DNA of 64,000 nt from Halichondria panicea (lineage: Eukaryota; Porifera; Demospongiae; Suberitida; Halichondriidae), in the NCBI RefSeq assembly GCF_963675165.1, contig NC_087377.1, positions 14,380,198 to 14,444,197 of the forward strand, written 5' to 3'. The notes under the pieces were generated by a model. It was not told where the DNA came from and made no database searches. It worked only from the letters and a program-made list of their open reading frames with translations. Shown here one piece after another: positions 1 to 64,000 of the stretch. Each line of letters begins with the position of its first letter. Within the stretch, counting starts at the first letter, position 1. A program made the translations under genes and the position numbers.

Positions 1-2523
1 AGTAAGTGTAATTACGGATGATGGAAAAGATACACTTTCTGGTTTGTACTGTTCTACTACTGTTAAACTTATCTGCAATGTTACAAATCTTCCTTTTGTG
101 CAATGGACATACAATACCAGCAAACAAGTAATTGTTAGTTTTCAACCTGATAGTGTAGTACGTAATCTCGACCCAATCGTAGCATTTCCATTTTACCAGT
201 TAACACAGTTCAATGCATACAAAAACCAAATGAATCAGTCACGAATTAACGCTTCAACAATTCTCACTGTTGATCTCTCAGAGCTCTACAACCAGAATAT
301 TAAAACTATTTCTTGTGGTTCTTTTGTTTTAAACAAGACAGTGCCAGTGAATATCAGCATCTTGCAGCCATCCTTTCCTTCTGTTAGTCCTCAAGTTTAT
401 ACAGCTGTGATCGTACGCTATAACTTCGGACTTATATTTAGTGTAGATGTATCATGGAGGAAATTTCAGGTAAGTATAGTGCTTAAGACATAAAGATTTG
501 AATGCGCACTGCACGGCTGCTATAGCAACCAGATTGTCCTGAATACGAAAATTTCCAAGAATACCTCATCAATGTCACTGGATGTGGGTGGACGTGGATC
601 AACCCAAGCACCTGTCAAGATAATATTTGCTCGTCAGTTTTCAGTAATTGTACAGATAATATGAGTGAAATTACCCTACAAGCCAAGATTGCTGACACTG
701 AGAGTGAACCAGTAGTTTACCCCACATCTATTGGTGAGAGCTTTAACTTGGTAGTATTACATTTATTGATCGTTTTTATTTATTTACAGATTACTATAAT
801 CAATATTTCCGACCTGCTGTTAATCAGTCGTCGAAATGCCAAGTTCATGTTCAGTGCTTACCTATTCATAGATATGTTAGAGGAAATCAAACGTGTACCA
901 TTCGATACACTACAGATCCCAAATATGGAAATCTATCAAATCCTATCATGAATCCTGTTGGCACAACACCTGTCTTACTTTCACACATCACACCTGGTTC
1001 TATGTACTACTTTGAGTTCTCAGTGTTGGTGAATGATACCTTACTGATCGCAGAGAGAATTGAGTACGTTACAGAATCAGGAGGTACGGGAAGGAATTTT
1101 TCTTGAGATAATAATTTAGAGCCACTTCAATTGGCAAGATCTTGTCTCATAACATGTGTGCATGCATGCTCATTTTCTACAATATATACTGCACACACCT
1201 ACAGAATCGTTCCAGTTGGGTGGAAGAGAAGGCGTCATCATTGCCATTACATCAGGTTTCTTAGGATGCTCTACTGTACACACTATAATCGTAATGTGCC
1301 AATTAAAATTGAATAGTAAGTATAATTATTATATATATACGTTAATTTTTGTCACTCATATCAGTATTGGTATAATAATAATTATAGTATTATGATAATT
1401 ATTGCAGAGGGTCATCCTACAGTTTCCAGGTTCATTTCTAACAAACACATTCAAATCTTGATGGCACTGATCCTCTTCATGTTCTTTATTGCGTGTGGAA
1501 CTCTGTTGACAACCTTTGCGATTATTTCAAATGGTGCGTATTGCCAACTCTCATTTGCAATACTTTGTGTGACATTGTTTTTAATACAGATGTGTGTTTA
1601 TTGAATCAAGAAGTTCCCAACAGTTTGCTTGATGCAATGTTAGTAATTTCATGTGTTGGGATAGGAATCCTTCTCCTCTATTGGGTCTTCAGACGATATA
1701 AAATATATAAGCAGCCCACTAAAGGTAACTTGGAGAGAGTAATTAATGTTGTATACATCTTTTCATACATCTTATTTTGTGTATAGGAACCCAAAACAAG
1801 CCTGAAAACATGACGTATGTTCTTCCTTTATCATGCAGTACAGTTAATTATGTAATATAGGTCTCATTGCGACTATGCTCTTCGTTCGAACATCTCTTCA
1901 CAAAGAGCTCAATATAACACTCAAGAGTCACCTGAGGTAATTAAATTGTGTTTCAAATTAAGACAATTTATTTTGCTATTCAGAAGACACCTGATTCTCA
2001 GGAGTGCCAACAATTACATACCGAAGGCGTTAACGAAATGGTTCCAATACAGAAGAAGCTATCGAATGACAGCCAGCTAATGACGACACCTAGTAGAAAA
2101 AGCCCACCCTCTACACTTCCCAAACAAAGAAAATCAGGTCAACATTCTAACAGTGTTTTGTACGACAAGGTTGGTTTAGCGAAAGTCAAAGGCAATGTCT
2201 CGGATATAACAGAAGTCGAGTTGAAAGCTAACGAGTCTTACGGGCACACAGACAAGAGGTTTTCAACTGCCAAGAGCAACGTGACTGCTTGTCCATTATG
2301 TTCAACACCAGCCAGCAAAATCCAGCAAGATTTGTCATTACGTCATCAGTACAGTGAGATCAAAGCGAAACCGAAGGGTGAGCATCCTGAGCTGAATGCT
2401 ATTGAGCAGGAGCAGATAGAGTTGAAGTCTAATCAGTCGTATTGTCAGCTAACAAGTGCTGTGGGTCAGATAGGGGGATGTGAACCACTGCACGAGTACG
2501 ACTATATATACGTGGACTCCTAA
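1..2523 (+). CDS. Receptor A: Ig-like/FN3 ectodomain, three membrane segments, ITIM-like tail (5' end outside window)
   Basis: Predicted cell-surface signalling receptor. Exons that keep frame: up to 469, 526-733, 790-1083, 1205-1315, 1408-1533, 1590-1724, 1787-1814, 1861-1936, 1984-2523. The first exon is the C-terminal part of the Ig-like domain (L-I-C ... Q-W-T-Y ... I-S-C-G). Then come an FN3-like exon (starts Q-P-D-C-P-E-Y) and a third cysteine-containing ectodomain. Exons 4, 5 and 6 each encode one hydrophobic segment. The 179-residue tail exon carries V-L-Y-D-K-V (fits the ITIM consensus), E-S-Y-G, Y-S-E-I, S-Y-C-Q-L and Y-D-Y-I-Y-V-D-S. N-x-S/T sequons are frequent in the ectodomain. 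Exon order and phases match receptor F up to the last exon. Signal peptide and start are not visible. The function is inferred from architecture only; the ligand is unknown. Confidence 0.8.
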
Positions 2524-2644
2524 TAATGAGGGATAAGAACCACTGCACAAGCATATCATAAATGGCTATATATACATAATTGTACTATGGTTGCACCAAA
2601 GATCAAAGGCTTCAGTTGTAGTTTATACTACTTATACAACCTGT

Positions 2645-2714
2645 CTGACCACAGCCATGGTATATGGCTGTTATACCCTAGTGTATAATAGCCATATACC
2701 ATGGCTTGTGGTCA
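2645..2714. repeat. Short near-perfect hairpin (miniature inverted repeat)
   Basis: Two arms of about 30 bases (T-G-A-C-C-A-C-A-G-C-C-A-T-G-G...) pair almost perfectly around a short loop just downstream of receptor A. It looks like a minimal miniature transposon. It could form a hairpin in the 3' UTR of receptor A if the transcript extends that far. The remaining sequence from 2524 to 3283 holds no supported gene. Confidence 0.6.
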
Positions 2715-3374
2715 AACTACATGTACAGCTAGAACTGAATACAGTATCCCACCTTTGCAACAAAATTGGGTTTTTTGACACACTGTTTCAATTAAAACAA
2801 TGACACACTAGATCTACTCAATTCAATCAATATTAGAGCTAGAGTGAATTCAATACAAAAAAGGGTCTACTAATGTTTTAGTCAACATAAAAAGAGCCAA
2901 GTTCGAGCGATGAATAGTTCCAAAAAGGAGGCAAATTTAGAAGAACTCCGTGAACCGAACGATACTGGTTTGTTTGTGTTGCTTTTTTTCAACTTTCAAC
3001 ATTGGTTGTCACAACCTGCTTATTGCATTGCTGCATGGGACCAGGAGCAGTAAGAAGGGTCCAGACTGCCAAGTGTTTCTCAGACTAAAGAGACTGCACT
3101 GCACTGGGCCAGTACAGTAGGCTTGTGGAATGATATTTTCGGGTACATTTGCACTCTTTGTAGACAAGTAGCACCAGTGTACTTTCTTGAAGTGCCTTCT
3201 ATAAAGATGCAGAAATACAGCCTTCACAATTGCTTGCTTGAATCATAGACGCTTGCTTGAATCAGCCATCGCGCTTTTTAAAACACTGTGACTATTCTTA
3301 CGGCACTGTAAAGGCTGCTTACCTTGCTATATTTACGGCATAGTGAACTTTCACCTCTGGCTCTGGCAACTTCC

Positions 3375-3410
3375 TAGCCTCGATTCAAGGCCGGCCTGGG
3401 ATAGAGGCTA
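3375..3410. mobile_element. 36-bp minimal TAGCCTCG-type element with 9-bp target duplication
   Basis: The unit is only the two ends of a larger family placed back to back: it begins TAGCCTCGATT and ends ATAGAGGCTA. Perfect 9-base direct repeats (gcaacttcc) lie at 3366-3374 and 3411-3419. It sits just inside the left inverted repeat of the 3.3-4.4 kb transposon and is therefore younger than it. Confidence 0.75.
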
Positions 3411-3447
3411 GCAACTTCCTGTAGCAAGTTACCCGGGTATAATCAAT

Positions 3448-4286
3448 ATGGCGCTAGACTTGCTCCATCTACAGAATGGCCAGGAGTTCTGCTCTTTCGA
3501 GGAACTGGCCGAAATTATTAAGAAGTGGGAAGAGGTTAATTTTGTTACTCTTTACACAAGAAGCTCTAGGAGTATTGAAGCAGCTAGAAGAAGGGCTCCA
3601 AAGAGAACTTTTCTCGACAAACTGAAGTATTCAGAAATTGATTATGCATGTGTACATGGAGGCAGAGAATATAAGTCCCAATCTACACAGAAGAGGCTGT
3701 GCCAAAAGTAAGAATTCTGACTGCTAATTAATTTTGTCTAGTGTACTGTACCAGTAGACTATAGTTCTAGCATATTAATACTCTCTGCATTATCAGCTAT
3801 CAATGCTTTGATAGTGACTATAATTATGACGTCCATGACCTCGTGTACTGGATGTGCATCATTGCATGCATGGTGTGCAATAGGCGTATAATTATCCCTT
3901 CTCCTTCTGTAGTTATGCTCAACTGGTTTGTCGATGAAGAAGTCACTGAACGAGCAGTGAGAGGTGGGGACCTTATTGAAGAACATGAAGTGGAATGTTG
4001 CCCTGAGAAAATACCCAGAAAGTGCTTGGATGACAATTTTTGCATTGCTCAAATCAAAAAATACTTCACTTTTGATGGCTGGAGTTTACTTCAAAATAGC
4101 ATAGATACTTTGCTTGTTCATGGGAATTGGACTTGCTCAATATGCTGCATTGATTTATCTACAAGTGAAAGCATTGGCTGTGATAGTTGTCTTGGATGGT
4201 TTCACTTGAAGTGTGTTGGATTGAAGAACGCTCCTAAAAGCAAGCACTGGTTTTGTAGATCCTGTCATTTAATTTTTATGTATTGA
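3448..4286 (+). CDS. Two-exon gene: ZSWIM3 N-terminal-like domain plus C-terminal PHD-like zinc finger
   Basis: The ATG at 3448 opens an exon ending at 3707 (donor AAAA/gtaaga). An acceptor at 3881-3883 gives exon 2 from 3884 to the stop at 4286, keeping frame; the protein is about 220 aa. Residues 1-87 resemble the N-terminal domain of ZSWIM1/3 proteins, a FAR1/Mutator-related DNA-binding fold (F-x-S-F-E-E-L near the start, C-V-H-G-G-R-E-Y-K-S at the end). The C-terminus has C-S-I-C-C ... C-D-S-C-L-G-W-F-H-L-K-C-V-G-L ... W-F-C-R-S-C, a PHD-finger spacing. The gene is enclosed by terminal inverted repeats. A frameshifted relative of its second exon lies at 40.5 kb on the minus strand. Its cellular role is unknown; it may be transposon-encoded or captured. 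Confidence 0.55.
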
Positions 4287-4547
4287 TTATTAACTCATCT
4301 ATTATAGCGCATGCGCATAAATTATTATTATGGTCAGAGGTGAAAGTTCACCATGCCGTAAGAATAGCAAGGTAAGCAACCTTTACAGTGCCGTAAGAAT
4401 AGTCACAGCGTTTTTAAAAAGATAGCAAATTCATTGCATAGCTATAGCAACAGTGACGTCAAACAGTAGTTATAAGCATATTCATTGAAGAAGCATGACA
4501 GGAAGTAGCTAAACATAGTAGTACAGTTCTAAACATAGTACAAGCCA

Positions 4548-4683
4548 GTTAAACTATGGCCTCTCGTGGTATATTTGCTTTACACGCTCGAGTAATCAGA
4601 TAAACCAACTCGGCTGCGCCTCGTGGTTTATCAGATTACTCTCGCGTGTAAATCAAATATACCACTCGAGGCCATTGTTTAAC
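4548..4683. repeat. 136-bp hairpin element
   Basis: Two arms of about 60 bases, starting G-T-T-A-A-A-C and containing T-G-G-T-A-T-A-T-T-T-G, fold back around a short CG-rich loop. The form is typical of a fold-back miniature element. No coding potential is seen. Confidence 0.75.
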
Positions 4684-5789
4684 TATAACTTATACGGACG
4701 GCACCTATATATAGTAACTAGTCAATCACACACAATTTCATAAAGAATTTCAATTAATGTATAGTACAATTCTGTCATCGTAACATCTGAGTGTATTGCA
4801 TGCGTATTATCATAATTATATTTGTTGGGAATAATTAAGCTGCTTAAAATAGCCCCCTAGAATTCTTTAGATGCACAGTACAGTACTATGTTTAGCCAGC
4901 ATTGTTTGTCCATTGCAGACACTCATACGTTCACCACACACACGAACACGATAACATGCACACATGTCTAATTGGGTTGGACGCAAGGAAACTGAGGCAC
5001 CAACGCAAAACAAAGATGAAACATATCATGCCCAAGAGAAATGTCATGACTCACCCATTTCTAGGACTAAAATTAATATACTTTTTCAAACGAGCACTAT
5101 AAGCTGTACTTTGTGCTGGACTATGTGCATGCATGGGTTCTTCAGAGAAGGCTTTACCCACTTCCCTGAGTGAAGTGCGGCCTGGGATCGAGGCTAATCA
5201 CATTATGGCTATATAATACCATTAACCCACTGTGTATATTCTTGGCTAAATATCTGTAGAGCTGGACTCTCAGTACTATATAAATAAGAGAGATATTCGA
5301 GTGCAAGTTGAGACCTGGCCTTTCATAAGTATCAGTCAGTCCACTCACTGACAATGCATGTATATAGGGTCCTGCTATTTTGAGGTCATTTCTGCCCTTA
5401 TAGGTATATGCACACGTACTAGGACACATGAGCTTGCATGCTTGAGACCTATTCATAATGCAAGGACGTTTGGAATAGACTCATGCAGGAACTGGTGATG
5501 TTGAAAACATCGAAGTGCACCAGTTTTTTAGTTTATCACCTCCAATGACTCAATTGCATGTTATAATAAGAGCCTCCCTCATTCAACTTCCTGGTAAAGA
5601 TTCCCTCCATTACCGAGAGATTGACTCGGATCGATCTCATCGGCAAGGCTATTTCTAACACCCCTTCCCTTTGAAATACGAGACAGTGGGCATGTCTGTG
5701 AGCGTTACAGACCACACTTTACTTCAGGTTAATAAGATTATTTTATATCCAAGTATCCATGACGTGCATGTATTAAAATGTATTGTAAC
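4684..5789. other. Non-coding spacer with one half of a TAGCCTCG-type repeat
   Basis: No supported gene. A solo right end of the TAGCCTCG family (GCGGCCTGGGATCGAGGCTA) lies at about 5178-5197; I could not find its matching left end or target duplication. The rest is AT-rich with short CATG and TATA runs. Confidence 0.5.
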
Positions 5790-6370
5790 TCCCACACACC
5801 TACAGAATCGTTATATACAGTTGAGAAGGTGTCATCCTTGCCACTAATATTATTTTAGGATACTTTACTGTCCACATTATAATTATACGATGATAATGTA
5901 CCAAATTAAGTTCTGTCACTCAGATCAGTATTGGCAATGGCACCATAAAGGTGGTGAGCATACTGTGTTCTAACTTCATGTTCATTATATGAAACGCATT
6001 CAAATCTCAATCATCACACTGATTCTCTGCATGGTCCTGTTTATTGGATGTGGCACTCTGTTGACAACCTTGGTATGTTGAATTGGTATAATTATACCAA
6101 CTTACATGTTTTTTTTGTGTGTTTCACAAACTAACAAGTTCCCAACAGCTTGATGCACTGTTATTAACTTCGTAGCATCTTAATGGGTCTCGGTGGGATA
6201 CAAAGTTATAAAAACAACTAGAGTAAACAAAAGGTAAGTAAACCATTTACATTGGAAGGTTACAGTTGTTTATCTGTTGATTGTGTGACATACAATAGGT
6301 CTGGTTGCGATATAACAATCGTCAGAACAGCAAATCACAGAAATGTAATATCCAAGAATTGTCAGAGATT
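5790..6370 (+). pseudogene. Decayed copy of the membrane exons of receptor A
   Basis: The stretch aligns with receptor A from the first membrane exon onward: the acceptor-plus-start c-c-t-a-c-a-g-a-a-t-c-g-t-t at 5808, a second-membrane-exon homologue near 6000-6065, and a third-membrane-exon remnant near 6130-6215. Frames are broken and no continuous reading frame remains. It shows that the receptor locus has duplicated in part. Confidence 0.7.
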
Positions 6371-6589
6371 TTTGCCTTAGCCATGAAGATTGTGTTTACA
6401 GTGTCGAGGATACAAAGAAATGCATTAATGTGTACCTGGCCATGAATTTTTATAATTTAATTATAGCCTCTGGAGCACACACCGACTTTAACCATTAATT
6501 TTACCAGCTGAATGATTGTAGAAAAAATTCAATATCTGCATGCTATACCTCGCCTGATTCATGTGTAGATTTCTACAACAAGCTGTCAC

Positions 6590-6900
6590 TAGGCCCTGAT
6601 AAATTATGTTTTTTTTCTCCCATTATTCTATTCTTTAATTCTTGCCTATTATTCCGGCATAAAAAATCCGCATAAAAAAATTCTGAAAATGTGACATAAT
6701 AATTATAGAAAATTAAGACAAAGACATAAATACAGCACACAACTGACACACGACATAATTAAATGATTTTCTCAGTGTTATAATTATCTTGCTGACTTGT
6801 TTTTGCCATGAAACGTCGTTATGCATGTAATGATCTTTACCAAAAATGGACATAATAGACACCATTATGCTAAAAATTGAGCATAATTTGTCAGGGCCTT
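6590..6900. mobile_element. 311-bp miniature element, TAGGCCCTGA ends, 9-bp target duplication
   Basis: Imperfect inverted ends (TAGGCCCTGATAAATTATG left; AAGGCCCTGACAAATTATG as the reverse complement of the right end) are bordered by the 9-base repeat agctgtcac at 6581-6589 and 6901-6909. It has no coding potential. A fragment of a related right end occurs near 31070-31095. Confidence 0.7.
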
Positions 6901-6909
6901 AGCTGTCAC

Positions 6910-7898
6910 CCACTGACCTCAATTTTCAGGTCACTTTTTTCCTATTGGTAACCCAATCCAGCCACACCCAGTACCCCAGTGAAATCCCTTCCCTTTTCCA
7001 CATAATAGCCGGAATGTGCAGGGGATTCTTGATGTTTTCGGCGTCCTCAAAGTATTCTTGAAGCTGCAGGATGACACGTATATATCAGAACATGATGAGG
7101 TTGGTACCAAACTGTAGCGTACACCCTCAGCTAGCTGCCAAATTATGTCTCAGGAGTTCTGAAACCTTAAAAGTGTGGAACCAAGGAGATCGAACCCCGG
7201 TTAGGGAGGGCTTTTGCGCCCTCTTAAAATTCCTCCATACATGTTTGGGCAAGAGGACGCGCCAAAACGCGGGAGAATAATTTCACTTCACTACACGTGG
7301 TGATTTTAGCAATTAATTTTGTGCACTCTCTGCATGTGCCACATCTGATGGACGCAGTGCAGACCACGCGTTTTTGGCTCATCGAGTCATGCAATGGGGT
7401 TAATTAAGTCCATCAAACAGACGTGGCACACAGGATGACTTTATGGAAAACTTGAAGAGGTTATATCACTTACACACCAGAACTACGTCAATTTCCATTC
7501 AAGAGTATAAAGCTGGATAATGTTGAGTTGTATATGTATTCGCATTGATAGAAACATTGCAGCTATAATGGTCTACTGATTGTAAATTCAGTATACTTGT
7601 GACACAATGTGCTGTGTGCATGTACGTGATGCCACTTCACTATTATTAGTGCATGTTTGTCATAATAATTAAATCTCAACTTATCTACACTTTGCTATTG
7701 AGACTAGCGATCAATTTAAAAGTACGCAGTAATTATGATAATCAATTACGTTACATTGATTGTATGCATGAGTGCATGAAGGGTTGTATAATTGGAAGTG
7801 TGATATACACATACTGTTACAAAATATCCGATAAGGTACAACGTTGTGATACTGCACTAAACTGACATGCTTGCATGTGCTAGATCTAAATGGGAGAC
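6910..7898. other. Spacer without supported genes
   Basis: No supported gene. Around 7180-7230 the minus strand has a tRNA B-box-like GGTTCGATCTCC next to a GAGGGC/GCCCTC stem, but no full tRNA cloverleaf. It might be a tRNA-derived SINE remnant. Confidence 0.4.
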
Positions 7899-7899
7899 T

Positions 7900-9428
7900 C
7901 TATTTGCAAGATTGAAGCAGTTCATTGTCAACGTAATCGTACTCCACTTTATCCTCTGGGTCAGTGGATACTCTTGCCAAACCATACGACTGATTCGCTT
8001 CCATGTTCATCTTGCCTCTTCTAGCTCCACTTCTTTTCAAAATTCCCACTTTATCGTAAGATAGGTTAGCTTTTAATCTCATTTCTTCATCTGGTCGGGA
8101 ACGTTCTTTCTTTGGCTTTCCATAAGACTCGTTAGGAATTGGTTCCTTTGAACTTACACTCGACTTTGTATAAATACTACTGCCTATTATTGGATCATCG
8201 GCTTCACAATAAGAGTGAGTCAGGTCTTCATTTTGCTGTGCTGTTTCTGGATTCGAATAGATAACCTCCCGATAAATTTCCCTTGATTCTTGTATTCGTA
8301 TCTCCGGTGCATCCTCTCTCGGTTGCACTCCAGACTCAGTTTCTCTTTTCAATTTTATGATGAGTAATTTTTTCAGCACAATATAGTATGTACCAACTCC
8401 CGTGACGAAACCGAGTACCAAAGAGAATATGAATACAACAACAGTAGTTGCTACGGTCACTCCGATAGATACACCATTGGAACTGCTGTCTGTCACTAAA
8501 ATTACAGCTGATGTAAAGGCTCATGCATTAATAGAACTCACCTATAACAATATTATGTAGGACAGGATCACTTCTCCCCACGTCGTTGATAGCTTGGAGC
8601 TCCAACACGTAATTACCATCTCTGGAAAGCGGGACAGTGAATGTGACGCTGCACACCATTGTACAGGTACCACTATTAGTAGTTGAGATGTGATGATAAT
8701 CATTCCCAGTTAGGGTGGCCTCATAGCGTATTTGTTGTCTAGAAGCAGGGCATGCCACAACCTGTGATTGACAATCATGCGTGGATCAGATAAGGTATAA
8801 ATGTATATAGCCCCTGGGCCAGTATTGCATGGTAAAAATGGTATGGCTTACTGGTGGTTCCCATGAAACTGTCAGCATAACAGAAGCAGAAGATTTAAAG
8901 GATTTGGCAATATTGATTTGTTGAGATGCATGCATGTTGCCTTACCTGAACATCAATTGTGATTGTCTGGTGCGTTACCGGATCGCCGCATCTGATTTCA
9001 TTAATGTGCTGCTCCTCAAGCTCTGAGATGTCGAGGGTAAGAGTTGAAGAAAAGTTTCCAAAATTCCATTGATCACTCTGCATAACTGAGCTCAACTCAA
9101 CAGAAATAAAGGCTGGATTTGGTACAGTTTGAGTAGAAATCATACTGTCAGGATAGAATGAATGAATTTCTTCCTTAGTGACATTGTAACTCCAACGCAA
9201 ACTAGTGAGGTCCACTCCCTCACAAAACAGTCTGACAGTTCCAGGACAGTGTTCACCAACCAGATCACTCCTCCCTCGACAGTCAGAGAAACACCTGCAA
9301 CATGATTACATGCACTCAATGTTGCATAGCAAATCATGAAAACATGCAGGGATCTTACTAATTGCTCCGATTTGTCCAACAGTGAAACACAGTAAGACAA
9401 TACTCATTACCAAGTGAAATACTGCCAT
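7900..9428 (-). pseudogene. Receptor B: Ig-like/FN3, one membrane segment, ITIM-rich tail; Ig exon frameshifted
   Basis: Exons on the minus strand: 9428-9359 (signal peptide M-A-V-F-H-L-V...), 9294-8852 (Ig-like), 8761-8542 (FN3-like), 8495-7900 (membrane plus tail). The Ig exon has a one-base deletion near 9270 relative to all family members (G-G-V-S-L-V-G is lost) and a second shift of 8 bases near 8920-8945. The two cancel in phase but leave an internal stop. All other exons are intact. After one transmembrane segment the tail holds E-I-Y-R-E-V, H-S-Y-C-E-A, E-S-Y-G, L-S-Y-D-K-V (ITIM consensus), Q-S-Y-G and V-E-Y-D-Y-V (ITIM consensus). The tail motifs resemble those of receptor A although the membrane topology differs. 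This could be a pseudogene, a null allele or an assembly error. Confidence 0.7.
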
Positions 9429-11154
9429 CCTATTAATATATATAATAGCTACTTGCAATTGAGGCAGAACAATAATGGCTATTACTATGATTCTTTTACT
9501 AAAAACAAATATACATCACTATAGCTATCTCGTAGTTCACGTGCAGTCTCTCATACTTCAATTCACATGTTGATGTGGATTAGATCTATTTGAAGACAAG
9601 GTTAATATCAGTTGCAAAACATTGCTTTCTATGTACCTGGTTATAGTGTTCAGTTATAACTTCATATTATTTTCATAATCTGGATCACCTGGAGAGTATA
9701 TAGGTCTTACGTTAGCTGCCCTTCAGATTTCAGTAGACAAAGTATAAGCCGCCCTGATAAATAATGCTCGGAATAATCTGTGTAATAGCATGAACAGTAT
9801 AAATTTGTCCTCTTTCTTCCTACAGTGGATTGCAACCTTTCTCTTGTGAGATTTGATGCTTGAGGCAAGGCTTGAGGAGCTTTGAAGACTTCAAATTAGA
9901 TGATCTTGCTGTTATAAATATTTGTATTTAGAGCCATTCTGTGCATGCTCAATAGTATTTAAATTTGCGGTTAATTTTGCCTATATATTTCAAGATGCTG
10001 CTTATATCAAGTGTATAATTAGCTCAGGCCTAGCATTGAGCGTGAACAAAAACTTAGTCAACAAGTTCGCTTGAAATCCATCGCTAAACGAAAAGGCACC
10101 CAAAAAACCTGATAATCGAGTAGTAATCACTGCATGTGTATACTTACGTAAACTATAAGAAATCATGCATTATATAATAGCTAAACTATTCAGGAATGTT
10201 GTGCAGACCTTAAGTTATAGCCGACAACGATTGGTCTTTCCATTTTGCTAAGAGATTGTCCACTATATAGAAAAATCCGTTGCTGTTTTATAATTAACCA
10301 TCACATATACCCACCACCTTTGGTTACCATGGAAATCTTTTTTTGGATCGTTCTCTACTTACACAATGGTATCAGCAGTATTACTTAGAAATTATTTTGT
10401 GATTGTAGCTAATAATTAATTATTATACCAATACTGAGGAGCAAATATTGCGTTTTTTTACTCTCTAGACTAAAGGCACTGTAATTATCAGTGGAAATGG
10501 GTGGCTTGGTCGACCTCGCCCACAGAAAAAAGGCGTTATATGATTATCGGGATGTTTGCAGGGACATTTTATACTGGGACAAACACCAGGGGAAAAAGCT
10601 AGGAATCTAATACTCTTCCTCCATAAACTCTGCTGTACTGGGTATATGACCAGGAGCACTCCTGCATGGTATGACTAATATTAGAAATGTTGTGAACCTT
10701 TTTATAGACAAACTACTGTGAAAAATTAAAAAAGGTGATGACACTGCAAATAGTTGTGGCTCAGGTGCTGTTGCAGGAAAGTGACCGCCTAATACTAGTT
10801 GGGCGGAAGTCCTGTCACGGCAAAATCTGTCCCTCTTAAAATTAGTCCAGGGGGACCGATTTTGGCAGCAAAAGTGGTCCCCCCGGACTGGTTTTGATTG
10901 CCATAATTGGTCTTACCCTGCCAAAAACGGTCCGCCGAAGTTTTGTATCATAACTTGGCCATTATGAATGCTGTGAGGATGCAATCCTCTGAGCCTCCTT
11001 CTTTTGGACTGTAGATAGTGTCTCAACTGTCTATTTCAACAACACATCGCGAGCCATCAGCAATATTAAAATCAGGCTAGTGTATACTCACAATAAAGTA
11101 GATGAATGCATCAGTTAGATCTATGCAGTAAATGAGGGCTTAGCCAACTGTAAA
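9429..11154. other. Non-coding spacer
   Basis: No supported gene. AT-rich sequence runs to about 10.4 kb. At about 10840-10945 there is a GC-richer patch with repeated G-G-T-C-C and C-C-C-G-G words, possibly a diverged repeat. Confidence 0.4.
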
Positions 11155-13400
11155 TTACTTTTTGCAGTTTCTACAGTACCAGCGTTTATTGGTGTTCAGT
11201 ACTTCTTCATCGATTTTCTCGCAAGTGTCGTGATACCACTGCACCATACCACCCTGTCAGACGCAGCTCCTGAATCTGTCAAACGACAGTGACAATATAC
11301 ATCAAACGACTCTGTTTTGCTGGGGCGACTAATAGCTCTTCTTGAGCGATTAATTGGAAAGTGGTCTAGTTTCCCGCTCTCAAGACACTGGATCAAGTGG
11401 CTTCTCATCTGTATCTGCATGGCTATAAATTAAACCACACTAGTAGGATTGATTGCGAGACATAAGGAAGTTGCAAAAGCCAAAGCAAACAGACCACAAT
11501 CTGAAGCACCGATTTGATGCTGTACGTTCATATACTGAATCGTTATGGTATCTTTGCTTGTGTGAAGTAGAGCAGCAATTTCTTCTTTGTTTCGACTTGT
11601 TGTGCATCTGCCACCACTATCATACACTTTCACGAACTATGCCAGGAAGACAATTAATGGTAGAAATCAGAATCCAGTGGCTATCGGCAACATTAAGAAC
11701 CTGCACAAACTCTGCAGTTTCTATATCAATAGAGAGGGTACGAGTTTTGCAAACATCCTGTAAACCTGAGACTAGATGACCAAACTGAGAATGTAGTAGA
11801 TGTTGCCCGGTATCAATCAAATTATCAGTGAGCCATCGATGTGGATGTTCTAAGATGTCTTTGTCGGCCTTGAATAGCTTCAATGATGGACACCAAACTG
11901 AGAGGCCTTGACTCAGAGTTGTCTTCGCTCTTGTCATCATCTTGCATTGCTTTTCATATCTTTAAAGCATTCCTTTTCTGTCGTCGTTTTGAATCTCTAG
12001 CAAAGCTTGTTCATTTCGAGATTTCTTGCATGGGGGAAGAACAGCAGGTGTTTCCTTTGTCATAATTATTATGTCTTCGTTTTAAATGTAGTATGCAATT
12101 TTTTGAGAGCTTGACAATATTGGAAATGGGTATTGCTTGCTTGTACTTGATAATAAGTTCAAAGCAGGTGCTGGAGCCGTTAAGATAAAAAAATATCTTC
12201 ATCAAGAAAACTTAAGTTTGGCTCTGGAACAATCTCAGTGTTTGCAATGATGGGGAAATATACGATAGCTCCAGTGGCGGAGAGGTAGGTGGGTTGGGAG
12301 GAGATGAGCTGTGGGGCGGGGAGGTAGGTGGGTTGGGAGGAGGAGATGAGCTGTGGGGCAGGGAGGTAGGTGGGTTGAGAGGAGGAGATGAGCTGTGGGG
12401 CTGGGAGGTAGGTGGGTTGGGAGGAGGAGATGAGCTGTGGGGCTGAAAGGTTGGGAGGAGGAGATGAGCTGTGGGGCGGGGAGGTATAGGTGGGTTGGGA
12501 GGAGGAGATGAGCTGTGGGGTGGGGAGGTAGGTGGGTTGGGAGGAGGAGATGAGCTGTGGGGCGGGGAGGTAGGTGGGTTGGGAGGAGGAGATGAGCTGT
12601 GGGGCTGGGAGGTAGGTGGGTTGGGAGGAGGAGATGAGCTGTGGGGCGGGGAGGTCAGTGAGCTGGGAGGAGGAGATGAGCTGTGTGGTGGGGGAGGAGA
12701 TGAGCTGGGAAGAGGAGATGAGCTGTGTGGCGGGGAGGTAGGTGGGTTGGGAGGAGATGAGCTGTGTGGCGGGAGAGGAGATGATCTGGGAAGAGGAGAT
12801 GAGCTGTGCATGGGGCTGGGAGGTAGGTGGGTTGGGAGGAGGAGATAAGCTATGGGGCGGGGAGGCAGGTGGGTTGGGAGGAGGTGAGCTGTGGGGAAGA
12901 GTTCTAGTTAAGTATGGCTTTAAGTGGGAACCATTGACTCTTTCTGCTTTGACAGTAGGATTCTCAACTAGTTGAAGGAAGTACAGTTCCTTTCCAAGCG
13001 TTTTTGTAATAGTGAATGGACCCAAGTACTTGGCATCCATTTTACCGCCAGCCCGTTTTTTTCGTAAAAAATCTTTCTTTAGTACTTTTAACCCCAATGC
13101 ATATGCTGATGGATTAGCTTTTCTTTTGTCATAGTCTTTTTTTGACGTTTTTGGGCCTTGAGTATGTTCTCCTTAGCCTCCCCCAATAGTTGTTGTCATC
13201 GATTGGTGATAGTCTCCAATGCCGAGCTTGAGAGCTCAGTCGAAAGTGGTTCAATTTGATCGTGACAGTCCAACAGTGTTTGGCTCCCCCATTGGAAAAC
13301 CAGAATTTATCGCAAACTTTGTGAATGAAAAAGCGAAAGTATGTGTGAAGAAATTGTGAAGCTTTCAGAAATTGCCAATAACCAACCACATGCTGTCTAC
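11155..13400 (-). pseudogene. Relic of an integrase-Ulp1-PHD transposable element
   Basis: Read on the minus strand. An integrase C-terminal segment at about 13335-12900 shows E-N-I-L-K-A-Q-K-R and then K-K-R-A-G-G-K-M-D-A-K-Y-L-G-P-F. A proline-rich stretch coded by a minisatellite follows (12276-12900). An Ulp1-type cysteine protease at about 11940-11430 shows W-L-T-D-N-L-I-D, D-S-H-W-I-L-I-S and Q-I-G-A-S-D-C-G-L-F-A, giving the H, D and C of a C48 peptidase. A PHD-like finger at about 11330-11155 shows W-Y-H-D-T-C and W-Y-C-R-N-C-K-K. At least three frameshifts break it: one in an A-run near 13140, one near 11630 and one in the PHD finger. Integrase linked to Ulp1 and PHD is seen in Ginger-type and KRBA2-like invertebrate elements; assigning it to that group is inference. 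Confidence 0.65.
12276..12900. repeat. Coding minisatellite, unit about 42 bp (G-rich on + strand)
   Basis: About fourteen imperfect units of g-g-g-g-c-g-g-g-g-a-g-g-t-a-g-g-t-g-g-g followed by t-t-g-g-g-a-g-g-a-g-g-a-g-a-t-g-a-g-c-t-g-t. The unit length is a multiple of three, so the minus-strand frame stays open and encodes a proline/serine-rich 14-residue repeat (P-A-P-Q-L-I-S-S-S-Q-P-T-Y-L). Some units are truncated or fused. Its G-runs could form quadruplexes. Confidence 0.9.
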
Positions 13401-14395
13401 GCCTCAATGACACATAGATTCACCAGCAAATGGGCGTACCTCACTATAGAACAACTCCAAACATATCATGCTTTTAAACCCCCTAGAGCAAACCATCAGG
13501 TGTCGCCTAATCCCAAAACTCACTGGAAGAGAAGCCCCCAACGACACAGAAAAATAATTGTTCGCATTACCAACAAGACTTGGTGCGTTAAACCTCCCTG
13601 ACCCTGCCGCAACAGCCGGAGAACAGTTTATTATGTCTAAGTCAATTACAAAACCCCTTGTGGATCAAAGAACATGACGTACCCATACGACACTCTTGTG
13701 GAACAAATGGAGGAAAAAATAAGTGTCAGAGAGAAAAGAGGTGAACATGCAAAACAATCTGCAATTATAGTTAGAGATTCTCTGCCTCAACCTCAACAAC
13801 TAGCGATGGACCTTGGGAGCGAGAAAGGTGCCTCAAGCTGGCTATCTGCTTTACCATTGGAAGAGCACAAATTTACCCTACACAAAACTGCCTTTCGTGA
13901 CGCAATAGCCCTGAGGTATGGTTGGCCCCCAGCAAACACACCATCCCACTGTGTTTGCATGTGGACATGCAGACGTTCTCCATTCAACACGCTCTCTCAT
14001 ACCCCAGAGGAGGCTACCCCAGTATGAACTGAGAGACATCACTGCCTCTCTGCTGAAAGAAACCTGCCACAGTGTCGCAACAGAACCCACCCTATACAAC
14101 CAGTGACAAGTGAAACCTTTGAAGGAGCCTCAACAAATAAACAGGATGGTGCCTGCCTTGACATGGTGGTGGACGGATTCTGGGGAAGTATACCTTTGAA
14201 ACTTGAGAAAGAACACTCCTCATTCTCCCCCCTCGTGTTTTCGTTGACCGGAGGACTGGCCCCAATCGCAACCACTTTCTATAAAAGACTTGCCTCCCAA
14301 TTATCAGAAAAGTGGAAACAACCCTATGGCCCCACGATGCGCTGGCTGAGATGCCGTATCTCGTTCTCCCTACTGAGATCATGCATCATGTGAGC
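13340..14395 (+). pseudogene. Relic of a reverse-transcriptase-type retroelement C-terminal region
   Basis: Across three frames it reads like the C-terminal part of retroelement polyproteins common in cnidarian and sponge genomes: N-Q-P-H-A-V-Y-A-S-M-T-H-R-F-T-S-K-W, then A-L-P-T-R-L-G-A-L, then G-A-S-S-W-L-S-A-L-P-L-E-E-H, F-R-D-A-I-A-L-R-Y-G-W, H-A-L-S-Y-P-R-G-G-Y-P-S, D-M-V-V-D-G-F-W-G and finally W-L-R-C-R-I-S-F-S-L-L-R. At least four frameshifts separate these pieces, so no protein is made. The relic ends where the DUF6589 gene begins. I recognise the family from recurring sequence but cannot name its clade. Confidence 0.6.
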
Positions 14396-17300
14396 AAAGA
14401 GTACTGTTCTCCACAAAAAAGGAGGAAATTACAGAGTCCCTCTACAGAGCACATTGTTCCTATACTTCAAGAGCTGCTCCCAGAAAGAGTGCATGTGAAG
14501 TTGACAACTGCCTCTGCCTGTATACCTTGCTTCAGAAGTGCTGACAAGTTGTTAAAGCTTAGAAAAGAAGTAAGAAAGAAGGAAAAGGAACTGCAACAAC
14601 AGGTGAATCATCGAAAGGATGGTTTGATTTACTATCTATGGTTTAATATATGCTGTATAGGGTCCTATTAGCACTGGACAGTGCATATAATCCTAATAAA
14701 TGACCTGTATTAGGTTGAGCAAACATATGGACCAGGAGAGAGACCTGAATCACCACCAACAGAAGAGGGTACCCCAAGAAGGATAAGAAAGAGAACTCTC
14801 GCTACGAACATAGGGACACCTAGGAGTAAGCGTATATGTCTCGATACCCCAACAAGACGGTCACTGCAGTCAATGATGCCCACAGAATCTTCACCTGCAG
14901 TTGCTGTAAGTTTTATTGGTAAATGACTGACTTAATTTATTAACTATATTTATAGATCTTTGTCAAGGGGGAAAAAAAGTCTCGAGCCTATATTATCAGC
15001 AAGGCATCAGGTTTCAAGAAACTGGTGTGAGGTGTAGCTCGAAGGGGGCATGCTACCATTGCTAGACAAGTTTTAGTAAACATCGATGTTTTGTAATAAA
15101 ATCGCTCAGAAAGTACATCCAGAAAGAAATGACCTTCCTTTGCTCGAAGAAAGAAAATTCATTGCTAAGAGGAAGATCTGTGGAGAGTGTGAAACGTTTC
15201 TCGTGGAATTTGTTGGCTAAAGAGCTAGAGAGCAAATTAAGCTCCTACACTCTATGGTATTTTGAGTGTTTGTGTGGACGTTAGGCGGAGGAAACGAAAG
15301 AGAAAGACTACAAAACAGAAATCATCATCAAATACTGCTATGCTGGGTGTATGTGCTGCTATATTGTTACGCCATCGCAATCAGAAAATGAATCTGCTCC
15401 AGCGAATCATCACATTGATTTTCCACAGTGGACACGCCTCAAAACAGGTGTGTATTTATTATAATTATGATGGTTAGTTATTATTATGTTTAAAACAGGT
15501 ATACAAAAGACTACAGAAGTTGCAGTTGACCATGTCACGAGACAGCACACTATCTTTCTTAGATGAGATTGGGTTAGATTATGATTCACCAGTGATCGAA
15601 TGGCGGGGGTGCATAGAGAATGAAATGAAGACAAGTCAGGTATGACCATGCATGCATGCATGCATGCAAGTGTTACAACAATACATATTATACTTATACC
15701 TTCACAGAGCACACTAGACGAAGATGCACATGTTGTACACTCTCCTGTACATGAAGTTTGCAATGATTCAGAAGCATCTCAGCAAAGCCATGACGTGCTT
15801 TCCGAAAGTGATGAGTCACAAGGTACCAATGGGTCTGATTCGGAAACAGATGCCTCATCACCAGACAAATCTTCTTGTTCTTCTTCTAGCTCCAGAGATG
15901 TTCTATCCACTACATCATCAGAATCATCATCAATAAATCTTGATGATATTCTAGGACCTCTGCCTCCATCATACCCTCTCACTTTCCCTTCGTTCAAACT
16001 GGTTGGCGATAATATCGACAAAGAAGTGAAACCACGTGATATGAGAAGTGATCATCAAACCAAGTCTCTGCACTATTTCCATTCTTATGCTGTTCTTGAT
16101 CGAATAGATCTATCCGGTGTGAGTGATATCGTGACCATACCAGAAGTAAGCGAAGTAAATTTAACCGACCTCCTCCCAACATCAAGTGACGATGAAGCAC
16201 TCGTGTCAAATTACGCAGTGTTTATGTTTCGTGTTTTGAAAAGGCACATGCCCTTTTTTAAATTCCGAGGAGTAGTGGAGAGACATATACAACATGAGCA
16301 TTCATATGAAATGAGTCAGAAATCAACAGTTGTAAGCTTATAATTCAACATGCATGCAAATTTTTTCACTATATACGCAGGTTCCTACAGGAATTGATCT
16401 CAAATCTGAACAAAAATACGAGGAAATGATACCTTTATGTCAAAGGCTGCAGGAGCAATATGTCCCAAGACTTGAAACAATTGAGAATGTGAGCATTCTA
16501 AATGAAGAAGACCAGCAGTTACTGATACCAATGTACCATTTTCATCCGATACTATTTGGTGAGCATTACAATTATACTTTGAACAGTTGTTGACCCTTAA
16601 ATGCAAATAATTGTGCTATAGGGGGGGACCAACTGACAGTTGCACGCATCAGAGGTTGTCGGAGAATAATGAGTAATTCTCAGACTGATCTACAACGACT
16701 GAAAGGCCTCATACCTGTTGTAGAAGACTGGCATGCCAAGCAATCATTTTTGGGGGTAAGACGTGTTAATTGGTGCTGTATTATGCATTTAATATATATA
16801 ATTATAGTTATACATGCAGACAATAATCATTATTAATCACATACATGCATGCATGCACATGCAGGTTGCATGGATCCGCCTGTACTCTGCTTCCTCTGGT
16901 ATCGATGGAGGAACACTGTTTCAATTGAGGAATCTCATAAATAGAAGAAATGTCAGAAAGCTGCCCCAAAATGATTTGAGTGCCTGTGAAGATTTTTTTA
17001 ATGCGGTCACCGATGCGCATATCTTGACCGCTGCAATGACATTCTTCAATATGTCATCTCTTGATGATCGACCTTCCAATACATACTTTCCTGAAGGGTT
17101 CAACGACTTAACATCTCTTGAAAAAAGAAAAGTGCTGATGCTTGCAATTAAAAAATTGACAAAAAAGTTTGTAAATGTGTCATTGATGAACAAGAAGGAC
17201 GAAGAGCAACAGATGGATGGTGTGTACGAGTATGCCTCTGAAACTCTTTCACTTGGTTTGCTTTATGCAGAGTTCAACGATGCCATTAAGGAGGGTGACG

Positions 17301-17866
17301 GGGAAAGAATAATCAGATGTTGGAGATATTTTCTTCTTATATTCAAATCAGCTCGGAGGAAAAACTACGCCATTGAAGCATTCACTCTTCTTGCTCAAGA
17401 ACAATACTTGCTCAGTCCACGCCAGGCACTTCAGCTGAAGTGGAGTCGAACAATTAATACTCATGGATTTCCGGGAAAAAACATACCTTGTGATTTACAT
17501 ATGGAACACTTAAACCGAGAATGCAAAACGGCTCTCTCTGGACTAGGTTCGAACATAACTGACAAGTCAATTCAAAGAATTGGTCAGTCAATTGGGAAAA
17601 CTGTCGAAATGTTAGAAAACTTTGACGAGATCAACCTAGTAACTAAGCAGTCCGGCTTTCACACCAGTCGATCTTCTAAAAAAGATGTAGAGAAATTGGT
17701 AGGACAACTGTTTGAAGTATCTAAAGTCTTCACAAATCAGCCTGCAACTGACCGTTGTCACCAAAATTTCAAAACCTTTAAGAGCAATATGGTTCAGTCT
17801 CTCAAACATGATAGTCTAAAACAGTGGATGATTGAACAGTTTAACAAACTACTATATATATATTAA
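14381..17866 (+). CDS. DUF6589-type transposase-like protein; 5' part damaged, 3' part intact
   Basis: Multi-exon gene. Exons 14381-14602 and 14714-14905 are open. The next exon (from 14956) hits an in-frame TGA and frame changes until about 15300, although family blocks remain readable there (K-R-F-S-W-N-L-L-A-K-E-L). From G-V-C-A-A-I-L-L-R onward the frame is good: exons ending near 15448, then 15500-15640, 15709-16333, 16381-16560, 16622-16756 and 16865-17866. Conserved blocks include V-Y-K-R-L-Q-K-L, F-L-D-E-I-G, G-G-D-Q-L-T-V-A-R-I-R-G, D-G-E-R-I-I-R-C-W-R and H-G-F-P-G-K-N-I-P-C-D-L plus M-E-H-L-N-R. DUF6589 proteins are expanded in animals and fungi and are thought to be transposon-derived. 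An acidic, serine-rich linker lies in the middle. The stop is 19 bases from the stop of the convergent helicase gene. It may be a recently dead copy. Confidence 0.6.
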
Positions 17867-17885
17867 AACATCATTAAATTTTACA

Positions 17886-19219
17886 TCAAAAAGAGCACTT
17901 GGCACACATACATACACACTCACAAATGTCACAACATTGGCACAGTTCATTTCCAGCATATAAATGTTCAGTATATCCATTAAACTTTTTAAAAAGCATA
18001 GTCCTTCTACATACACTCTTGTTAATGCAATATTCTTTCATATCTTCGGATAGATCCCTTGTAACTACATCTGGAACTTTATGATAAAGAATAGCATGGG
18101 CTAAGAGATGATCCCGCCCAGCACGTCCTGATTCTTGCAAATACTGTTCTACATCGTCTGATGCTCCCCAGTGCATAATTCTTCTGACATTGGAGCAGTC
18201 AATGCCCATTCCAAAGGCTATTGTGGCAATCACAACTCTAAGTTGTGAATTAGGGATTGAAAACGAGCGTATGATTTCCTCCTTTACATCAGGTTGAGTG
18301 CAAGCAGAGAACATATCAATAAGTCTAAATTGAGCCATATCAGGAGCACTCATAGGGTTTAAAATCTCTTTTCCAAGCCGGTTCTTAAAATACAGGTAGA
18401 TGTGTGTCATGCTGTCGTATGTTCGGCAGAAGATTATAGCTCTGTCTGTCAATTGCCTGTATCTCCTGACTTCTTCTATAAGAGGGGCAAATGTTTCTTC
18501 AATCGGTGGAGGGTTTACTTGAACTATGTATTTGATGTTGGGTTTGTGAGGGGACTCGGAGATTATAACAGGGTTGATTAATCCAACACTCTTACAAATA
18601 GCTTTTCGTGTTTTGATTGTGGCGGTAGCAGTTAGACTCATCACTTTAACACCTTCAGGCACCAAACTGCAAACTTCTCCAAGGTTGGCAAATTCAGTTC
18701 GAAAAGCTTTACCCCTAAAAATGTAAGAGGTATAATTTATAGTGAGTTACATTATGTGAAACTCACCATTTTGTTACACAGTGTGCTTCATCGATAACAA
18801 GGGCAACAAGATTTGCTTGGAATACAGGACTTTGAATATTATCTCTCCACTGTAAATCTGTGAGCAGGTATTCTGGACTCATGTATATGAGTTGCTTTCT
18901 ACCACTGGATATTTCGTTGAGCCCTTTTTCATCACAATTTCCCACATAAACTGTCAGTCATGGCTTTCACTTGATCTTTCATCAGTGCCACAAGAGGGCT
19001 CACTACAATGACTAATGAAGAGCCAGGTGATTTTCTGATCTCGTCGAACACTCCAGGTAGGACACAAAAACATAGAGATTTCCCACTACCAGTAGGTAAG
19101 CTGACAAACACGTCTCTACCATCTACTAAGCTTCTTACAGCTAGCTCTTGACTGGGTTTCAGCTCCTTATATCCTAGCTTTATAGTAGCGACACGAATTG
19201 CAGCAGTTAATACTTCCAT
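17886..19219 (-). CDS. RecQ-like DNA helicase, frameshifted between motifs I and II
   Basis: Superfamily 2 ATP-dependent 3'-5' DNA helicase of RecQ type. On the minus strand: start at 19219 (M-E-V-L-T-A-A-I), a Q-like region (E-L-K-P-S-Q), Walker A L-P-T-G-S-G-K-S, motif Ia (V-S-P-L-V-A-L-M-K-D-Q), DEAH box I-D-E-A-H-C, T-A-T-A motif III (S-L-T-A-T-A-T), motif IV I-I-F-C-R-T-Y, motif V A-F-G-M-G-I-D and motif VI Q-E-S-G-R-A-G-R-D, then a cysteine cluster at the C-terminus (zinc-binding-like). An intron of about 50 bases lies at 18715-18767. Near 18955 a short deletion shifts frame between A-M-T-D and V-Y-V-G-N-C-D, so this copy is probably inactive unless the assembly is wrong. It is tail-to-tail with the DUF6589 gene. 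Confidence 0.75.
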
Positions 19220-20138
19220 CTATACTCCCATGGCAACAATAATGATAAAGTGTTTCCTTTCTTACAGGTACGTCAGAGCACATAGCAACCCCTCCCACAA
19301 TGTTTAATTATTAGTATTCTGGCAATCTGATTGGTGCGACAACATTCCGAAACAGGCCCATGGAAAACCGGCCACTTCGACCAGACGTCCTTCCCCCTTC
19401 GACGGCTGCTCGCGAGACTAGCCGAGTGTCTCAAATTACAGCAGACAATGTAGACCTGATGAGTGCTTATCTGCAGGTATTATTTTCGTATCCACTATAG
19501 AGCTGGTTCTACTGCCAGAAAGTTTCCAAAAGGAGCAGAACCTCTAAAACTACTACAATAGGATTGTACGACTATGGAATTGACTAGACCCTATCGATCC
19601 AATATCAATACAATCTATTACGAACTAAGGGAAAATTCGACATTGGTGCTCGTGCCCCTGTGAAAACTGTCTCATGCACACAATCGCAAATTAGTATGGT
19701 TTAGTCTCACTCTGTCAGTACTTATGAGATCACAACCTTGCAACATTGTCATGTCATTCTCAAATACACTGTTTCTAGACTAGACTACTGCTCAATAATA
19801 ATAACTCAAGCCTCAATTTGAGGCTTGAGGATAGGCTCAAAGATAGACCTTTAGTCTTCAGACTTCACTATGCTAGGTATTGCGTCTATGATAATATCTC
19901 CAGACTTGCATATAAAGTAAGTCTGCAATGTGTAGGCATCCTGTGGCTTTGTTGCCTGTCAGGCTCCGCCCATCTACTGAAAGCCCACGCTCATTTTCAC
20001 TGTTGTGCCACCACTGTGCCACTGTCACGCGACTTAGCGAGGCAGGCTCTCCTTTTTCTTAGACAGTTCGTTCTTTCTTTCTTTGTTCCTCCAATTCTTA
20101 CCGTATTTTATCTTTATATTGACGGTGTGACAAAGAAC

Positions 20139-20205
20139 TAGTTGGGTGTGGCCCCACCCTGGACCGAACCTACGTTCGCGTCCAGGGTGGGGCCACGCCC
20201 AACTA
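20139..20205. mobile_element. 67-bp hairpin element, TAGTTGGG...CCCAACTA, 9-bp target duplication
   Basis: Nearly perfect palindrome with arms of about 27 bases (TAGTTGGGTGTGGCCCC...) around a small loop, flanked by direct repeats acaaagaac at 20130-20138 and 20206-20214. The TAG...CTA ends and 9-bp duplication match the other miniature elements here. Confidence 0.8.
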
Positions 20206-20502
20206 ACAAAGAACAGAAAAAGGAGAGGCTCTCTGCGAAGGAGGCTAGGCTAGCCTAATACCGTGCAAGAAAGAGTAGACAATGAAAACGGCTAAAATGA
20301 AGGTAGAGTTTTAATTGTATGTAGTAGATCTCTATTCAGTTATATAGATCTATGATAAGATCATTGAGATTTCTGATTGAACACCATGCATAGCATGGAC
20401 TAACAGTAGAGCAGTCTCACAACCCTAACCCTAACCCTGGTCTCCAAAGTATGTCACCTTGAATACCGGTACGCGGTATAGTTTTGTTTGGCACAGATGC
20501 TA

Positions 20503-20636
20503 GCTTGATTTTTTTTGCACAAAACTCGCCCTGAAATGCGGCCAGGCCCACTCGCTATTTCGTAATCAGTTAAAATTAAAATGCACCAGCAATAGCAAGT
20601 GGCCGCATTTCAGGGCGAGTTTTGTGCAGGCTAGCA
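20503..20636. repeat. Fold-back element with GCACAAAACTCGCCCTGAAATG arms
   Basis: Two arms of about 40 bases (containing CAAAACTCGCCCTGAAATGC) pair around an AT-rich loop. A diverged half-copy (CAAAACTCGCCTTGAA) is at about 57600. No target duplication was identified with certainty. Confidence 0.7.
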
Positions 20637-21171
20637 ATCCGTGCCAAACTGCCAAATGGCCAGTATAATATTGGAGGTGGCCGTACTTCAGAGAGCCAGG
20701 AGAGCCAGTATACTGTACACTTACCATAATGATTCATTATCTTCGAGACAGAGCCGCAAAATAATTAGTCAGAGTAAAGATGCTTTTTAGCAGCAAATAC
20801 TTTCTGAAATTCAGCCTATTCCGACCAAACTACACTGTTCCAAGGCATGCATATTAACAGGAATCTACAGTACATCTAGCTAGCTATAAGATCGATCCTG
20901 CACTCATGATCGTATTATATTGACCGACTGATGCGGAAAATAGGTCCATTGTGGTGGCTAATTCATTCCTCTATCAGTAAGATACTGTATCAAGCTGATT
21001 GACAGCTGCATGCAGAGGGTCATTCCCAGGGAATTTCCCTAAGTCATAATGATAAGGGCCATGGTCACAGTGCATGGCTTTATCCCACGATCTGTATAAA
21101 GGGGCTATTCCCAGGGAAAATCCTTAACCACAATATGCATTGTTATGTTCACACCATGCACACAGAAACTA

Positions 21172-24100
21172 ATGTTTCATCTGGGCTGGATCGTACTAAC
21201 TGCCACTTCAGTTTTAACAACTCAGTCTGAAGGTGATCCTCCTATGTAATAATATTGTCACAAATGGCGCAAGCTAATTGGTTACCTTATTTCACTTAGG
21301 GACTCAGCATGCAGATCAAGGTCTTCTATATGTTGTGCTTATATATAGCTAGAGTCATAGTAATGATGATGCAGTGCATCATTATAAATTAAGCTTTTAT
21401 CTTGCTCTAGCAGCTACCAATAGCTAGTACTCTAGTGCAGAAATAACTACTAAGTAAATCAGTTGCAGGCCTCCTCCAACGGTAACTATATGAGATTGCG
21501 AGACTTCCTCGGGGTCTCTAGAGACCTTGGACTCCTGTAACTATGGTATAGTGTAATTCACATTGCTGTTTGCTTTTGAAGGTGCAGATCCATCAGTGTC
21601 TCTGACTGTTGAGGGAGGAGGGAGTCTGGTTGGTGAACAATGTCCTGGAACTGTCAAGATTTTGTGTTATGGAATAAATTTGTCACTTTTACGGTGGAGG
21701 TACAACGGGAACATAGATATATTAAGGTCTGCCTTTCCCTCAGATACCACAGCACCTTCTTCTGTTAATACTAATAATCCAGCGTTCGTAAGAGTGGAGC
21801 TGCTATCAGTAGCACAGGATCCAGCTAATCTAAATTTTGCTAACTTTTCATCTGAGCTTGTTGTAAACGTGTCAAATCTAAGAACAGAGAGTGTAACAAA
21901 TATTACATGTGGGGATCCAGGAACTTCCAAAATGATTCCAGTGGATGTTGAGATTATACAACAAACTGAGCCTGAGAGTCCCATTGGAATGAATGTGACA
22001 GCTCTCTATGAATTTGGATCCTTGACTGATGCCATTGTCTCTTGGAAAAAGTTGGTGAGTAAGATACATCAATGCTCATGTAAAATTGTAAATATCTCGT
22101 ATAGGAAACACGATGTCCAGAATTTCAGACCTTCTTGATCTATCAAGTCACACTGTTGGGCTCTGGTATTGTCACAGTAAATCACACAAGCTGTGGAGAA
22201 GTGTGCATAGTCAACTTTCAGAACTTTTCCGATGCTATTGAAGTGTATAGGGTGTCACTGTTTGCTGTTAATGCCATCGGGGCAAGTGAACTTGTGGAAT
22301 ATCCAGCCATTATCGGTATGTCAAAATTAATTATGTCTTCAATTATAGGGACCGGCAATTTAATACATATGTAAAAGCTATGAAATACCCTAAGGCCATA
22401 ATTATAATTATCTTACTATTAGCACAAACTTTTTTCAGTGAAACAAAGCAGCTTCTACTTCACACCTACTTTCCTCTCAAACGATTGTCTGTTTGTTTGT
22501 GAGTGCTTCTCAAATGGAAGTCTGGATACAGACAGTTGCAATGTGCTGTACGCAACTGACTCGATGTACAGGGATCCAATGATGATTGTTTCTCCACTCA
22601 ATACGCAATTTGAAATAGCTGAAATAACTACTGACAGAGTCTATTTTTTTGAGTTCTCTGTGTCTGTGAATGGCACTCTGGTTGTTAGGAACAGGCTTAC
22701 TGAAAAAGCGATATCAAGTGAGTATCACACAATTATAGACGTTAACTAATCTTCACTGTTTCAGGTCCGAGGTTCAGTACAGTGGTTATTGTTTTCCTTG
22801 CTCTAACCATTTTGCTTATCACTGTCGGAACAGCATTTGGTATAGGTACATTAAATTTCCTAAACTATGTCTTGCACATTAATTTTTGCAGTTATCTGTG
22901 TTGCTAAGCAATTGCAAGGGGTTAAAGCAAAGATTGTTTTGTTTATGGTATGTCTCTTTGGAATGTTGAGCTTGATTTGTCTAATTGTTTTCTTCATTAT
23001 CACTGGTGTTCAACAAGGTAAGTTCTTACTGAGTTGAATTTACTTTCTAAGATGTTTCTCTGTAGACACATGCAGTCTGGATTGGAGCAGAGCACGTGAT
23101 GCATTGGTCATTGTAGCCTTTCTGTTTGCTCTATTTGGAAATGCTCTTCTGGTCTGTTTCCTGCTTGTCTCTTGCCAACAAAAAAGTAAGGCATCTTTAA
23201 TTCTCAAATTAATAGCAATCAATTTAATTCGTGCCTGTGCCTGTTGTCAGAGTCTGGCCGGATGAATTTGCAGTTTAGTAAAGATTCCCAGACCAACATG
23301 TATAGGTAATAATTATAGTATAGTATAATATTAATTACAATTAATATTTTTGATTTCCTCAGTATCTCAGAACAAACGGACGCAATAGCTGAGGTTAGTA
23401 GTTGCTTTTCTATCAAATATAATAATTGTGCATGCGTTGCATATAGTAAAAACAGATTCGTTATAATAACTCAAATAAAATGCATCATTTGAAATTTAAT
23501 GTACTATAGAAATAACATAAATTTCTGTCATTTTAACTAAACTGCGACCCATAATAACATATGTTTTTTTACTGTGTATAGGGTTTGACTAGCAATTCTA
23601 AAGCAAATCCTGAGAAGACAAATACCGCTTCAGGGGCCAAGGATGTAATAGCACCTTCAGAGAATATGGAGTCTAGTAAAAACAAGAAGAGTGAGTCTAA
23701 GAAATTCACTGTCTACAAAGTTGTGGTCAGACTTGAGGATAGGTGGTACCTTGTGTTCAGAAGGTGATCAATGCTGTCCTTTGTTTGATCATGATGTATA
23801 AGGTGTTGTCACTGCAGGTACCCTGAATTTGAAACTCTTTTTGGCGAAATTAAAAAGGTGTACCCATCCTTGGATAAATTGCCAGGGAAGAAAGTCTTAA
23901 AGAACAAATTTGATCCGAATTTCATCGACGAACGTCGCATTGGGCTACGTGATTTCATTATCAACCTCATGAATGTATGCTTCAGTGTAAAATAGACAGT
24001 ATAGTGACTTGTAGGTATGTAAGCATATTCACACTCCCAGATCCCCGACATCCTAGAGTTTCTCCCAGTCCGTGAATTCCTGGCCATCAACGACCCACGT

Positions 24101-27100
24101 TCAGCACTCCCCATCAACGACGAGCCGGTAGACGAACAGAGAGTACAAGAGGCGGACAGGGTGAAGCTTGGTGAGAAGGAGGACACCACTGCCAAGATCA
24201 CTGACCTTGACCTGCTCAAAGTTATTAGGAAAGGAACCTTCGTGAAAGTAGATCCGGTCCTTTATAGAGCTTACAAACCTATTATGATGTATATCTTGCT
24301 ACAAATCACCTATCACCAGGTTAAATTATCTATAAGCACACAGTCATGTATAAGGTATAGCACGTGCTAGACCTAGCTACAGCAGGGAACTATTAATATG
24401 AGCCTGTGCATTTGGTATCCATGTTGATATGTTGCTAGCTCTATAGTTAGCCAATGAGAAGTGAGATGATTATATGCATTCAGCTATAATTATATGGTTA
24501 TATAGTGTCCCTCGTGCAGCGCCCTATAGGCCTTGTGACACTATAACATAACACATGAACCAAAAGCATGGTGCAAGGTCCTCGCTCATAGTCCATCTTC
24601 GTGGCTTCTTACTCATTCTGTATATGTCTCCCTATTTTATGATTGGCACATAAGCAAGCCAGGTTTGTTACGAATTGTGTATTCGAAATTTGCATGCAGT
24701 GGTCCAGAGAGTTTGTATTATTGATGTAGACTATACATTCATTATTTTGACGCGCTAGGGGCAGAAGCAGCTATAGCTGGAAATTAATTTTGCATTACCG
24801 TATAGCGGGGAGGTGCAAAATTCCGAGGGCAGTTATAATTACGCGAAAATGATAACAGGATAAACTCCCACACACCAGTATTTCACATGCAAAGCTATAT
24901 TGGTGGGTGTGATTCCTGCATGGCATTGAAACACGAATACTATAGAACCCACGAACATTTCGGCTGGAGGGCTCTGGAGCCAAATAGCAAAAATTTGCAT
25001 TTACCACGAAAAATTTCTCGCTATACAATAATTTATTACTCTTGTGGCATGTCATCACTGCACATGCATTAGTCGCCGTGTGCATGTATATAGAGCTTCG
25101 CTGTGGGATGAGAAGTTGTTCAGAGTCTTGTGTTCATGTTGAGTACCCAGGGGCGTAGCTATATACATTTACCAAAGGGGTTTCTGAAGGGATAAGGCGG
25201 CGCAGCGCGAATAATTTGGGGACCACGCCCATTTCCGGTTCCACACCTCTTAATTATACTGGTTACACCCCATATGGCTGGAGGGAAGCATTTTTGATAA
25301 GTCGTAGCTTCAGCTCTCCTCATGATCTCTTAAACTTTTTAGTGTAAGTACAAATGTACTACCAGGATCAGTACTAGACTCACTGGCCACTCCCATCATC
25401 ACTATCTTGAGGATTGGGACTGGTCAACTGCCAATCTGCGAGTTGTTTTTGTTGAATTTTAATTAGTTGCATGACATCATCTTGTAGTTTGTGCGGTTGA
25501 CCAAAGTTGCGTAACTATCAAGTGAATGTGGGTTATGTCCCGTGGTTTATCTAACACAACATAAGACCCAGCCCAACTACAACGAATTACGTGGGCGAAA
25601 TATGTCACATGACATTGCTTCTGCACTGTGATTGGTCATTACCGATTTCAGTAATGAGAACAACTCGCAGATTGGCAGTTGACCAGTCCCAATCCTCAAG
25701 ATAGTGATGATAGGAGTGGCCAGCGAGTCTAGATCAGTATCATTGACATTGACAGTGGGTATGAGCTTAGCCTCGATCCCAGGCCGCTCTTCCTCGAAAA
25801 GAGGGCCTGGTATCAACTGTTTGCGCATGCGCCACATAATCCCCATAAACTGGGGACTCCGGATATCATCGTATAATGCTCAGTAAAACAATGACGTCAC
25901 AACAAACGGAAGTGGATTGAAGAAAGTGGATAGAAGCGCGATTGTGAAGGTTTCTAGCCCGTGTGATAGCATTCTATATAATAGCTACCCTTAGTCTGCT
26001 ATGTTAACAAAGGACTCACAGCCTGCAACAGTGTGGATAACAATCCTCTGAACGGAAGAAGGCTGACAATAGCCTATATGGATAGGCCACGCCCATCTGA
26101 CACTAACCTTGGTGAAAGTCGACTCTATCAGAAAGAAATTGCTGCTGTAACCAATACAGCTCTGTCTCTAGCTAGCTAGCTAGCTATATACAGTAGAACC
26201 TCGATTATCCGGACACCTTGGTTCCAGAAGCAGGCTGGATAAGTGAATATGCCGGATAATCGAATAGATAAACCACGCCTTGATCCACCCACTTTATTGA
26301 TAAACAGCAGTGCCGCATGGTTGTCTGCGCATGCGCAGAAGATAAGCAGGCATGTCTCCATGGTAACAGCTGCAACGCGCATGCGCGTTTGAGGGACACG
26401 CCCATTTTCTGATCTGATAACAAGAAAACTGCCAAGCCGGATAATCGAGGTTCCGGATAATCGAGGGCCGGATAATCGAGGTTCTACTGTAGCTCTGTAT
26501 CTGACTTTATAAACTGAGTATTCTTTGTCTGTATGTGTTATTCAGGATATAATTCGGGTAAAAATTCAGTGTAATGGGAAATTACGGGGAAATTATCCAA
26601 TAATTTTGCGCATGCGCAAGCAGTCAGTAGCAGGCCTCTTTTTTGAGGCCTTGTGAAGGAGGCTAGTATGAGCTCTGAGGTTGGTGGCTGAGAATCAGAT
26701 TGTGGTGAGACTGCATGTACATGCAGTCTGGAGTCTGAGCATGCAGTAGAGGAACTGGGCTGACAATTAGGTCTCTTATCTTGGATTGCAGAAGCTAAAC
26801 TATAGTATTAATAATAGGCATTGAAATAAATCCAGGCTAGATATCAATCAATACTCTTGCTATAGTCTCCAGCCATTAGCTATAGTATAGTATATACACT
26901 GTAATTAAAATACAGTCTGGTGTCTGACTCTGAGCAGTAGTAGAGGAACTGGGATGATCTTCCATGGTCTCTTATCTTAATTGGATTGCAGAAGCTGAAC
27001 TAGTAATAGGCAGAATAAATACAGACTGGATCAATCTACTCGTGGTCAATATTAGCTTGATTCCAGGCCGATTAAAATACGGCCTGTTACCTATTTCATG

Positions 27101-30014
27101 GTGATAATGCGCATGCGTTAGTTCATTAAACTGAGGATGCCCTTTTTTTCTCTAGTCTATTTTCTATATATCTTTGTACATCAGCTTAGCTCTCTATTGC
27201 GTTGTTCCAGAAGGCTTTCACACTAGTCTGAAGCCAGAAGAGGCTCTCATCTACCTCTATGACGGTTGTATAGTCAGGATGTCTTACCTTGGATCTGTAC
27301 AGGATATATGGGAAGTGTATGGTGCCTCAAACTGCTACTTGCGAAGACAATCCGGCTATAGTACCATCCTAGACGTAGATGAGAGCCTCTTCTGTCTTAA
27401 AGCCTTCTATAGACCAACGCAATAGACGGCATAAGCCACAGCTTCACAGAACTCAGTCATATAGAGATAAAGTATTACGGAACGTAATATTATTCTTAGT
27501 AAACGGACTAATTTCTGGTGTAATTTACTAAGGTTTTACATTCGTAGTACGATTACCCATATTCTGTGTAATTTGAAGCGCATGTGCACTATCACCCCTG
27601 CAATAGGTACCAGGCCGTATTTTAATTGGCCTTGAATCGAGGCTAGGTCAATATTAACTTCAGCACATGATTAGTCCCACCCATTTTTCAGCAAGCAAGG
27701 GGGTTTCTGGGCAACTAGGAATCCATTAAGCTACTCCCCTGGTACCTTTACTGAGTGTATAGAGCGGAAACGCTGCAGTGGAGAGCAGCTGGAGCATATT
27801 TAAACCAATAAGATCGACTCATTATACCACCAAAGTTAATGATTAAAATAGCCTCGCTTAGTTTTGTTCGAAATAATAACAGTGCCAGACTAATCTTGCA
27901 GATTAGGGACTCGCTTTATTCATCCCAATCGCATCATAATTATATATTCTTATTCACGTCTTATTCACTATATAGCTGCACACACAACCACACACTCTAA
28001 CCACACATGCATACCTTCCCCATGCTTTCACAGGTCTACCTGGGTCGACACAAGGAAACTGGTGCTTTCTATACCATCAAAGTCCTGCAAAAGGAAGCAA
28101 TCAGTGAGGTTGAACTCACAATGGCCAAGAGAAATATCGCGATCCACCCGTTTCTAGTAGGCCTACATTACTCCTTTCAGACGAGGACTAAGCTATATTT
28201 TTTGTTGGAATATGTGAACGGTGGAAAGCTGTTGTTTCATCTGCAAAGACAGAAAAATAATGCTTTCGATGAGCCCAGTGCAAGGTGAGTAGTCAGACAC
28301 CATTTTTATGCTAAGCGGTTTATTTATGTAGCTGTATAAACTGCAAATCGGTCTGTCTGTTAGCTCTATAGTATATTATTTAAACTCCCAATCCTCAATG
28401 TACATAAAGTGTAGATGCCTCTAAAACTGCTCTGCATAATATTATAGTTCAAGCCAATCTAGCAATCAAGTTATTACCATTGATCCCACCACCGTATGAG
28501 TTGTTCCTAAGTCCATGGTGTGTGTTACACAGTAAAAACATATTCGTTATAGTAACATGAAACGCATCTTTTGAAATTTTGTTATACATTACTGAAAAAG
28601 TACCGCGGGTGCTGAAGGTGCCAAAGCTACACACATTATAATAATTATCATGATGAACATTTTTGCATTAATTAATTTTGGTGCATGTATAGGCAGAATC
28701 CAGATCACAGGAAGATCGCCCACGATTGTTTTTAAAAACGATCTATGCCAAAAGTTCAAGTCTAACTGCATCAGAGCCTTCAGCTCTCTTCTCACTCTTG
28801 CAGCTATATATATACCAATAGCTAGCGTTCTAGTGCAGAGCTATAACTACTAAGTAGAGTAGCAACACTCGGTGAACAAGTTTTGCTAAGCACTATTCTG
28901 AAAAGGCTGCAATGGCATTCCAAGTAAGCAAAACTAGGCATAACTCGAGAACGAAGCATTATTTTACAAATCCACGAATTAAAATCCAAGAAAACATGGC
29001 TAGAAGCCTATATATACAGAAACTCTTACTTGCACTTCATTAATAATCCTTGAGCAGTCTACATATACTCACACACACATGCACATGCACACACAAACAC
29101 ACTACCGTATACCTCGCTAGCTTGCGCATGCGCACCGATCGAGGCATAATGACACTAAAATAAGATGATGCATCTAAGTGTTTTTGCTGCAAAAACAATA
29201 TTCTTTTTCTGATTATAATGTAAGTGAGCAAAATATTATTCAAGTGGCCCTATCAACTCTGGTCAGCTTACATTTGAGACTTTAAATTAAACCTAAAAAA
29301 TATAAAGGTGCATACAGGACTATAACATTGCTTGAACATGTAATTACCCGTTACAGATTCTACGCTGCTGAGATCACCTCTGTCCTCGGGTACCTACACA
29401 GTCTCAGTATTATCTATTGGGATCTCAAACTTGAAAATATTCTGCTGGATGCTAACGGGCACATCATGCTAACAGACTTTGGACTCTGCAAGGAAGAGGT
29501 CAAATTTGGAGAGACAGTAAAAACTTCTGGCACTCCCGAATATCTAGCCCCTGAGGTGCTCAGAAAGCAAGAGTATGGTTACAGTGTCGACTGGTGGTGT
29601 CTGGGCGTGGTAATCTACGAAATGATGTACGGGCTGCCACCGTTTTTTTCTGAAGATGTTACTCAAAGGCACACCAATATTATTCAGAAGTCTCTAAAAC
29701 TGCACACTCACATTTGTATCACTTCCAGTGCTCAAGACCTGCTCGAAAGTTTGCTGCAAAAAGACAAAAATGTTCGATTAGGCGATCATAACGACATCAA
29801 GTTTCACTCATTTTTTAAGTCTATCAACTGGGATGCCCTGTTTAATAAGCGATTGAAGCCTCCGTTTATCCCTTCTCCGGTAAAGGATGCCCTCAAACTT
29901 GGACATTTTGGATCCGAGCTTACTGCCGTGGCTATTTCTGACGCGCAGCTACACGGGACAGAGGGTGTGCCATGTGTGAGCATTGCTGACGACACTTTTA
30001 ATGTAATGAACTAG
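21172..30014 (+). CDS. Receptor F: Ig-like/FN3 receptor with three membrane segments fused to PX domain and SGK3-like (pseudo)kinase
   Basis: Fourteen exons sum to 2886 nt, in frame, 961 aa: 21172-21232, 21582-22054, 22105-22315, 22439-22717, 22765-22839, 22892-23017, 23066-23185, 23251-23305, 23363-23393, 23582-23763, 23818-23974, 24041-24247, 28034-28284, 29357-30014. Signal peptide 1-20, Ig-like 21-178, FN3-like 179-248, third ectodomain 249-341, membrane segments in exons 5-7. PX domain about 515-605 (F-R-R-Y-P-E-F, F-I-D-E-R-R-I-G-L) and AGC kinase about 646-905, in SGK3 order. The glycine loop reads R-K-G-T-F-V-K (two glycines lost). K675, D765, D-F-G (783-785) and A-P-E are kept, but the helix-C Glu is K691 and the H/Y-R-D Arg is W764. 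The phenylalanine of the activation-loop F-C-G-T-P-E-Y is missing. So it may be a weak or pseudo-kinase. The phase-0 joint before exon 10 equals that before the tail exon of receptor A, supporting fusion. Alternative: a separate SGK3-like gene starting at the ATG at 23667. Confidence 0.75.
25376..25732. mobile_element. Inverted-repeat element in intron 12 of receptor F
   Basis: Arms of about 70 bases (CTCACTGGCCACTCCCATCA... left and its reverse complement right) enclose about 200 bases with no coding potential. It lies inside the 3.8-kb intron between the PX and kinase exons. Confidence 0.7.
25768..26665. mobile_element. 898-bp TAGCCTCG-type element with 9-bp target duplication
   Basis: It starts TAGCCTCGATCCCAGGCCG and ends GGAAGGAGGCTA-like (AAGGAGGCTA), with inverted similarity continuing through GCGCATGCGC. 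Direct repeats gtatgagct lie at 25759-25767 and 26666-26674. A separate TA-flanked element is nested at 26191-26489. Confidence 0.75.
26191..26489. mobile_element. 299-bp Tc1/pogo-like miniature element, TA target duplication
   Basis: Inverted ends CAGTAGAACCTCGATTATCC are bordered by TA on both sides. The CAGTAGAACCTCGATTATCCG type of end is typical of pogo/Tigger-like miniature elements. It is nested in the larger 9-bp-duplication element. Confidence 0.8.
27053..27645. mobile_element. 593-bp TAGCCTCG-type element with internal palindrome
   Basis: It begins TAGCTTGATTCCAGGCCG, ends GGCCTTGAATCGAGGCTA, and is flanked by perfect direct repeats ggtcaatat at 27044-27052 and 27646-27654. Inside, 27185-27430 is a second imperfect palindrome of about 240 bases (arms C-T-A-T-T-G-C-G-T-T-G... 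and G-A-G-G-C-T-C-T-C-A-T-C-T-A-C), so one element sits in another. Confidence 0.8.
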
Positions 30015-30640
30015 TTATACCCACAAAAAAGTATATGTGTGTTCTAGCGACTGTGTATCATCAGTCTTGATTATTAACGTTTTCGTCATTGTTTGTGTAT
30101 AATTATATATAGATCTATGTTCAAATGTGACTCGTGTTTACCTATAACTGAAAGGAAAACATTCAATCTGCAACAGGAAGCACAAAAACATATAAGTGTA
30201 CTGTTGCAAGTATATAGAAGATTAGCCTCGTTCCCAGGCCGATCCGTCTCCGACTTAGCGTTCAATTGGAGACGGATCGGCCTGGGAACGAGGCTAATAG
30301 AAGATTAGGTAATCAGTGTATGTATATACTCATGCAATTTGAAATACCATATTTTTATATAGCGAGTAACGCAAACATTAAAACTGGCCCACACACTGGT
30401 ATTTCACATGCAAAGCTATTGGGTATATGGTTTCCTGGCATTGAAACGCAAATATTAGAACCCATGAACATTTTCCGCTATACTGTAACTGATCATTATC
30501 TACTAACGCTTTAGGTTCTATAGTCTCTGTATATTCTACTCCAATCATTCTCAAAGCATTGTTTGTAATAGTTGAGTTGTAGTAAAACAAAGTCCATAAC
30601 ATTAAGATTGCATTCTCATTTTATCATCACGACAAGGCTC
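30015..30640. other. Short spacer after receptor F
   Basis: No supported gene apart from the 74-bp miniature element at 30223-30296. A stretch at 30340-30480 is similar to sequence at 24860-25010 (both contain ACACACCAGTATTTCACATGC-like and ACCCACGAACATTT-like words), so a dispersed repeat is present. Confidence 0.45.
30223..30296. mobile_element. 74-bp TAGCCTCG-type hairpin with 9-bp target duplication
   Basis: Perfect palindrome TAGCCTCGTTCCCAGGCCG ... to its complement ending CGAGGCTA, with direct repeats atagaagat at 30214-30222 and 30297-30305. Arms are about 30 bases, with a short loop. Confidence 0.85.
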
Positions 30641-31030
30641 TTACCTCAAGAACATCAATTCACAAACAGCTCAATGTAACATTCAAGAGCTAGACTAGTC
30701 ATTTGAGGTGATAAATACAGTTTAATTTTATAATCCAAAAGCTTCAATGAAATGGTTCCAATGCATAATTGTGATGAAAAAGCTATCCAATGACAACCTG
30801 CTATTTACGACACATAGTAGAAAAGTCCACCCTCCACACTCCCCAAACAAAGAAAGTCAGGTCAGCATTCCAACAGTGAGTGTTTGAGGTTGGTTTAGAA
30901 AATTAAAAGCAATGTCTCGAATATGACAGAAGTTGAGTTGAGTCTTACGGGCACACAGACAAGAAGTATTCAACTGCCAAGAGTAACGTGGCTACTTGTC
31001 CATTATGTTCAACTCCAGCCAGCAAATTAT
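30641..31030 (+). pseudogene. Decayed copy of the receptor A cytoplasmic-tail exons
   Basis: Matches receptor A from about 1890 to 2310: words such as g-a-a-a-t-g-g-t-t-c-c-a-a-t, c-c-a-a-a-c-a-a-a-g-a-a-a and c-t-t-a-c-g-g-g-c-a-c-a-c-a-g-a-c-a-a-g occur in the same order, with indels that break the frame. A fragment of a TAGGCCCTGA-type miniature element interrupts its end. Confidence 0.75.
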
Positions 31031-31093
31031 TGTTGCCCATTATTCTTTAGACACCTATTATGCTAAAATTATTATTATTATTTTATCAGGGCC

Positions 31094-31250
31094 TAGCTGC
31101 AGCAATACCACTACTGAAAGAGGTTTGACTGATAATCCGGAATATACCATCCGTATAATTATGACCGTCCGACGTCTGTCTGACAATTGAGGTAAATGGC
31201 CGACATTCTGGATTATCGTCAAACCTCTTTTAGTAGTATACTGTATGCAG
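31094..31250. repeat. 157-bp fold-back element
   Basis: Arms containing AAAGAGGTTTGAC and GATAATCC, inverted around about 60 bases. Both ends carry G-C-T-G-C-A. This is a probable miniature transposon. Confidence 0.65.
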
Positions 31251-31574
31251 CTGGGTTTGTTCTTTTTGTTCAAATTTGGTGTATAGCTGTAGGACAAACA
31301 TTATGATGCACAAAGGTTGAAAAGTTTGCTATGCAGATTGTTTTGTGAGCATCTGATTTTTAGAGACGGCCGAATATTGATCAGCTATATACTCTAGCCA
31401 TAAAACTTTGGCATCAGCGTACGCAAACCATATGCAAATCGGTAGTAAGTATATTAAGGAAAATTTGCAGCGCATGCACCCTATAGCTGAACAAAATTAC
31501 GTACTCAACTATAATTATAGGAAATCCTTGAAAACTTCTCTAGCTGTATAATAATTATCATACACCGTACCCAT

Positions 31575-31670
31575 GACCACCTCTGTCCTCGGGTACCTAC
31601 ACAGGCTCAATATTATCTGGACGCTAACCGGTCACTTCATACTTTCGGATATTTCAAGGTTTTTGATCAT
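31575..31670 (+). pseudogene. Fragment of the SGK3-like kinase exon
   Basis: The sequence a-c-c-t-c-t-g-t-c-c-t-c-g-g-g-t-a-c-c-t-a-c and then a-g-t-a-t-t-a-t-c-t-like words repeat the start of the last exon of receptor F (29370-29470), with deletions that remove the catalytic loop. It is a short duplicated scrap. Confidence 0.65.
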
Positions 31671-32033
31671 AAGATAATAGTGAGAATATAATTCTGCTTT
31701 TTTGTTATTTCTTCTGCATGCTGGAATTTCAAAGTGTGTCTGAGATCAATTCAAGAGCTGCATGGCATTGGACTTATTGTTGAATAAAAAAGAAGTGTGA
31801 CTGTGTCAACGTAATCATACTCCACTCTCTTATATCCAGGTCAGTGGTTTCTCTTGCCAAACCATACGAATTATTCGCTTCCATTTTCACCTTTGTAGCT
31901 CCATTACTTCCCACTTTATAATAGCTCAGTTTTAATCTCATTTCCTCATTTGGTCGGGAACGTTGCTTCTTTGACTCTCCATAAGACTCATTAGGAATTT
32001 GTTCTTTTGATTTTACACCCGACTAGGGGTTGG

Positions 32034-32402
32034 TAGATTATGCTAGCATAATTTTGAGCATAATAGGTACATTTTTTGGTGAGAATTATGCTGGCATAGT
32101 AGGCACATTTATAACAAATGAGAATAATAGGCAGGTTTCACAGAAATAAGGTCAGTACGAGTCATAGTATAAACAATTGGAATTACTGGTGGTTAATATC
32201 TCCTTGCAATTCTACATTATAGATAGAGTCACGTGGCAATTATTTATAGTTTGATGTTATACTTGTGCAACGACATGGGTCGATCCTATATTGTGCTTTG
32301 GAGAAATTATGTGGGAATAATAGGCGATTTGAAAGGTTGTTTACTTGAGCATAAAAGAATAGCATAATAGGTAATATATCGAACATAATCTACCAACCCC
32401 TA
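32034..32402. mobile_element. About 369-bp miniature element, TAGGGGTTGG ends, 9-10 bp target duplication
   Basis: Ends AGGGGTTGGTAGATTATG and CATAATCTACCAACCCCT are inverted. The direct repeat acacccgac(t) flanks both sides (32025 and 32403). It contains several g-c-a-t-a-a-t-a-g-g words and is inserted in the tail exon of the receptor B-like pseudogene. Confidence 0.75.
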
Positions 32403-32438
32403 CACCCGACTTTGTAAAAACACCCGTTCCTTTTATCA

Positions 32439-32524
32439 GGAGCCCATAAATAAAATAACTACGAAACGTGATCCCCGAGTATACGTTGAAGTTAGCCGCT
32501 CCTTCTCTTATTTATGGGCTCCTG
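32439..32524. mobile_element. 86-bp hAT-like miniature element, 8-bp target duplication
   Basis: Inverted ends AGGAGCCCATAAATAA and TTATTTATGGGCTCCT, with the 8-base direct repeat cttttatc at 32431-32438 and 32525-32532. A second copy is at 58284-58336. The 8-bp duplication and CAGG-type ends suggest the hAT group. Confidence 0.7.
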
Positions 32525-33095
32525 CTTTTATCGACTTCACAGTAAGAGTGAGTCAGGTCTTCATTTTTATGTGCTGTTTCTGGATTTAAATAGACAACCT
32601 CCCGATCAACTTCCCTTGATTCTTGTATTCGTATTTCCGGTGCAGTCTCTCTCGGTTGCACTCTAGTCTCCGTTTTACTTTTCAGTTTTATGATGAGTAA
32701 TTTTTCAGGAAAATATAGTATGTACCAATCCCGTGGCAAAACCGAGTAACATAGAGAATATGAATATACAACAACAGTAGTTGCTATGGTCAGATACAAA
32801 TTCATTGGAACAGCTCCCCGTCACTATACAGTTACATGTACAGCTGCTGATGTAAAGGCTCATGCATTAATAGAACTCACCAATAAAAACATTTTCTGTA
32901 ACAGGATCACTTCTCCCCACGTTGTTAATGGCTTGGAGCTCCAACACGTAGTTACCATCTCTGGAAAGCGGGACAGTGAATGTGACCCTGCACACCATTG
33001 TACAGTCACCACCATTAGTTGTTAAGATTTGACGATCATCACTCCCATTTAGGGTGACCTCATAGCGGTTTTGCTGTCCATAATTAGGGCATACT

Positions 33096-33242
33096 TGTTG
33101 TGGTTTAGTTTACTTCCTGTTCTATGTGTACTATTTATGTACGTGTGTTCTCAATGTTTTTAGTCTCTATTAAACTGTCAACTGTAAACCAGTACTGAGT
33201 TGGTAACTTAGCGGTGAGTCCAGACCTAGCTAAGTTACGACA
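33096..33242 (+). repeat. 5' long terminal repeat
   Basis: 147 bases, TG...CA ends, base-for-base the same as the 3' copy by my reading. It is expected to carry the promoter; no clear TATA box was picked out. Confidence 0.95.
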
Positions 33243-33270
33243 TAAATTGGCGACAAGGAGTTAGAACTCT

Positions 33271-36200
33271 ATGATGGCTACAGGACTGCTTGGGCACCTC
33301 GAGCAATTCGATCCAGCGTTGGAGGAATGGCCGCAGTATGTGGAGAGACTCGAACAGTTTTTTGTTGCGAATGATATCACTGGAGATGGTAGTGCTGTGA
33401 AGAAGAGAGCTACTTTTCTCGCCGTAGTGGGCCGTAGTGCCTACAATCTGCTGCGAAGTCTAATTGCACCAGCAAGGCCTGCAGAGAAAAGATTTGAGGA
33501 GCTGGTGGAAGTGCTTACTGCACACTACAGTCCGAGGCCTACCGAAGTCATGCAACGTTTCCGATTCAACTCTAGAGCGAAGAAAGAAGGAGAGTCTATT
33601 GCTGACTATGTAGCTGCGCTGAGGAAGCTAGCCGAATTTTGTAATTACGGTGCTGCATTGGACAAAGTGCTACGTGACAGGCTAGTGTGGGGAGTCAAGG
33701 ACACCTACATACAGAAGAAGCTGCTAGCAGAACGAGAGCTGACATTGGCTACGGCTATTCAGATTGCTCAAGGTTCTGAGACTGCAGAGAAGAACCTTCG
33801 TGAGATGGGAAGCGAATCCCATAAAGAAGGAGTACATTACGTCCAGAAACAGACGCCGAAACCGATTAAAACTAACTCGAAGTGTTATCGATGTGGCAAG
33901 ACGAGTCACAGTGGAAATGACTGCCCGTACAAGGACTTTGTGTGTAGAGGATGTCATAAAGTGGGACACTTGCAAAAGATGTGTCGAGCTGCCAAGGGAC
34001 GCCCAAACCCGAAGAAGTTCCCTCGACATGACAAGTATAAGAAAAGGGCTGGAATAAACCAAGCAAGAGAGTCTGGAGAATCAGATGACGAAGACTTCCT
34101 GCTGATGGTAGAAGAAGTTGGAGGAATCCACAGGATCTACCAGCCCCCAATAAAAGTACCCGTGAGTATAGAGGGTACTACTGTGTGTATGGAACTAGAC
34201 ACAGGTGCCTCAGTATCTCTAGTATCAGAGTCACAGTACAAACAGTTGTGGCCAGGGAGGAGCTTAGACCCATCTGATATCAACTTACAGACCTACTCAA
34301 AGGAACCCCTTGTAGTAATGGGAAGTTTTGATGTTGAGGTTGTGTATGATAACAAAAAGGTGACCTTACCTCTTGTTGTTGTTCAAGGGAATGGACCTTT
34401 GTTGTTTGGCAGGAACTGGCTAAATGCTATTAAGTTGAATTGGTCTAACATTCACTATACCCAAGCTCCAGGTTTACAGGACTTACTGGCCAAGTACCCC
34501 GATGTGTTCCAGAAAGGACTGGGTACGTACCAGGGACAAGAAGCCTCCCTTGTAGTGGACGCTGATGCTGTTCCCCGTTTTAACAAAGCCAGACGTCTTC
34601 CATATGCTATGCGAACGAAAGTTGAAGAGGAACTGGAGAGGCTGGTTCAGGAAGGCACTCTGAAGCCCGTGGACTATGCTGAATGGGCCGCACCAATTGT
34701 GGCAGTGTTAAAGAGTGATCGAACGAGTGTGAGAATATGTGGCGATTTCCGAATGACAGTTAACCCCGTTTCTAAACTCCATCGTTACCCCCTGCCGAAG
34801 GTGGAAGATTTATTTTCAACCCTGGCTGACGGAAAGATCTTTACTAAATTAGATCTGACACAAGCTTATCAACAGTTAAAGCTTGACACCCAATCTCAGA
34901 ACTATGTGGTAATCAACACCCTAAAAGGGTTGTTCCAATACACGAGATTACCTTTTGGAGTGTCATCAGCCCCTGGCATTTTTCAGAAGACCATGGAGAC
35001 CCTGCTACAGGGTATTGCTGGGGTAGTGGTGTATTTGGACGACATTTTGATCTCTAGTGCAACCGAAGCGGAGAACCTGAAATCACTCGAGGAAGTGTTG
35101 AAACGCCTATCCGAAGCTGGTTTGCGAGCCAAACGAGGCAAGTGCACGTTCATGGCTCCATCTGTCGAGTTTTTGGGTCACCTGGTTGACGCTAAGGGTA
35201 TCCGACCCTTACCTGAGAAAGTCCGTGCTGTCCAGCAAGCACCTACCCCTACCAATGTGACGGAACTGAGGTCCTACATTGGATTGATTTCTTATTATGG
35301 GAAGTTCCTACCGAATCTAGCCACTCGCTTAACACCATTGTACAAGCTGTTAAACAAAGATGTGCCATGGGAATGGTCATCTGAGCAAGAACTTGCTTTT
35401 AACAGGTCGAAACAGCTGCTGACATCAACAAATCTGTTAGCTCATTACAACCCCCAATTACCTATTGTTCTGGCCTGCGATGCCTCTGCATACGGAATTG
35501 GAGCCGTACTTGCTCACCAAATGCCTGATGGTACCGAGAGACCGATAGCCTATGCTTCTAGGACTTTGAATTCGGCTGAAAGAAATTACTCGCAACTTGA
35601 AAAGGAAGGACTGTCCTGTGTTTTCGGAGTAAAGAAATTCTATGCATACCTATTTGGTCGAAAATTCACTCTAATTACGGATCACAAACCGTTATTGAGC
35701 CTGCTGAGTGGACAGAAACCAACCTCATTACAAGCCTCCGCAAGGATTCGTCGATGGTCATTGGCACTGTCGATGTACGAGTACGAGCTGAAGTTCCGAA
35801 ACACTACAGCTCACGGTAACGCAGATGCTTTGAGTCGTCTGCCCTTAACTGACACTGTTCCTGATGACCGAACACCACCAGAACTGGTGCTCTTACTGGA
35901 ACATCTCGATTCCTCACCGATCACGGCTGCACATATCAAAGAGGCTACCAGACGAGACCCAGAACTCTCTACTATTCACCAGTATGTGCAACAAGGATGG
36001 CCACACCGTTCCGCCATGGAAACCAGTCTAATGCCCTTTTATGAGCGACGAGAAGAACTTTCAGTACATGATGGTTGCTTGCTGTGGGGAAATCGTGTGG
36101 TGGTACCCAAGACCTACCGAGGTGATGTGCTCGTACAACTGCACGAAGGACATCCTGGCACCACTCGCATGAAAGGACTATCGCGTATGTATGTGTGGTG

Positions 36201-37263
36201 GCCTGGTATTTCGAAAGACGTCGAAGAGACGGTACAAGATTGCATTCCCTGTCAACAACAACAGTCAAAACCACCTGTTGCCCCACTCCATCCTTGGGCT
36301 TGGCCTACACGCCCGTGGGCCAGATTGCATATCGATTATGCTGGTCCCATTCACGGACAAATGTTTTTGATTATCATTGATGCCCATTCAAAATGGATTG
36401 AAGCAATTCCAACATCTGGCTCGACATCCCGAGTAGTGATCGAAGAACTACGGTTTTTGTTTTCTCAATTTGGCCTACCAGAGTGTGTTGTGTCTGACAA
36501 TGGCACATGTTTCACTAGTGCAGAATTCAAAGGATTCCTGAAGAAAAATGGTATCAACCAAATTCTGTCTGCCCCTTATCACCCCTCTACAAATGGCCTG
36601 GCTGAACGAGCAGTGCAAGTAGTTAAGAAGGGACTTAAGAAGGAAACAAAAGGTTCGATGCGCAGTAGACTTGCAACGGTGTTATTTGCTTACAGGTTAA
36701 CTGCACAGTCAACCACTGGACAATCCCCAAGTGAACTTTTGTTAGGTCGTCGACCACGATCTCGTCTAGATCTGCTTAAACCGAACACAGCAGAGAGAGT
36801 TGAACGTCAACAAGCAAAACAGGTGAAACAACACGACAACCGTGCTCGCGAAAGAAGTTTTGAGCCCGGAGATCTGGTGTATGACAGAAATTACCAGTCA
36901 GGAAATCGTTGGTTACCGGGTGTGATACAGGAAAAGACAGGACCAGTATCGTTTCGAGCGAAGATGCAGAATGGTCAAGTGCGAAGGTGTCATGTGGACC
37001 AGGTTCGGAACCGAACAGTAGACGAACCTACCGAGCCAGAAGAGGTCCCTATTCCGAATGCAATTCTTCCTGACGAATTGACCACACCGTATGCACCTCA
37101 AGCTGATAGTACTCCTGGAAACAGCTCCCCGTCACCTGAAGTTGGTGTAGAACCACCTGTCGACGTCCCTAGTCAAGGTGTTGTCTCAAAACCTGCAACT
37201 GCGATTAAAGTATACCCTAAGCGTAACCGTAAGACTGTGGATCGATATGAACCTAAATGGTAG
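33271..37263 (+). CDS. Gag-Pol polyprotein of Ty3/Gypsy retrotransposon (single ORF)
   Basis: 1330 aa with Gag and Pol in one frame. Order: Gag/capsid-like region 1-205; two zinc knuckles about 208-250 (C-Y-R-C-G-K-T-S-H-S-G-N-D-C and C-R-G-C-H-K-V-G-H-L-Q-K-M-C); aspartic protease about 295-390 (L-D-T-G-A-S); reverse transcriptase about 430-650 with Y-L-D-D; RNase H about 730-860 (D-A-S-A-Y-G-I-G-A, T-D-H-K-P-L, N-A-D-A-L-S-R-L-P); integrase about 950-1190 with an H-H-C-C finger (H-E-G-H-P-G ... C-I-P-C) and D-D-E residues (H-I-D-Y-A-G, V-S-D-N-G-T, N-G-L-A-E-R). No envelope gene. The length and single-frame layout are usual for invertebrate K02A2.6-like Gypsy elements. The ATG at 33271 follows the primer site by about 20 bases. 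No frame break seen. Confidence 0.96.
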   Translation: MMATGLLGHLEQFDPALEEWPQYVERLEQFFVANDITGDGSAVKKRATFLAVVGRSAYNLLRSLIAPARPAEKRFEELVEVLTAHYSPRPTEVMQRFRFNSRAKKEGESIADYVAALRKLAEFCNYGAALDKVLRDRLVWGVKDTYIQKKLLAERELTLATAIQIAQGSETAEKNLREMGSESHKEGVHYVQKQTPKPIKTNSKCYRCGKTSHSGNDCPYKDFVCRGCHKVGHLQKMCRAAKGRPNPKKFPRHDKYKKRAGINQARESGESDDEDFLLMVEEVGGIHRIYQPPIKVPVSIEGTTVCMELDTGASVSLVSESQYKQLWPGRSLDPSDINLQTYSKEPLVVMGSFDVEVVYDNKKVTLPLVVVQGNGPLLFGRNWLNAIKLNWSNIHYTQAPGLQDLLAKYPDVFQKGLGTYQGQEASLVVDADAVPRFNKARRLPYAMRTKVEEELERLVQEGTLKPVDYAEWAAPIVAVLKSDRTSVRICGDFRMTVNPVSKLHRYPLPKVEDLFSTLADGKIFTKLDLTQAYQQLKLDTQSQNYVVINTLKGLFQYTRLPFGVSSAPGIFQKTMETLLQGIAGVVVYLDDILISSATEAENLKSLEEVLKRLSEAGLRAKRGKCTFMAPSVEFLGHLVDAKGIRPLPEKVRAVQQAPTPTNVTELRSYIGLISYYGKFLPNLATRLTPLYKLLNKDVPWEWSSEQELAFNRSKQLLTSTNLLAHYNPQLPIVLACDASAYGIGAVLAHQMPDGTERPIAYASRTLNSAERNYSQLEKEGLSCVFGVKKFYAYLFGRKFTLITDHKPLLSLLSGQKPTSLQASARIRRWSLALSMYEYELKFRNTTAHGNADALSRLPLTDTVPDDRTPPELVLLLEHLDSSPITAAHIKEATRRDPELSTIHQYVQQGWPHRSAMETSLMPFYERREELSVHDGCLLWGNRVVVPKTYRGDVLVQLHEGHPGTTRMKGLSRMYVWWPGISKDVEETVQDCIPCQQQQSKPPVAPLHPWAWPTRPWARLHIDYAGPIHGQMFLIIIDAHSKWIEAIPTSGSTSRVVIEELRFLFSQFGLPECVVSDNGTCFTSAEFKGFLKKNGINQILSAPYHPSTNGLAERAVQVVKKGLKKETKGSMRSRLATVLFAYRLTAQSTTGQSPSELLLGRRPRSRLDLLKPNTAERVERQQAKQVKQHDNRARERSFEPGDLVYDRNYQSGNRWLPGVIQEKTGPVSFRAKMQNGQVRRCHVDQVRNRTVDEPTEPEEVPIPNAILPDELTTPYAPQADSTPGNSSPSPEVGVEPPVDVPSQGVVSKPATAIKVYPKRNRKTVDRYEPKW

Positions 37264-37351
37264 TTATTGATTGGAAACTGGTATTTTATTGGTATTGTTT
37301 TGTCATTAGTTGGATGATTTTTGTCATTAGTTAATTTTGTGAGTCCTCACT

Positions 37352-37365
37352 AAAGGAAGGAGGAA
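37352..37365 (+). other. Polypurine tract
   Basis: Fourteen purines immediately before the 3' LTR, the usual primer for plus-strand DNA synthesis in LTR elements. Confidence 0.85.
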
Positions 37366-37512
37366 TGTTGTGGTTTAGTTTACTTCCTGTTCTATGTGTA
37401 CTATTTATGTACGTGTGTTCTCAATGTTTTTAGTCTCTATTAAACTGTCAACTGTAAACCAGTACTGAGTTGGTAACTTAGCGGTGAGTCCAGACCTAGC
37501 TAAGTTACGACA
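37366..37512 (+). repeat. 3' long terminal repeat
   Basis: Second copy of the 147-base LTR, followed directly by the target duplication atact. Confidence 0.95.
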
Positions 37513-38407
37513 ATACTAAAACCTACAAGGAAATATAATAATATATGTGTAGTGCCCTGGCCAGTGCTATCATGAAATGCATGGTGATTCCCATGAAATT
37601 AGTAGCAGAATATAAGCAGAAGATTCAACAGATGTTTGAATATTGAATTGTTGAGGGTCTTTTGGTTGCGACTGTTGTCTTATCTGAATATCAATAGGGA
37701 TCATCTGGTAGTTTGCTGGATCTCCGCATCTGATTTCATTAATGTGCTGATCCACAATCTATGAGATGTCGAGAGTAAGAGTTGAAGAAAAGTTTCCGTA
37801 AATTGGGTTATTCTGTAAAACTCCTCTCAACTCAACAGAAATGAAGGCTGAATTCAATGCAATTTGAGTAGAGATCACACTATCAGGGTAAATTGAATGG
37901 ATATTTGTTAGTGACATTGTAACTCTAGCGCAAAGTAGTTAGCTGCACTCCCTCACAGAACAGTCTGACAGTTCCAGGACAGTATTCACCAACCAGAGAC
38001 TCACTCCTCCCTCAGCAGTCAGAGACACACCTGCAACATGATTACATGTAGCTGATCACAATAAACAAGGAATCTTACTCATTGCTCTGCTTTTTCCAAC
38101 AGTGAAGGACAATAAAACAATATTCATTAACAACTGAAGTACTCCCATCTTACTTGAGGTAGAATACTTAACTTAGCTAACCAAACTTTGTGCAGAGTTT
38201 CCAAAAAACAAGCGATACAATTCAGGTGCAGTTTACTCATGCAACTATATCAATTAATTGATGTGAGTTATATTTATATGAGTGAATAGCTGAAGAAATT
38301 ACAGTTGCACAAACTTCAATATAGTTTTGCTTTCTACATGGTTATGATGAATTTTATAAGTATACACACTAGTAAGCAACAGCACACAGCATGTCTTCGA
38401 TTTGTAT

Positions 38408-39865
38408 TTATAAGTTAACACTGCATGGTCCATAAGCTTGGTTAGTGTTCATTTCAATCTTTTCTTTGGGTGACACCTCCTCATAAATAGGATCAGCTGG
38501 TACAGTGGGTCCTACATTTATTTGTCCTTCAGCTGCCGGGGAGAACACTGTCTTTTTACGCATGACCCAGTATGTCAAGAGAGCACCACCAGCACAACCA
38601 GAAACCATTGCCACAATGAATGTTACAGTTGTACATATCACAGCAACTTGATTGATAGTAAGAGAAATTTCTTTTACAGAATCTGTGGATGCAGTAAAAC
38701 GAACAGTTATCATTTCATAATTATACTGGGCAGTACATATACCTTCTCTTTTTCTACACACAAACTGGGAAGGATCTGGAATCCACTTTGCTTCTCCCAG
38801 AACATTGCTACAGGTGCTTATTTTCTCCTCGTTAGGAATCAGTCCATCATTGCACTGATAGCTGACGTTAGTACCCAACCTGAGAGAGTTTGATGAAGAG
38901 TTATCATAATTGATTAGTCTGCCATTGGCTGTTGACTCGGGAGTATCACAGAGCATCAAATCTTCTGTAACTGATTAACAAGCACCCTCATCATGTGTAT
39001 TACATTCATTTTAACATGACATCACCTGATAAAAGGTAATCGTGGAAGACAGAAAAACTGTCTCCCTTTGTATTCCTAGCCTTAATAGTGAGGAAATAGC
39101 AACTTGTCTCTCCTCTTGAAACCGGGAGCTCCACTACTGTTTGGCACTTCATGGAGCAAGTCGTACCATTGACCCACTTTGTTACTATTGAGTTGGCTAT
39201 AATTACAGTGATCATGTAATCAGTCTGGCAATCCGTCTAAATTAATAGAATTTGAAGTTAATTGTTATACTGATATGACTTCACTCACAGATGGTGTCCA
39301 TGTAATTATAATGCCTTTTGGATTATCAGTTGTGTTTACTGTAATCAACTGAGATTCTTCTGGTTCTTTAATGGTCACATTCACATTGAGACTTTGATAA
39401 ATTTCTGGATCTCCACATGTGATGTCAGTTACGTTGTGCTCCTGTAGCCGTGATAATTCAACAGTGAGAACTGAAGAGAAGTTACCAAATCGCTGGTCTG
39501 CCAAGCTTCGTGATGCATGTGTTAGCTGGACATATTGGAAAGGGGACTCAAGGCTCAGATGTATAGGAGCTGTGATGGTATCGTCTGGTGCAAATGAATG
39601 AATCACATGCCGGTCCTCTCCATTGTATGACCATGTCAAAATAGTGAGGTCCACTCCCTCACACAACAGTCTGACAGTACCAGGACAGTGTTCACCAACC
39701 AGACTCACTCTTCCTTCAACAGCCAGAGAGACACTTGTAAACACTAACCCTAAGAATTTTGTTAGTTTTTAGGCCATAGCCAATAATAATCTTACCAGTA
39801 GTTGTTGAAAATATTAGTCTGAGAAGAAGAATGAAGAAAATTATCAAATGTACAGTGCCCGTCAT
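38408..39865 (-). CDS. Receptor G: Ig-like, FN3-like, sushi, one membrane segment, short Y-E-E-V tail
   Basis: Minus-strand exons 39865-39796 (signal peptide M-T-G-T-V-H-L-I-I-F-F-I-L-L-L), 39749-39289 (Ig-like), 39236-39026 (FN3-like), 38970-38408 (sushi, membrane, tail); sum 1305 nt, 434 aa, in frame. The Ig-like exon has C-P-G-T-V-R-L-L-C, W-S-Y-N-G and I-T-C-G-D-P. The sushi/CCP module (about 250-318) shows L-C-D-T-P, V-S-Y-Q-C-N-D-G, S-T-C and W-I-P-D-P ... F-V-C. A hydrophobic segment (about 350-378) is followed by R-K-K. The tail has P-I-Y-E-E-V and I-E-M-N-T-N-Q-A-Y-G-P. An extra short intron inside the last exon would also keep frame. It looks functional; the partner is unknown. Confidence 0.85.
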
Positions 39866-40499
39866 CTCTTAACTTGTTTTCATACAACCTGACATGTAGC
39901 AACAGAGTTTTACAAATTTTGTTCACTTAATTATGCTTGAACAGTTCTATGAAAGAATAATTAGTTCAAACTGTTGGGTTATCTCTGAAAGTTTGTGACA
40001 ATTCTTGTAATTAGTGGAACAATAATAAATTTATAGTTTCAGTGTGGTTGTGCTGTACATGCAGGTAGTCATAATACGGGATAGATCTAGTGTGTGAATA
40101 ATATTTATGACCTGTTTGTATACAATAGTTAGAAAGAAAATCACTTTCTGTGATGCATTCTTTGAAGCGTTTTTACACTCAATTTGATCAAATACTGTAT
40201 CGCTGTGGCTGCTGCAACGGCGCCGGGATGGATTAGATTCACCATGCACTACCGGCAACGGGACGATTAGCCTGCGTTCACGGTGAGCTGCTCTCTTTCC
40301 CTCATGGCCTCAAGACAAACCTGTGCGGCCTAGTCTGGAAGATAGCTCCGCCCCCACACTTACAGTTCACGAAGTAGGAATATACACTGTAATACTTATA
40401 CAATAACAAAGTCAGTAAAAACGCAAGCATAAACTGTTAATCAGATGATATCTCATAGCTTTGCTTGTGCATAGCATTTCCTATAAACCTTAATTTGGG
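39866..40499. other. Upstream region of receptor G
   Basis: No supported gene. AT-rich to about 40.2 kb, then a GC-richer patch at 40200-40340. Sequence near 40090-40180 resembles the tandem repeat at 41310-41500. Confidence 0.4.
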
Positions 40500-40760
40500 T
40501 TGTTTAGTAAGTCCTACACACTTGAAGTGGTACCACATGCAATAAGCAAGACTCGCAAGTAATAGACAGATCTGTATTGAGGTCATGGTGACATGATGTG
40601 CAAGTCCAGCACATTTTCTTCAGCTTCTGCTTATATACATTTTCAACAAGCACCCAAGCATCTGAAGTAAAGTGTCTTTGCAACAAGAAAATATTGACAT
40701 CATTTTCATCAGCAATTGAGTTAGGCACTCTCTCTGGTATGCACTAGCTCCACTTTATCA
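40500..40760 (-). pseudogene. Relic of the ZSWIM3-N/PHD gene (second exon)
   Basis: The minus strand reads R-V-P-N-S-I-A-D-E-N-D and then C-W-T-C-T-S-C ... I-T-C-E-S-C-L-L, followed after a frameshift by W-Y-H-F-K-C-V-G-L. This parallels exon 2 of the 3448-4286 gene (C-S-I-C-C ... C-D-S-C ... W-F-H-L-K-C-V-G-L). No inverted repeats were found around it. Confidence 0.6.
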
Positions 40761-40839
40761 AATCGTACTCAGAAGAAGAGGGAATGAAAGTACCATGCGT
40801 GTATACACACAGTCTGGTATCATTGGTATAGTATCGTCA

Positions 40840-41020
40840 AAATTGAGCTCAATGGGAACAGTATAGCACAGTCTGATAGTGCCAGGACAATATTCACCAC
40901 AACCAGACTCACTCCTTCTTCAACAGTCGGAGTACTTGTATACACTATAATTATTGCCTTAAATAATAAAGAGTGCCCATCATCTCATTAACGTTTTTCC
41001 ATACAACCTGACAATGTTAG
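40840..41020 (-). pseudogene. Decayed start of an Ig-like receptor copy
   Basis: The minus strand keeps the signature of the family Ig exon start (G-V-S-L-V-V-G-E-Y-C-P-G-T-I-R-L, broken) and of the signal exon (A-T-G-A-T-G-G-G-C-A-C). Frames are lost. Confidence 0.6.
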
Positions 41021-41028
41021 TGAATTCC

Positions 41029-41127
41029 ATGCGCATGTAGCACCAAAAAGCCAGAAATCGGAAAAGGCGGAAGTAAAGGGTTCCGCCTTTTCCGATTTCT
41101 GGCTTTCTGGTCCTACATGCGCAGTCT
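41029..41127. repeat. 99-bp near-perfect hairpin element
   Basis: Arms of about 42 bases containing AGCCAGAAATCGGAAAAGGC, around an 8-base loop, with TGCGCATGTAG ends. Confidence 0.8.
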
Positions 41128-41309
41128 GTTAGCTATTGCATCATTTTCTAAAAGTGTATCACATGTATAACCAGCCCCCTCATGCAATCCTAATTCTATG
41201 AAAGTATAAGTTTTCTATTCAAACTGTCTCTTGCTATTATTATTATTATTTAATAATTATTATGACAATTCTCGTAACAATAATATACATATATTTAGTT
41301 TCAGTGTAT

Positions 41310-41500
41310 ATGAACTGTTTGTAAACACTACTGTCTTAGAAAGCGAAGCATTTCTGTAATGCATTCTTTGTAGCGTTTTTACAGTTTTAGTGTATGAACT
41401 GTTTGTAAACACTGTTTGTAAACACTAAATACTAGTCTGTCTTAGAAAGCGAAGCATTTCTGTAATGCATTCTTTGTAGCGTTTTTACACTCAATTCGAA
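41310..41500. repeat. Tandem duplication of about 110 bp
   Basis: The block g-a-a-c-t-g-t-t-t-g-t-a-a-a-c-a-c-t ... g-t-a-g-c-g-t-t-t-t-t-a-c-a occurs twice in a row, with an extra partial unit. Diverged relatives lie near 40100, 45740 and 47940. Confidence 0.8.
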
Positions 41501-42400
41501 GTCAAATACTTCATAGAGCAAACTTTTCGAGGGGCTTTGTTTTCTGGCATTATAGCCTCCACGAAAAGTAGGTCCATGAAATGCCTGAGCTATATCGGAA
41601 GACACACCACGAATTTATTTAACGAAATGCTTTTAGAGGCCATTCCGCTATATACGGTAGTCTGGACAAATGCAGTGTGTATATAACCAGGGTATTACAC
41701 TCTGTTTTTGTCTTCATCCTCCATTGATCTAGGTAGATATCATTATGAGTATATACAGTGCATGCATGGGAAGCTCAGCTGATAATTATATGCACGTTAA
41801 CCATGTGCTGTGCGCTGTCACCGAGCGGGTAGGTATAGGACGCTATTGGTAGCTTGACTTTAACAGCAAGATAAATCCCAATCACCAGGCTTATATGCTG
41901 TCCATGACTGTAAGAGGTAACAAAACCCATCAGAACCACATAAACAAGTAGACTAGTACATCTATCTATAAGGTAAAAAAAAGTAAAAAAACAAGTCGTA
42001 ATTTAAACACATAATTATATCTGTCCCCTTCTCCAGCATGAAACAAATAAGAATAGTGTGTCACATAATTATAGCACTTGGCCATTCCATTGGCTTCCTG
42101 ATTACTTCACTTTAAAATTGTATAGTTGAAGAGCTAGAACTAGAATCCAACGACTCAGTTGAAGGTTGTTCTCTTTCAATGATGTAACCATAATATTATT
42201 ATGAAGGCATCATAATTATATATACATTTGCATGCTTTGGGAGAGTTTTCTTCGTCAAATCTGAGCCGACAACGGAGTTAATTATATATAAAATGGCTGC
42301 TTTCCGCTTCAAAGACTTATTGAATCACTCTACATCGATCTGTGGGTGATAGTTGGATAAACGTGCTGCATCTGGTACGTAGAAGTTAGCACTTTGGTCA
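41501..42400. other. Non-coding spacer
   Basis: No supported gene or clear repeat element; AT-rich sequence. Confidence 0.4.
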
Positions 42401-42409
42401 GTTGGGGTA

Positions 42410-42830
42410 CACAAAATCTCAAACAGTTAAAAAGAGAAGTGTGACTAGATCTAGATCTATAGCTAATTTGTGCATTGAAGCTGGCATAATTGTTATGTTA
42501 CGTATTAGTAACACTAGCTGTGTTACATGCATGTGTCTTGCTTGGGACTCAAGGCTCATGATCAGACGTATAGGAGCTGTGATGGTATAAATTGTGCCAT
42601 TTTCATTGTATAACCATGTCAAAATGGTGAGGTCCATTCCATCACAGAACAGTAAGGAAAGTGTTCACCAACCAGACTCACTCCTCCCCTAACAGTCAGA
42701 GAGACACTTGTAAACACTAGCCCTAAGAATTGTGACAGCTTATAGCTTCAAAATTAACCAGTATTTGTCGAGAAAATAAGAAGAAAAACTAAGTAATTTC
42801 AGTGCCCATCATCTCTTAACCTGAGTAAGC
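42410..42830 (-). pseudogene. Decayed Ig-like receptor copy (signal plus part of Ig exon)
   Basis: On the minus strand it matches receptor G: signal exon near 42815-42760, acceptor at c-c-t-a-a-g near 42722, then S-L-T-V-R-G-G-V-S-L-V-G-E-H and, after a deletion of the C-P-G-T-V-R-L block, M-D-L-T-I-L-T-W-L-Y-N. No downstream exons are present. Confidence 0.7.
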
Positions 42831-43249
42831 CATCAATGTTAGTGAATTGCATTAATGTTTTTTGGCAAAACAGAATTCATTACTTTCTTGAATAAGTGAT
42901 TCGTCAACTTAATTTGAGTTTGCTATATAAATCATAGTTTAACTAAAACTGTATCACATGTAAAGCCGGCCTCTCATAGCAAAGTTTTCTATTGGGGTAT
43001 CTCTGGCTATTGAAAGTTAGTGACAATTCTCGTAAATGATGGCAACAATTAGTTTCAGTGTATGGAAAGTTTGTGACAATTCTTGTTAATGGCAACAATT
43101 AGTTTCAGTGTATGTGATTGCACTGTAAACGGGTGATTGAGATAATGGTCAATTCAGCTCAAATCAGTGGATGGAATACTATCTGACTCGTCAAATGTAC
43201 CACAATAATAATAATTGGCTGGAATATTAGTGTAACACAGTCATGTTTT
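42831..43249. other. Spacer downstream of receptor H
   Basis: No gene seen. A 35-40 base segment (t-t-a-g-t-t-t-c-a-g-t-g-t-a-t-g) is tandemly repeated at about 43030-43110. Confidence 0.4.
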
Positions 43250-44702
43250 TCATACTCCTAATGGTCCATACGCCTGGTTAGTGTTCAGTTCAATCTCCTC
43301 TTTAGGTAACACCTCCTCATAAACAGGACCAGCTGATGCAATGGGTCCTATGTTAGCTTGTCCTTCAGCTATCGGGGAGAACACTGCCTTCTTACGAGAG
43401 AAAAGGTACATCACTAAGAGTCCAGAGAGGAATCCAAGGAGGGTTGCTATTAAGAACGTTATGCCTGTGCTCATTCCTGTAATCTCAGCATTTGATAAAG
43501 AGTGGCCATCTTTCTCTGATACACAAGACGTATTGATGTGAACTGATTCGTTAGTAATGGGTGCTGTACATTGAGACAAAAATAATTATAATGTCATGAT
43601 TCAGAAGCTATCTTGTGTAAGACACCTTCACAAAGTAGGTCAGCAGAATTAGGCACCCACTCTCCTCTTCCTGAAACTTTAACACAAGTTGCTGTTCTTG
43701 GGTAACTGGGAAGTAGACTATCGTCACACAGGAGCAAAATTTCTGACCCCTCCGTGAAACCAGATTCAACAAAAAAAATTCTAAGGCTCCCGTTGATAGG
43801 AGTAGAAGGTGTATCACACATAATAGCACCAGCTTGGGGAGAAATGGGGATCTAATTAGGATTATGATTTATTTGATCTAATACCTGGTATGATACCGCT
43901 GTATGTAGTGATATTACTAGTCCCTATGCTGTTTCTAGCTTGAAGGGTGACAACATAGATCTTATCATTTCCAGTCACCGAAACTTCAAAGGGGACAAAG
44001 CAAGTTGGTGTACATACACTACTGCTCACACTTTTGCTATAGCTTGTATCTTCATAGAGAAGAGAAATATTGTAAAGGATGTCCTCCTGATATTGCGAAC
44101 ATTCAACCTGCAAAGTGCACTTGACTTGCAACAAAACCAATGCATTACAAACTTACGTATTGTTTCCAAGTGACAGCCAGTATAAATATAGAGGGGACAG
44201 ATGATGTATTGATTCTTACACTGAAGTTAGAGACATTGGGCAGTGTTTCTTTCACTATTGAGATGTTCACCATGGTGTCATTGGTAGTTTCTGGGTCACC
44301 ACAGCTGATCCTCGTAATGTTTTGTATCTCAATGGCTGTTTGAGAAAGTTCTAAAGTAAGAATTGATGAGAAATTCGCAAAAACTTTAGAAATTCTGTCT
44401 TGAGACACTCGAACAAGTTCAACAGATGCAGAGGCTAAAATTGATACATTTCTTGTCTCATTCAAACTATCAGGCGAAAAGATCTTGAAAAAATTAATGT
44501 TTTCAACATGGTACAACCTCCACTCCAACTGTGTAAGGTCCACTCCCTCACAGAACAGTCTGACAGTTCCAGGACAGTATTCACCAACCAGACTAACTCC
44601 TCCCTCAACAGTCAGAGACACTGATGATGAGTACACCTCTTCACTTATCATTGAAAATAAGATAATTAGTACTGCATTTGGCCTGCAGACACTTGTCATC
44701 AT
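43250..44702 (-). CDS. Receptor H: Ig-like, FN3-like, sushi, one membrane segment, short Y-E-E-V tail
   Basis: Minus-strand exons 44702-44157 (signal plus Ig-like, here fused in one exon), 44107-43885 (FN3-like), 43832-43626 (sushi), 43563-43250 (membrane and tail); 1290 nt, 429 aa, in frame. The Ig-like domain has Y-C-P-G-T-V-R-L-F-C, L-E-W-R and I-S-C-G-D-P. The FN3-like exon has V-C-T-P-T-C-F-V-P-F. The sushi exon shows M-C-D-T-P, T-C-V-K and W-V-P-N. The membrane segment is about 348-372, then S-R-K-K. The tail has P-V-Y-E-E-V and I-E-L-N-T-N-Q-A-Y-G-P, nearly the same as in receptor G. Its ectodomain is closest to receptor I, so tail and ectodomain have different nearest relatives. Confidence 0.85.
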
Positions 44703-45279
44703 GTTTAACGACTATAGAAGTTGTATTTGTTCACAGCGTATGCGCATTGCATTGAATGATAAATAAACTTTGGGATGATTAAAAGTTCAGTCATGATATC
44801 CGAGGTGCATGTGATAGACTGTAAACAAGTTTTTATGAATAGTAAATTATCGACAAACACGAGTCCATTATTTGGCAGATAGCTGAGGATGTATAGGCAA
44901 CATGTATTGATATAGGTGTCGTCCTGCACTTCCAAGAGTACTTTGAGGCTGTTGAAAACATCAAGGGTCCTTCACATTCCGATCGATATTTGCAAAAGGG
45001 GAGGGATTCATAAGGTATTGGGTGTGGCTAGGTTGGGTTACAAATGGGGGAAAATGACCAAAATATTGATGTCAGTGGGTGCACGTGCATGTATACAGCG
45101 ATATTATTTTTACGAAAATTATTTGGCATGTAATTTATTAGTTAAGGAGCTATTAATTATTAATATTATTCACATTCAAATGGGAGACTATTATTATATA
45201 ATTATAACCAATTGATATGGCTGGTATGGGCTTGTATTTCAAGGATACCAAGGTATTAGTAATTACACTCACTGACAGA
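44703..45279. other. Upstream region of receptor H
   Basis: No supported gene; AT-rich with TAATTAT runs. Confidence 0.4.
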
Positions 45280-45400
45280 AGAAGAGGGAACGAAAGTAAC
45301 AGTCTGACAGTTCCAAGACAGTGTTTACAAACCAGACTCACCCCTTCTTCAACAGCGATATTTCTTAAATATAGTGCCCATCTCTCTTAACTTATTAAAT
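45280..45400 (-). pseudogene. Short scrap of an Ig-like receptor exon
   Basis: The minus strand retains E-G-V-S-L-V and a diverged C-x-G-T-V-R-L (here H-C-L-G-T-V-R-L-L), followed by unrelated sequence. Confidence 0.55.
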
Positions 45401-48009
45401 TTTCTGAAATGTTAGTGAATTGCATGTAGTTTGTTGGCAACAGAGATTTACAAATGATTATTGCTGACTTGCGCTTGAACAGGTTGATTCTGTCAACTTT
45501 GAATGACACAATCATAATAGTATATATTTTTAAGCATCATTCGTATCACATGTTTAACCAGCCCCCTCAATCCTAAATCTATATATGAAAGAATAAGTTT
45601 CTATTCGAACTGTTGGTTATCTCTTGCTGTTGAAAGTTTGTAACAATTCTCATAATTAATAATAGATTATCTACATGTATTTAGTTTCAGTGTATGATTG
45701 CGCTGTAAACAGGTAATTGGATCTAGTTTGTGAATAATATGTTATGAACTGTTTGTAAACACTAAATACTGAGAAGCAAAGCATTTCCTTTTATAGCGCA
45801 TAAAGGTACAAATCACTAGGCCTTGGCGGATTATGCGAGCAGCTTCAAGGACAAATACTGTATAGCTGGTTACTTTCGAGGTTTTCGAGGATTAACCTTG
45901 AACCTTGAGCCTTGAAAGTTGGTTTACTTTCTCTCTACTGTAATTTGAACCTCTATCTTTGAAAAGAAGATCCGCAAAATGTTTAGTTTGAACCATCTGC
46001 GAAAAAATGTAGTGCCTCGAAAATAATGTAGAATAATGCTGGTGTTCACAGTCAAGCCTGCTCGCTTGAGTTCGAGAATGTTTGTTCTAGGTGAAAAAGG
46101 TGTTCGTTCCAAGTATCACTGTACACGAAATTAAGGTAATCTAGTAAGCATCATATCAATTGAGATTATATACCGAGTTGGTTTTAGACCAAATGGCATC
46201 ACCGTAAACTGACCAAGAAAAGCAGTACATATGGTGTGTAATCAATGACAAAATTAGCCCAGTGTAAAATTTAGATAGACCGTACCAAAACTGTACCCAA
46301 AAATGCTGACAGAGCAGAAAGTGACCCTTGTTGGATATTCGGGAGCTGTGCACTGCAATCCTTCGGAATTATTCACATCAGAGGGGGATAGACGGATGAG
46401 ACTCTTAAATTAATTTTCCTTTCGGGGCAGTGCTCTACATGCACTCACCACACAAGTCTTCATGATTTTCACCACATCCGCAAAGAGTCAAGGCCAATAA
46501 AATCTCTGGAATATACATTTAATGTGCGTGGCCCTTCCCAAATAGCTGGCAAAGAGAGGCCAAGTGATTACCTTGAGACGACATGGCCGACAGCATGCAC
46601 CAGCTATTCCACGTAGTCAGTCCTTCGTTGGGAAACCAGCTTATATAATATATATACAAACCTGTCTGTGAGCGCGACCTTTCATAAGTTTTATTTCCCT
46701 CCTGATTTAATTGCAGACATCTCATGACAGGGTTTTTCGTCTTCTTCTTCTTTAGTTCCTTTTTTTGTCGGTACTCATTTCAAGTGTATACTTGCACCTT
46801 CTCTTGGCCTGTAATAAACAGATTATATCAAACTTGTAATTGTTTGTACGCGTATACGTAATTGCTTGCTGTATCCCGAAACTTAAACTAGAAATATATA
46901 TCAGTTCTGAAAACTACGTGTATGAGAAAATACACATGCACCCATTTTCAAGCAACTCGAAGGTATAAACACATTTTTCTAGTCCAGGAGTATACTTCAA
47001 TTAAATTGTGTTAGGTCTACAGTTCACCGCATTCTTCTATATACTTGGTGTTTGGGTTCAAGTTGGTATTATTATCAACATGTTATAAACCTTTTTCTTT
47101 CCGACCAAATGCACTGCCCCATGCAAGAGTCTGACTTATTTCAATCACAGCAATCCCATGCATGCAGTAGCCACATGCAACCGCCAGCTATTATATATCA
47201 TTCACTATAAACATTATTTTGGAAAGTAAACAAGTGTAATGATTTTGATGAAATGAAAGTTAACGTCACAACAATCACTCAGCCACACAATAGTAAACAT
47301 TCCAAAAATGTACATATATGGCGAGATTCATAACTGTATGACTGACTGTACAGTCAGAAATCAGGAGTGCTGCTCCACGTATATACGTCACTGACTACTG
47401 TCATTACACTCATTTGTCATTTGCTGTATAATGTTGATCATATTTATATAGGGTGTAAATGTTTCCAGTTTTCGTTGATTGCAAACATTATAATTTATAC
47501 ACCTGAATTGCATGCTGCAAAAAAGGCTAATATTCTGCAAAAATTAAATCCGCAAAAGCCTTTCTAACGGGCATTCCGCGAAAGTTTATACCCTCGAAAT
47601 ATACGTGCATTTTATAATTATTATTGTGATCAGCAAACTTTTATGTCGTCCTAATTGATGATATAGGTAGCCTTCATGTGCATGTCATACAAACTGTGAG
47701 GCTGGTGCTACCGTGCATGTGCATGTATATAATTATACTGTCTATATAATATTATACATGCAGTATATATTAACCAGCTGTCAGCAAAAGATTAGCCAGC
47801 TCCCTATAACGTTGCATGGGTTATCTCTTGTTGCAATGAGTTTGGGTAATCAGAATGGTGTATGTGATTGCGCACTATAAACAGGTTGTTGGGAAAGTAT
47901 ATTTGAATAGTAAATTATAAACATTATGTCTGACAAACACTAAATTCTTGGAATTCGAAGTCAAAGCACTTTCAGTTGTCTGAGTATGTTTTTCTCGCTA
48001 ACACTATAG
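45401..48009. other. 2.6-kb spacer without recognised genes
   Basis: No supported gene. It holds AT-rich sequence, CATG and TATA runs, and diverged copies of the 41.3-kb tandem unit near 45700 and 47900. No coding signal with splice or family support was found. Confidence 0.45.
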
Positions 48010-51000
48010 TTAAAGGCATTCTCTCTTTTTAGCTTTAGGAGGGAGCAGCGGTGGAGCATTTTCACATTCAAGTGGGAGACCAGCCAATTGATCTGGATAA
48101 CTGCAGTTACTGCATGTAGTGTAATAGGTTTGTATTTCAAGGAATACCAAGAAAATTAATTAATGCATAGACTCACACTTCTGCTGGTTTGGAGCAAACT
48201 GATCTGGTTGGAATAGGTGGGGGAACAGAAGCCTCATGCTTGTACATACAGTCTGGTATGTCATCAAAATTAAGCTCAACTGGAAGACAACCTATTATAA
48301 GTATATAAATAATCAGTAAATGACGTATAACTATAACTATAATTATAATTATGCATGCATAATGAAATGGATGGATGCACAGAAATTGTTTGTGGACATA
48401 ATAAGGTTAGCTCACACCTGTTTCATAGACTTCCATAAGCAAGTTAGCAAGCTGTTCTTGTCCCACACTCTTTAAGGCATTGGCTAGCTCCCTCCATGTT
48501 GGCTTTCCACCACAATTCCTCATCCAAAAGTCAATCACTTCAGTGATTCCCTGAACGTCATTGCCAGCACAATAAGGCTCCACTTGCTCAATGTGAGTCT
48601 CCGGCACATTTAGAGCCTTTCCAATCTCTCTCCATTTGCCTTGAACTGACTTCAACTGTACCAAGACTCGATCAATATCGACTAACTTGTCAGCTTCAAT
48701 GCCTATGCAATAATGCCATATGCATGCAGTCATTAATACATGGTGTGTACATAATTATGCATACCCTTTGCGACATTTTTCTGAACTGGCTTTGGTTTAG
48801 GCATGGCTCTTGCTCTTGACTTAGTGGCTTCAAAGTCTACTGTTGTATAGTCCACTATCTTGGGGTCAAGCAAGTATCCAGTTGACTGACTGGGAAGTGT
48901 ACTAACTTCAGAGTAAACTGGACCTTGTGTCTGGTAGCACGTATGTGTGAAATCGTGAAATAATTATAACTGAAAAGTTACTCACCTGTGATCGAGGGAT
49001 AAAAATTCTATCATATTCTGATTCAGTCGTGGCAGTGGTGGAATTTACAGGAATCTGAATAATTCACCATGGATGCATTATTCATAGCAATTTATGTCTT
49101 ACTTGTGGGAAGTGTCTCAGTTGATCAAAAGTTGGCTCATTGACGACTGGAAGTTTACCTGTGATTGTCCATTAATTCAAAACTATTACACTCTAATTAT
49201 TTACCTGTTTCATAGACCTCGAGGAACTGTTTGGCTAGTTCTTCTTCACCCACTAATTTCAAAGCATTTGCTAGCGCCATCCATGTTGGTCGTCCACTGC
49301 AGTTCTGCATCCAAAAGTCAATCATTTCTTTCAATCCAGCACTTGAATTGTCTTTATAGTGTTCTTCCACTTGTTCAATGTGAGTTGCCGGAATGGAGAG
49401 GGCAAACCCAATTTTTTTCCATTTTATTTGTACTGTCTTCAGTTGTAACAAAATCTGATCCAAATTTAACAACTTGTCAGCTTCTGTAAGTGCATGTAAG
49501 AAAGGATTATTGTACCGCACATTCATAAGAACATTTCATTTTGCGAATATTATTTTTCACCTCTTTCCTTTGGCACCAACACTGCTCTACTTTTGGAAGC
49601 TTCAATATCCACCATAGCGTAGCTCACAGAATGATTGTCATATGGGTTTTCATCGACTTCCTGTGGACAACATTGATATCATGTGAGGCACTATAATTAT
49701 AGAGTCTACAATTTTACCGGTTCATCTGAAGGCTGTGGCTTTGTTCTCTCTGCATGCATGTAGAAAAATAATTCAGTGTAATGCAGTTGGTAAGACATTC
49801 TTACTCTTTTTTGTTTTGAAATGTTTAGAGTACATTTTAAGCAGTACGATCAAAAGAATGACCACTATGATCGCAACAGCGATTCCCCCCACAGCACCGA
49901 GTATCGATTGTATCAATACTCTTGAATTTGCTGTAGTTTAAACAATAATTATGTTATAATTATTTGTGTTATAATAATATAGACATGATCATGAATTGAC
50001 TGACTTGGACTAACATTTACCTTCTCCTAAACAATTTAGGTCTTCAAGGTCTGAACTCCACTGGTACGTACTAGTATTACAGGCAATGAAATTTGGTCCA
50101 ATGAGCTCGTATCCTTCTTCACACCAAAATGTGATAGTTAAATTTTCACCAGTGCTCGTGTTGGAATATTTGAGTAACAAGCTGCTGGTTAGTCTTTTTG
50201 GAAGAGCACTGCATTTCCCTGCATAACATTATTACAAAACACTACGCTATTATAATTGAGGGACCTAACCCACATAATTATATAATAGTGAATTTCCTCC
50301 AGGAGATAATTTTAGAAATCTAATTTTCTGACAGCATTTAATTAATTTTGGGCTCTGCATGTCTTCAATTTTATTATCCTTATGTAGCTATATTTTGTGT
50401 AAGATACCTTCTTCACAAAGTAGGTCAGCAGGATTTGGCACCCACTCTCCTCTTCCTGAAACTTTAACACAAGTTACTGTTCTTGGGTGACTGGGAAGTA
50501 GACCATCGTCACACTGGAGCACAATTTCTGACCCCTCAGTAAATTTTTGACCAAACTCATTGAATAAAATTCTAAGGTTCCCGTTGATAAAAGTAGAAGG
50601 TGTATCACACACAACAGCACCAGCTTGGGGAGAAAATGAGAAACTAATTAAATATGGTTATTATTAAATACCTGGTATGATGCCGCTGTATGTAGTGATA
50701 TTACTAGTCCCTATGCTGTTTCTAGCTTGAAGGGTGGCATCATAGATCCTGTCATTTCCAGTCACCAATACTTCAAAGGGGACAGAGCAAGTTGGTGTAC
50801 ATACACTACTGCTCACACTTTTGTTGTCATTTGTATTATCGAAGACAATCGAAACGTTGTAAAGGATCTCCTCTTGGTATTGTGAACATTTAGCCTGCAT
50901 GCAAAGTATTAAAATACAGTTGACTTGCAGCATTACAAAGTTATGAGCTTACGTATTGATTCCAAGTGACCGTCAGTATGTCTATAGTAGAGATAGAGGT

Positions 51001-51519
51001 ATTGACGCTAACACTGAAATTATAGACATTGGGTAGTGTCTCTTCTACTATTGAGATGTTCACTAAGGTATCATTGAAGTTTAGTGCATCACCACATCTG
51101 ATCCTGAAAACATTGTGTATCCCAATGGGTATTTGAATGTTTAAAGAAAGAATTGATGAGAAATTTGCAAAGGTTCTCGAAATTCTGTCCTGGGACAACT
51201 GAACAAGTTCAACTGATGCAGAGACCAATGTTGAGTCATTAAAAACTTTTGTTGTATCATTAACACTATCAGTATCAAAGTGTTTGAGCTTATACTCGTT
51301 GTCATCATGGTAGAACCTCCACTCTAGCAGTGTAAGGTCCACTCCCTCACAAAACAGTCTGACAGTTCCAGGACAGTGTTCACCAACCAGACTCACTCCT
51401 CCTTCAACACTAACAACAGTCAGAGACACTGATGATGAGTACACCTCTACATTGATTATTGAAAATAATATGACTAGATCTAGTAGATCTATTGCACTTG
51501 GCTTGTACAGAGTCATCAT
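48010..51519 (-). CDS. Receptor I: Ig-like, FN3-like, two sushi domains, one membrane segment, two Death domains with tyrosine motifs
   Basis: Fourteen minus-strand exons sum to 2523 nt, 840 aa, in frame: 51519-50953, 50894-50672, 50623-50408, 50218-50021, 49930-49805, 49749-49718, 49660-49561, 49483-49205, 49158-49103, 49054-48986, 48930-48765, 48702-48418, 48291-48177, 48100-48010. Order: signal plus Ig-like 1-189; FN3-like to 263; sushi 264-335 and 336-401; transmembrane about 409-432; tail 433-840. Death-fold exons span 488-580 (W-K-K-I-G-F-A-L-S-I ... P-T-W-M-A-L-A-N-A-L) and 678-772 (W-R-E-I-G-K-A-L-N-V ... P-T-W-R-E-L-A-N-A-L). Each follows a linker with Y-x-x-V-D-(I/F)-E-A-(S/T)-K-S-R-A. 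V-Y-S-E-V and V-D-Y-T-T-V (ITIM consensus) precede the second. P-P-P-I-P-T-R and P-P-L-L-P-P-K near the end could bind SH3 domains. It should link ligand recognition to Death-domain adaptors; that role is inference. Confidence 0.88.
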
Positions 51520-52315
51520 GCTTTTATTATTTAGACTTAACTGAGTATTATTATGTTAGTTGCTAGCTAGCTATAGATCTCCTTTATATGAAACATGCAT
51601 GCAGTCATGCCGTCATGCGCATTGACTTAAAATGATCATGTTTTTCCTGCTACTAATAGGATGATTACGCCGTTATAATTTCTATGATCTACATGTATAG
51701 CCTATTAGCCACCAACAGAACTCACCCACAACAAAATATCTCAGGCCTGACAGTTGGAAATGAAGGTAAATGACGGTAGACACAATCTTGTACCTATATC
51801 TGATGATAAAAGTGTCACTGTTTTACGATACAATAAATCGCCTTATACATACTGTTTCACACTCTCTCCGGCTCCCAGCCTGTCTTTGGCATGCATAGTC
51901 AGTCGTGCATCATGTTACTGCATGTGTACTGTGGCCTGGTCTAGGTAAAGTTGGTTTCAATCAGCAATGGACAGATTGGCGATCTATTTTTGTGACACAA
52001 TAAACAATAAAGCAGGGGCGTAAAACTACAGAAAGGAGGCTGACCAGGGCGCTTGCACCCGGAAAAAAGCATCACCGGAAGCCACGAGCGGTAAATAGTA
52101 TAGTAACCGCTCTATAACCTGCTCTTTTCATATCTTTTCTTCATCAGCAAGCTTAAGTTTGAAGAAGGCAGTGAGATTGAGCTCCTTTTCTGCTCTGGCA
52201 GAGTTAGCTAGCCAGAGCTATTAAAAGCAGTAGTGAGGTGATTCACATGACATAATAGTTCAGGAGGCAAGAGCCTCCTCTGCCTATAGTTATACGCCCC
52301 TATATTGCTCTTGGT
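51520..52315. other. Upstream region of receptor I
   Basis: No supported gene. AT-rich to about 51.9 kb, then a GC-richer stretch (52010-52300) with words such as a-g-g-a-g-g-c and c-a-g-a-g-c-t-a that may be a diverged repeat. Confidence 0.4.
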
Positions 52316-52918
52316 TAGTCTCGAATACCCGCCTCAACCTAAAAGCTTGAGTCTGGTCAAACTCACATATGAACTTTGTTCTGCACAGTCAGCAAAGTCA
52401 AGTGGGCTACACGCCCACAAGCATAGTGATAAAGCCACCGCATGTTAGGGACAGAACATACACGTACACAGAGGGCTATATCAGACAGTGTATCAATTAA
52501 GGCTAGGAGTTGAAAGCCTACAAGAAAAACACTGAGCTTGAAGCCATCATTGCACAGAGCTAGAGGGCCATGAAACCATGGTCGACGGTCACATTCACAT
52601 AAATGAGCATTTAGGCTGTTAATTTCGACAAGGTGTTCCAAAGGTCCTGTTGCTAGTCTGGAGAGTTCTAGTATCACATCCTTACAACTCTATCCATCTA
52701 CGTCGCCTTCTGTCAGGGGCTAATTCTTCTACTAGTAACAATCCATGCTGCGTGGCGGTTAGCTATAATGATTTCATGTAGACTATAATTTTATTCATGT
52801 TCCACACCCACTTGTGGTCAATTAAATGTCCAAGAAATTCCTGGACACACTTGAACCAAACCTCAATGTGAGTTTGACCAGACTCAAGCTTTTAGGTTGA
52901 GGCGGGTATTCGAGACTA
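52316..52918. mobile_element. 603-bp element, TAGTCTCGAATACCCG ends, 9-bp target duplication
   Basis: Perfect inverted repeats of about 50 bases (TAGTCTCGAATACCCGCC... to ...CTCACA). Direct repeats gctcttggt lie at 52307-52315 and 52919-52927. The centre has a minus-strand open stretch of about 100 codons with no recognised domain. The ends and duplication match the other TAG...CTA elements. Confidence 0.9.
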
Positions 52919-53807
52919 GCTCTTGGTATTATTTGTTATTTCAATTTTCCATCCATCATTCTTAGCAGATAATTATAATAATATGCGCGCACATAATTAT
53001 AATTATATGCAACACTATCAGTTGAGATGGTGGTTGTTGTTGATAATGGTATATACATGTAATAGTGATTCATTAGCATTCACATTGTGTGTGCAACTCT
53101 TCAATACAGAGTATACAAGCAGCAACAGGGGGCTTCCCTGGGAAAATCCCATGACATGCACATGTTGAACCCATATATATACCCAGTATATAGATAAACA
53201 TTGTGGGCTAAACGGTTATCAGTGGCCGCAGCACACTATTATTATTACGAGTGCGAGTAAAAGTGGGTGGGTTCATAGGTGCACATAGGTTCATAGGTGC
53301 TAGCTTTTTCATGCATAATTTCAATGTTCAAGTACACACCGCCCCCCACATAGAAAGGATCCACCAATAGCGGCTCTGATCAAACTGTCAATATAAATAT
53401 CTCTAGCTGCAGAGATCATGCCACAAATTATCTGGAAACTGACTTCACAGTTAGTTTATTCCGAGGCGCGCGGTGTAGTTGTGTGATGATGTGAGTCTAC
53501 TCACTTGGATGCCATGGCACTGCGTTTACATGCAGTTTACAGCATGGATAGCCTCTACACAACAGTTTTTAATAGTGCAGATTTCGAGTTAAAACTTCGT
53601 TATCGTTATAAAAAGCGAGGAAAAGCTAAGAAGTTTGAACTTGTTGCTTGCACGTCGACTAGCTCTACACGCGACTTTTATTCGAGGTAGATCATATTTG
53701 CAGCTGAAGTGATCCTTACTGGTCTCTATTAAAAGTTAGATTGTAGGCTTTTTTATTACTGAACACTCTCTGGTTTTCTTGTCAACAGCTGGAGGGTTAG
53801 GGTTAAG
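52919..53807. other. Non-coding spacer
   Basis: No supported gene; one short agggttagggtta stretch at 53793-53807 overlaps the target site of the next element. Confidence 0.4.
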
Positions 53808-54516
53808 CAGAGATAGAGTAATAGAGGGATTGGCAACGGGAGTAACTCACGTGATCATTTCACATTGATTTCATATTGATTTCCTCTGAACCATCCTTGA
53901 TGCGCATTATTTCCCGGCAAAACGCCCGCGAAACGGAGTAATATTACTTTTAGTTAGTTATTAGTCTCACGAGACTTTAGAATTGCGTATAGTAAGGCTA
54001 TACACGTGTCCTGTGCTTTATTTAAAGTGAAGTCCAAGCGTGGAAGAATTGACTGTGGTGCTCTAGAGCTTGAAAACTAGTTATTATTAGTCTGTGCCCC
54101 CTTTTAAGAAGCACTGCCATAGCCAAATGATGTTTTGCCTACAGATCCTGCTTATTTGTGTCTATGTTGACAAACTGGCCTGCATACATTTCCTTGGTTA
54201 AATCTCTTTTGTATGTTTTTTACCAAAAATGCTAAAATGGAGGCTGTAAAAGACGAGAAAGTGTTATATTAGTTTGTGCCCCTTTTAAGAAGCACTGCTG
54301 TAAGCCTATGATGTTTTACCTACATATCTTGTTTTGTTGTGTCTCTGTTGATCAACTAGGCTGCATAAATTCTTGATTTTGATTTCCTAAAGCATGTTTT
54401 TTTACCTTTAGCTATAAATGGAGGCTACAAAAGATGAAAAAAGTCGATGACGTAGCGCATCATGGATAGTCACATTTTTTCGACCGTTGCCAATCCCTTT
54501 CCTTACTTTATCTCTG
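53808..54516. mobile_element. 709-bp P-like or hAT-like miniature element with internal duplication
   Basis: Inverted ends CAGAGATAGAGTAA...GGGATTGGCAACGG, flanked by ggttaag (7-8 bases) at 53801-53807 and 54517-54523. Inside, a block of about 180 bases (c-c-c-c-t-t-t-t-a-a-g-a-a-g-c-a-c-t-g-c ... t-g-g-a-g-g-c-t) is tandemly duplicated at about 54075-54255 and 54256-54435. The left end resembles sequence at 61252-61290 upstream of the P-like transposase. Confidence 0.75.
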
Positions 54517-54913
54517 GGTTAAGTAAGCCTTCTTTCTCGGCTGTAATAAACGATTATAGAAAATGGTTAAGAGTGAAAAAGGGATTCATATAACAAGCAC
54601 TGGCAAGATAAATACCGTGTAGCGGGTTAAGTTTCGTGGGGTAAAAAATTTGTTCAACTCGAGAAACGGTGGTTTTCGTGAGTAAAAATTTCGTTTAGTC
54701 TCGTGGCTGCACTACGTTCCGATAAGCCACGCCTACGTTAAAATTTCGTGGAGGCCAGCCTGCCCACGAAAATAACGAATATTTTACCCCACGAAAATTA
54801 CCCGCTATACGGTAGCACTTATACTAATTATTCACACATGCATGCATGTAGTTTTACTATATAAATGAATGTGCCATTTACAGACTGCTGTGCACTTCCA
54901 GTGTGTACTACAC

Positions 54914-57877
54914 ATGCTGATCCTATGTTTTCTTATAGTGAAAGGTCAGTTAATATCATTTCCTCCTATTAAGATTGTATACAATTTTAGACTTTCAATT
55001 CATTACCTCGCTTGACCTCTTTGCTATGTTGCATGCCTAGCCTCGATCCCAGGCCGAGTTTTCGCTTTTATAACGGTTAGGCGAACAACTAGGCCTGGTA
55101 CTAGTTGTCTGCGCATGCGTCAAATTTTCATTGTATTTGTGGTCGGCAAAAATACTTACTCTGTGCATTTTCTGTGTACAAATTTCGATTATTGATTTAT
55201 TAAGTATTTTTGCCGACCACAAATACAATGAAAATTTGACGGAGTGAGTACACAAAAGATGCACAATAGGGAGCTGCTTCACAAGGGCCTGGGGAGTTGC
55301 CAGTTGTGCTGCAGCACGATTACAGTGACCCAGGGCAACTTCAAGATGATTGAATGCCTTCAAATTACGTTTCAAAACGATTTAGCAGGCTGCTGGACTT
55401 CTCTGATTCTAGGCCCCAACTCGTAACTCAGTTAAACTTTGCTTGAGAAAACGTAGATTCTCTTGATGCCTCTGAGCTACCCAGCAACGCTCGAACGAGC
55501 AGGTCATACTCCAGTCCTGTAAGTATAGGACAATATTAAAAGAAACCAAACACGGTTAAACCCTTACCTCAAACTGTCCAGTCTCGTCCGTTAGTATAGC
55601 CAAGAGGAACAATGTTGGGATAGCTGGATAGTAGCCATTGCTCTGTGTACAGAGAAGTAGACATTCAAAATACGTGTAGATCTAATTTCTCGTATTAAAC
55701 AGGTTATAGTGTCATTGTCGACGAGCTGATGATGGCAGCACCAAGTTCTCTAGCTCACACTCTTCACTTGATCCACCATATTAATGATGATACTATAGTC
55801 TACCTAGATCTTTAATACCAAACATAAAACAAGACTTGATAGCATAGGGCCCACACAAAAATATCTGACCTTAACAAGCTTGACAAAGCTTTATACCTCT
55901 TCCCTTGTTGTTCAGTCTTCAGAATAATGTTTTCTAAGCTTCAGAGAAGAGAGAAGCTTCAGCTAAGAGCCATTCCCAATAATGATAAAACGGGAACTGA
56001 CTTCTAGTACACGATAGTACACGAATATAAATGTCACGAAAGTGAACGAGAATATCCATTCGTCAGAATCTGACGAACGATTGACGCATGCGCAGACAAC
56101 TAGTACCAGGCCTAGTTGTTCGCCTAACCGTTATAAAAGCGAAAACTCGGCCTGGGATCGAGGCTATTGCATGCCATGCACATATAATTACCATGACAAT
56201 TATGTGTATAGGTATAACACCTTTCGTGTCTCTGACTGTCGAGGGGAGTCTGGTTGGTGAACACTGTCCAGGAACAGTCAGACTGTTCTGTAAGGGGATG
56301 GATCTGACTATTTTAAGATGGAGATATAATGGTGGAAATGGAATCTACTCGTTTTCGACGACTGATCTGCCAATGATCCCAATTCTGTCTAGTCAAGGAC
56401 CTTCTTTTGTGTCTGTAGAGTTACTTAATGTTACGCAAAATCCGAAAGATCCAAGATTTGCACAATTTACTTCAGCTCTATTTGTGGATATTGCTCAACT
56501 TCAAGCTCAAAATGTAGCAAGTATCAATTGTGGGGACCCTGGAACAATTACTACCGAACCAGTTAATGTGATTACTCTCCAACCGTCTGTCCCTAATAGT
56601 CCTGTGATTACTGCTGTGACTGCTACCTATAAGTTTGGCCTTTTGATGACCCTTGAAGTATCATGGATGGAGTTGGTTAGTACAACCATTATGCATATGC
56701 ATGCATGCTAATTGAGTCTTTACAGGAAGAAGTTTGCCTGGAATTCAAGGACTCGCTTGTATACATGCTGAATCTAACTAGTCCACTATCACCACCGACT
56801 GTCGTTGAGGCTGACCGAATTAGTTGCAGAGGCGGAATGTGCGTTGGACTATTTTCAAATATTTCAGAGAATGTAGTAGAGGAGTACACTCTGTCACTGA
56901 GTGCTAGAAATGACATGGGATTAAGCGAAGACTCTGCATATCAAAACACAATACGTAAGTCACTTTTATATAGCTGTGATTATTTTCATGCTTATGTAAC
57001 TGTACTCATAGAGCAACAAAGTGATCAATATTTTACTCCTGAAATCTTGAATTCTACCAGCTGCGAAATATTTGTTCGATGTGTGTCAAGAGATACAAGT
57101 CTAAACAATGCTACATGTTCTGTGTCATATGGTATGAATGCCAGCACTGCCACTTTTCTACTTAACACAAAATTACGTATTAATGAACTTCATCAGTCAG
57201 CTGCAGTATCACACTTGTTCGTATTCTCATTGATGGTTGATCACATTTTAAGAATAAATGTCATCAAAGAGACGAGTATTTCAAGTAAGATCCATATAAC
57301 TTTGCGAAAATGTGCATATGGTGCATGCATAATGATTGACATTCGTAACAGGTTGTGAGAGAAAAATAAATAACGCTGATATCGCCACTACAATATTGGT
57401 CGCAATTTCCACATCAATTTTCATGGGTGTCATGATGGTGCTTATAATGTGCTTCGTTGGAATTAAGGTAAAAATGCATATAGTTTTGTGTATGTCTGTA
57501 TATACAGTGGACTTTCGTTATTATGGCTGGCCCTCTGATATACGGTCACCCATGCATGCACCTCAAGCCGTTTCGTTTTGCACGAATTACTATACTGTAC
57601 AAAACTCGCCTTGAATTACAGCCACCTCGCTATTCTGTATAATTATTATAATTATGGTCAGTTCTGTCAGCCCAACTGAATGATGGACATTAATTTATGA
57701 TTGCTTACCCTTTTCTAATAGCACTGTAACAACAGCAAGAAGTCTAAAAAGTGTCCCAACAGTGTCCTAAAAATGGCAAGGTATCATGATAACTATAATT
57801 ATATATGTAACTATACCAAAAACCCCACAAGCACCCTAGTGTACAGAAGAAATTCAAATTTTGTTGCAATTGGTTGA
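54914..57877 (+). CDS. Receptor J: Ig-like/FN3 receptor with one membrane segment and very short tail
   Basis: Seven exons, 54914-54944, 56212-56675, 56726-56954, 57012-57284, 57352-57467, 57722-57780, 57847-57877, sum to 1203 nt, 400 aa, in frame. The first exon (M-L-I-L-C-F-L-I-V-K) is a short hydrophobic leader and the least certain part. The Ig-like exon has H-C-P-G-T-V-R-L-F-C, L-R-W-R-Y-N-G and I-N-C-G-D-P. The FN3-like and third ectodomain exons match receptors A and F. One membrane segment (I-L-V-A-I-S-T-S-I-F-M-G-V-M-M-V-L-I) is followed by about 35 basic, tyrosine-free residues ending R-N-S-N-F-V-A-I-G. Intron 1 holds a 1.1-kb miniature element. The last two exons rest on splice signals and frame only. 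It might be a decoy or an adaptor-dependent receptor. Confidence 0.6.
55038..56166. mobile_element. 1129-bp TAGCCTCG-type element in intron 1 of receptor J
   Basis: Inverted ends of about 80 bases start TAGCCTCGATCCCAGGCCG. Perfect direct repeats ttgcatgcc lie at 55029-55037 and 56167-56175. A second hairpin (55123-55245, containing TTGTGGTCGGCAAAAATACTT) is nested beside the left end. The centre has no recognised gene. Confidence 0.85.
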
Positions 57878-57984
57878 CATAAAGCCATGTATATGGTGCG
57901 GGCGAAACTAAGAAATTATACCGGTCATTAACCACACTAGCTGGTGTTTGAGTGTGTTTGTAGACTGAACCACTTGAGTGGCTA

Positions 57985-58985
57985 CTAGTAGTTGACATTC
58001 AAAGTAGGTAGTTTGCTTAGCTACTTAGCTTTCGAAGTAGGTATTGGCTACTTAACTTAGCTTTCAAAGTAGGTAGTTGGCTTAGCTACTTAGCTTTCGA
58101 AGTAGGTATAGTTCAATTTATCTTAGCTACTTAGCTTTTGAAGTAGGTAGTTCGCTTTAGCAGCATGCTAAGCGCAGCCTTTTGAAGTTGATAGTTGGTG
58201 ACCTTTAAACTCTAGCTCTAAGATTACAGAAGAGGAAATGGGCGGGGGACTGTCTGTAGGGTACGGAATTTACTGTGTTATAACAGGAGCTCATAAATAA
58301 AATAATAAGCCCTTATTCTCTTATTTATGGGCTCCTAGTTAGATGCAATCACACACAGAGAACATGCTATATAAGCACTGTGGTTCAGCTGAAACATGTA
58401 ACAGTATCACAAACACACTGTAGATTTTCTAATAAACACTGAATGTCATTTGTTCACTCATTCGGCTTCTTATTATCTGTGTGTTCTTGTGTTCAGCATA
58501 CAGTGCTTCAAAGCAAGCAGTAATAACCTGCAAGACAAAGATCTAGTTTATACACTGATGTAAACGGAACAATTTGTACTGTTAAATCCTCCCCCACCCA
58601 CAGCGATTAATAAGATTACAAGCACACCCCTTACTGCATGTAAGGCTTACATTTACTGTTGTGAGGGGAGGGATAACTATACAGTTCCTTAAATACCTTT
58701 CCAACTCAACTCGGTCAGCATCTTGCAAGGATGTTACATGCTTTGTAGCATGCGCACTACATGCTGACATTCTCTCAGCACAAACACCATGACAAGCGTT
58801 TAGCAACGAGCTAGAGCTAGAGCTACATTTAAATGGGCATGAACATGTTCTGTTTAGAGTTTAAAGGTTACCGACTACCTACTTTGAAAGCTAAGTTAAG
58901 TAGCGAAGGCCAACTATACCTACTTCAAAAGCTAAGTAGCTAAGCCAACTACCTACTTCGAATTTCAGCTACTTGTAGCTCTCAC
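57985..58985. mobile_element. 1.0-kb element with inverted arms built of tandem AGCTACTTAGCTTT units
   Basis: The left arm (57985-58215) has about four copies of a 35-45 base unit (g-a-a-g-t-a-g-g-t-a-g-t-t-g-g-c-t-t-a-g-c-t-a-c-t-t-a-g-c-t-t-t). The right arm (about 58869-58985) has the same units inverted. Similarity continues inward (g-a-c-c-t-t-t-a-a-a-c-t-c-t). An hAT-like 53-bp element is nested at 58284-58336. No target duplication was confirmed. Confidence 0.75.
58284..58336. mobile_element. 53-bp hAT-like hairpin (relative of 32439-32524)
   Basis: Inverted ends CAGGAGCTCATAAATAA and TTATTTATGGGCTCCT around about 20 bases; nested in the 58-kb element. Confidence 0.65.
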
Positions 58986-61251
58986 GGCCACCGTAGATAT
59001 GGATGTTTTACACACATAGTATGACAAACTCAGACAACAGGTTGTATGGGCTGAGTAGTTGCTTACTCTCCTTCATTCATGTACTCCTGCATATGATGAT
59101 AGATATTATATAGGTGCGTTTCATGTGTCAATTAAATTTTTAATCAGTAATCTGCCGAGAGTTCAAAATTCAAGTGCAGTGAAGGCTGTTGCTCTGGCAG
59201 TACATTTTCTCGCTCCTGTAGCTCCAAATTTAATAGCTAGCACTTTTGTGCAAGGCTAACTCATAGAAACTGTGTGCCGGCGAACTGATTCTACGAACAT
59301 TTCTGAAGATACCACAACAGCATCCATAACTCGGATAAAGCTTTAGTTCGTACCTTTTTGCTGCATGTGACCGATTAGTGTAAATAATTCATTGTAGAGT
59401 CTAACATGTATATATATATATGCATGTGCATATGACTTTGGTTTTAATCCTAATTCCTCTCTCTCTCTCTCTCTCTCATACCCTGAATAGTCTTTGAGCA
59501 AACTGTGATTTGCTCCATGGACAAAGAATCCTCATGTACGAAACAATTTGTATGACTACACCTATATTTAGCATATTTTTCTATAAATATTTTTTGACCG
59601 TAGAGACTTGTGTCTCAATATTTTCTATTTCTATATTGCTAAATCCATGATACACATTCTGCAGGCTTCAATTTCATGGTCTTTTGACTCTATATACTAT
59701 ATAAAGTATAGTATAGTATAACAAAGTTATGACAACTTTATATGTCAAACTCAACACAAATAGACTTTAACATGTAAGTTACGTACAAAAATTGGACACT
59801 TACCTATCAAATATATACTGTTACAGTAACTCTTTGCTAGTATATACAACTACAGCGTTAGCTATAAGCTTATATATATGGAGTATGTTGACACAATGAG
59901 GACAATGCTCAAGTTGACCACTGTCCATCCTGTTTGTCGTTTCTCAATGATAAATAAGTTGGTTCCCCAATTCACACAAACTTCACCGACAAAAAGTGGT
60001 AGGGTAGACAGTACAATTTATACTATAGGGGATGCTGTCACGATTCATGAGTGGCTATAGCTTCTTCCAACGCAAAACAATCCGACAGCCAATATATATA
60101 CATAATGCATACAGATACATAACTGGACATGCACTTTCAATTCATAGTGTTAATTTGCATGCACAACGACAAAGATGCTGGTGACATAATTATACACTGT
60201 ACACACGAATGAACCAACAAGGATGGTAGTGGAAGTGGACAGTGTTTGCAATTGACCACATTCCTTGTCAAAGTTAAATTGCGTGTTACCTGACACAAGC
60301 ACTGGGCATTTATTTTTGGCCAAGAGCTGATTGTGCACAGTTTGGTTATATCTATTAGCTTAACTCAGTGGATAGTCTATAGCAAATCAATGTATGCAGA
60401 GGTATTTTTTTCCCAAACAAAAATCTGAAGGGAGGTGCATTTCGAAACACAAGTTATACTGTAAAAGATCCACTTCTAGACTATTAAGTTCTCACAATTC
60501 AATTCAACAATCTTCATTTAACAACATCAATTCCACAACATCGCATAAACTTTAACATCACAAAAACAACTAAAACTCAAAATCTAACATACTGTCCTTT
60601 TATACACTCCTGAACACTTCCTGTTTGTCAGGTTCTAAAACTGGTTTGACGGGATCTTACAGGGCAGGAGAGAGGGATTAACACCTTGGGTGTACAGTCG
60701 TATACTATTGCACAACATACCAAATAAGTGAATGTAGTCTATTTAACACTATAACAGCTATAATCAAGCTAAGGCAAGAATCCTTGCCTGGCATACATGA
60801 ACAGTAACCCTATACAATAACGAACAAAAGCACAAACAATAACCAACTAAGAAACATAGTCTTTCACATATACCACTTATGAATCCTGAGCTAAAATCAG
60901 TTTTTCATGTTTGTATACACCACTTAGATGACAGCTATAATAACTAGTGTTCAAGCTGGCGCTGTGCTAATGCCTCTCGCCATGTTTTTGCTTTCGCTCA
61001 AAAGTATTAGAGTGTTATATTAGTTCTATATAATTATAATGAATTTTATATTAAAGTTAGCTTATCTATATAAAGTCGCTGAGAAGAAAAGACTTATTTA
61101 CATGCAAACTAGCCATAACTCGAGAAAGAAGCTTTAGTTTGCTAATCCACGAATCAAAATCCAAGAGAACGTGGCTAGAAGCCTATAGAAGCTGTTAGCT
61201 TTCGTCGCATTGCAACCGTTGAGCAGTTACAGCTGGAACAGACACACAGAC
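58986..61251. other. 2.3-kb spacer without recognised genes
   Basis: No supported gene. It holds a (TC)n run at 59458-59479 and AT-rich sequence. The stretch near 61090-61180 (a-a-c-t-a-g-c-c-a-t-a-a-c-t-c-g-a-g-a-a) resembles 28930-29020, a dispersed repeat. Confidence 0.45.
59458..59479. repeat. (TC)n microsatellite
   Basis: About eleven TC dinucleotides in a row. Confidence 0.9.
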
Positions 61252-61290
61252 CATAGATAGAAAAGGGAGGGATTGGAAACGAACGGCAGT
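61252..61290. repeat. Probable left terminal repeat of the P-like element
   Basis: CATAGATAGAAAAGGGAGGG and then ATTGGAAACG resemble the left end of the 53808-54516 element. It lies about 560 bases upstream of the P-like transposase start, a plausible terminal position. Confidence 0.5.
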
Positions 61291-61818
61291 TGCAATGATA
61301 TCCGTTGAAACACTCCTTGTCTTATTACGTAATCACTTTTTGGTGGGATTGCAACAAAGATTTTTTCTGACTCTGTTCGTTTGCAGACGTTGTTAGACTT
61401 CTGGGTTAGGCCAGTGTCTTTGGCTTAACTGTATTCATACTTGGTAAGTTAGAGCGTCATTATAACTCACTTCAGTAGAATTGAAGCAGAATAATAGGCC
61501 AGTTTTGTAGGTAGTAAGGTGATAGCCAAATTATGTCTCCCTCTAGCAGATATGTAAAGCTGATTTGCAGTTTGTAATTGTGTCAAACTGTATACTTGGG
61601 TCCTAGGGTTTTGCGTAAGCAATACTTTTTGAATGATACAAGTGAAACTTTAATACTAGATCAATAAATAAGTATTTTTAGGAGTGTTTTTTGTCTCCTT
61701 CTTTCATCTCTAAAAAGGGCTAGTTGAGTATATTCTGCTAATATACTGTTAGAGGAGTATTTGAAGTTTTGCATAGTCTTTGTTTCTTTTTGCATAGTCT
61801 TTGTTTGCACTTACAGAA

Positions 61819-64000
61819 ATGCCCCGAAAATTCAGAATTGCGGTTCACCGCAAGAATGAATTTAGGAAGTTGAGAGCAAAGAAACTCTCATTGCCCATCG
61901 ATATCAGTGAATTGAAAGTTAGCATCCCGAGAATGATATTTGCGGATACTCCGTTATCAACAATTGCCACCCTCAGGCAGAGGCTAAAGATTGCCATTGT
62001 GCTTCCTGAAGGTACGTAACTTAATTATGTGAACGGTTTTTCATTTAGTTACATGTACACTCTATACTTGAATAGGATGGTTGAATGTATCGGACTCAGA
62101 GGATGTCCATATTTCCAAGCATGCTCAGTTGGCCGTCAGCATAGTGATACACAGTGATCTTTCTTGGCATGCTCTTGCCAATGGTTGCAAAGTACCTAGC
62201 AACAATCCTGAATTATCAATGAAGCATCAAGTAATTGCGTCTGTGACTGATGTACAAGACATTATCGACTTCTTGGACTCATGCACTGTTTGTGTTGGGA
62301 ATGACGACGCCAAGTATGCTGCCTTAGTAACTGACAGAAATGGGACCTTTGTGGATGTTTCAGGTACGTATACATGTAGTGTACTGAGTGCATGTGCTCT
62401 TGCCAAGAATGAAATCTGCTATTACAGTTAATTAATTTTGTGTATACAGGGAAAAATCGTGTGGCATTTTACGATGATAAGCTCAGCCACGGAACAATCC
62501 GATGTGATGGATGTCAGATTCTTGTGCCTGTGGAATTAAACCAGTGCAATGTATGCCATGCCTACAGACAAACACTCAATCGAATGTTCCTTCGTTTTGA
62601 AGATTCCACTAGAGACACGTGTACCGAGTTAAACAGGGTTAATCCTCAGAGTCATACTATCGATACTTGTCATCACTTGAAAAGGACAAACGAATGAAAG
62701 TTCTACATCAACAGAGCAGAGTGGCACAACAACAGATAAATCGCCTTAAAAAGAAACTCAAAAAGGTAATTGAACAGAGAAGCAACTTCGTTGAAGAAGA
62801 GCTCCCATAATGATCTGTCACAGATCATAAAGGATAATGACGATTCTGTTAAGAAAACCTTCCCCCTGGAAGATTCGTTTCAACGAGTGTTTTGGGAAAG
62901 CCAAAAGCGAGCTTCCTCTCTCAAAAATGCCAAATCGATGAAGTGGGATCCCTTAATGATACGTTGGTGTCTTTATCTTAGACATCTGTCGAGTAGTGCA
63001 TACCAAATGCTGCGAGAGTCTGGTGTTATTTGCCTTCCCTCGCAGAGGACATTGCGTGATTATACCTATCACATCCAAAGCTCCATTGGCTTCTCCGAAG
63101 AAGTTGACAAGTACTTGATGGAAGTCGCTAAAATCAGCTTGTGTCCAGAGAGGGAGAAGTATGTGGTTCTTTTAATGGATGAAATGCACATAAAAGAAGA
63201 CTTGGTGTATGACAAACATTCAGGTATTTACACAAATGCATGCACTAGGTGTGAAGGTAATTTATGCATTACCTTTTTATCTCTATAATTGTAGGTGCTA
63301 TCATTGGCTTCACCAATATTGGCGATATCAATTCCCACTTGTTGGCTTTTGAAAGATCTCTAAACAACGATATGGACCAAAGCACTCCACTGGCACATTC
63401 TATGCTTGTACTACTTGTGAGGGGACTCTTTAGCAAGTTACAGTTTCCTTACGTTCAATTTCCTTGTACATCATTGACTGGTGACCAGATGTTCGAGCCA
63501 TTTTGGGAGGCGGTTGGTCGGTTGGAATTGTGTGGATTTAAGGTACTTGCACTCACTTGTGATGGCCTAGCAGCAAATCATCGTCTCTTTAAGTTGCATA
63601 AGCCTGGTTCGAAGTCTTTGGTCAACAAAGTTGGTAACCCGTATGCCAGTGACAACAGCAGGTCTCTGTTTTTCTTTTCTGACCCACCCCACCTCATTAA
63701 GACTGTCAGAAACGGCTGGGCTAGCCCTAAGAGAAAATTGTGGGTGAGTGCTTGCGTTTATAGATTTACTGTCTAAGACTCTTGTTGTACATAGCTACAC
63801 TTACAATATTCTAATTGTAGAACATGTATGTATTATTCACATTTCCACAGTGCAAAGGGAAAGATGGTCTCAACTGAAGCTACTGTATATGAAGAATCGA
63901 TCTCAAGAGACCCCTGGACTAGCATTGATACCGAAGCTTAAGTATGAGCATGTTGAGTTATCCAGCTTCTCCAAGATGCGAGTAGATCTGGCAGCTCAAG
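61819..64000 (+). pseudogene. P-element-like transposase, frameshifted, running off the window
   Basis: Exons: 61819-62011 (M-P-R-K-F-R-I-A), 62076 to about 62363, 62450 to about 62690, about 62765-63222, 63296-63740, and from 63852. An N-terminal region without a THAP finger is followed by a C-D-G-C ... C-N-V-C zinc-like pair, a coiled-coil (K-K-K-L-K-K) and the catalytic RNase H-like core: L-L-M-D-E-M-H-I-K-E-D-L-V-Y-D, G-F-T-N-I-G-D-I-N, L-T-C-D-G-L-A-A-N-H-R-L-F and F-F-F-S-D-P-P-H-L-I-K. These blocks are diagnostic of P/THAP9-type transposases. Frameshifts lie near 62655 (four bases lost), near 62805 (one base gained) and near 63870. So the copy is probably dead, though its core reads well. 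The 3' end and right terminal repeat are outside the window. Confidence 0.8.

Follow-up and report, generated by a model that had tools for sequence, protein, structure and literature searches.

A putative receptor of the sponge Halichondria panicea fused in frame to an SGK3-type PX domain and probable pseudokinase

A multipass receptor gene of Halichondria panicea appears to continue in frame into a PX domain and kinase domain of SGK3 type. Fusion of the receptor with PX-SGK is strongly supported by sequence comparison, and the two parts very probably form one protein. The tail is quite probably an SGK3-derived receptor pseudokinase. The overall account that we lean towards is of a multipass receptor with a duplicated SGK3-type PX-kinase tail, fused once and now a pseudokinase, which may serve in routing to PI3P endosomes or in docking. 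AGC kinases are normally soluble, and no description of this gene or of any receptor with a PX-SGK tail was found in searches of one open-licence literature library. Receptor pseudokinases are already known; the PX-SGK tail is an unusual module among them.

Gene structure and the joint between receptor and PX domain

The gene was analysed in a stretch of 64,000 nucleotides (the window) on a contig of 18,138,809 bases (C1), and searches were run against a genome of 131 Mb in 39 contigs. Gene evidence consisted of sequence and NCBI gene models, such models being predictions that can merge neighbours. The 14 predicted exons (Table 1) form one open GT-AG splice chain, which remains in frame over the predicted 2886 nt when exon 12 ends at the donor at 24241. 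With the donor at 24247, which fits the SGK glycine loop and is the counterpart of the exon-12 donor in both complete paralogues, the chain measures 2892 nt and encodes 963 aa. The donor at 24319 is that of NCBI isoform X2 of LOC135351084 (P0001, an uncharacterized predicted H. panicea protein of 994 aa), which matched the window chain at 97% over 100% coverage. P0001 differs from the 963-aa chain by an extra upstream exon, by the use of 24319 in place of 24247, which adds 24 residues after the glycine loop, and by an exon-5 donor two codons earlier. Its first exon joins exon 1 at 21166, giving a coding span of 20282-30014 in 15 exons. The ATG at 21172 that had been proposed as the gene start does lie inside exon 1, but the NCBI model starts one exon earlier.

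In the spliced protein, Pfam profiles identified Pkinase (2.8e-57) and PX (6.8e-10). The best PDB sequence match of the PX-kinase part was SGK1 (2r5t, 9.1e-105), which was also the nearest solved structure by fold (Foldseek). By Pfam and PDB matches the PX domain directly precedes the SGK-type kinase domain, in the order found in SGK3 (PX-SGK).

Table 1. Coding exons and intron 9 of the fused gene, in window coordinates.
Feature	Position	Strand	Basis or remark
First coding exon of the NCBI model (MKTAKMK)	20282..20302	+	Window encodes the P0001 N-terminus here, with GT next to it on the 3' side
Exon 1, hydrophobic start / signal peptide	21166..21232	+	Signal peptide by eye; contains ATG 21172 of the original prediction
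Exon 2, candidate Ig-like domain	21582..22054	+	C..W..C in 12 homologues; Pfam Big_4 in 2 of 12
Exon 3, second ectodomain module (FN3-like in the original prediction)	22105..22315	+	Splice chain
Exon 4, third ectodomain module	22439..22717	+	Splice chain
Exon 5, membrane segment 1	22765..22845	+	Hydropathy; last two residues absent from NCBI isoform
Exon 6, membrane segment 2	22892..23017	+	Hydropathy
Exon 7, membrane segment 3	23066..23185	+	Hydropathy
Exon 8, cytoplasmic linker, 55 nt	23251..23305	+	58, 52 and 64 nt in F1, F3 and L033
Exon 9, cytoplasmic linker, 31 nt, phase 0 end	23363..23393	+	40, 31 and 49 nt in F1, F3 and L033
Intron 9, 188 nt, with dispersed repeat insert and AATAAA at 23474	23394..23581	+	53-55 nt in complete paralogues
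Exon 10, linker then PX start	23582..23763	+	Splice chain, Pfam
Exon 11, PX domain	23818..23974	+	Splice chain, Pfam
Exon 12, PX end, kinase start, glycine-rich loop	24041..24247	+	Alternative donors 24241, 24319
Exon 13, kinase N-lobe, AIK lysine, alpha-C Glu to Lys	28034..28284	+	Splice chain, alignment
Exon 14, kinase C-lobe, YWD in place of HRD, truncated hydrophobic motif, stop	29357..30014	+	Splice chain, alignment

When the genome was searched with the PX-kinase part, matches that cover the PX domain appeared at three places: the window, F1 (C1:14.01 Mb) and F3 (C1:14.22-14.24 Mb). A receptor lay directly upstream at all three. For F1 and F3 a chain of 14 exons could be built whose phases equal those of the window gene, equal phases being a condition of the exon search. 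The NCBI protein of F1 (LOC135351103, P0002, 980 aa), obtained independently, agreed with spliced F1 except at the exon-5 donor. At L033 (C1:14.47 Mb; LOC135351367, P0003, 551 aa) the receptor and linker are present and the coding sequence stops shortly after the first PX strand. The receptor-PX joint is present in the NCBI proteins P0001, P0002 and P0003, from the window, F1 and L033 respectively. Chance open frames were ruled out by the same exon order and phases at three loci, and an assembly error by the same structure at these loci. The in-frame joining of a PX and SGK3-type domain to the receptor, as originally predicted, is supported by the splice chain, Pfam, the paralogues and the tail-exon slot described below.

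Intron 9 was measured at 55 nt in F1, 53 nt in F3 and 43 nt in L033, so that no promoter and first exon would fit between receptor and PX exon in these copies. The greater length in the window is due to a dispersed short repeat (23449-23568), which gave 63 rows in the genome, some being the two strands of one place, with many matches at 78-86% identity. A promoter in the gap before the PX exon was rejected, the extra length being this repeat in an otherwise short intron. The AATAAA lies within the insert, which makes a short receptor form possible in the window copy. Exon 10 contains no Met in F1 and F3 and one in the window, at residue 29, that is missing from both complete paralogues; an in-frame stop stands directly before exon 10 in the window, F1 and F3. 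A soluble product with its own N-terminal start, a trait of SGK3, could accordingly begin in the window copy at that Met, but has no start in F1 or F3.

Between the first nucleotide of exon 10 and the PX domain lie 120, 138, 84 and 147 nt in the window, F1, F3 and L033. All differences in linker length among the four loci are multiples of 3, and intron differences are not limited to such steps (F1: -290, 4, -26, 2, -133). A genome search with the linker returned only these four loci at E <0.01, each with the receptor directly upstream, and one further chance-like place at E 0.5. Linker dN/dS was 0.52-0.59 with intervals that include 1, so these ratios do not demonstrate constraint on the linker by itself.

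An SGK3-like transcript starting independently at 23394-23667 had been named as the finding that would undo the original prediction. The one Met in window exon 10 offers a place for it, but that Met is absent from F1 and F3, and an independent SGK gene is unlikely in view of their intron 9 of 53-55 nt and Met-less exon 10. The broader alternative, that a receptor and an SGK-like gene are neighbours which were co-duplicated and merged by gene prediction, is highly improbable. The window Met and the AATAAA of window intron 9 would suit it, as would kinase fragments a few kb downstream of other receptors, as if once neighbours, but F1 and F3 have neither room nor a Met before the PX domain, the linker changes in steps of 3, and L033, a receptor with no kinase, bears the same linker in its NCBI model.

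Three membrane segments, as predicted, were recovered: hydropathy shows them in each of the three spliced copies, and two AlphaFold models have helices at these positions (pLDDT there roughly 45-78). The layout of a receptor kinase, with an extracellular part, spans and a kinase fold (Pfam, Foldseek), is present if the topology is as we infer it from the hydrophobic start and the three spans that follow, with the ectodomain outside and the tail in the cytosol. For the ectodomain, no Ig family was matched in the whole spliced protein by Pfam at E up to 10. Pfam Big_4 matched two of 12 exon-2 homologues, with a best value of 5.9e-4, the C..W..C pattern is conserved among the 12, and an exon-2 profile run against the PDB gave three matches up to E 10, none convincing and none an Ig entry. 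The Ig-like label for exon 2 is weakly supported, as is the FN3-like label for exon 3, for which no Pfam profile matched in the spliced protein. AlphaFold gave a mean pLDDT of 39.6 for a receptor-only protein; in the fused protein pLDDT was <50 over most of the ectodomain and about 70-96 in the PX part.

Origin of the fused copies and the receptor cluster

The C-lobes of the fused copies and of L032, a locus just before the window, form one clade with support of 100/100 on a stem of 0.71 changes per column in a 31-row tree. The fused C-lobes group with sponge canonical SGK copies (91/85, not starred in the tree). L032 comprises the last two kinase exons; in the 9.5 kb read, no receptor or PX exon was found, although a short piece of exon 2 and another fragment of kinase were. 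Because the fused C-lobes form a clade at 100/100, the best explanation of these sequences is that the fusion arose once and was then copied. Among the 33 proteins listed from at least 7995 candidates for a full-fusion query, the best four were from H. panicea and the rest covered at most 30% of the query; no fused relative outside H. panicea was among these matches. A second protein search, queried with PX and kinase, admitted lengths up to 1.75x the query, a range outside which fused proteins fall. The last exon of a canonical SGK was located in the same genome at C1:17683549-17684241 (-), with YRD, TFCGT and FAGFSY intact. The surrounding stretch that was read at C1:17.68 Mb, which contains unread bases, yielded neither PX nor N-lobe exons for it.

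The place of the joint was compared with receptor A, which is cut by the left window end (window 1-2523, +) and has its tail exon at 1984-2523. The phase series before that exon is 1, 2, 0, as in exons 7-9 of the fused gene (phases by eye), which agrees with the predicted identity in position and phase of the joint before the PX exon and the joint before the tail of receptor A. Several YxxL/I/V motifs occur in the receptor A tail exon, together with one ITIM-like VLYDKV. In L029, judging from the visible frame, the protein ends shortly past the membrane exons, and L030/L031 (LOC135351061, P0004) has a long repetitive tail. Together with the fused genes, these different tails indicate a tail slot that is filled differently from member to member.

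Window exons 1-3 share 97, 93 and 96% identity with L029 and 67, 79 and 81% with F1, whereas exons 4-7 share 71-84% with L029 and 93-96% with F1, the exon limits of L029 in this comparison being approximate. By these per-exon identities the window gene is a mosaic. A genome search with the receptor part gave 102 rows, all on C1 and most within 13.88-14.54 Mb. This receptor cluster is tandem, uses both strands, covers about 0.65 Mb and holds, by our reading, more than 50 matches of exon-2 size; C1:13.88-14.54 Mb is a candidate recognition locus.

Further receptor exons related to exon 2 were seen in the window on the minus strand at 8934-9275, 37588-38028 (frames broken), 39358-39735, 44238-44615 and 51031-51405. 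Exons related to exon 2 and to later exons lie at 56211-57550 (+).

Kinase relics are also scattered through the cluster. Five fragments of about 43 residues (query 265-306, 67-69%) lie at C1:14077639, 14099133, 14159617, 14168451 and 14493423 (+), four of them 3.6-3.7 kb downstream of a plus-strand receptor exon start. Within the window, broken SGK-like kinase fragments lie downstream of receptor A (4992-5718, +) and downstream of the fused gene (31579-31671, +), the former in places closer to canonical SGK than to the fused copies. Such a distribution points to a wider joint spread of receptor and SGK copy, followed by the decay of most copies, and is equally compatible with the two having started out side by side before they fused.

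Kinase residues and constraint on the tail

The fused kinases were aligned with 26 canonical PX-SGKs from animals, in which 171 columns are nearly invariant; 54 of these are changed in one or more of the three fused copies (window, F1, F3). The glycine-loop Gly is replaced by Val in the three readable copies. In all four copies, L032 included, the alpha-C Glu is Lys or Arg, a four-residue gap follows alpha-C, the HRD Arg is Trp and the next Pro is Leu, the T-loop is altered and the hydrophobic motif is truncated. In the window copy the T-loop (canonical TFCGT) reads T-SGT with a one-residue gap of uncertain placement, and the C-terminus ends FNVMN in place of FxGFSY. All four copies retain the AIK Lys and the HRD Asp; the window and F3 also retain DFG, which reads DLG in F1 and L032. 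As a whole, the catalytic set (glycine loop, AIK Lys, alpha-C Glu, HRD, DFG) is incomplete in the window, and both SGK activation sites (T-loop, hydrophobic motif) have lost their canonical form. The canonical SGK last exon of the same genome keeps the ordinary residues in the same alignment. N-lobe length also varies: F3 carries an insertion of 18 residues (54 nt) compared with the window.

Kinase dN/dS in the three pairs was 0.37 (0.23-0.53), 0.42 (0.29-0.63) and 0.57 (0.37-0.85); since every interval lies below 1 the kinase part appears to be under purifying selection, with the reservation that gene conversion could lower or distort these pairwise values. For the PX domain the values were 0.37, 0.57 and 0.40, one interval reaching 1.45.

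From these comparisons we conclude that one SGK copy was apparently captured, underwent fast change and is now kept as a pseudokinase. The sequence speaks against the working receptor AGC kinase of the original prediction, through the loss of the alpha-C Glu, the HRD Arg and the hydrophobic motif in all readable copies, the altered TFCGT and the DLG of F1 and L032. SGK3 is moreover activated through T-loop Thr320 and hydrophobic-motif Ser486 (PMC6824681). The retained lysine and aspartate, with DFG in two copies, are what an active enzyme has in its favour; they could allow some weak kinase activity, and a fully active receptor-type AGC kinase is improbable. A somewhat stronger competitor, although still unlikely, is that the fusion is real and the kinase a decaying passenger tail of no function, heading for the truncated state of L033. 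The changes at nearly invariant columns, the F3 insertion, the 24-residue insertion in the NCBI window isoform, the kinase relics elsewhere in the cluster and the L032 kinase exons, where decay is visible, all accord with such a course, but three 14-exon reading frames are intact and the kinase dN/dS intervals exclude 1 in every pair, subject to the distortion by gene conversion noted above.

Proposed role, comparable receptors and mobile elements

Under the favoured reading of a constrained pseudokinase tail, an SGK module would have taken over the tail-exon slot in one receptor of a tandem cluster, receptor and tail would have been copied together, and the kinase would then have turned into a pseudokinase. 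With three membrane passes, the tail would face the cytosol. Its PX domain, with RRY, K and RR kept, would bind PI3P after uptake and hold the receptor on endosomes, and the pseudokinase could serve as a platform that docks partners of SGK/AKT-type signalling or acts as a decoy for them. Binding of an outside ligand would in this way lead to endosomal sorting or competition in place of phosphorylation. As the kinase has lost key catalytic parts, the tail probably sorts or scaffolds signals and does not make them; for endosomal routing by the PX domain in particular, we regard the chances as even. SGK3 is recruited to endosomes through binding of PI3P by its PX domain, and its activation proceeds via Thr320 and Ser486 (PMC6824681).

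A wider and more tentative proposal is that a recombining cluster of recognition receptors swaps tail modules, one of which is the constrained SGK3 pseudokinase whose PX domain leads to PI3P endosomes. Recognition genes would be expected to show the pattern seen here, in which a large tandem cluster combines varied tails with mosaic copies. If the proposal is true, an AGC-group receptor pseudokinase would wire a locus of self/non-self or immune recognition to endosomal PI3P, and if the receptors act in recognition, a PI3P-binding tail makes the link between recognition and endosomal sorting testable in a sponge. An AGC kinase that became a membrane receptor tail, lost its catalytic features and is still constrained would be a case, dated by paralogues, of an enzyme turning into a receptor module.

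SGK3 itself, e.g. Amphimedon P0154, resembles the fused gene in having a PX followed by an SGK kinase domain, and shares the PX motifs RRY, K and RR.GL that are kept in the fused copies. The fused copies differ in being joined to a receptor, in having no start of their own in F1 and F3, and in the loss of catalytic and activation features. ErbB3 and PTK7 are receptor pseudokinases, in which an ectodomain and membrane part are combined with a catalytically impaired kinase fold that serves as a platform; they belong to the tyrosine-kinase group and have a single pass, whereas the fused gene has three passes, a PX domain and a kinase fold of the AGC group. The Alr allorecognition receptors of Hydractinia are clustered, related transmembrane proteins with varied cytoplasmic tails, a likeness to the sponge cluster, which is known from one assembly. 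To our knowledge no Alr tail has a PX domain or kinase.

Multipass receptors with a C-terminal kinase arose repeatedly (PMC12716839): choanoflagellates have GPCR-TKL/K, and GPCR-TKs occur both in them and in sponges. GPCR-TK, GPCR-TKL/K and GPCR-PIPK share the multipass plan with C-terminal kinase (PMC12716839). They have seven passes and a TK, TKL or PIP-kinase, whereas the fused gene has three passes, a PX domain and an AGC-type pseudokinase.

Mobile elements were also seen in the window. An uninterrupted frame of 1332 codons at 33265-37260 (+) contains reverse transcriptase, RNase H and integrase and is a retroelement. Three other frames are probably pieces of mobile elements: 16808-17863 (+), matching DUF6589; 17889-18746 (-), matching Helicase_C with a weak RecQ zinc domain; and 12183-13172 (-), with a weak Tf2-1 SH3 match.
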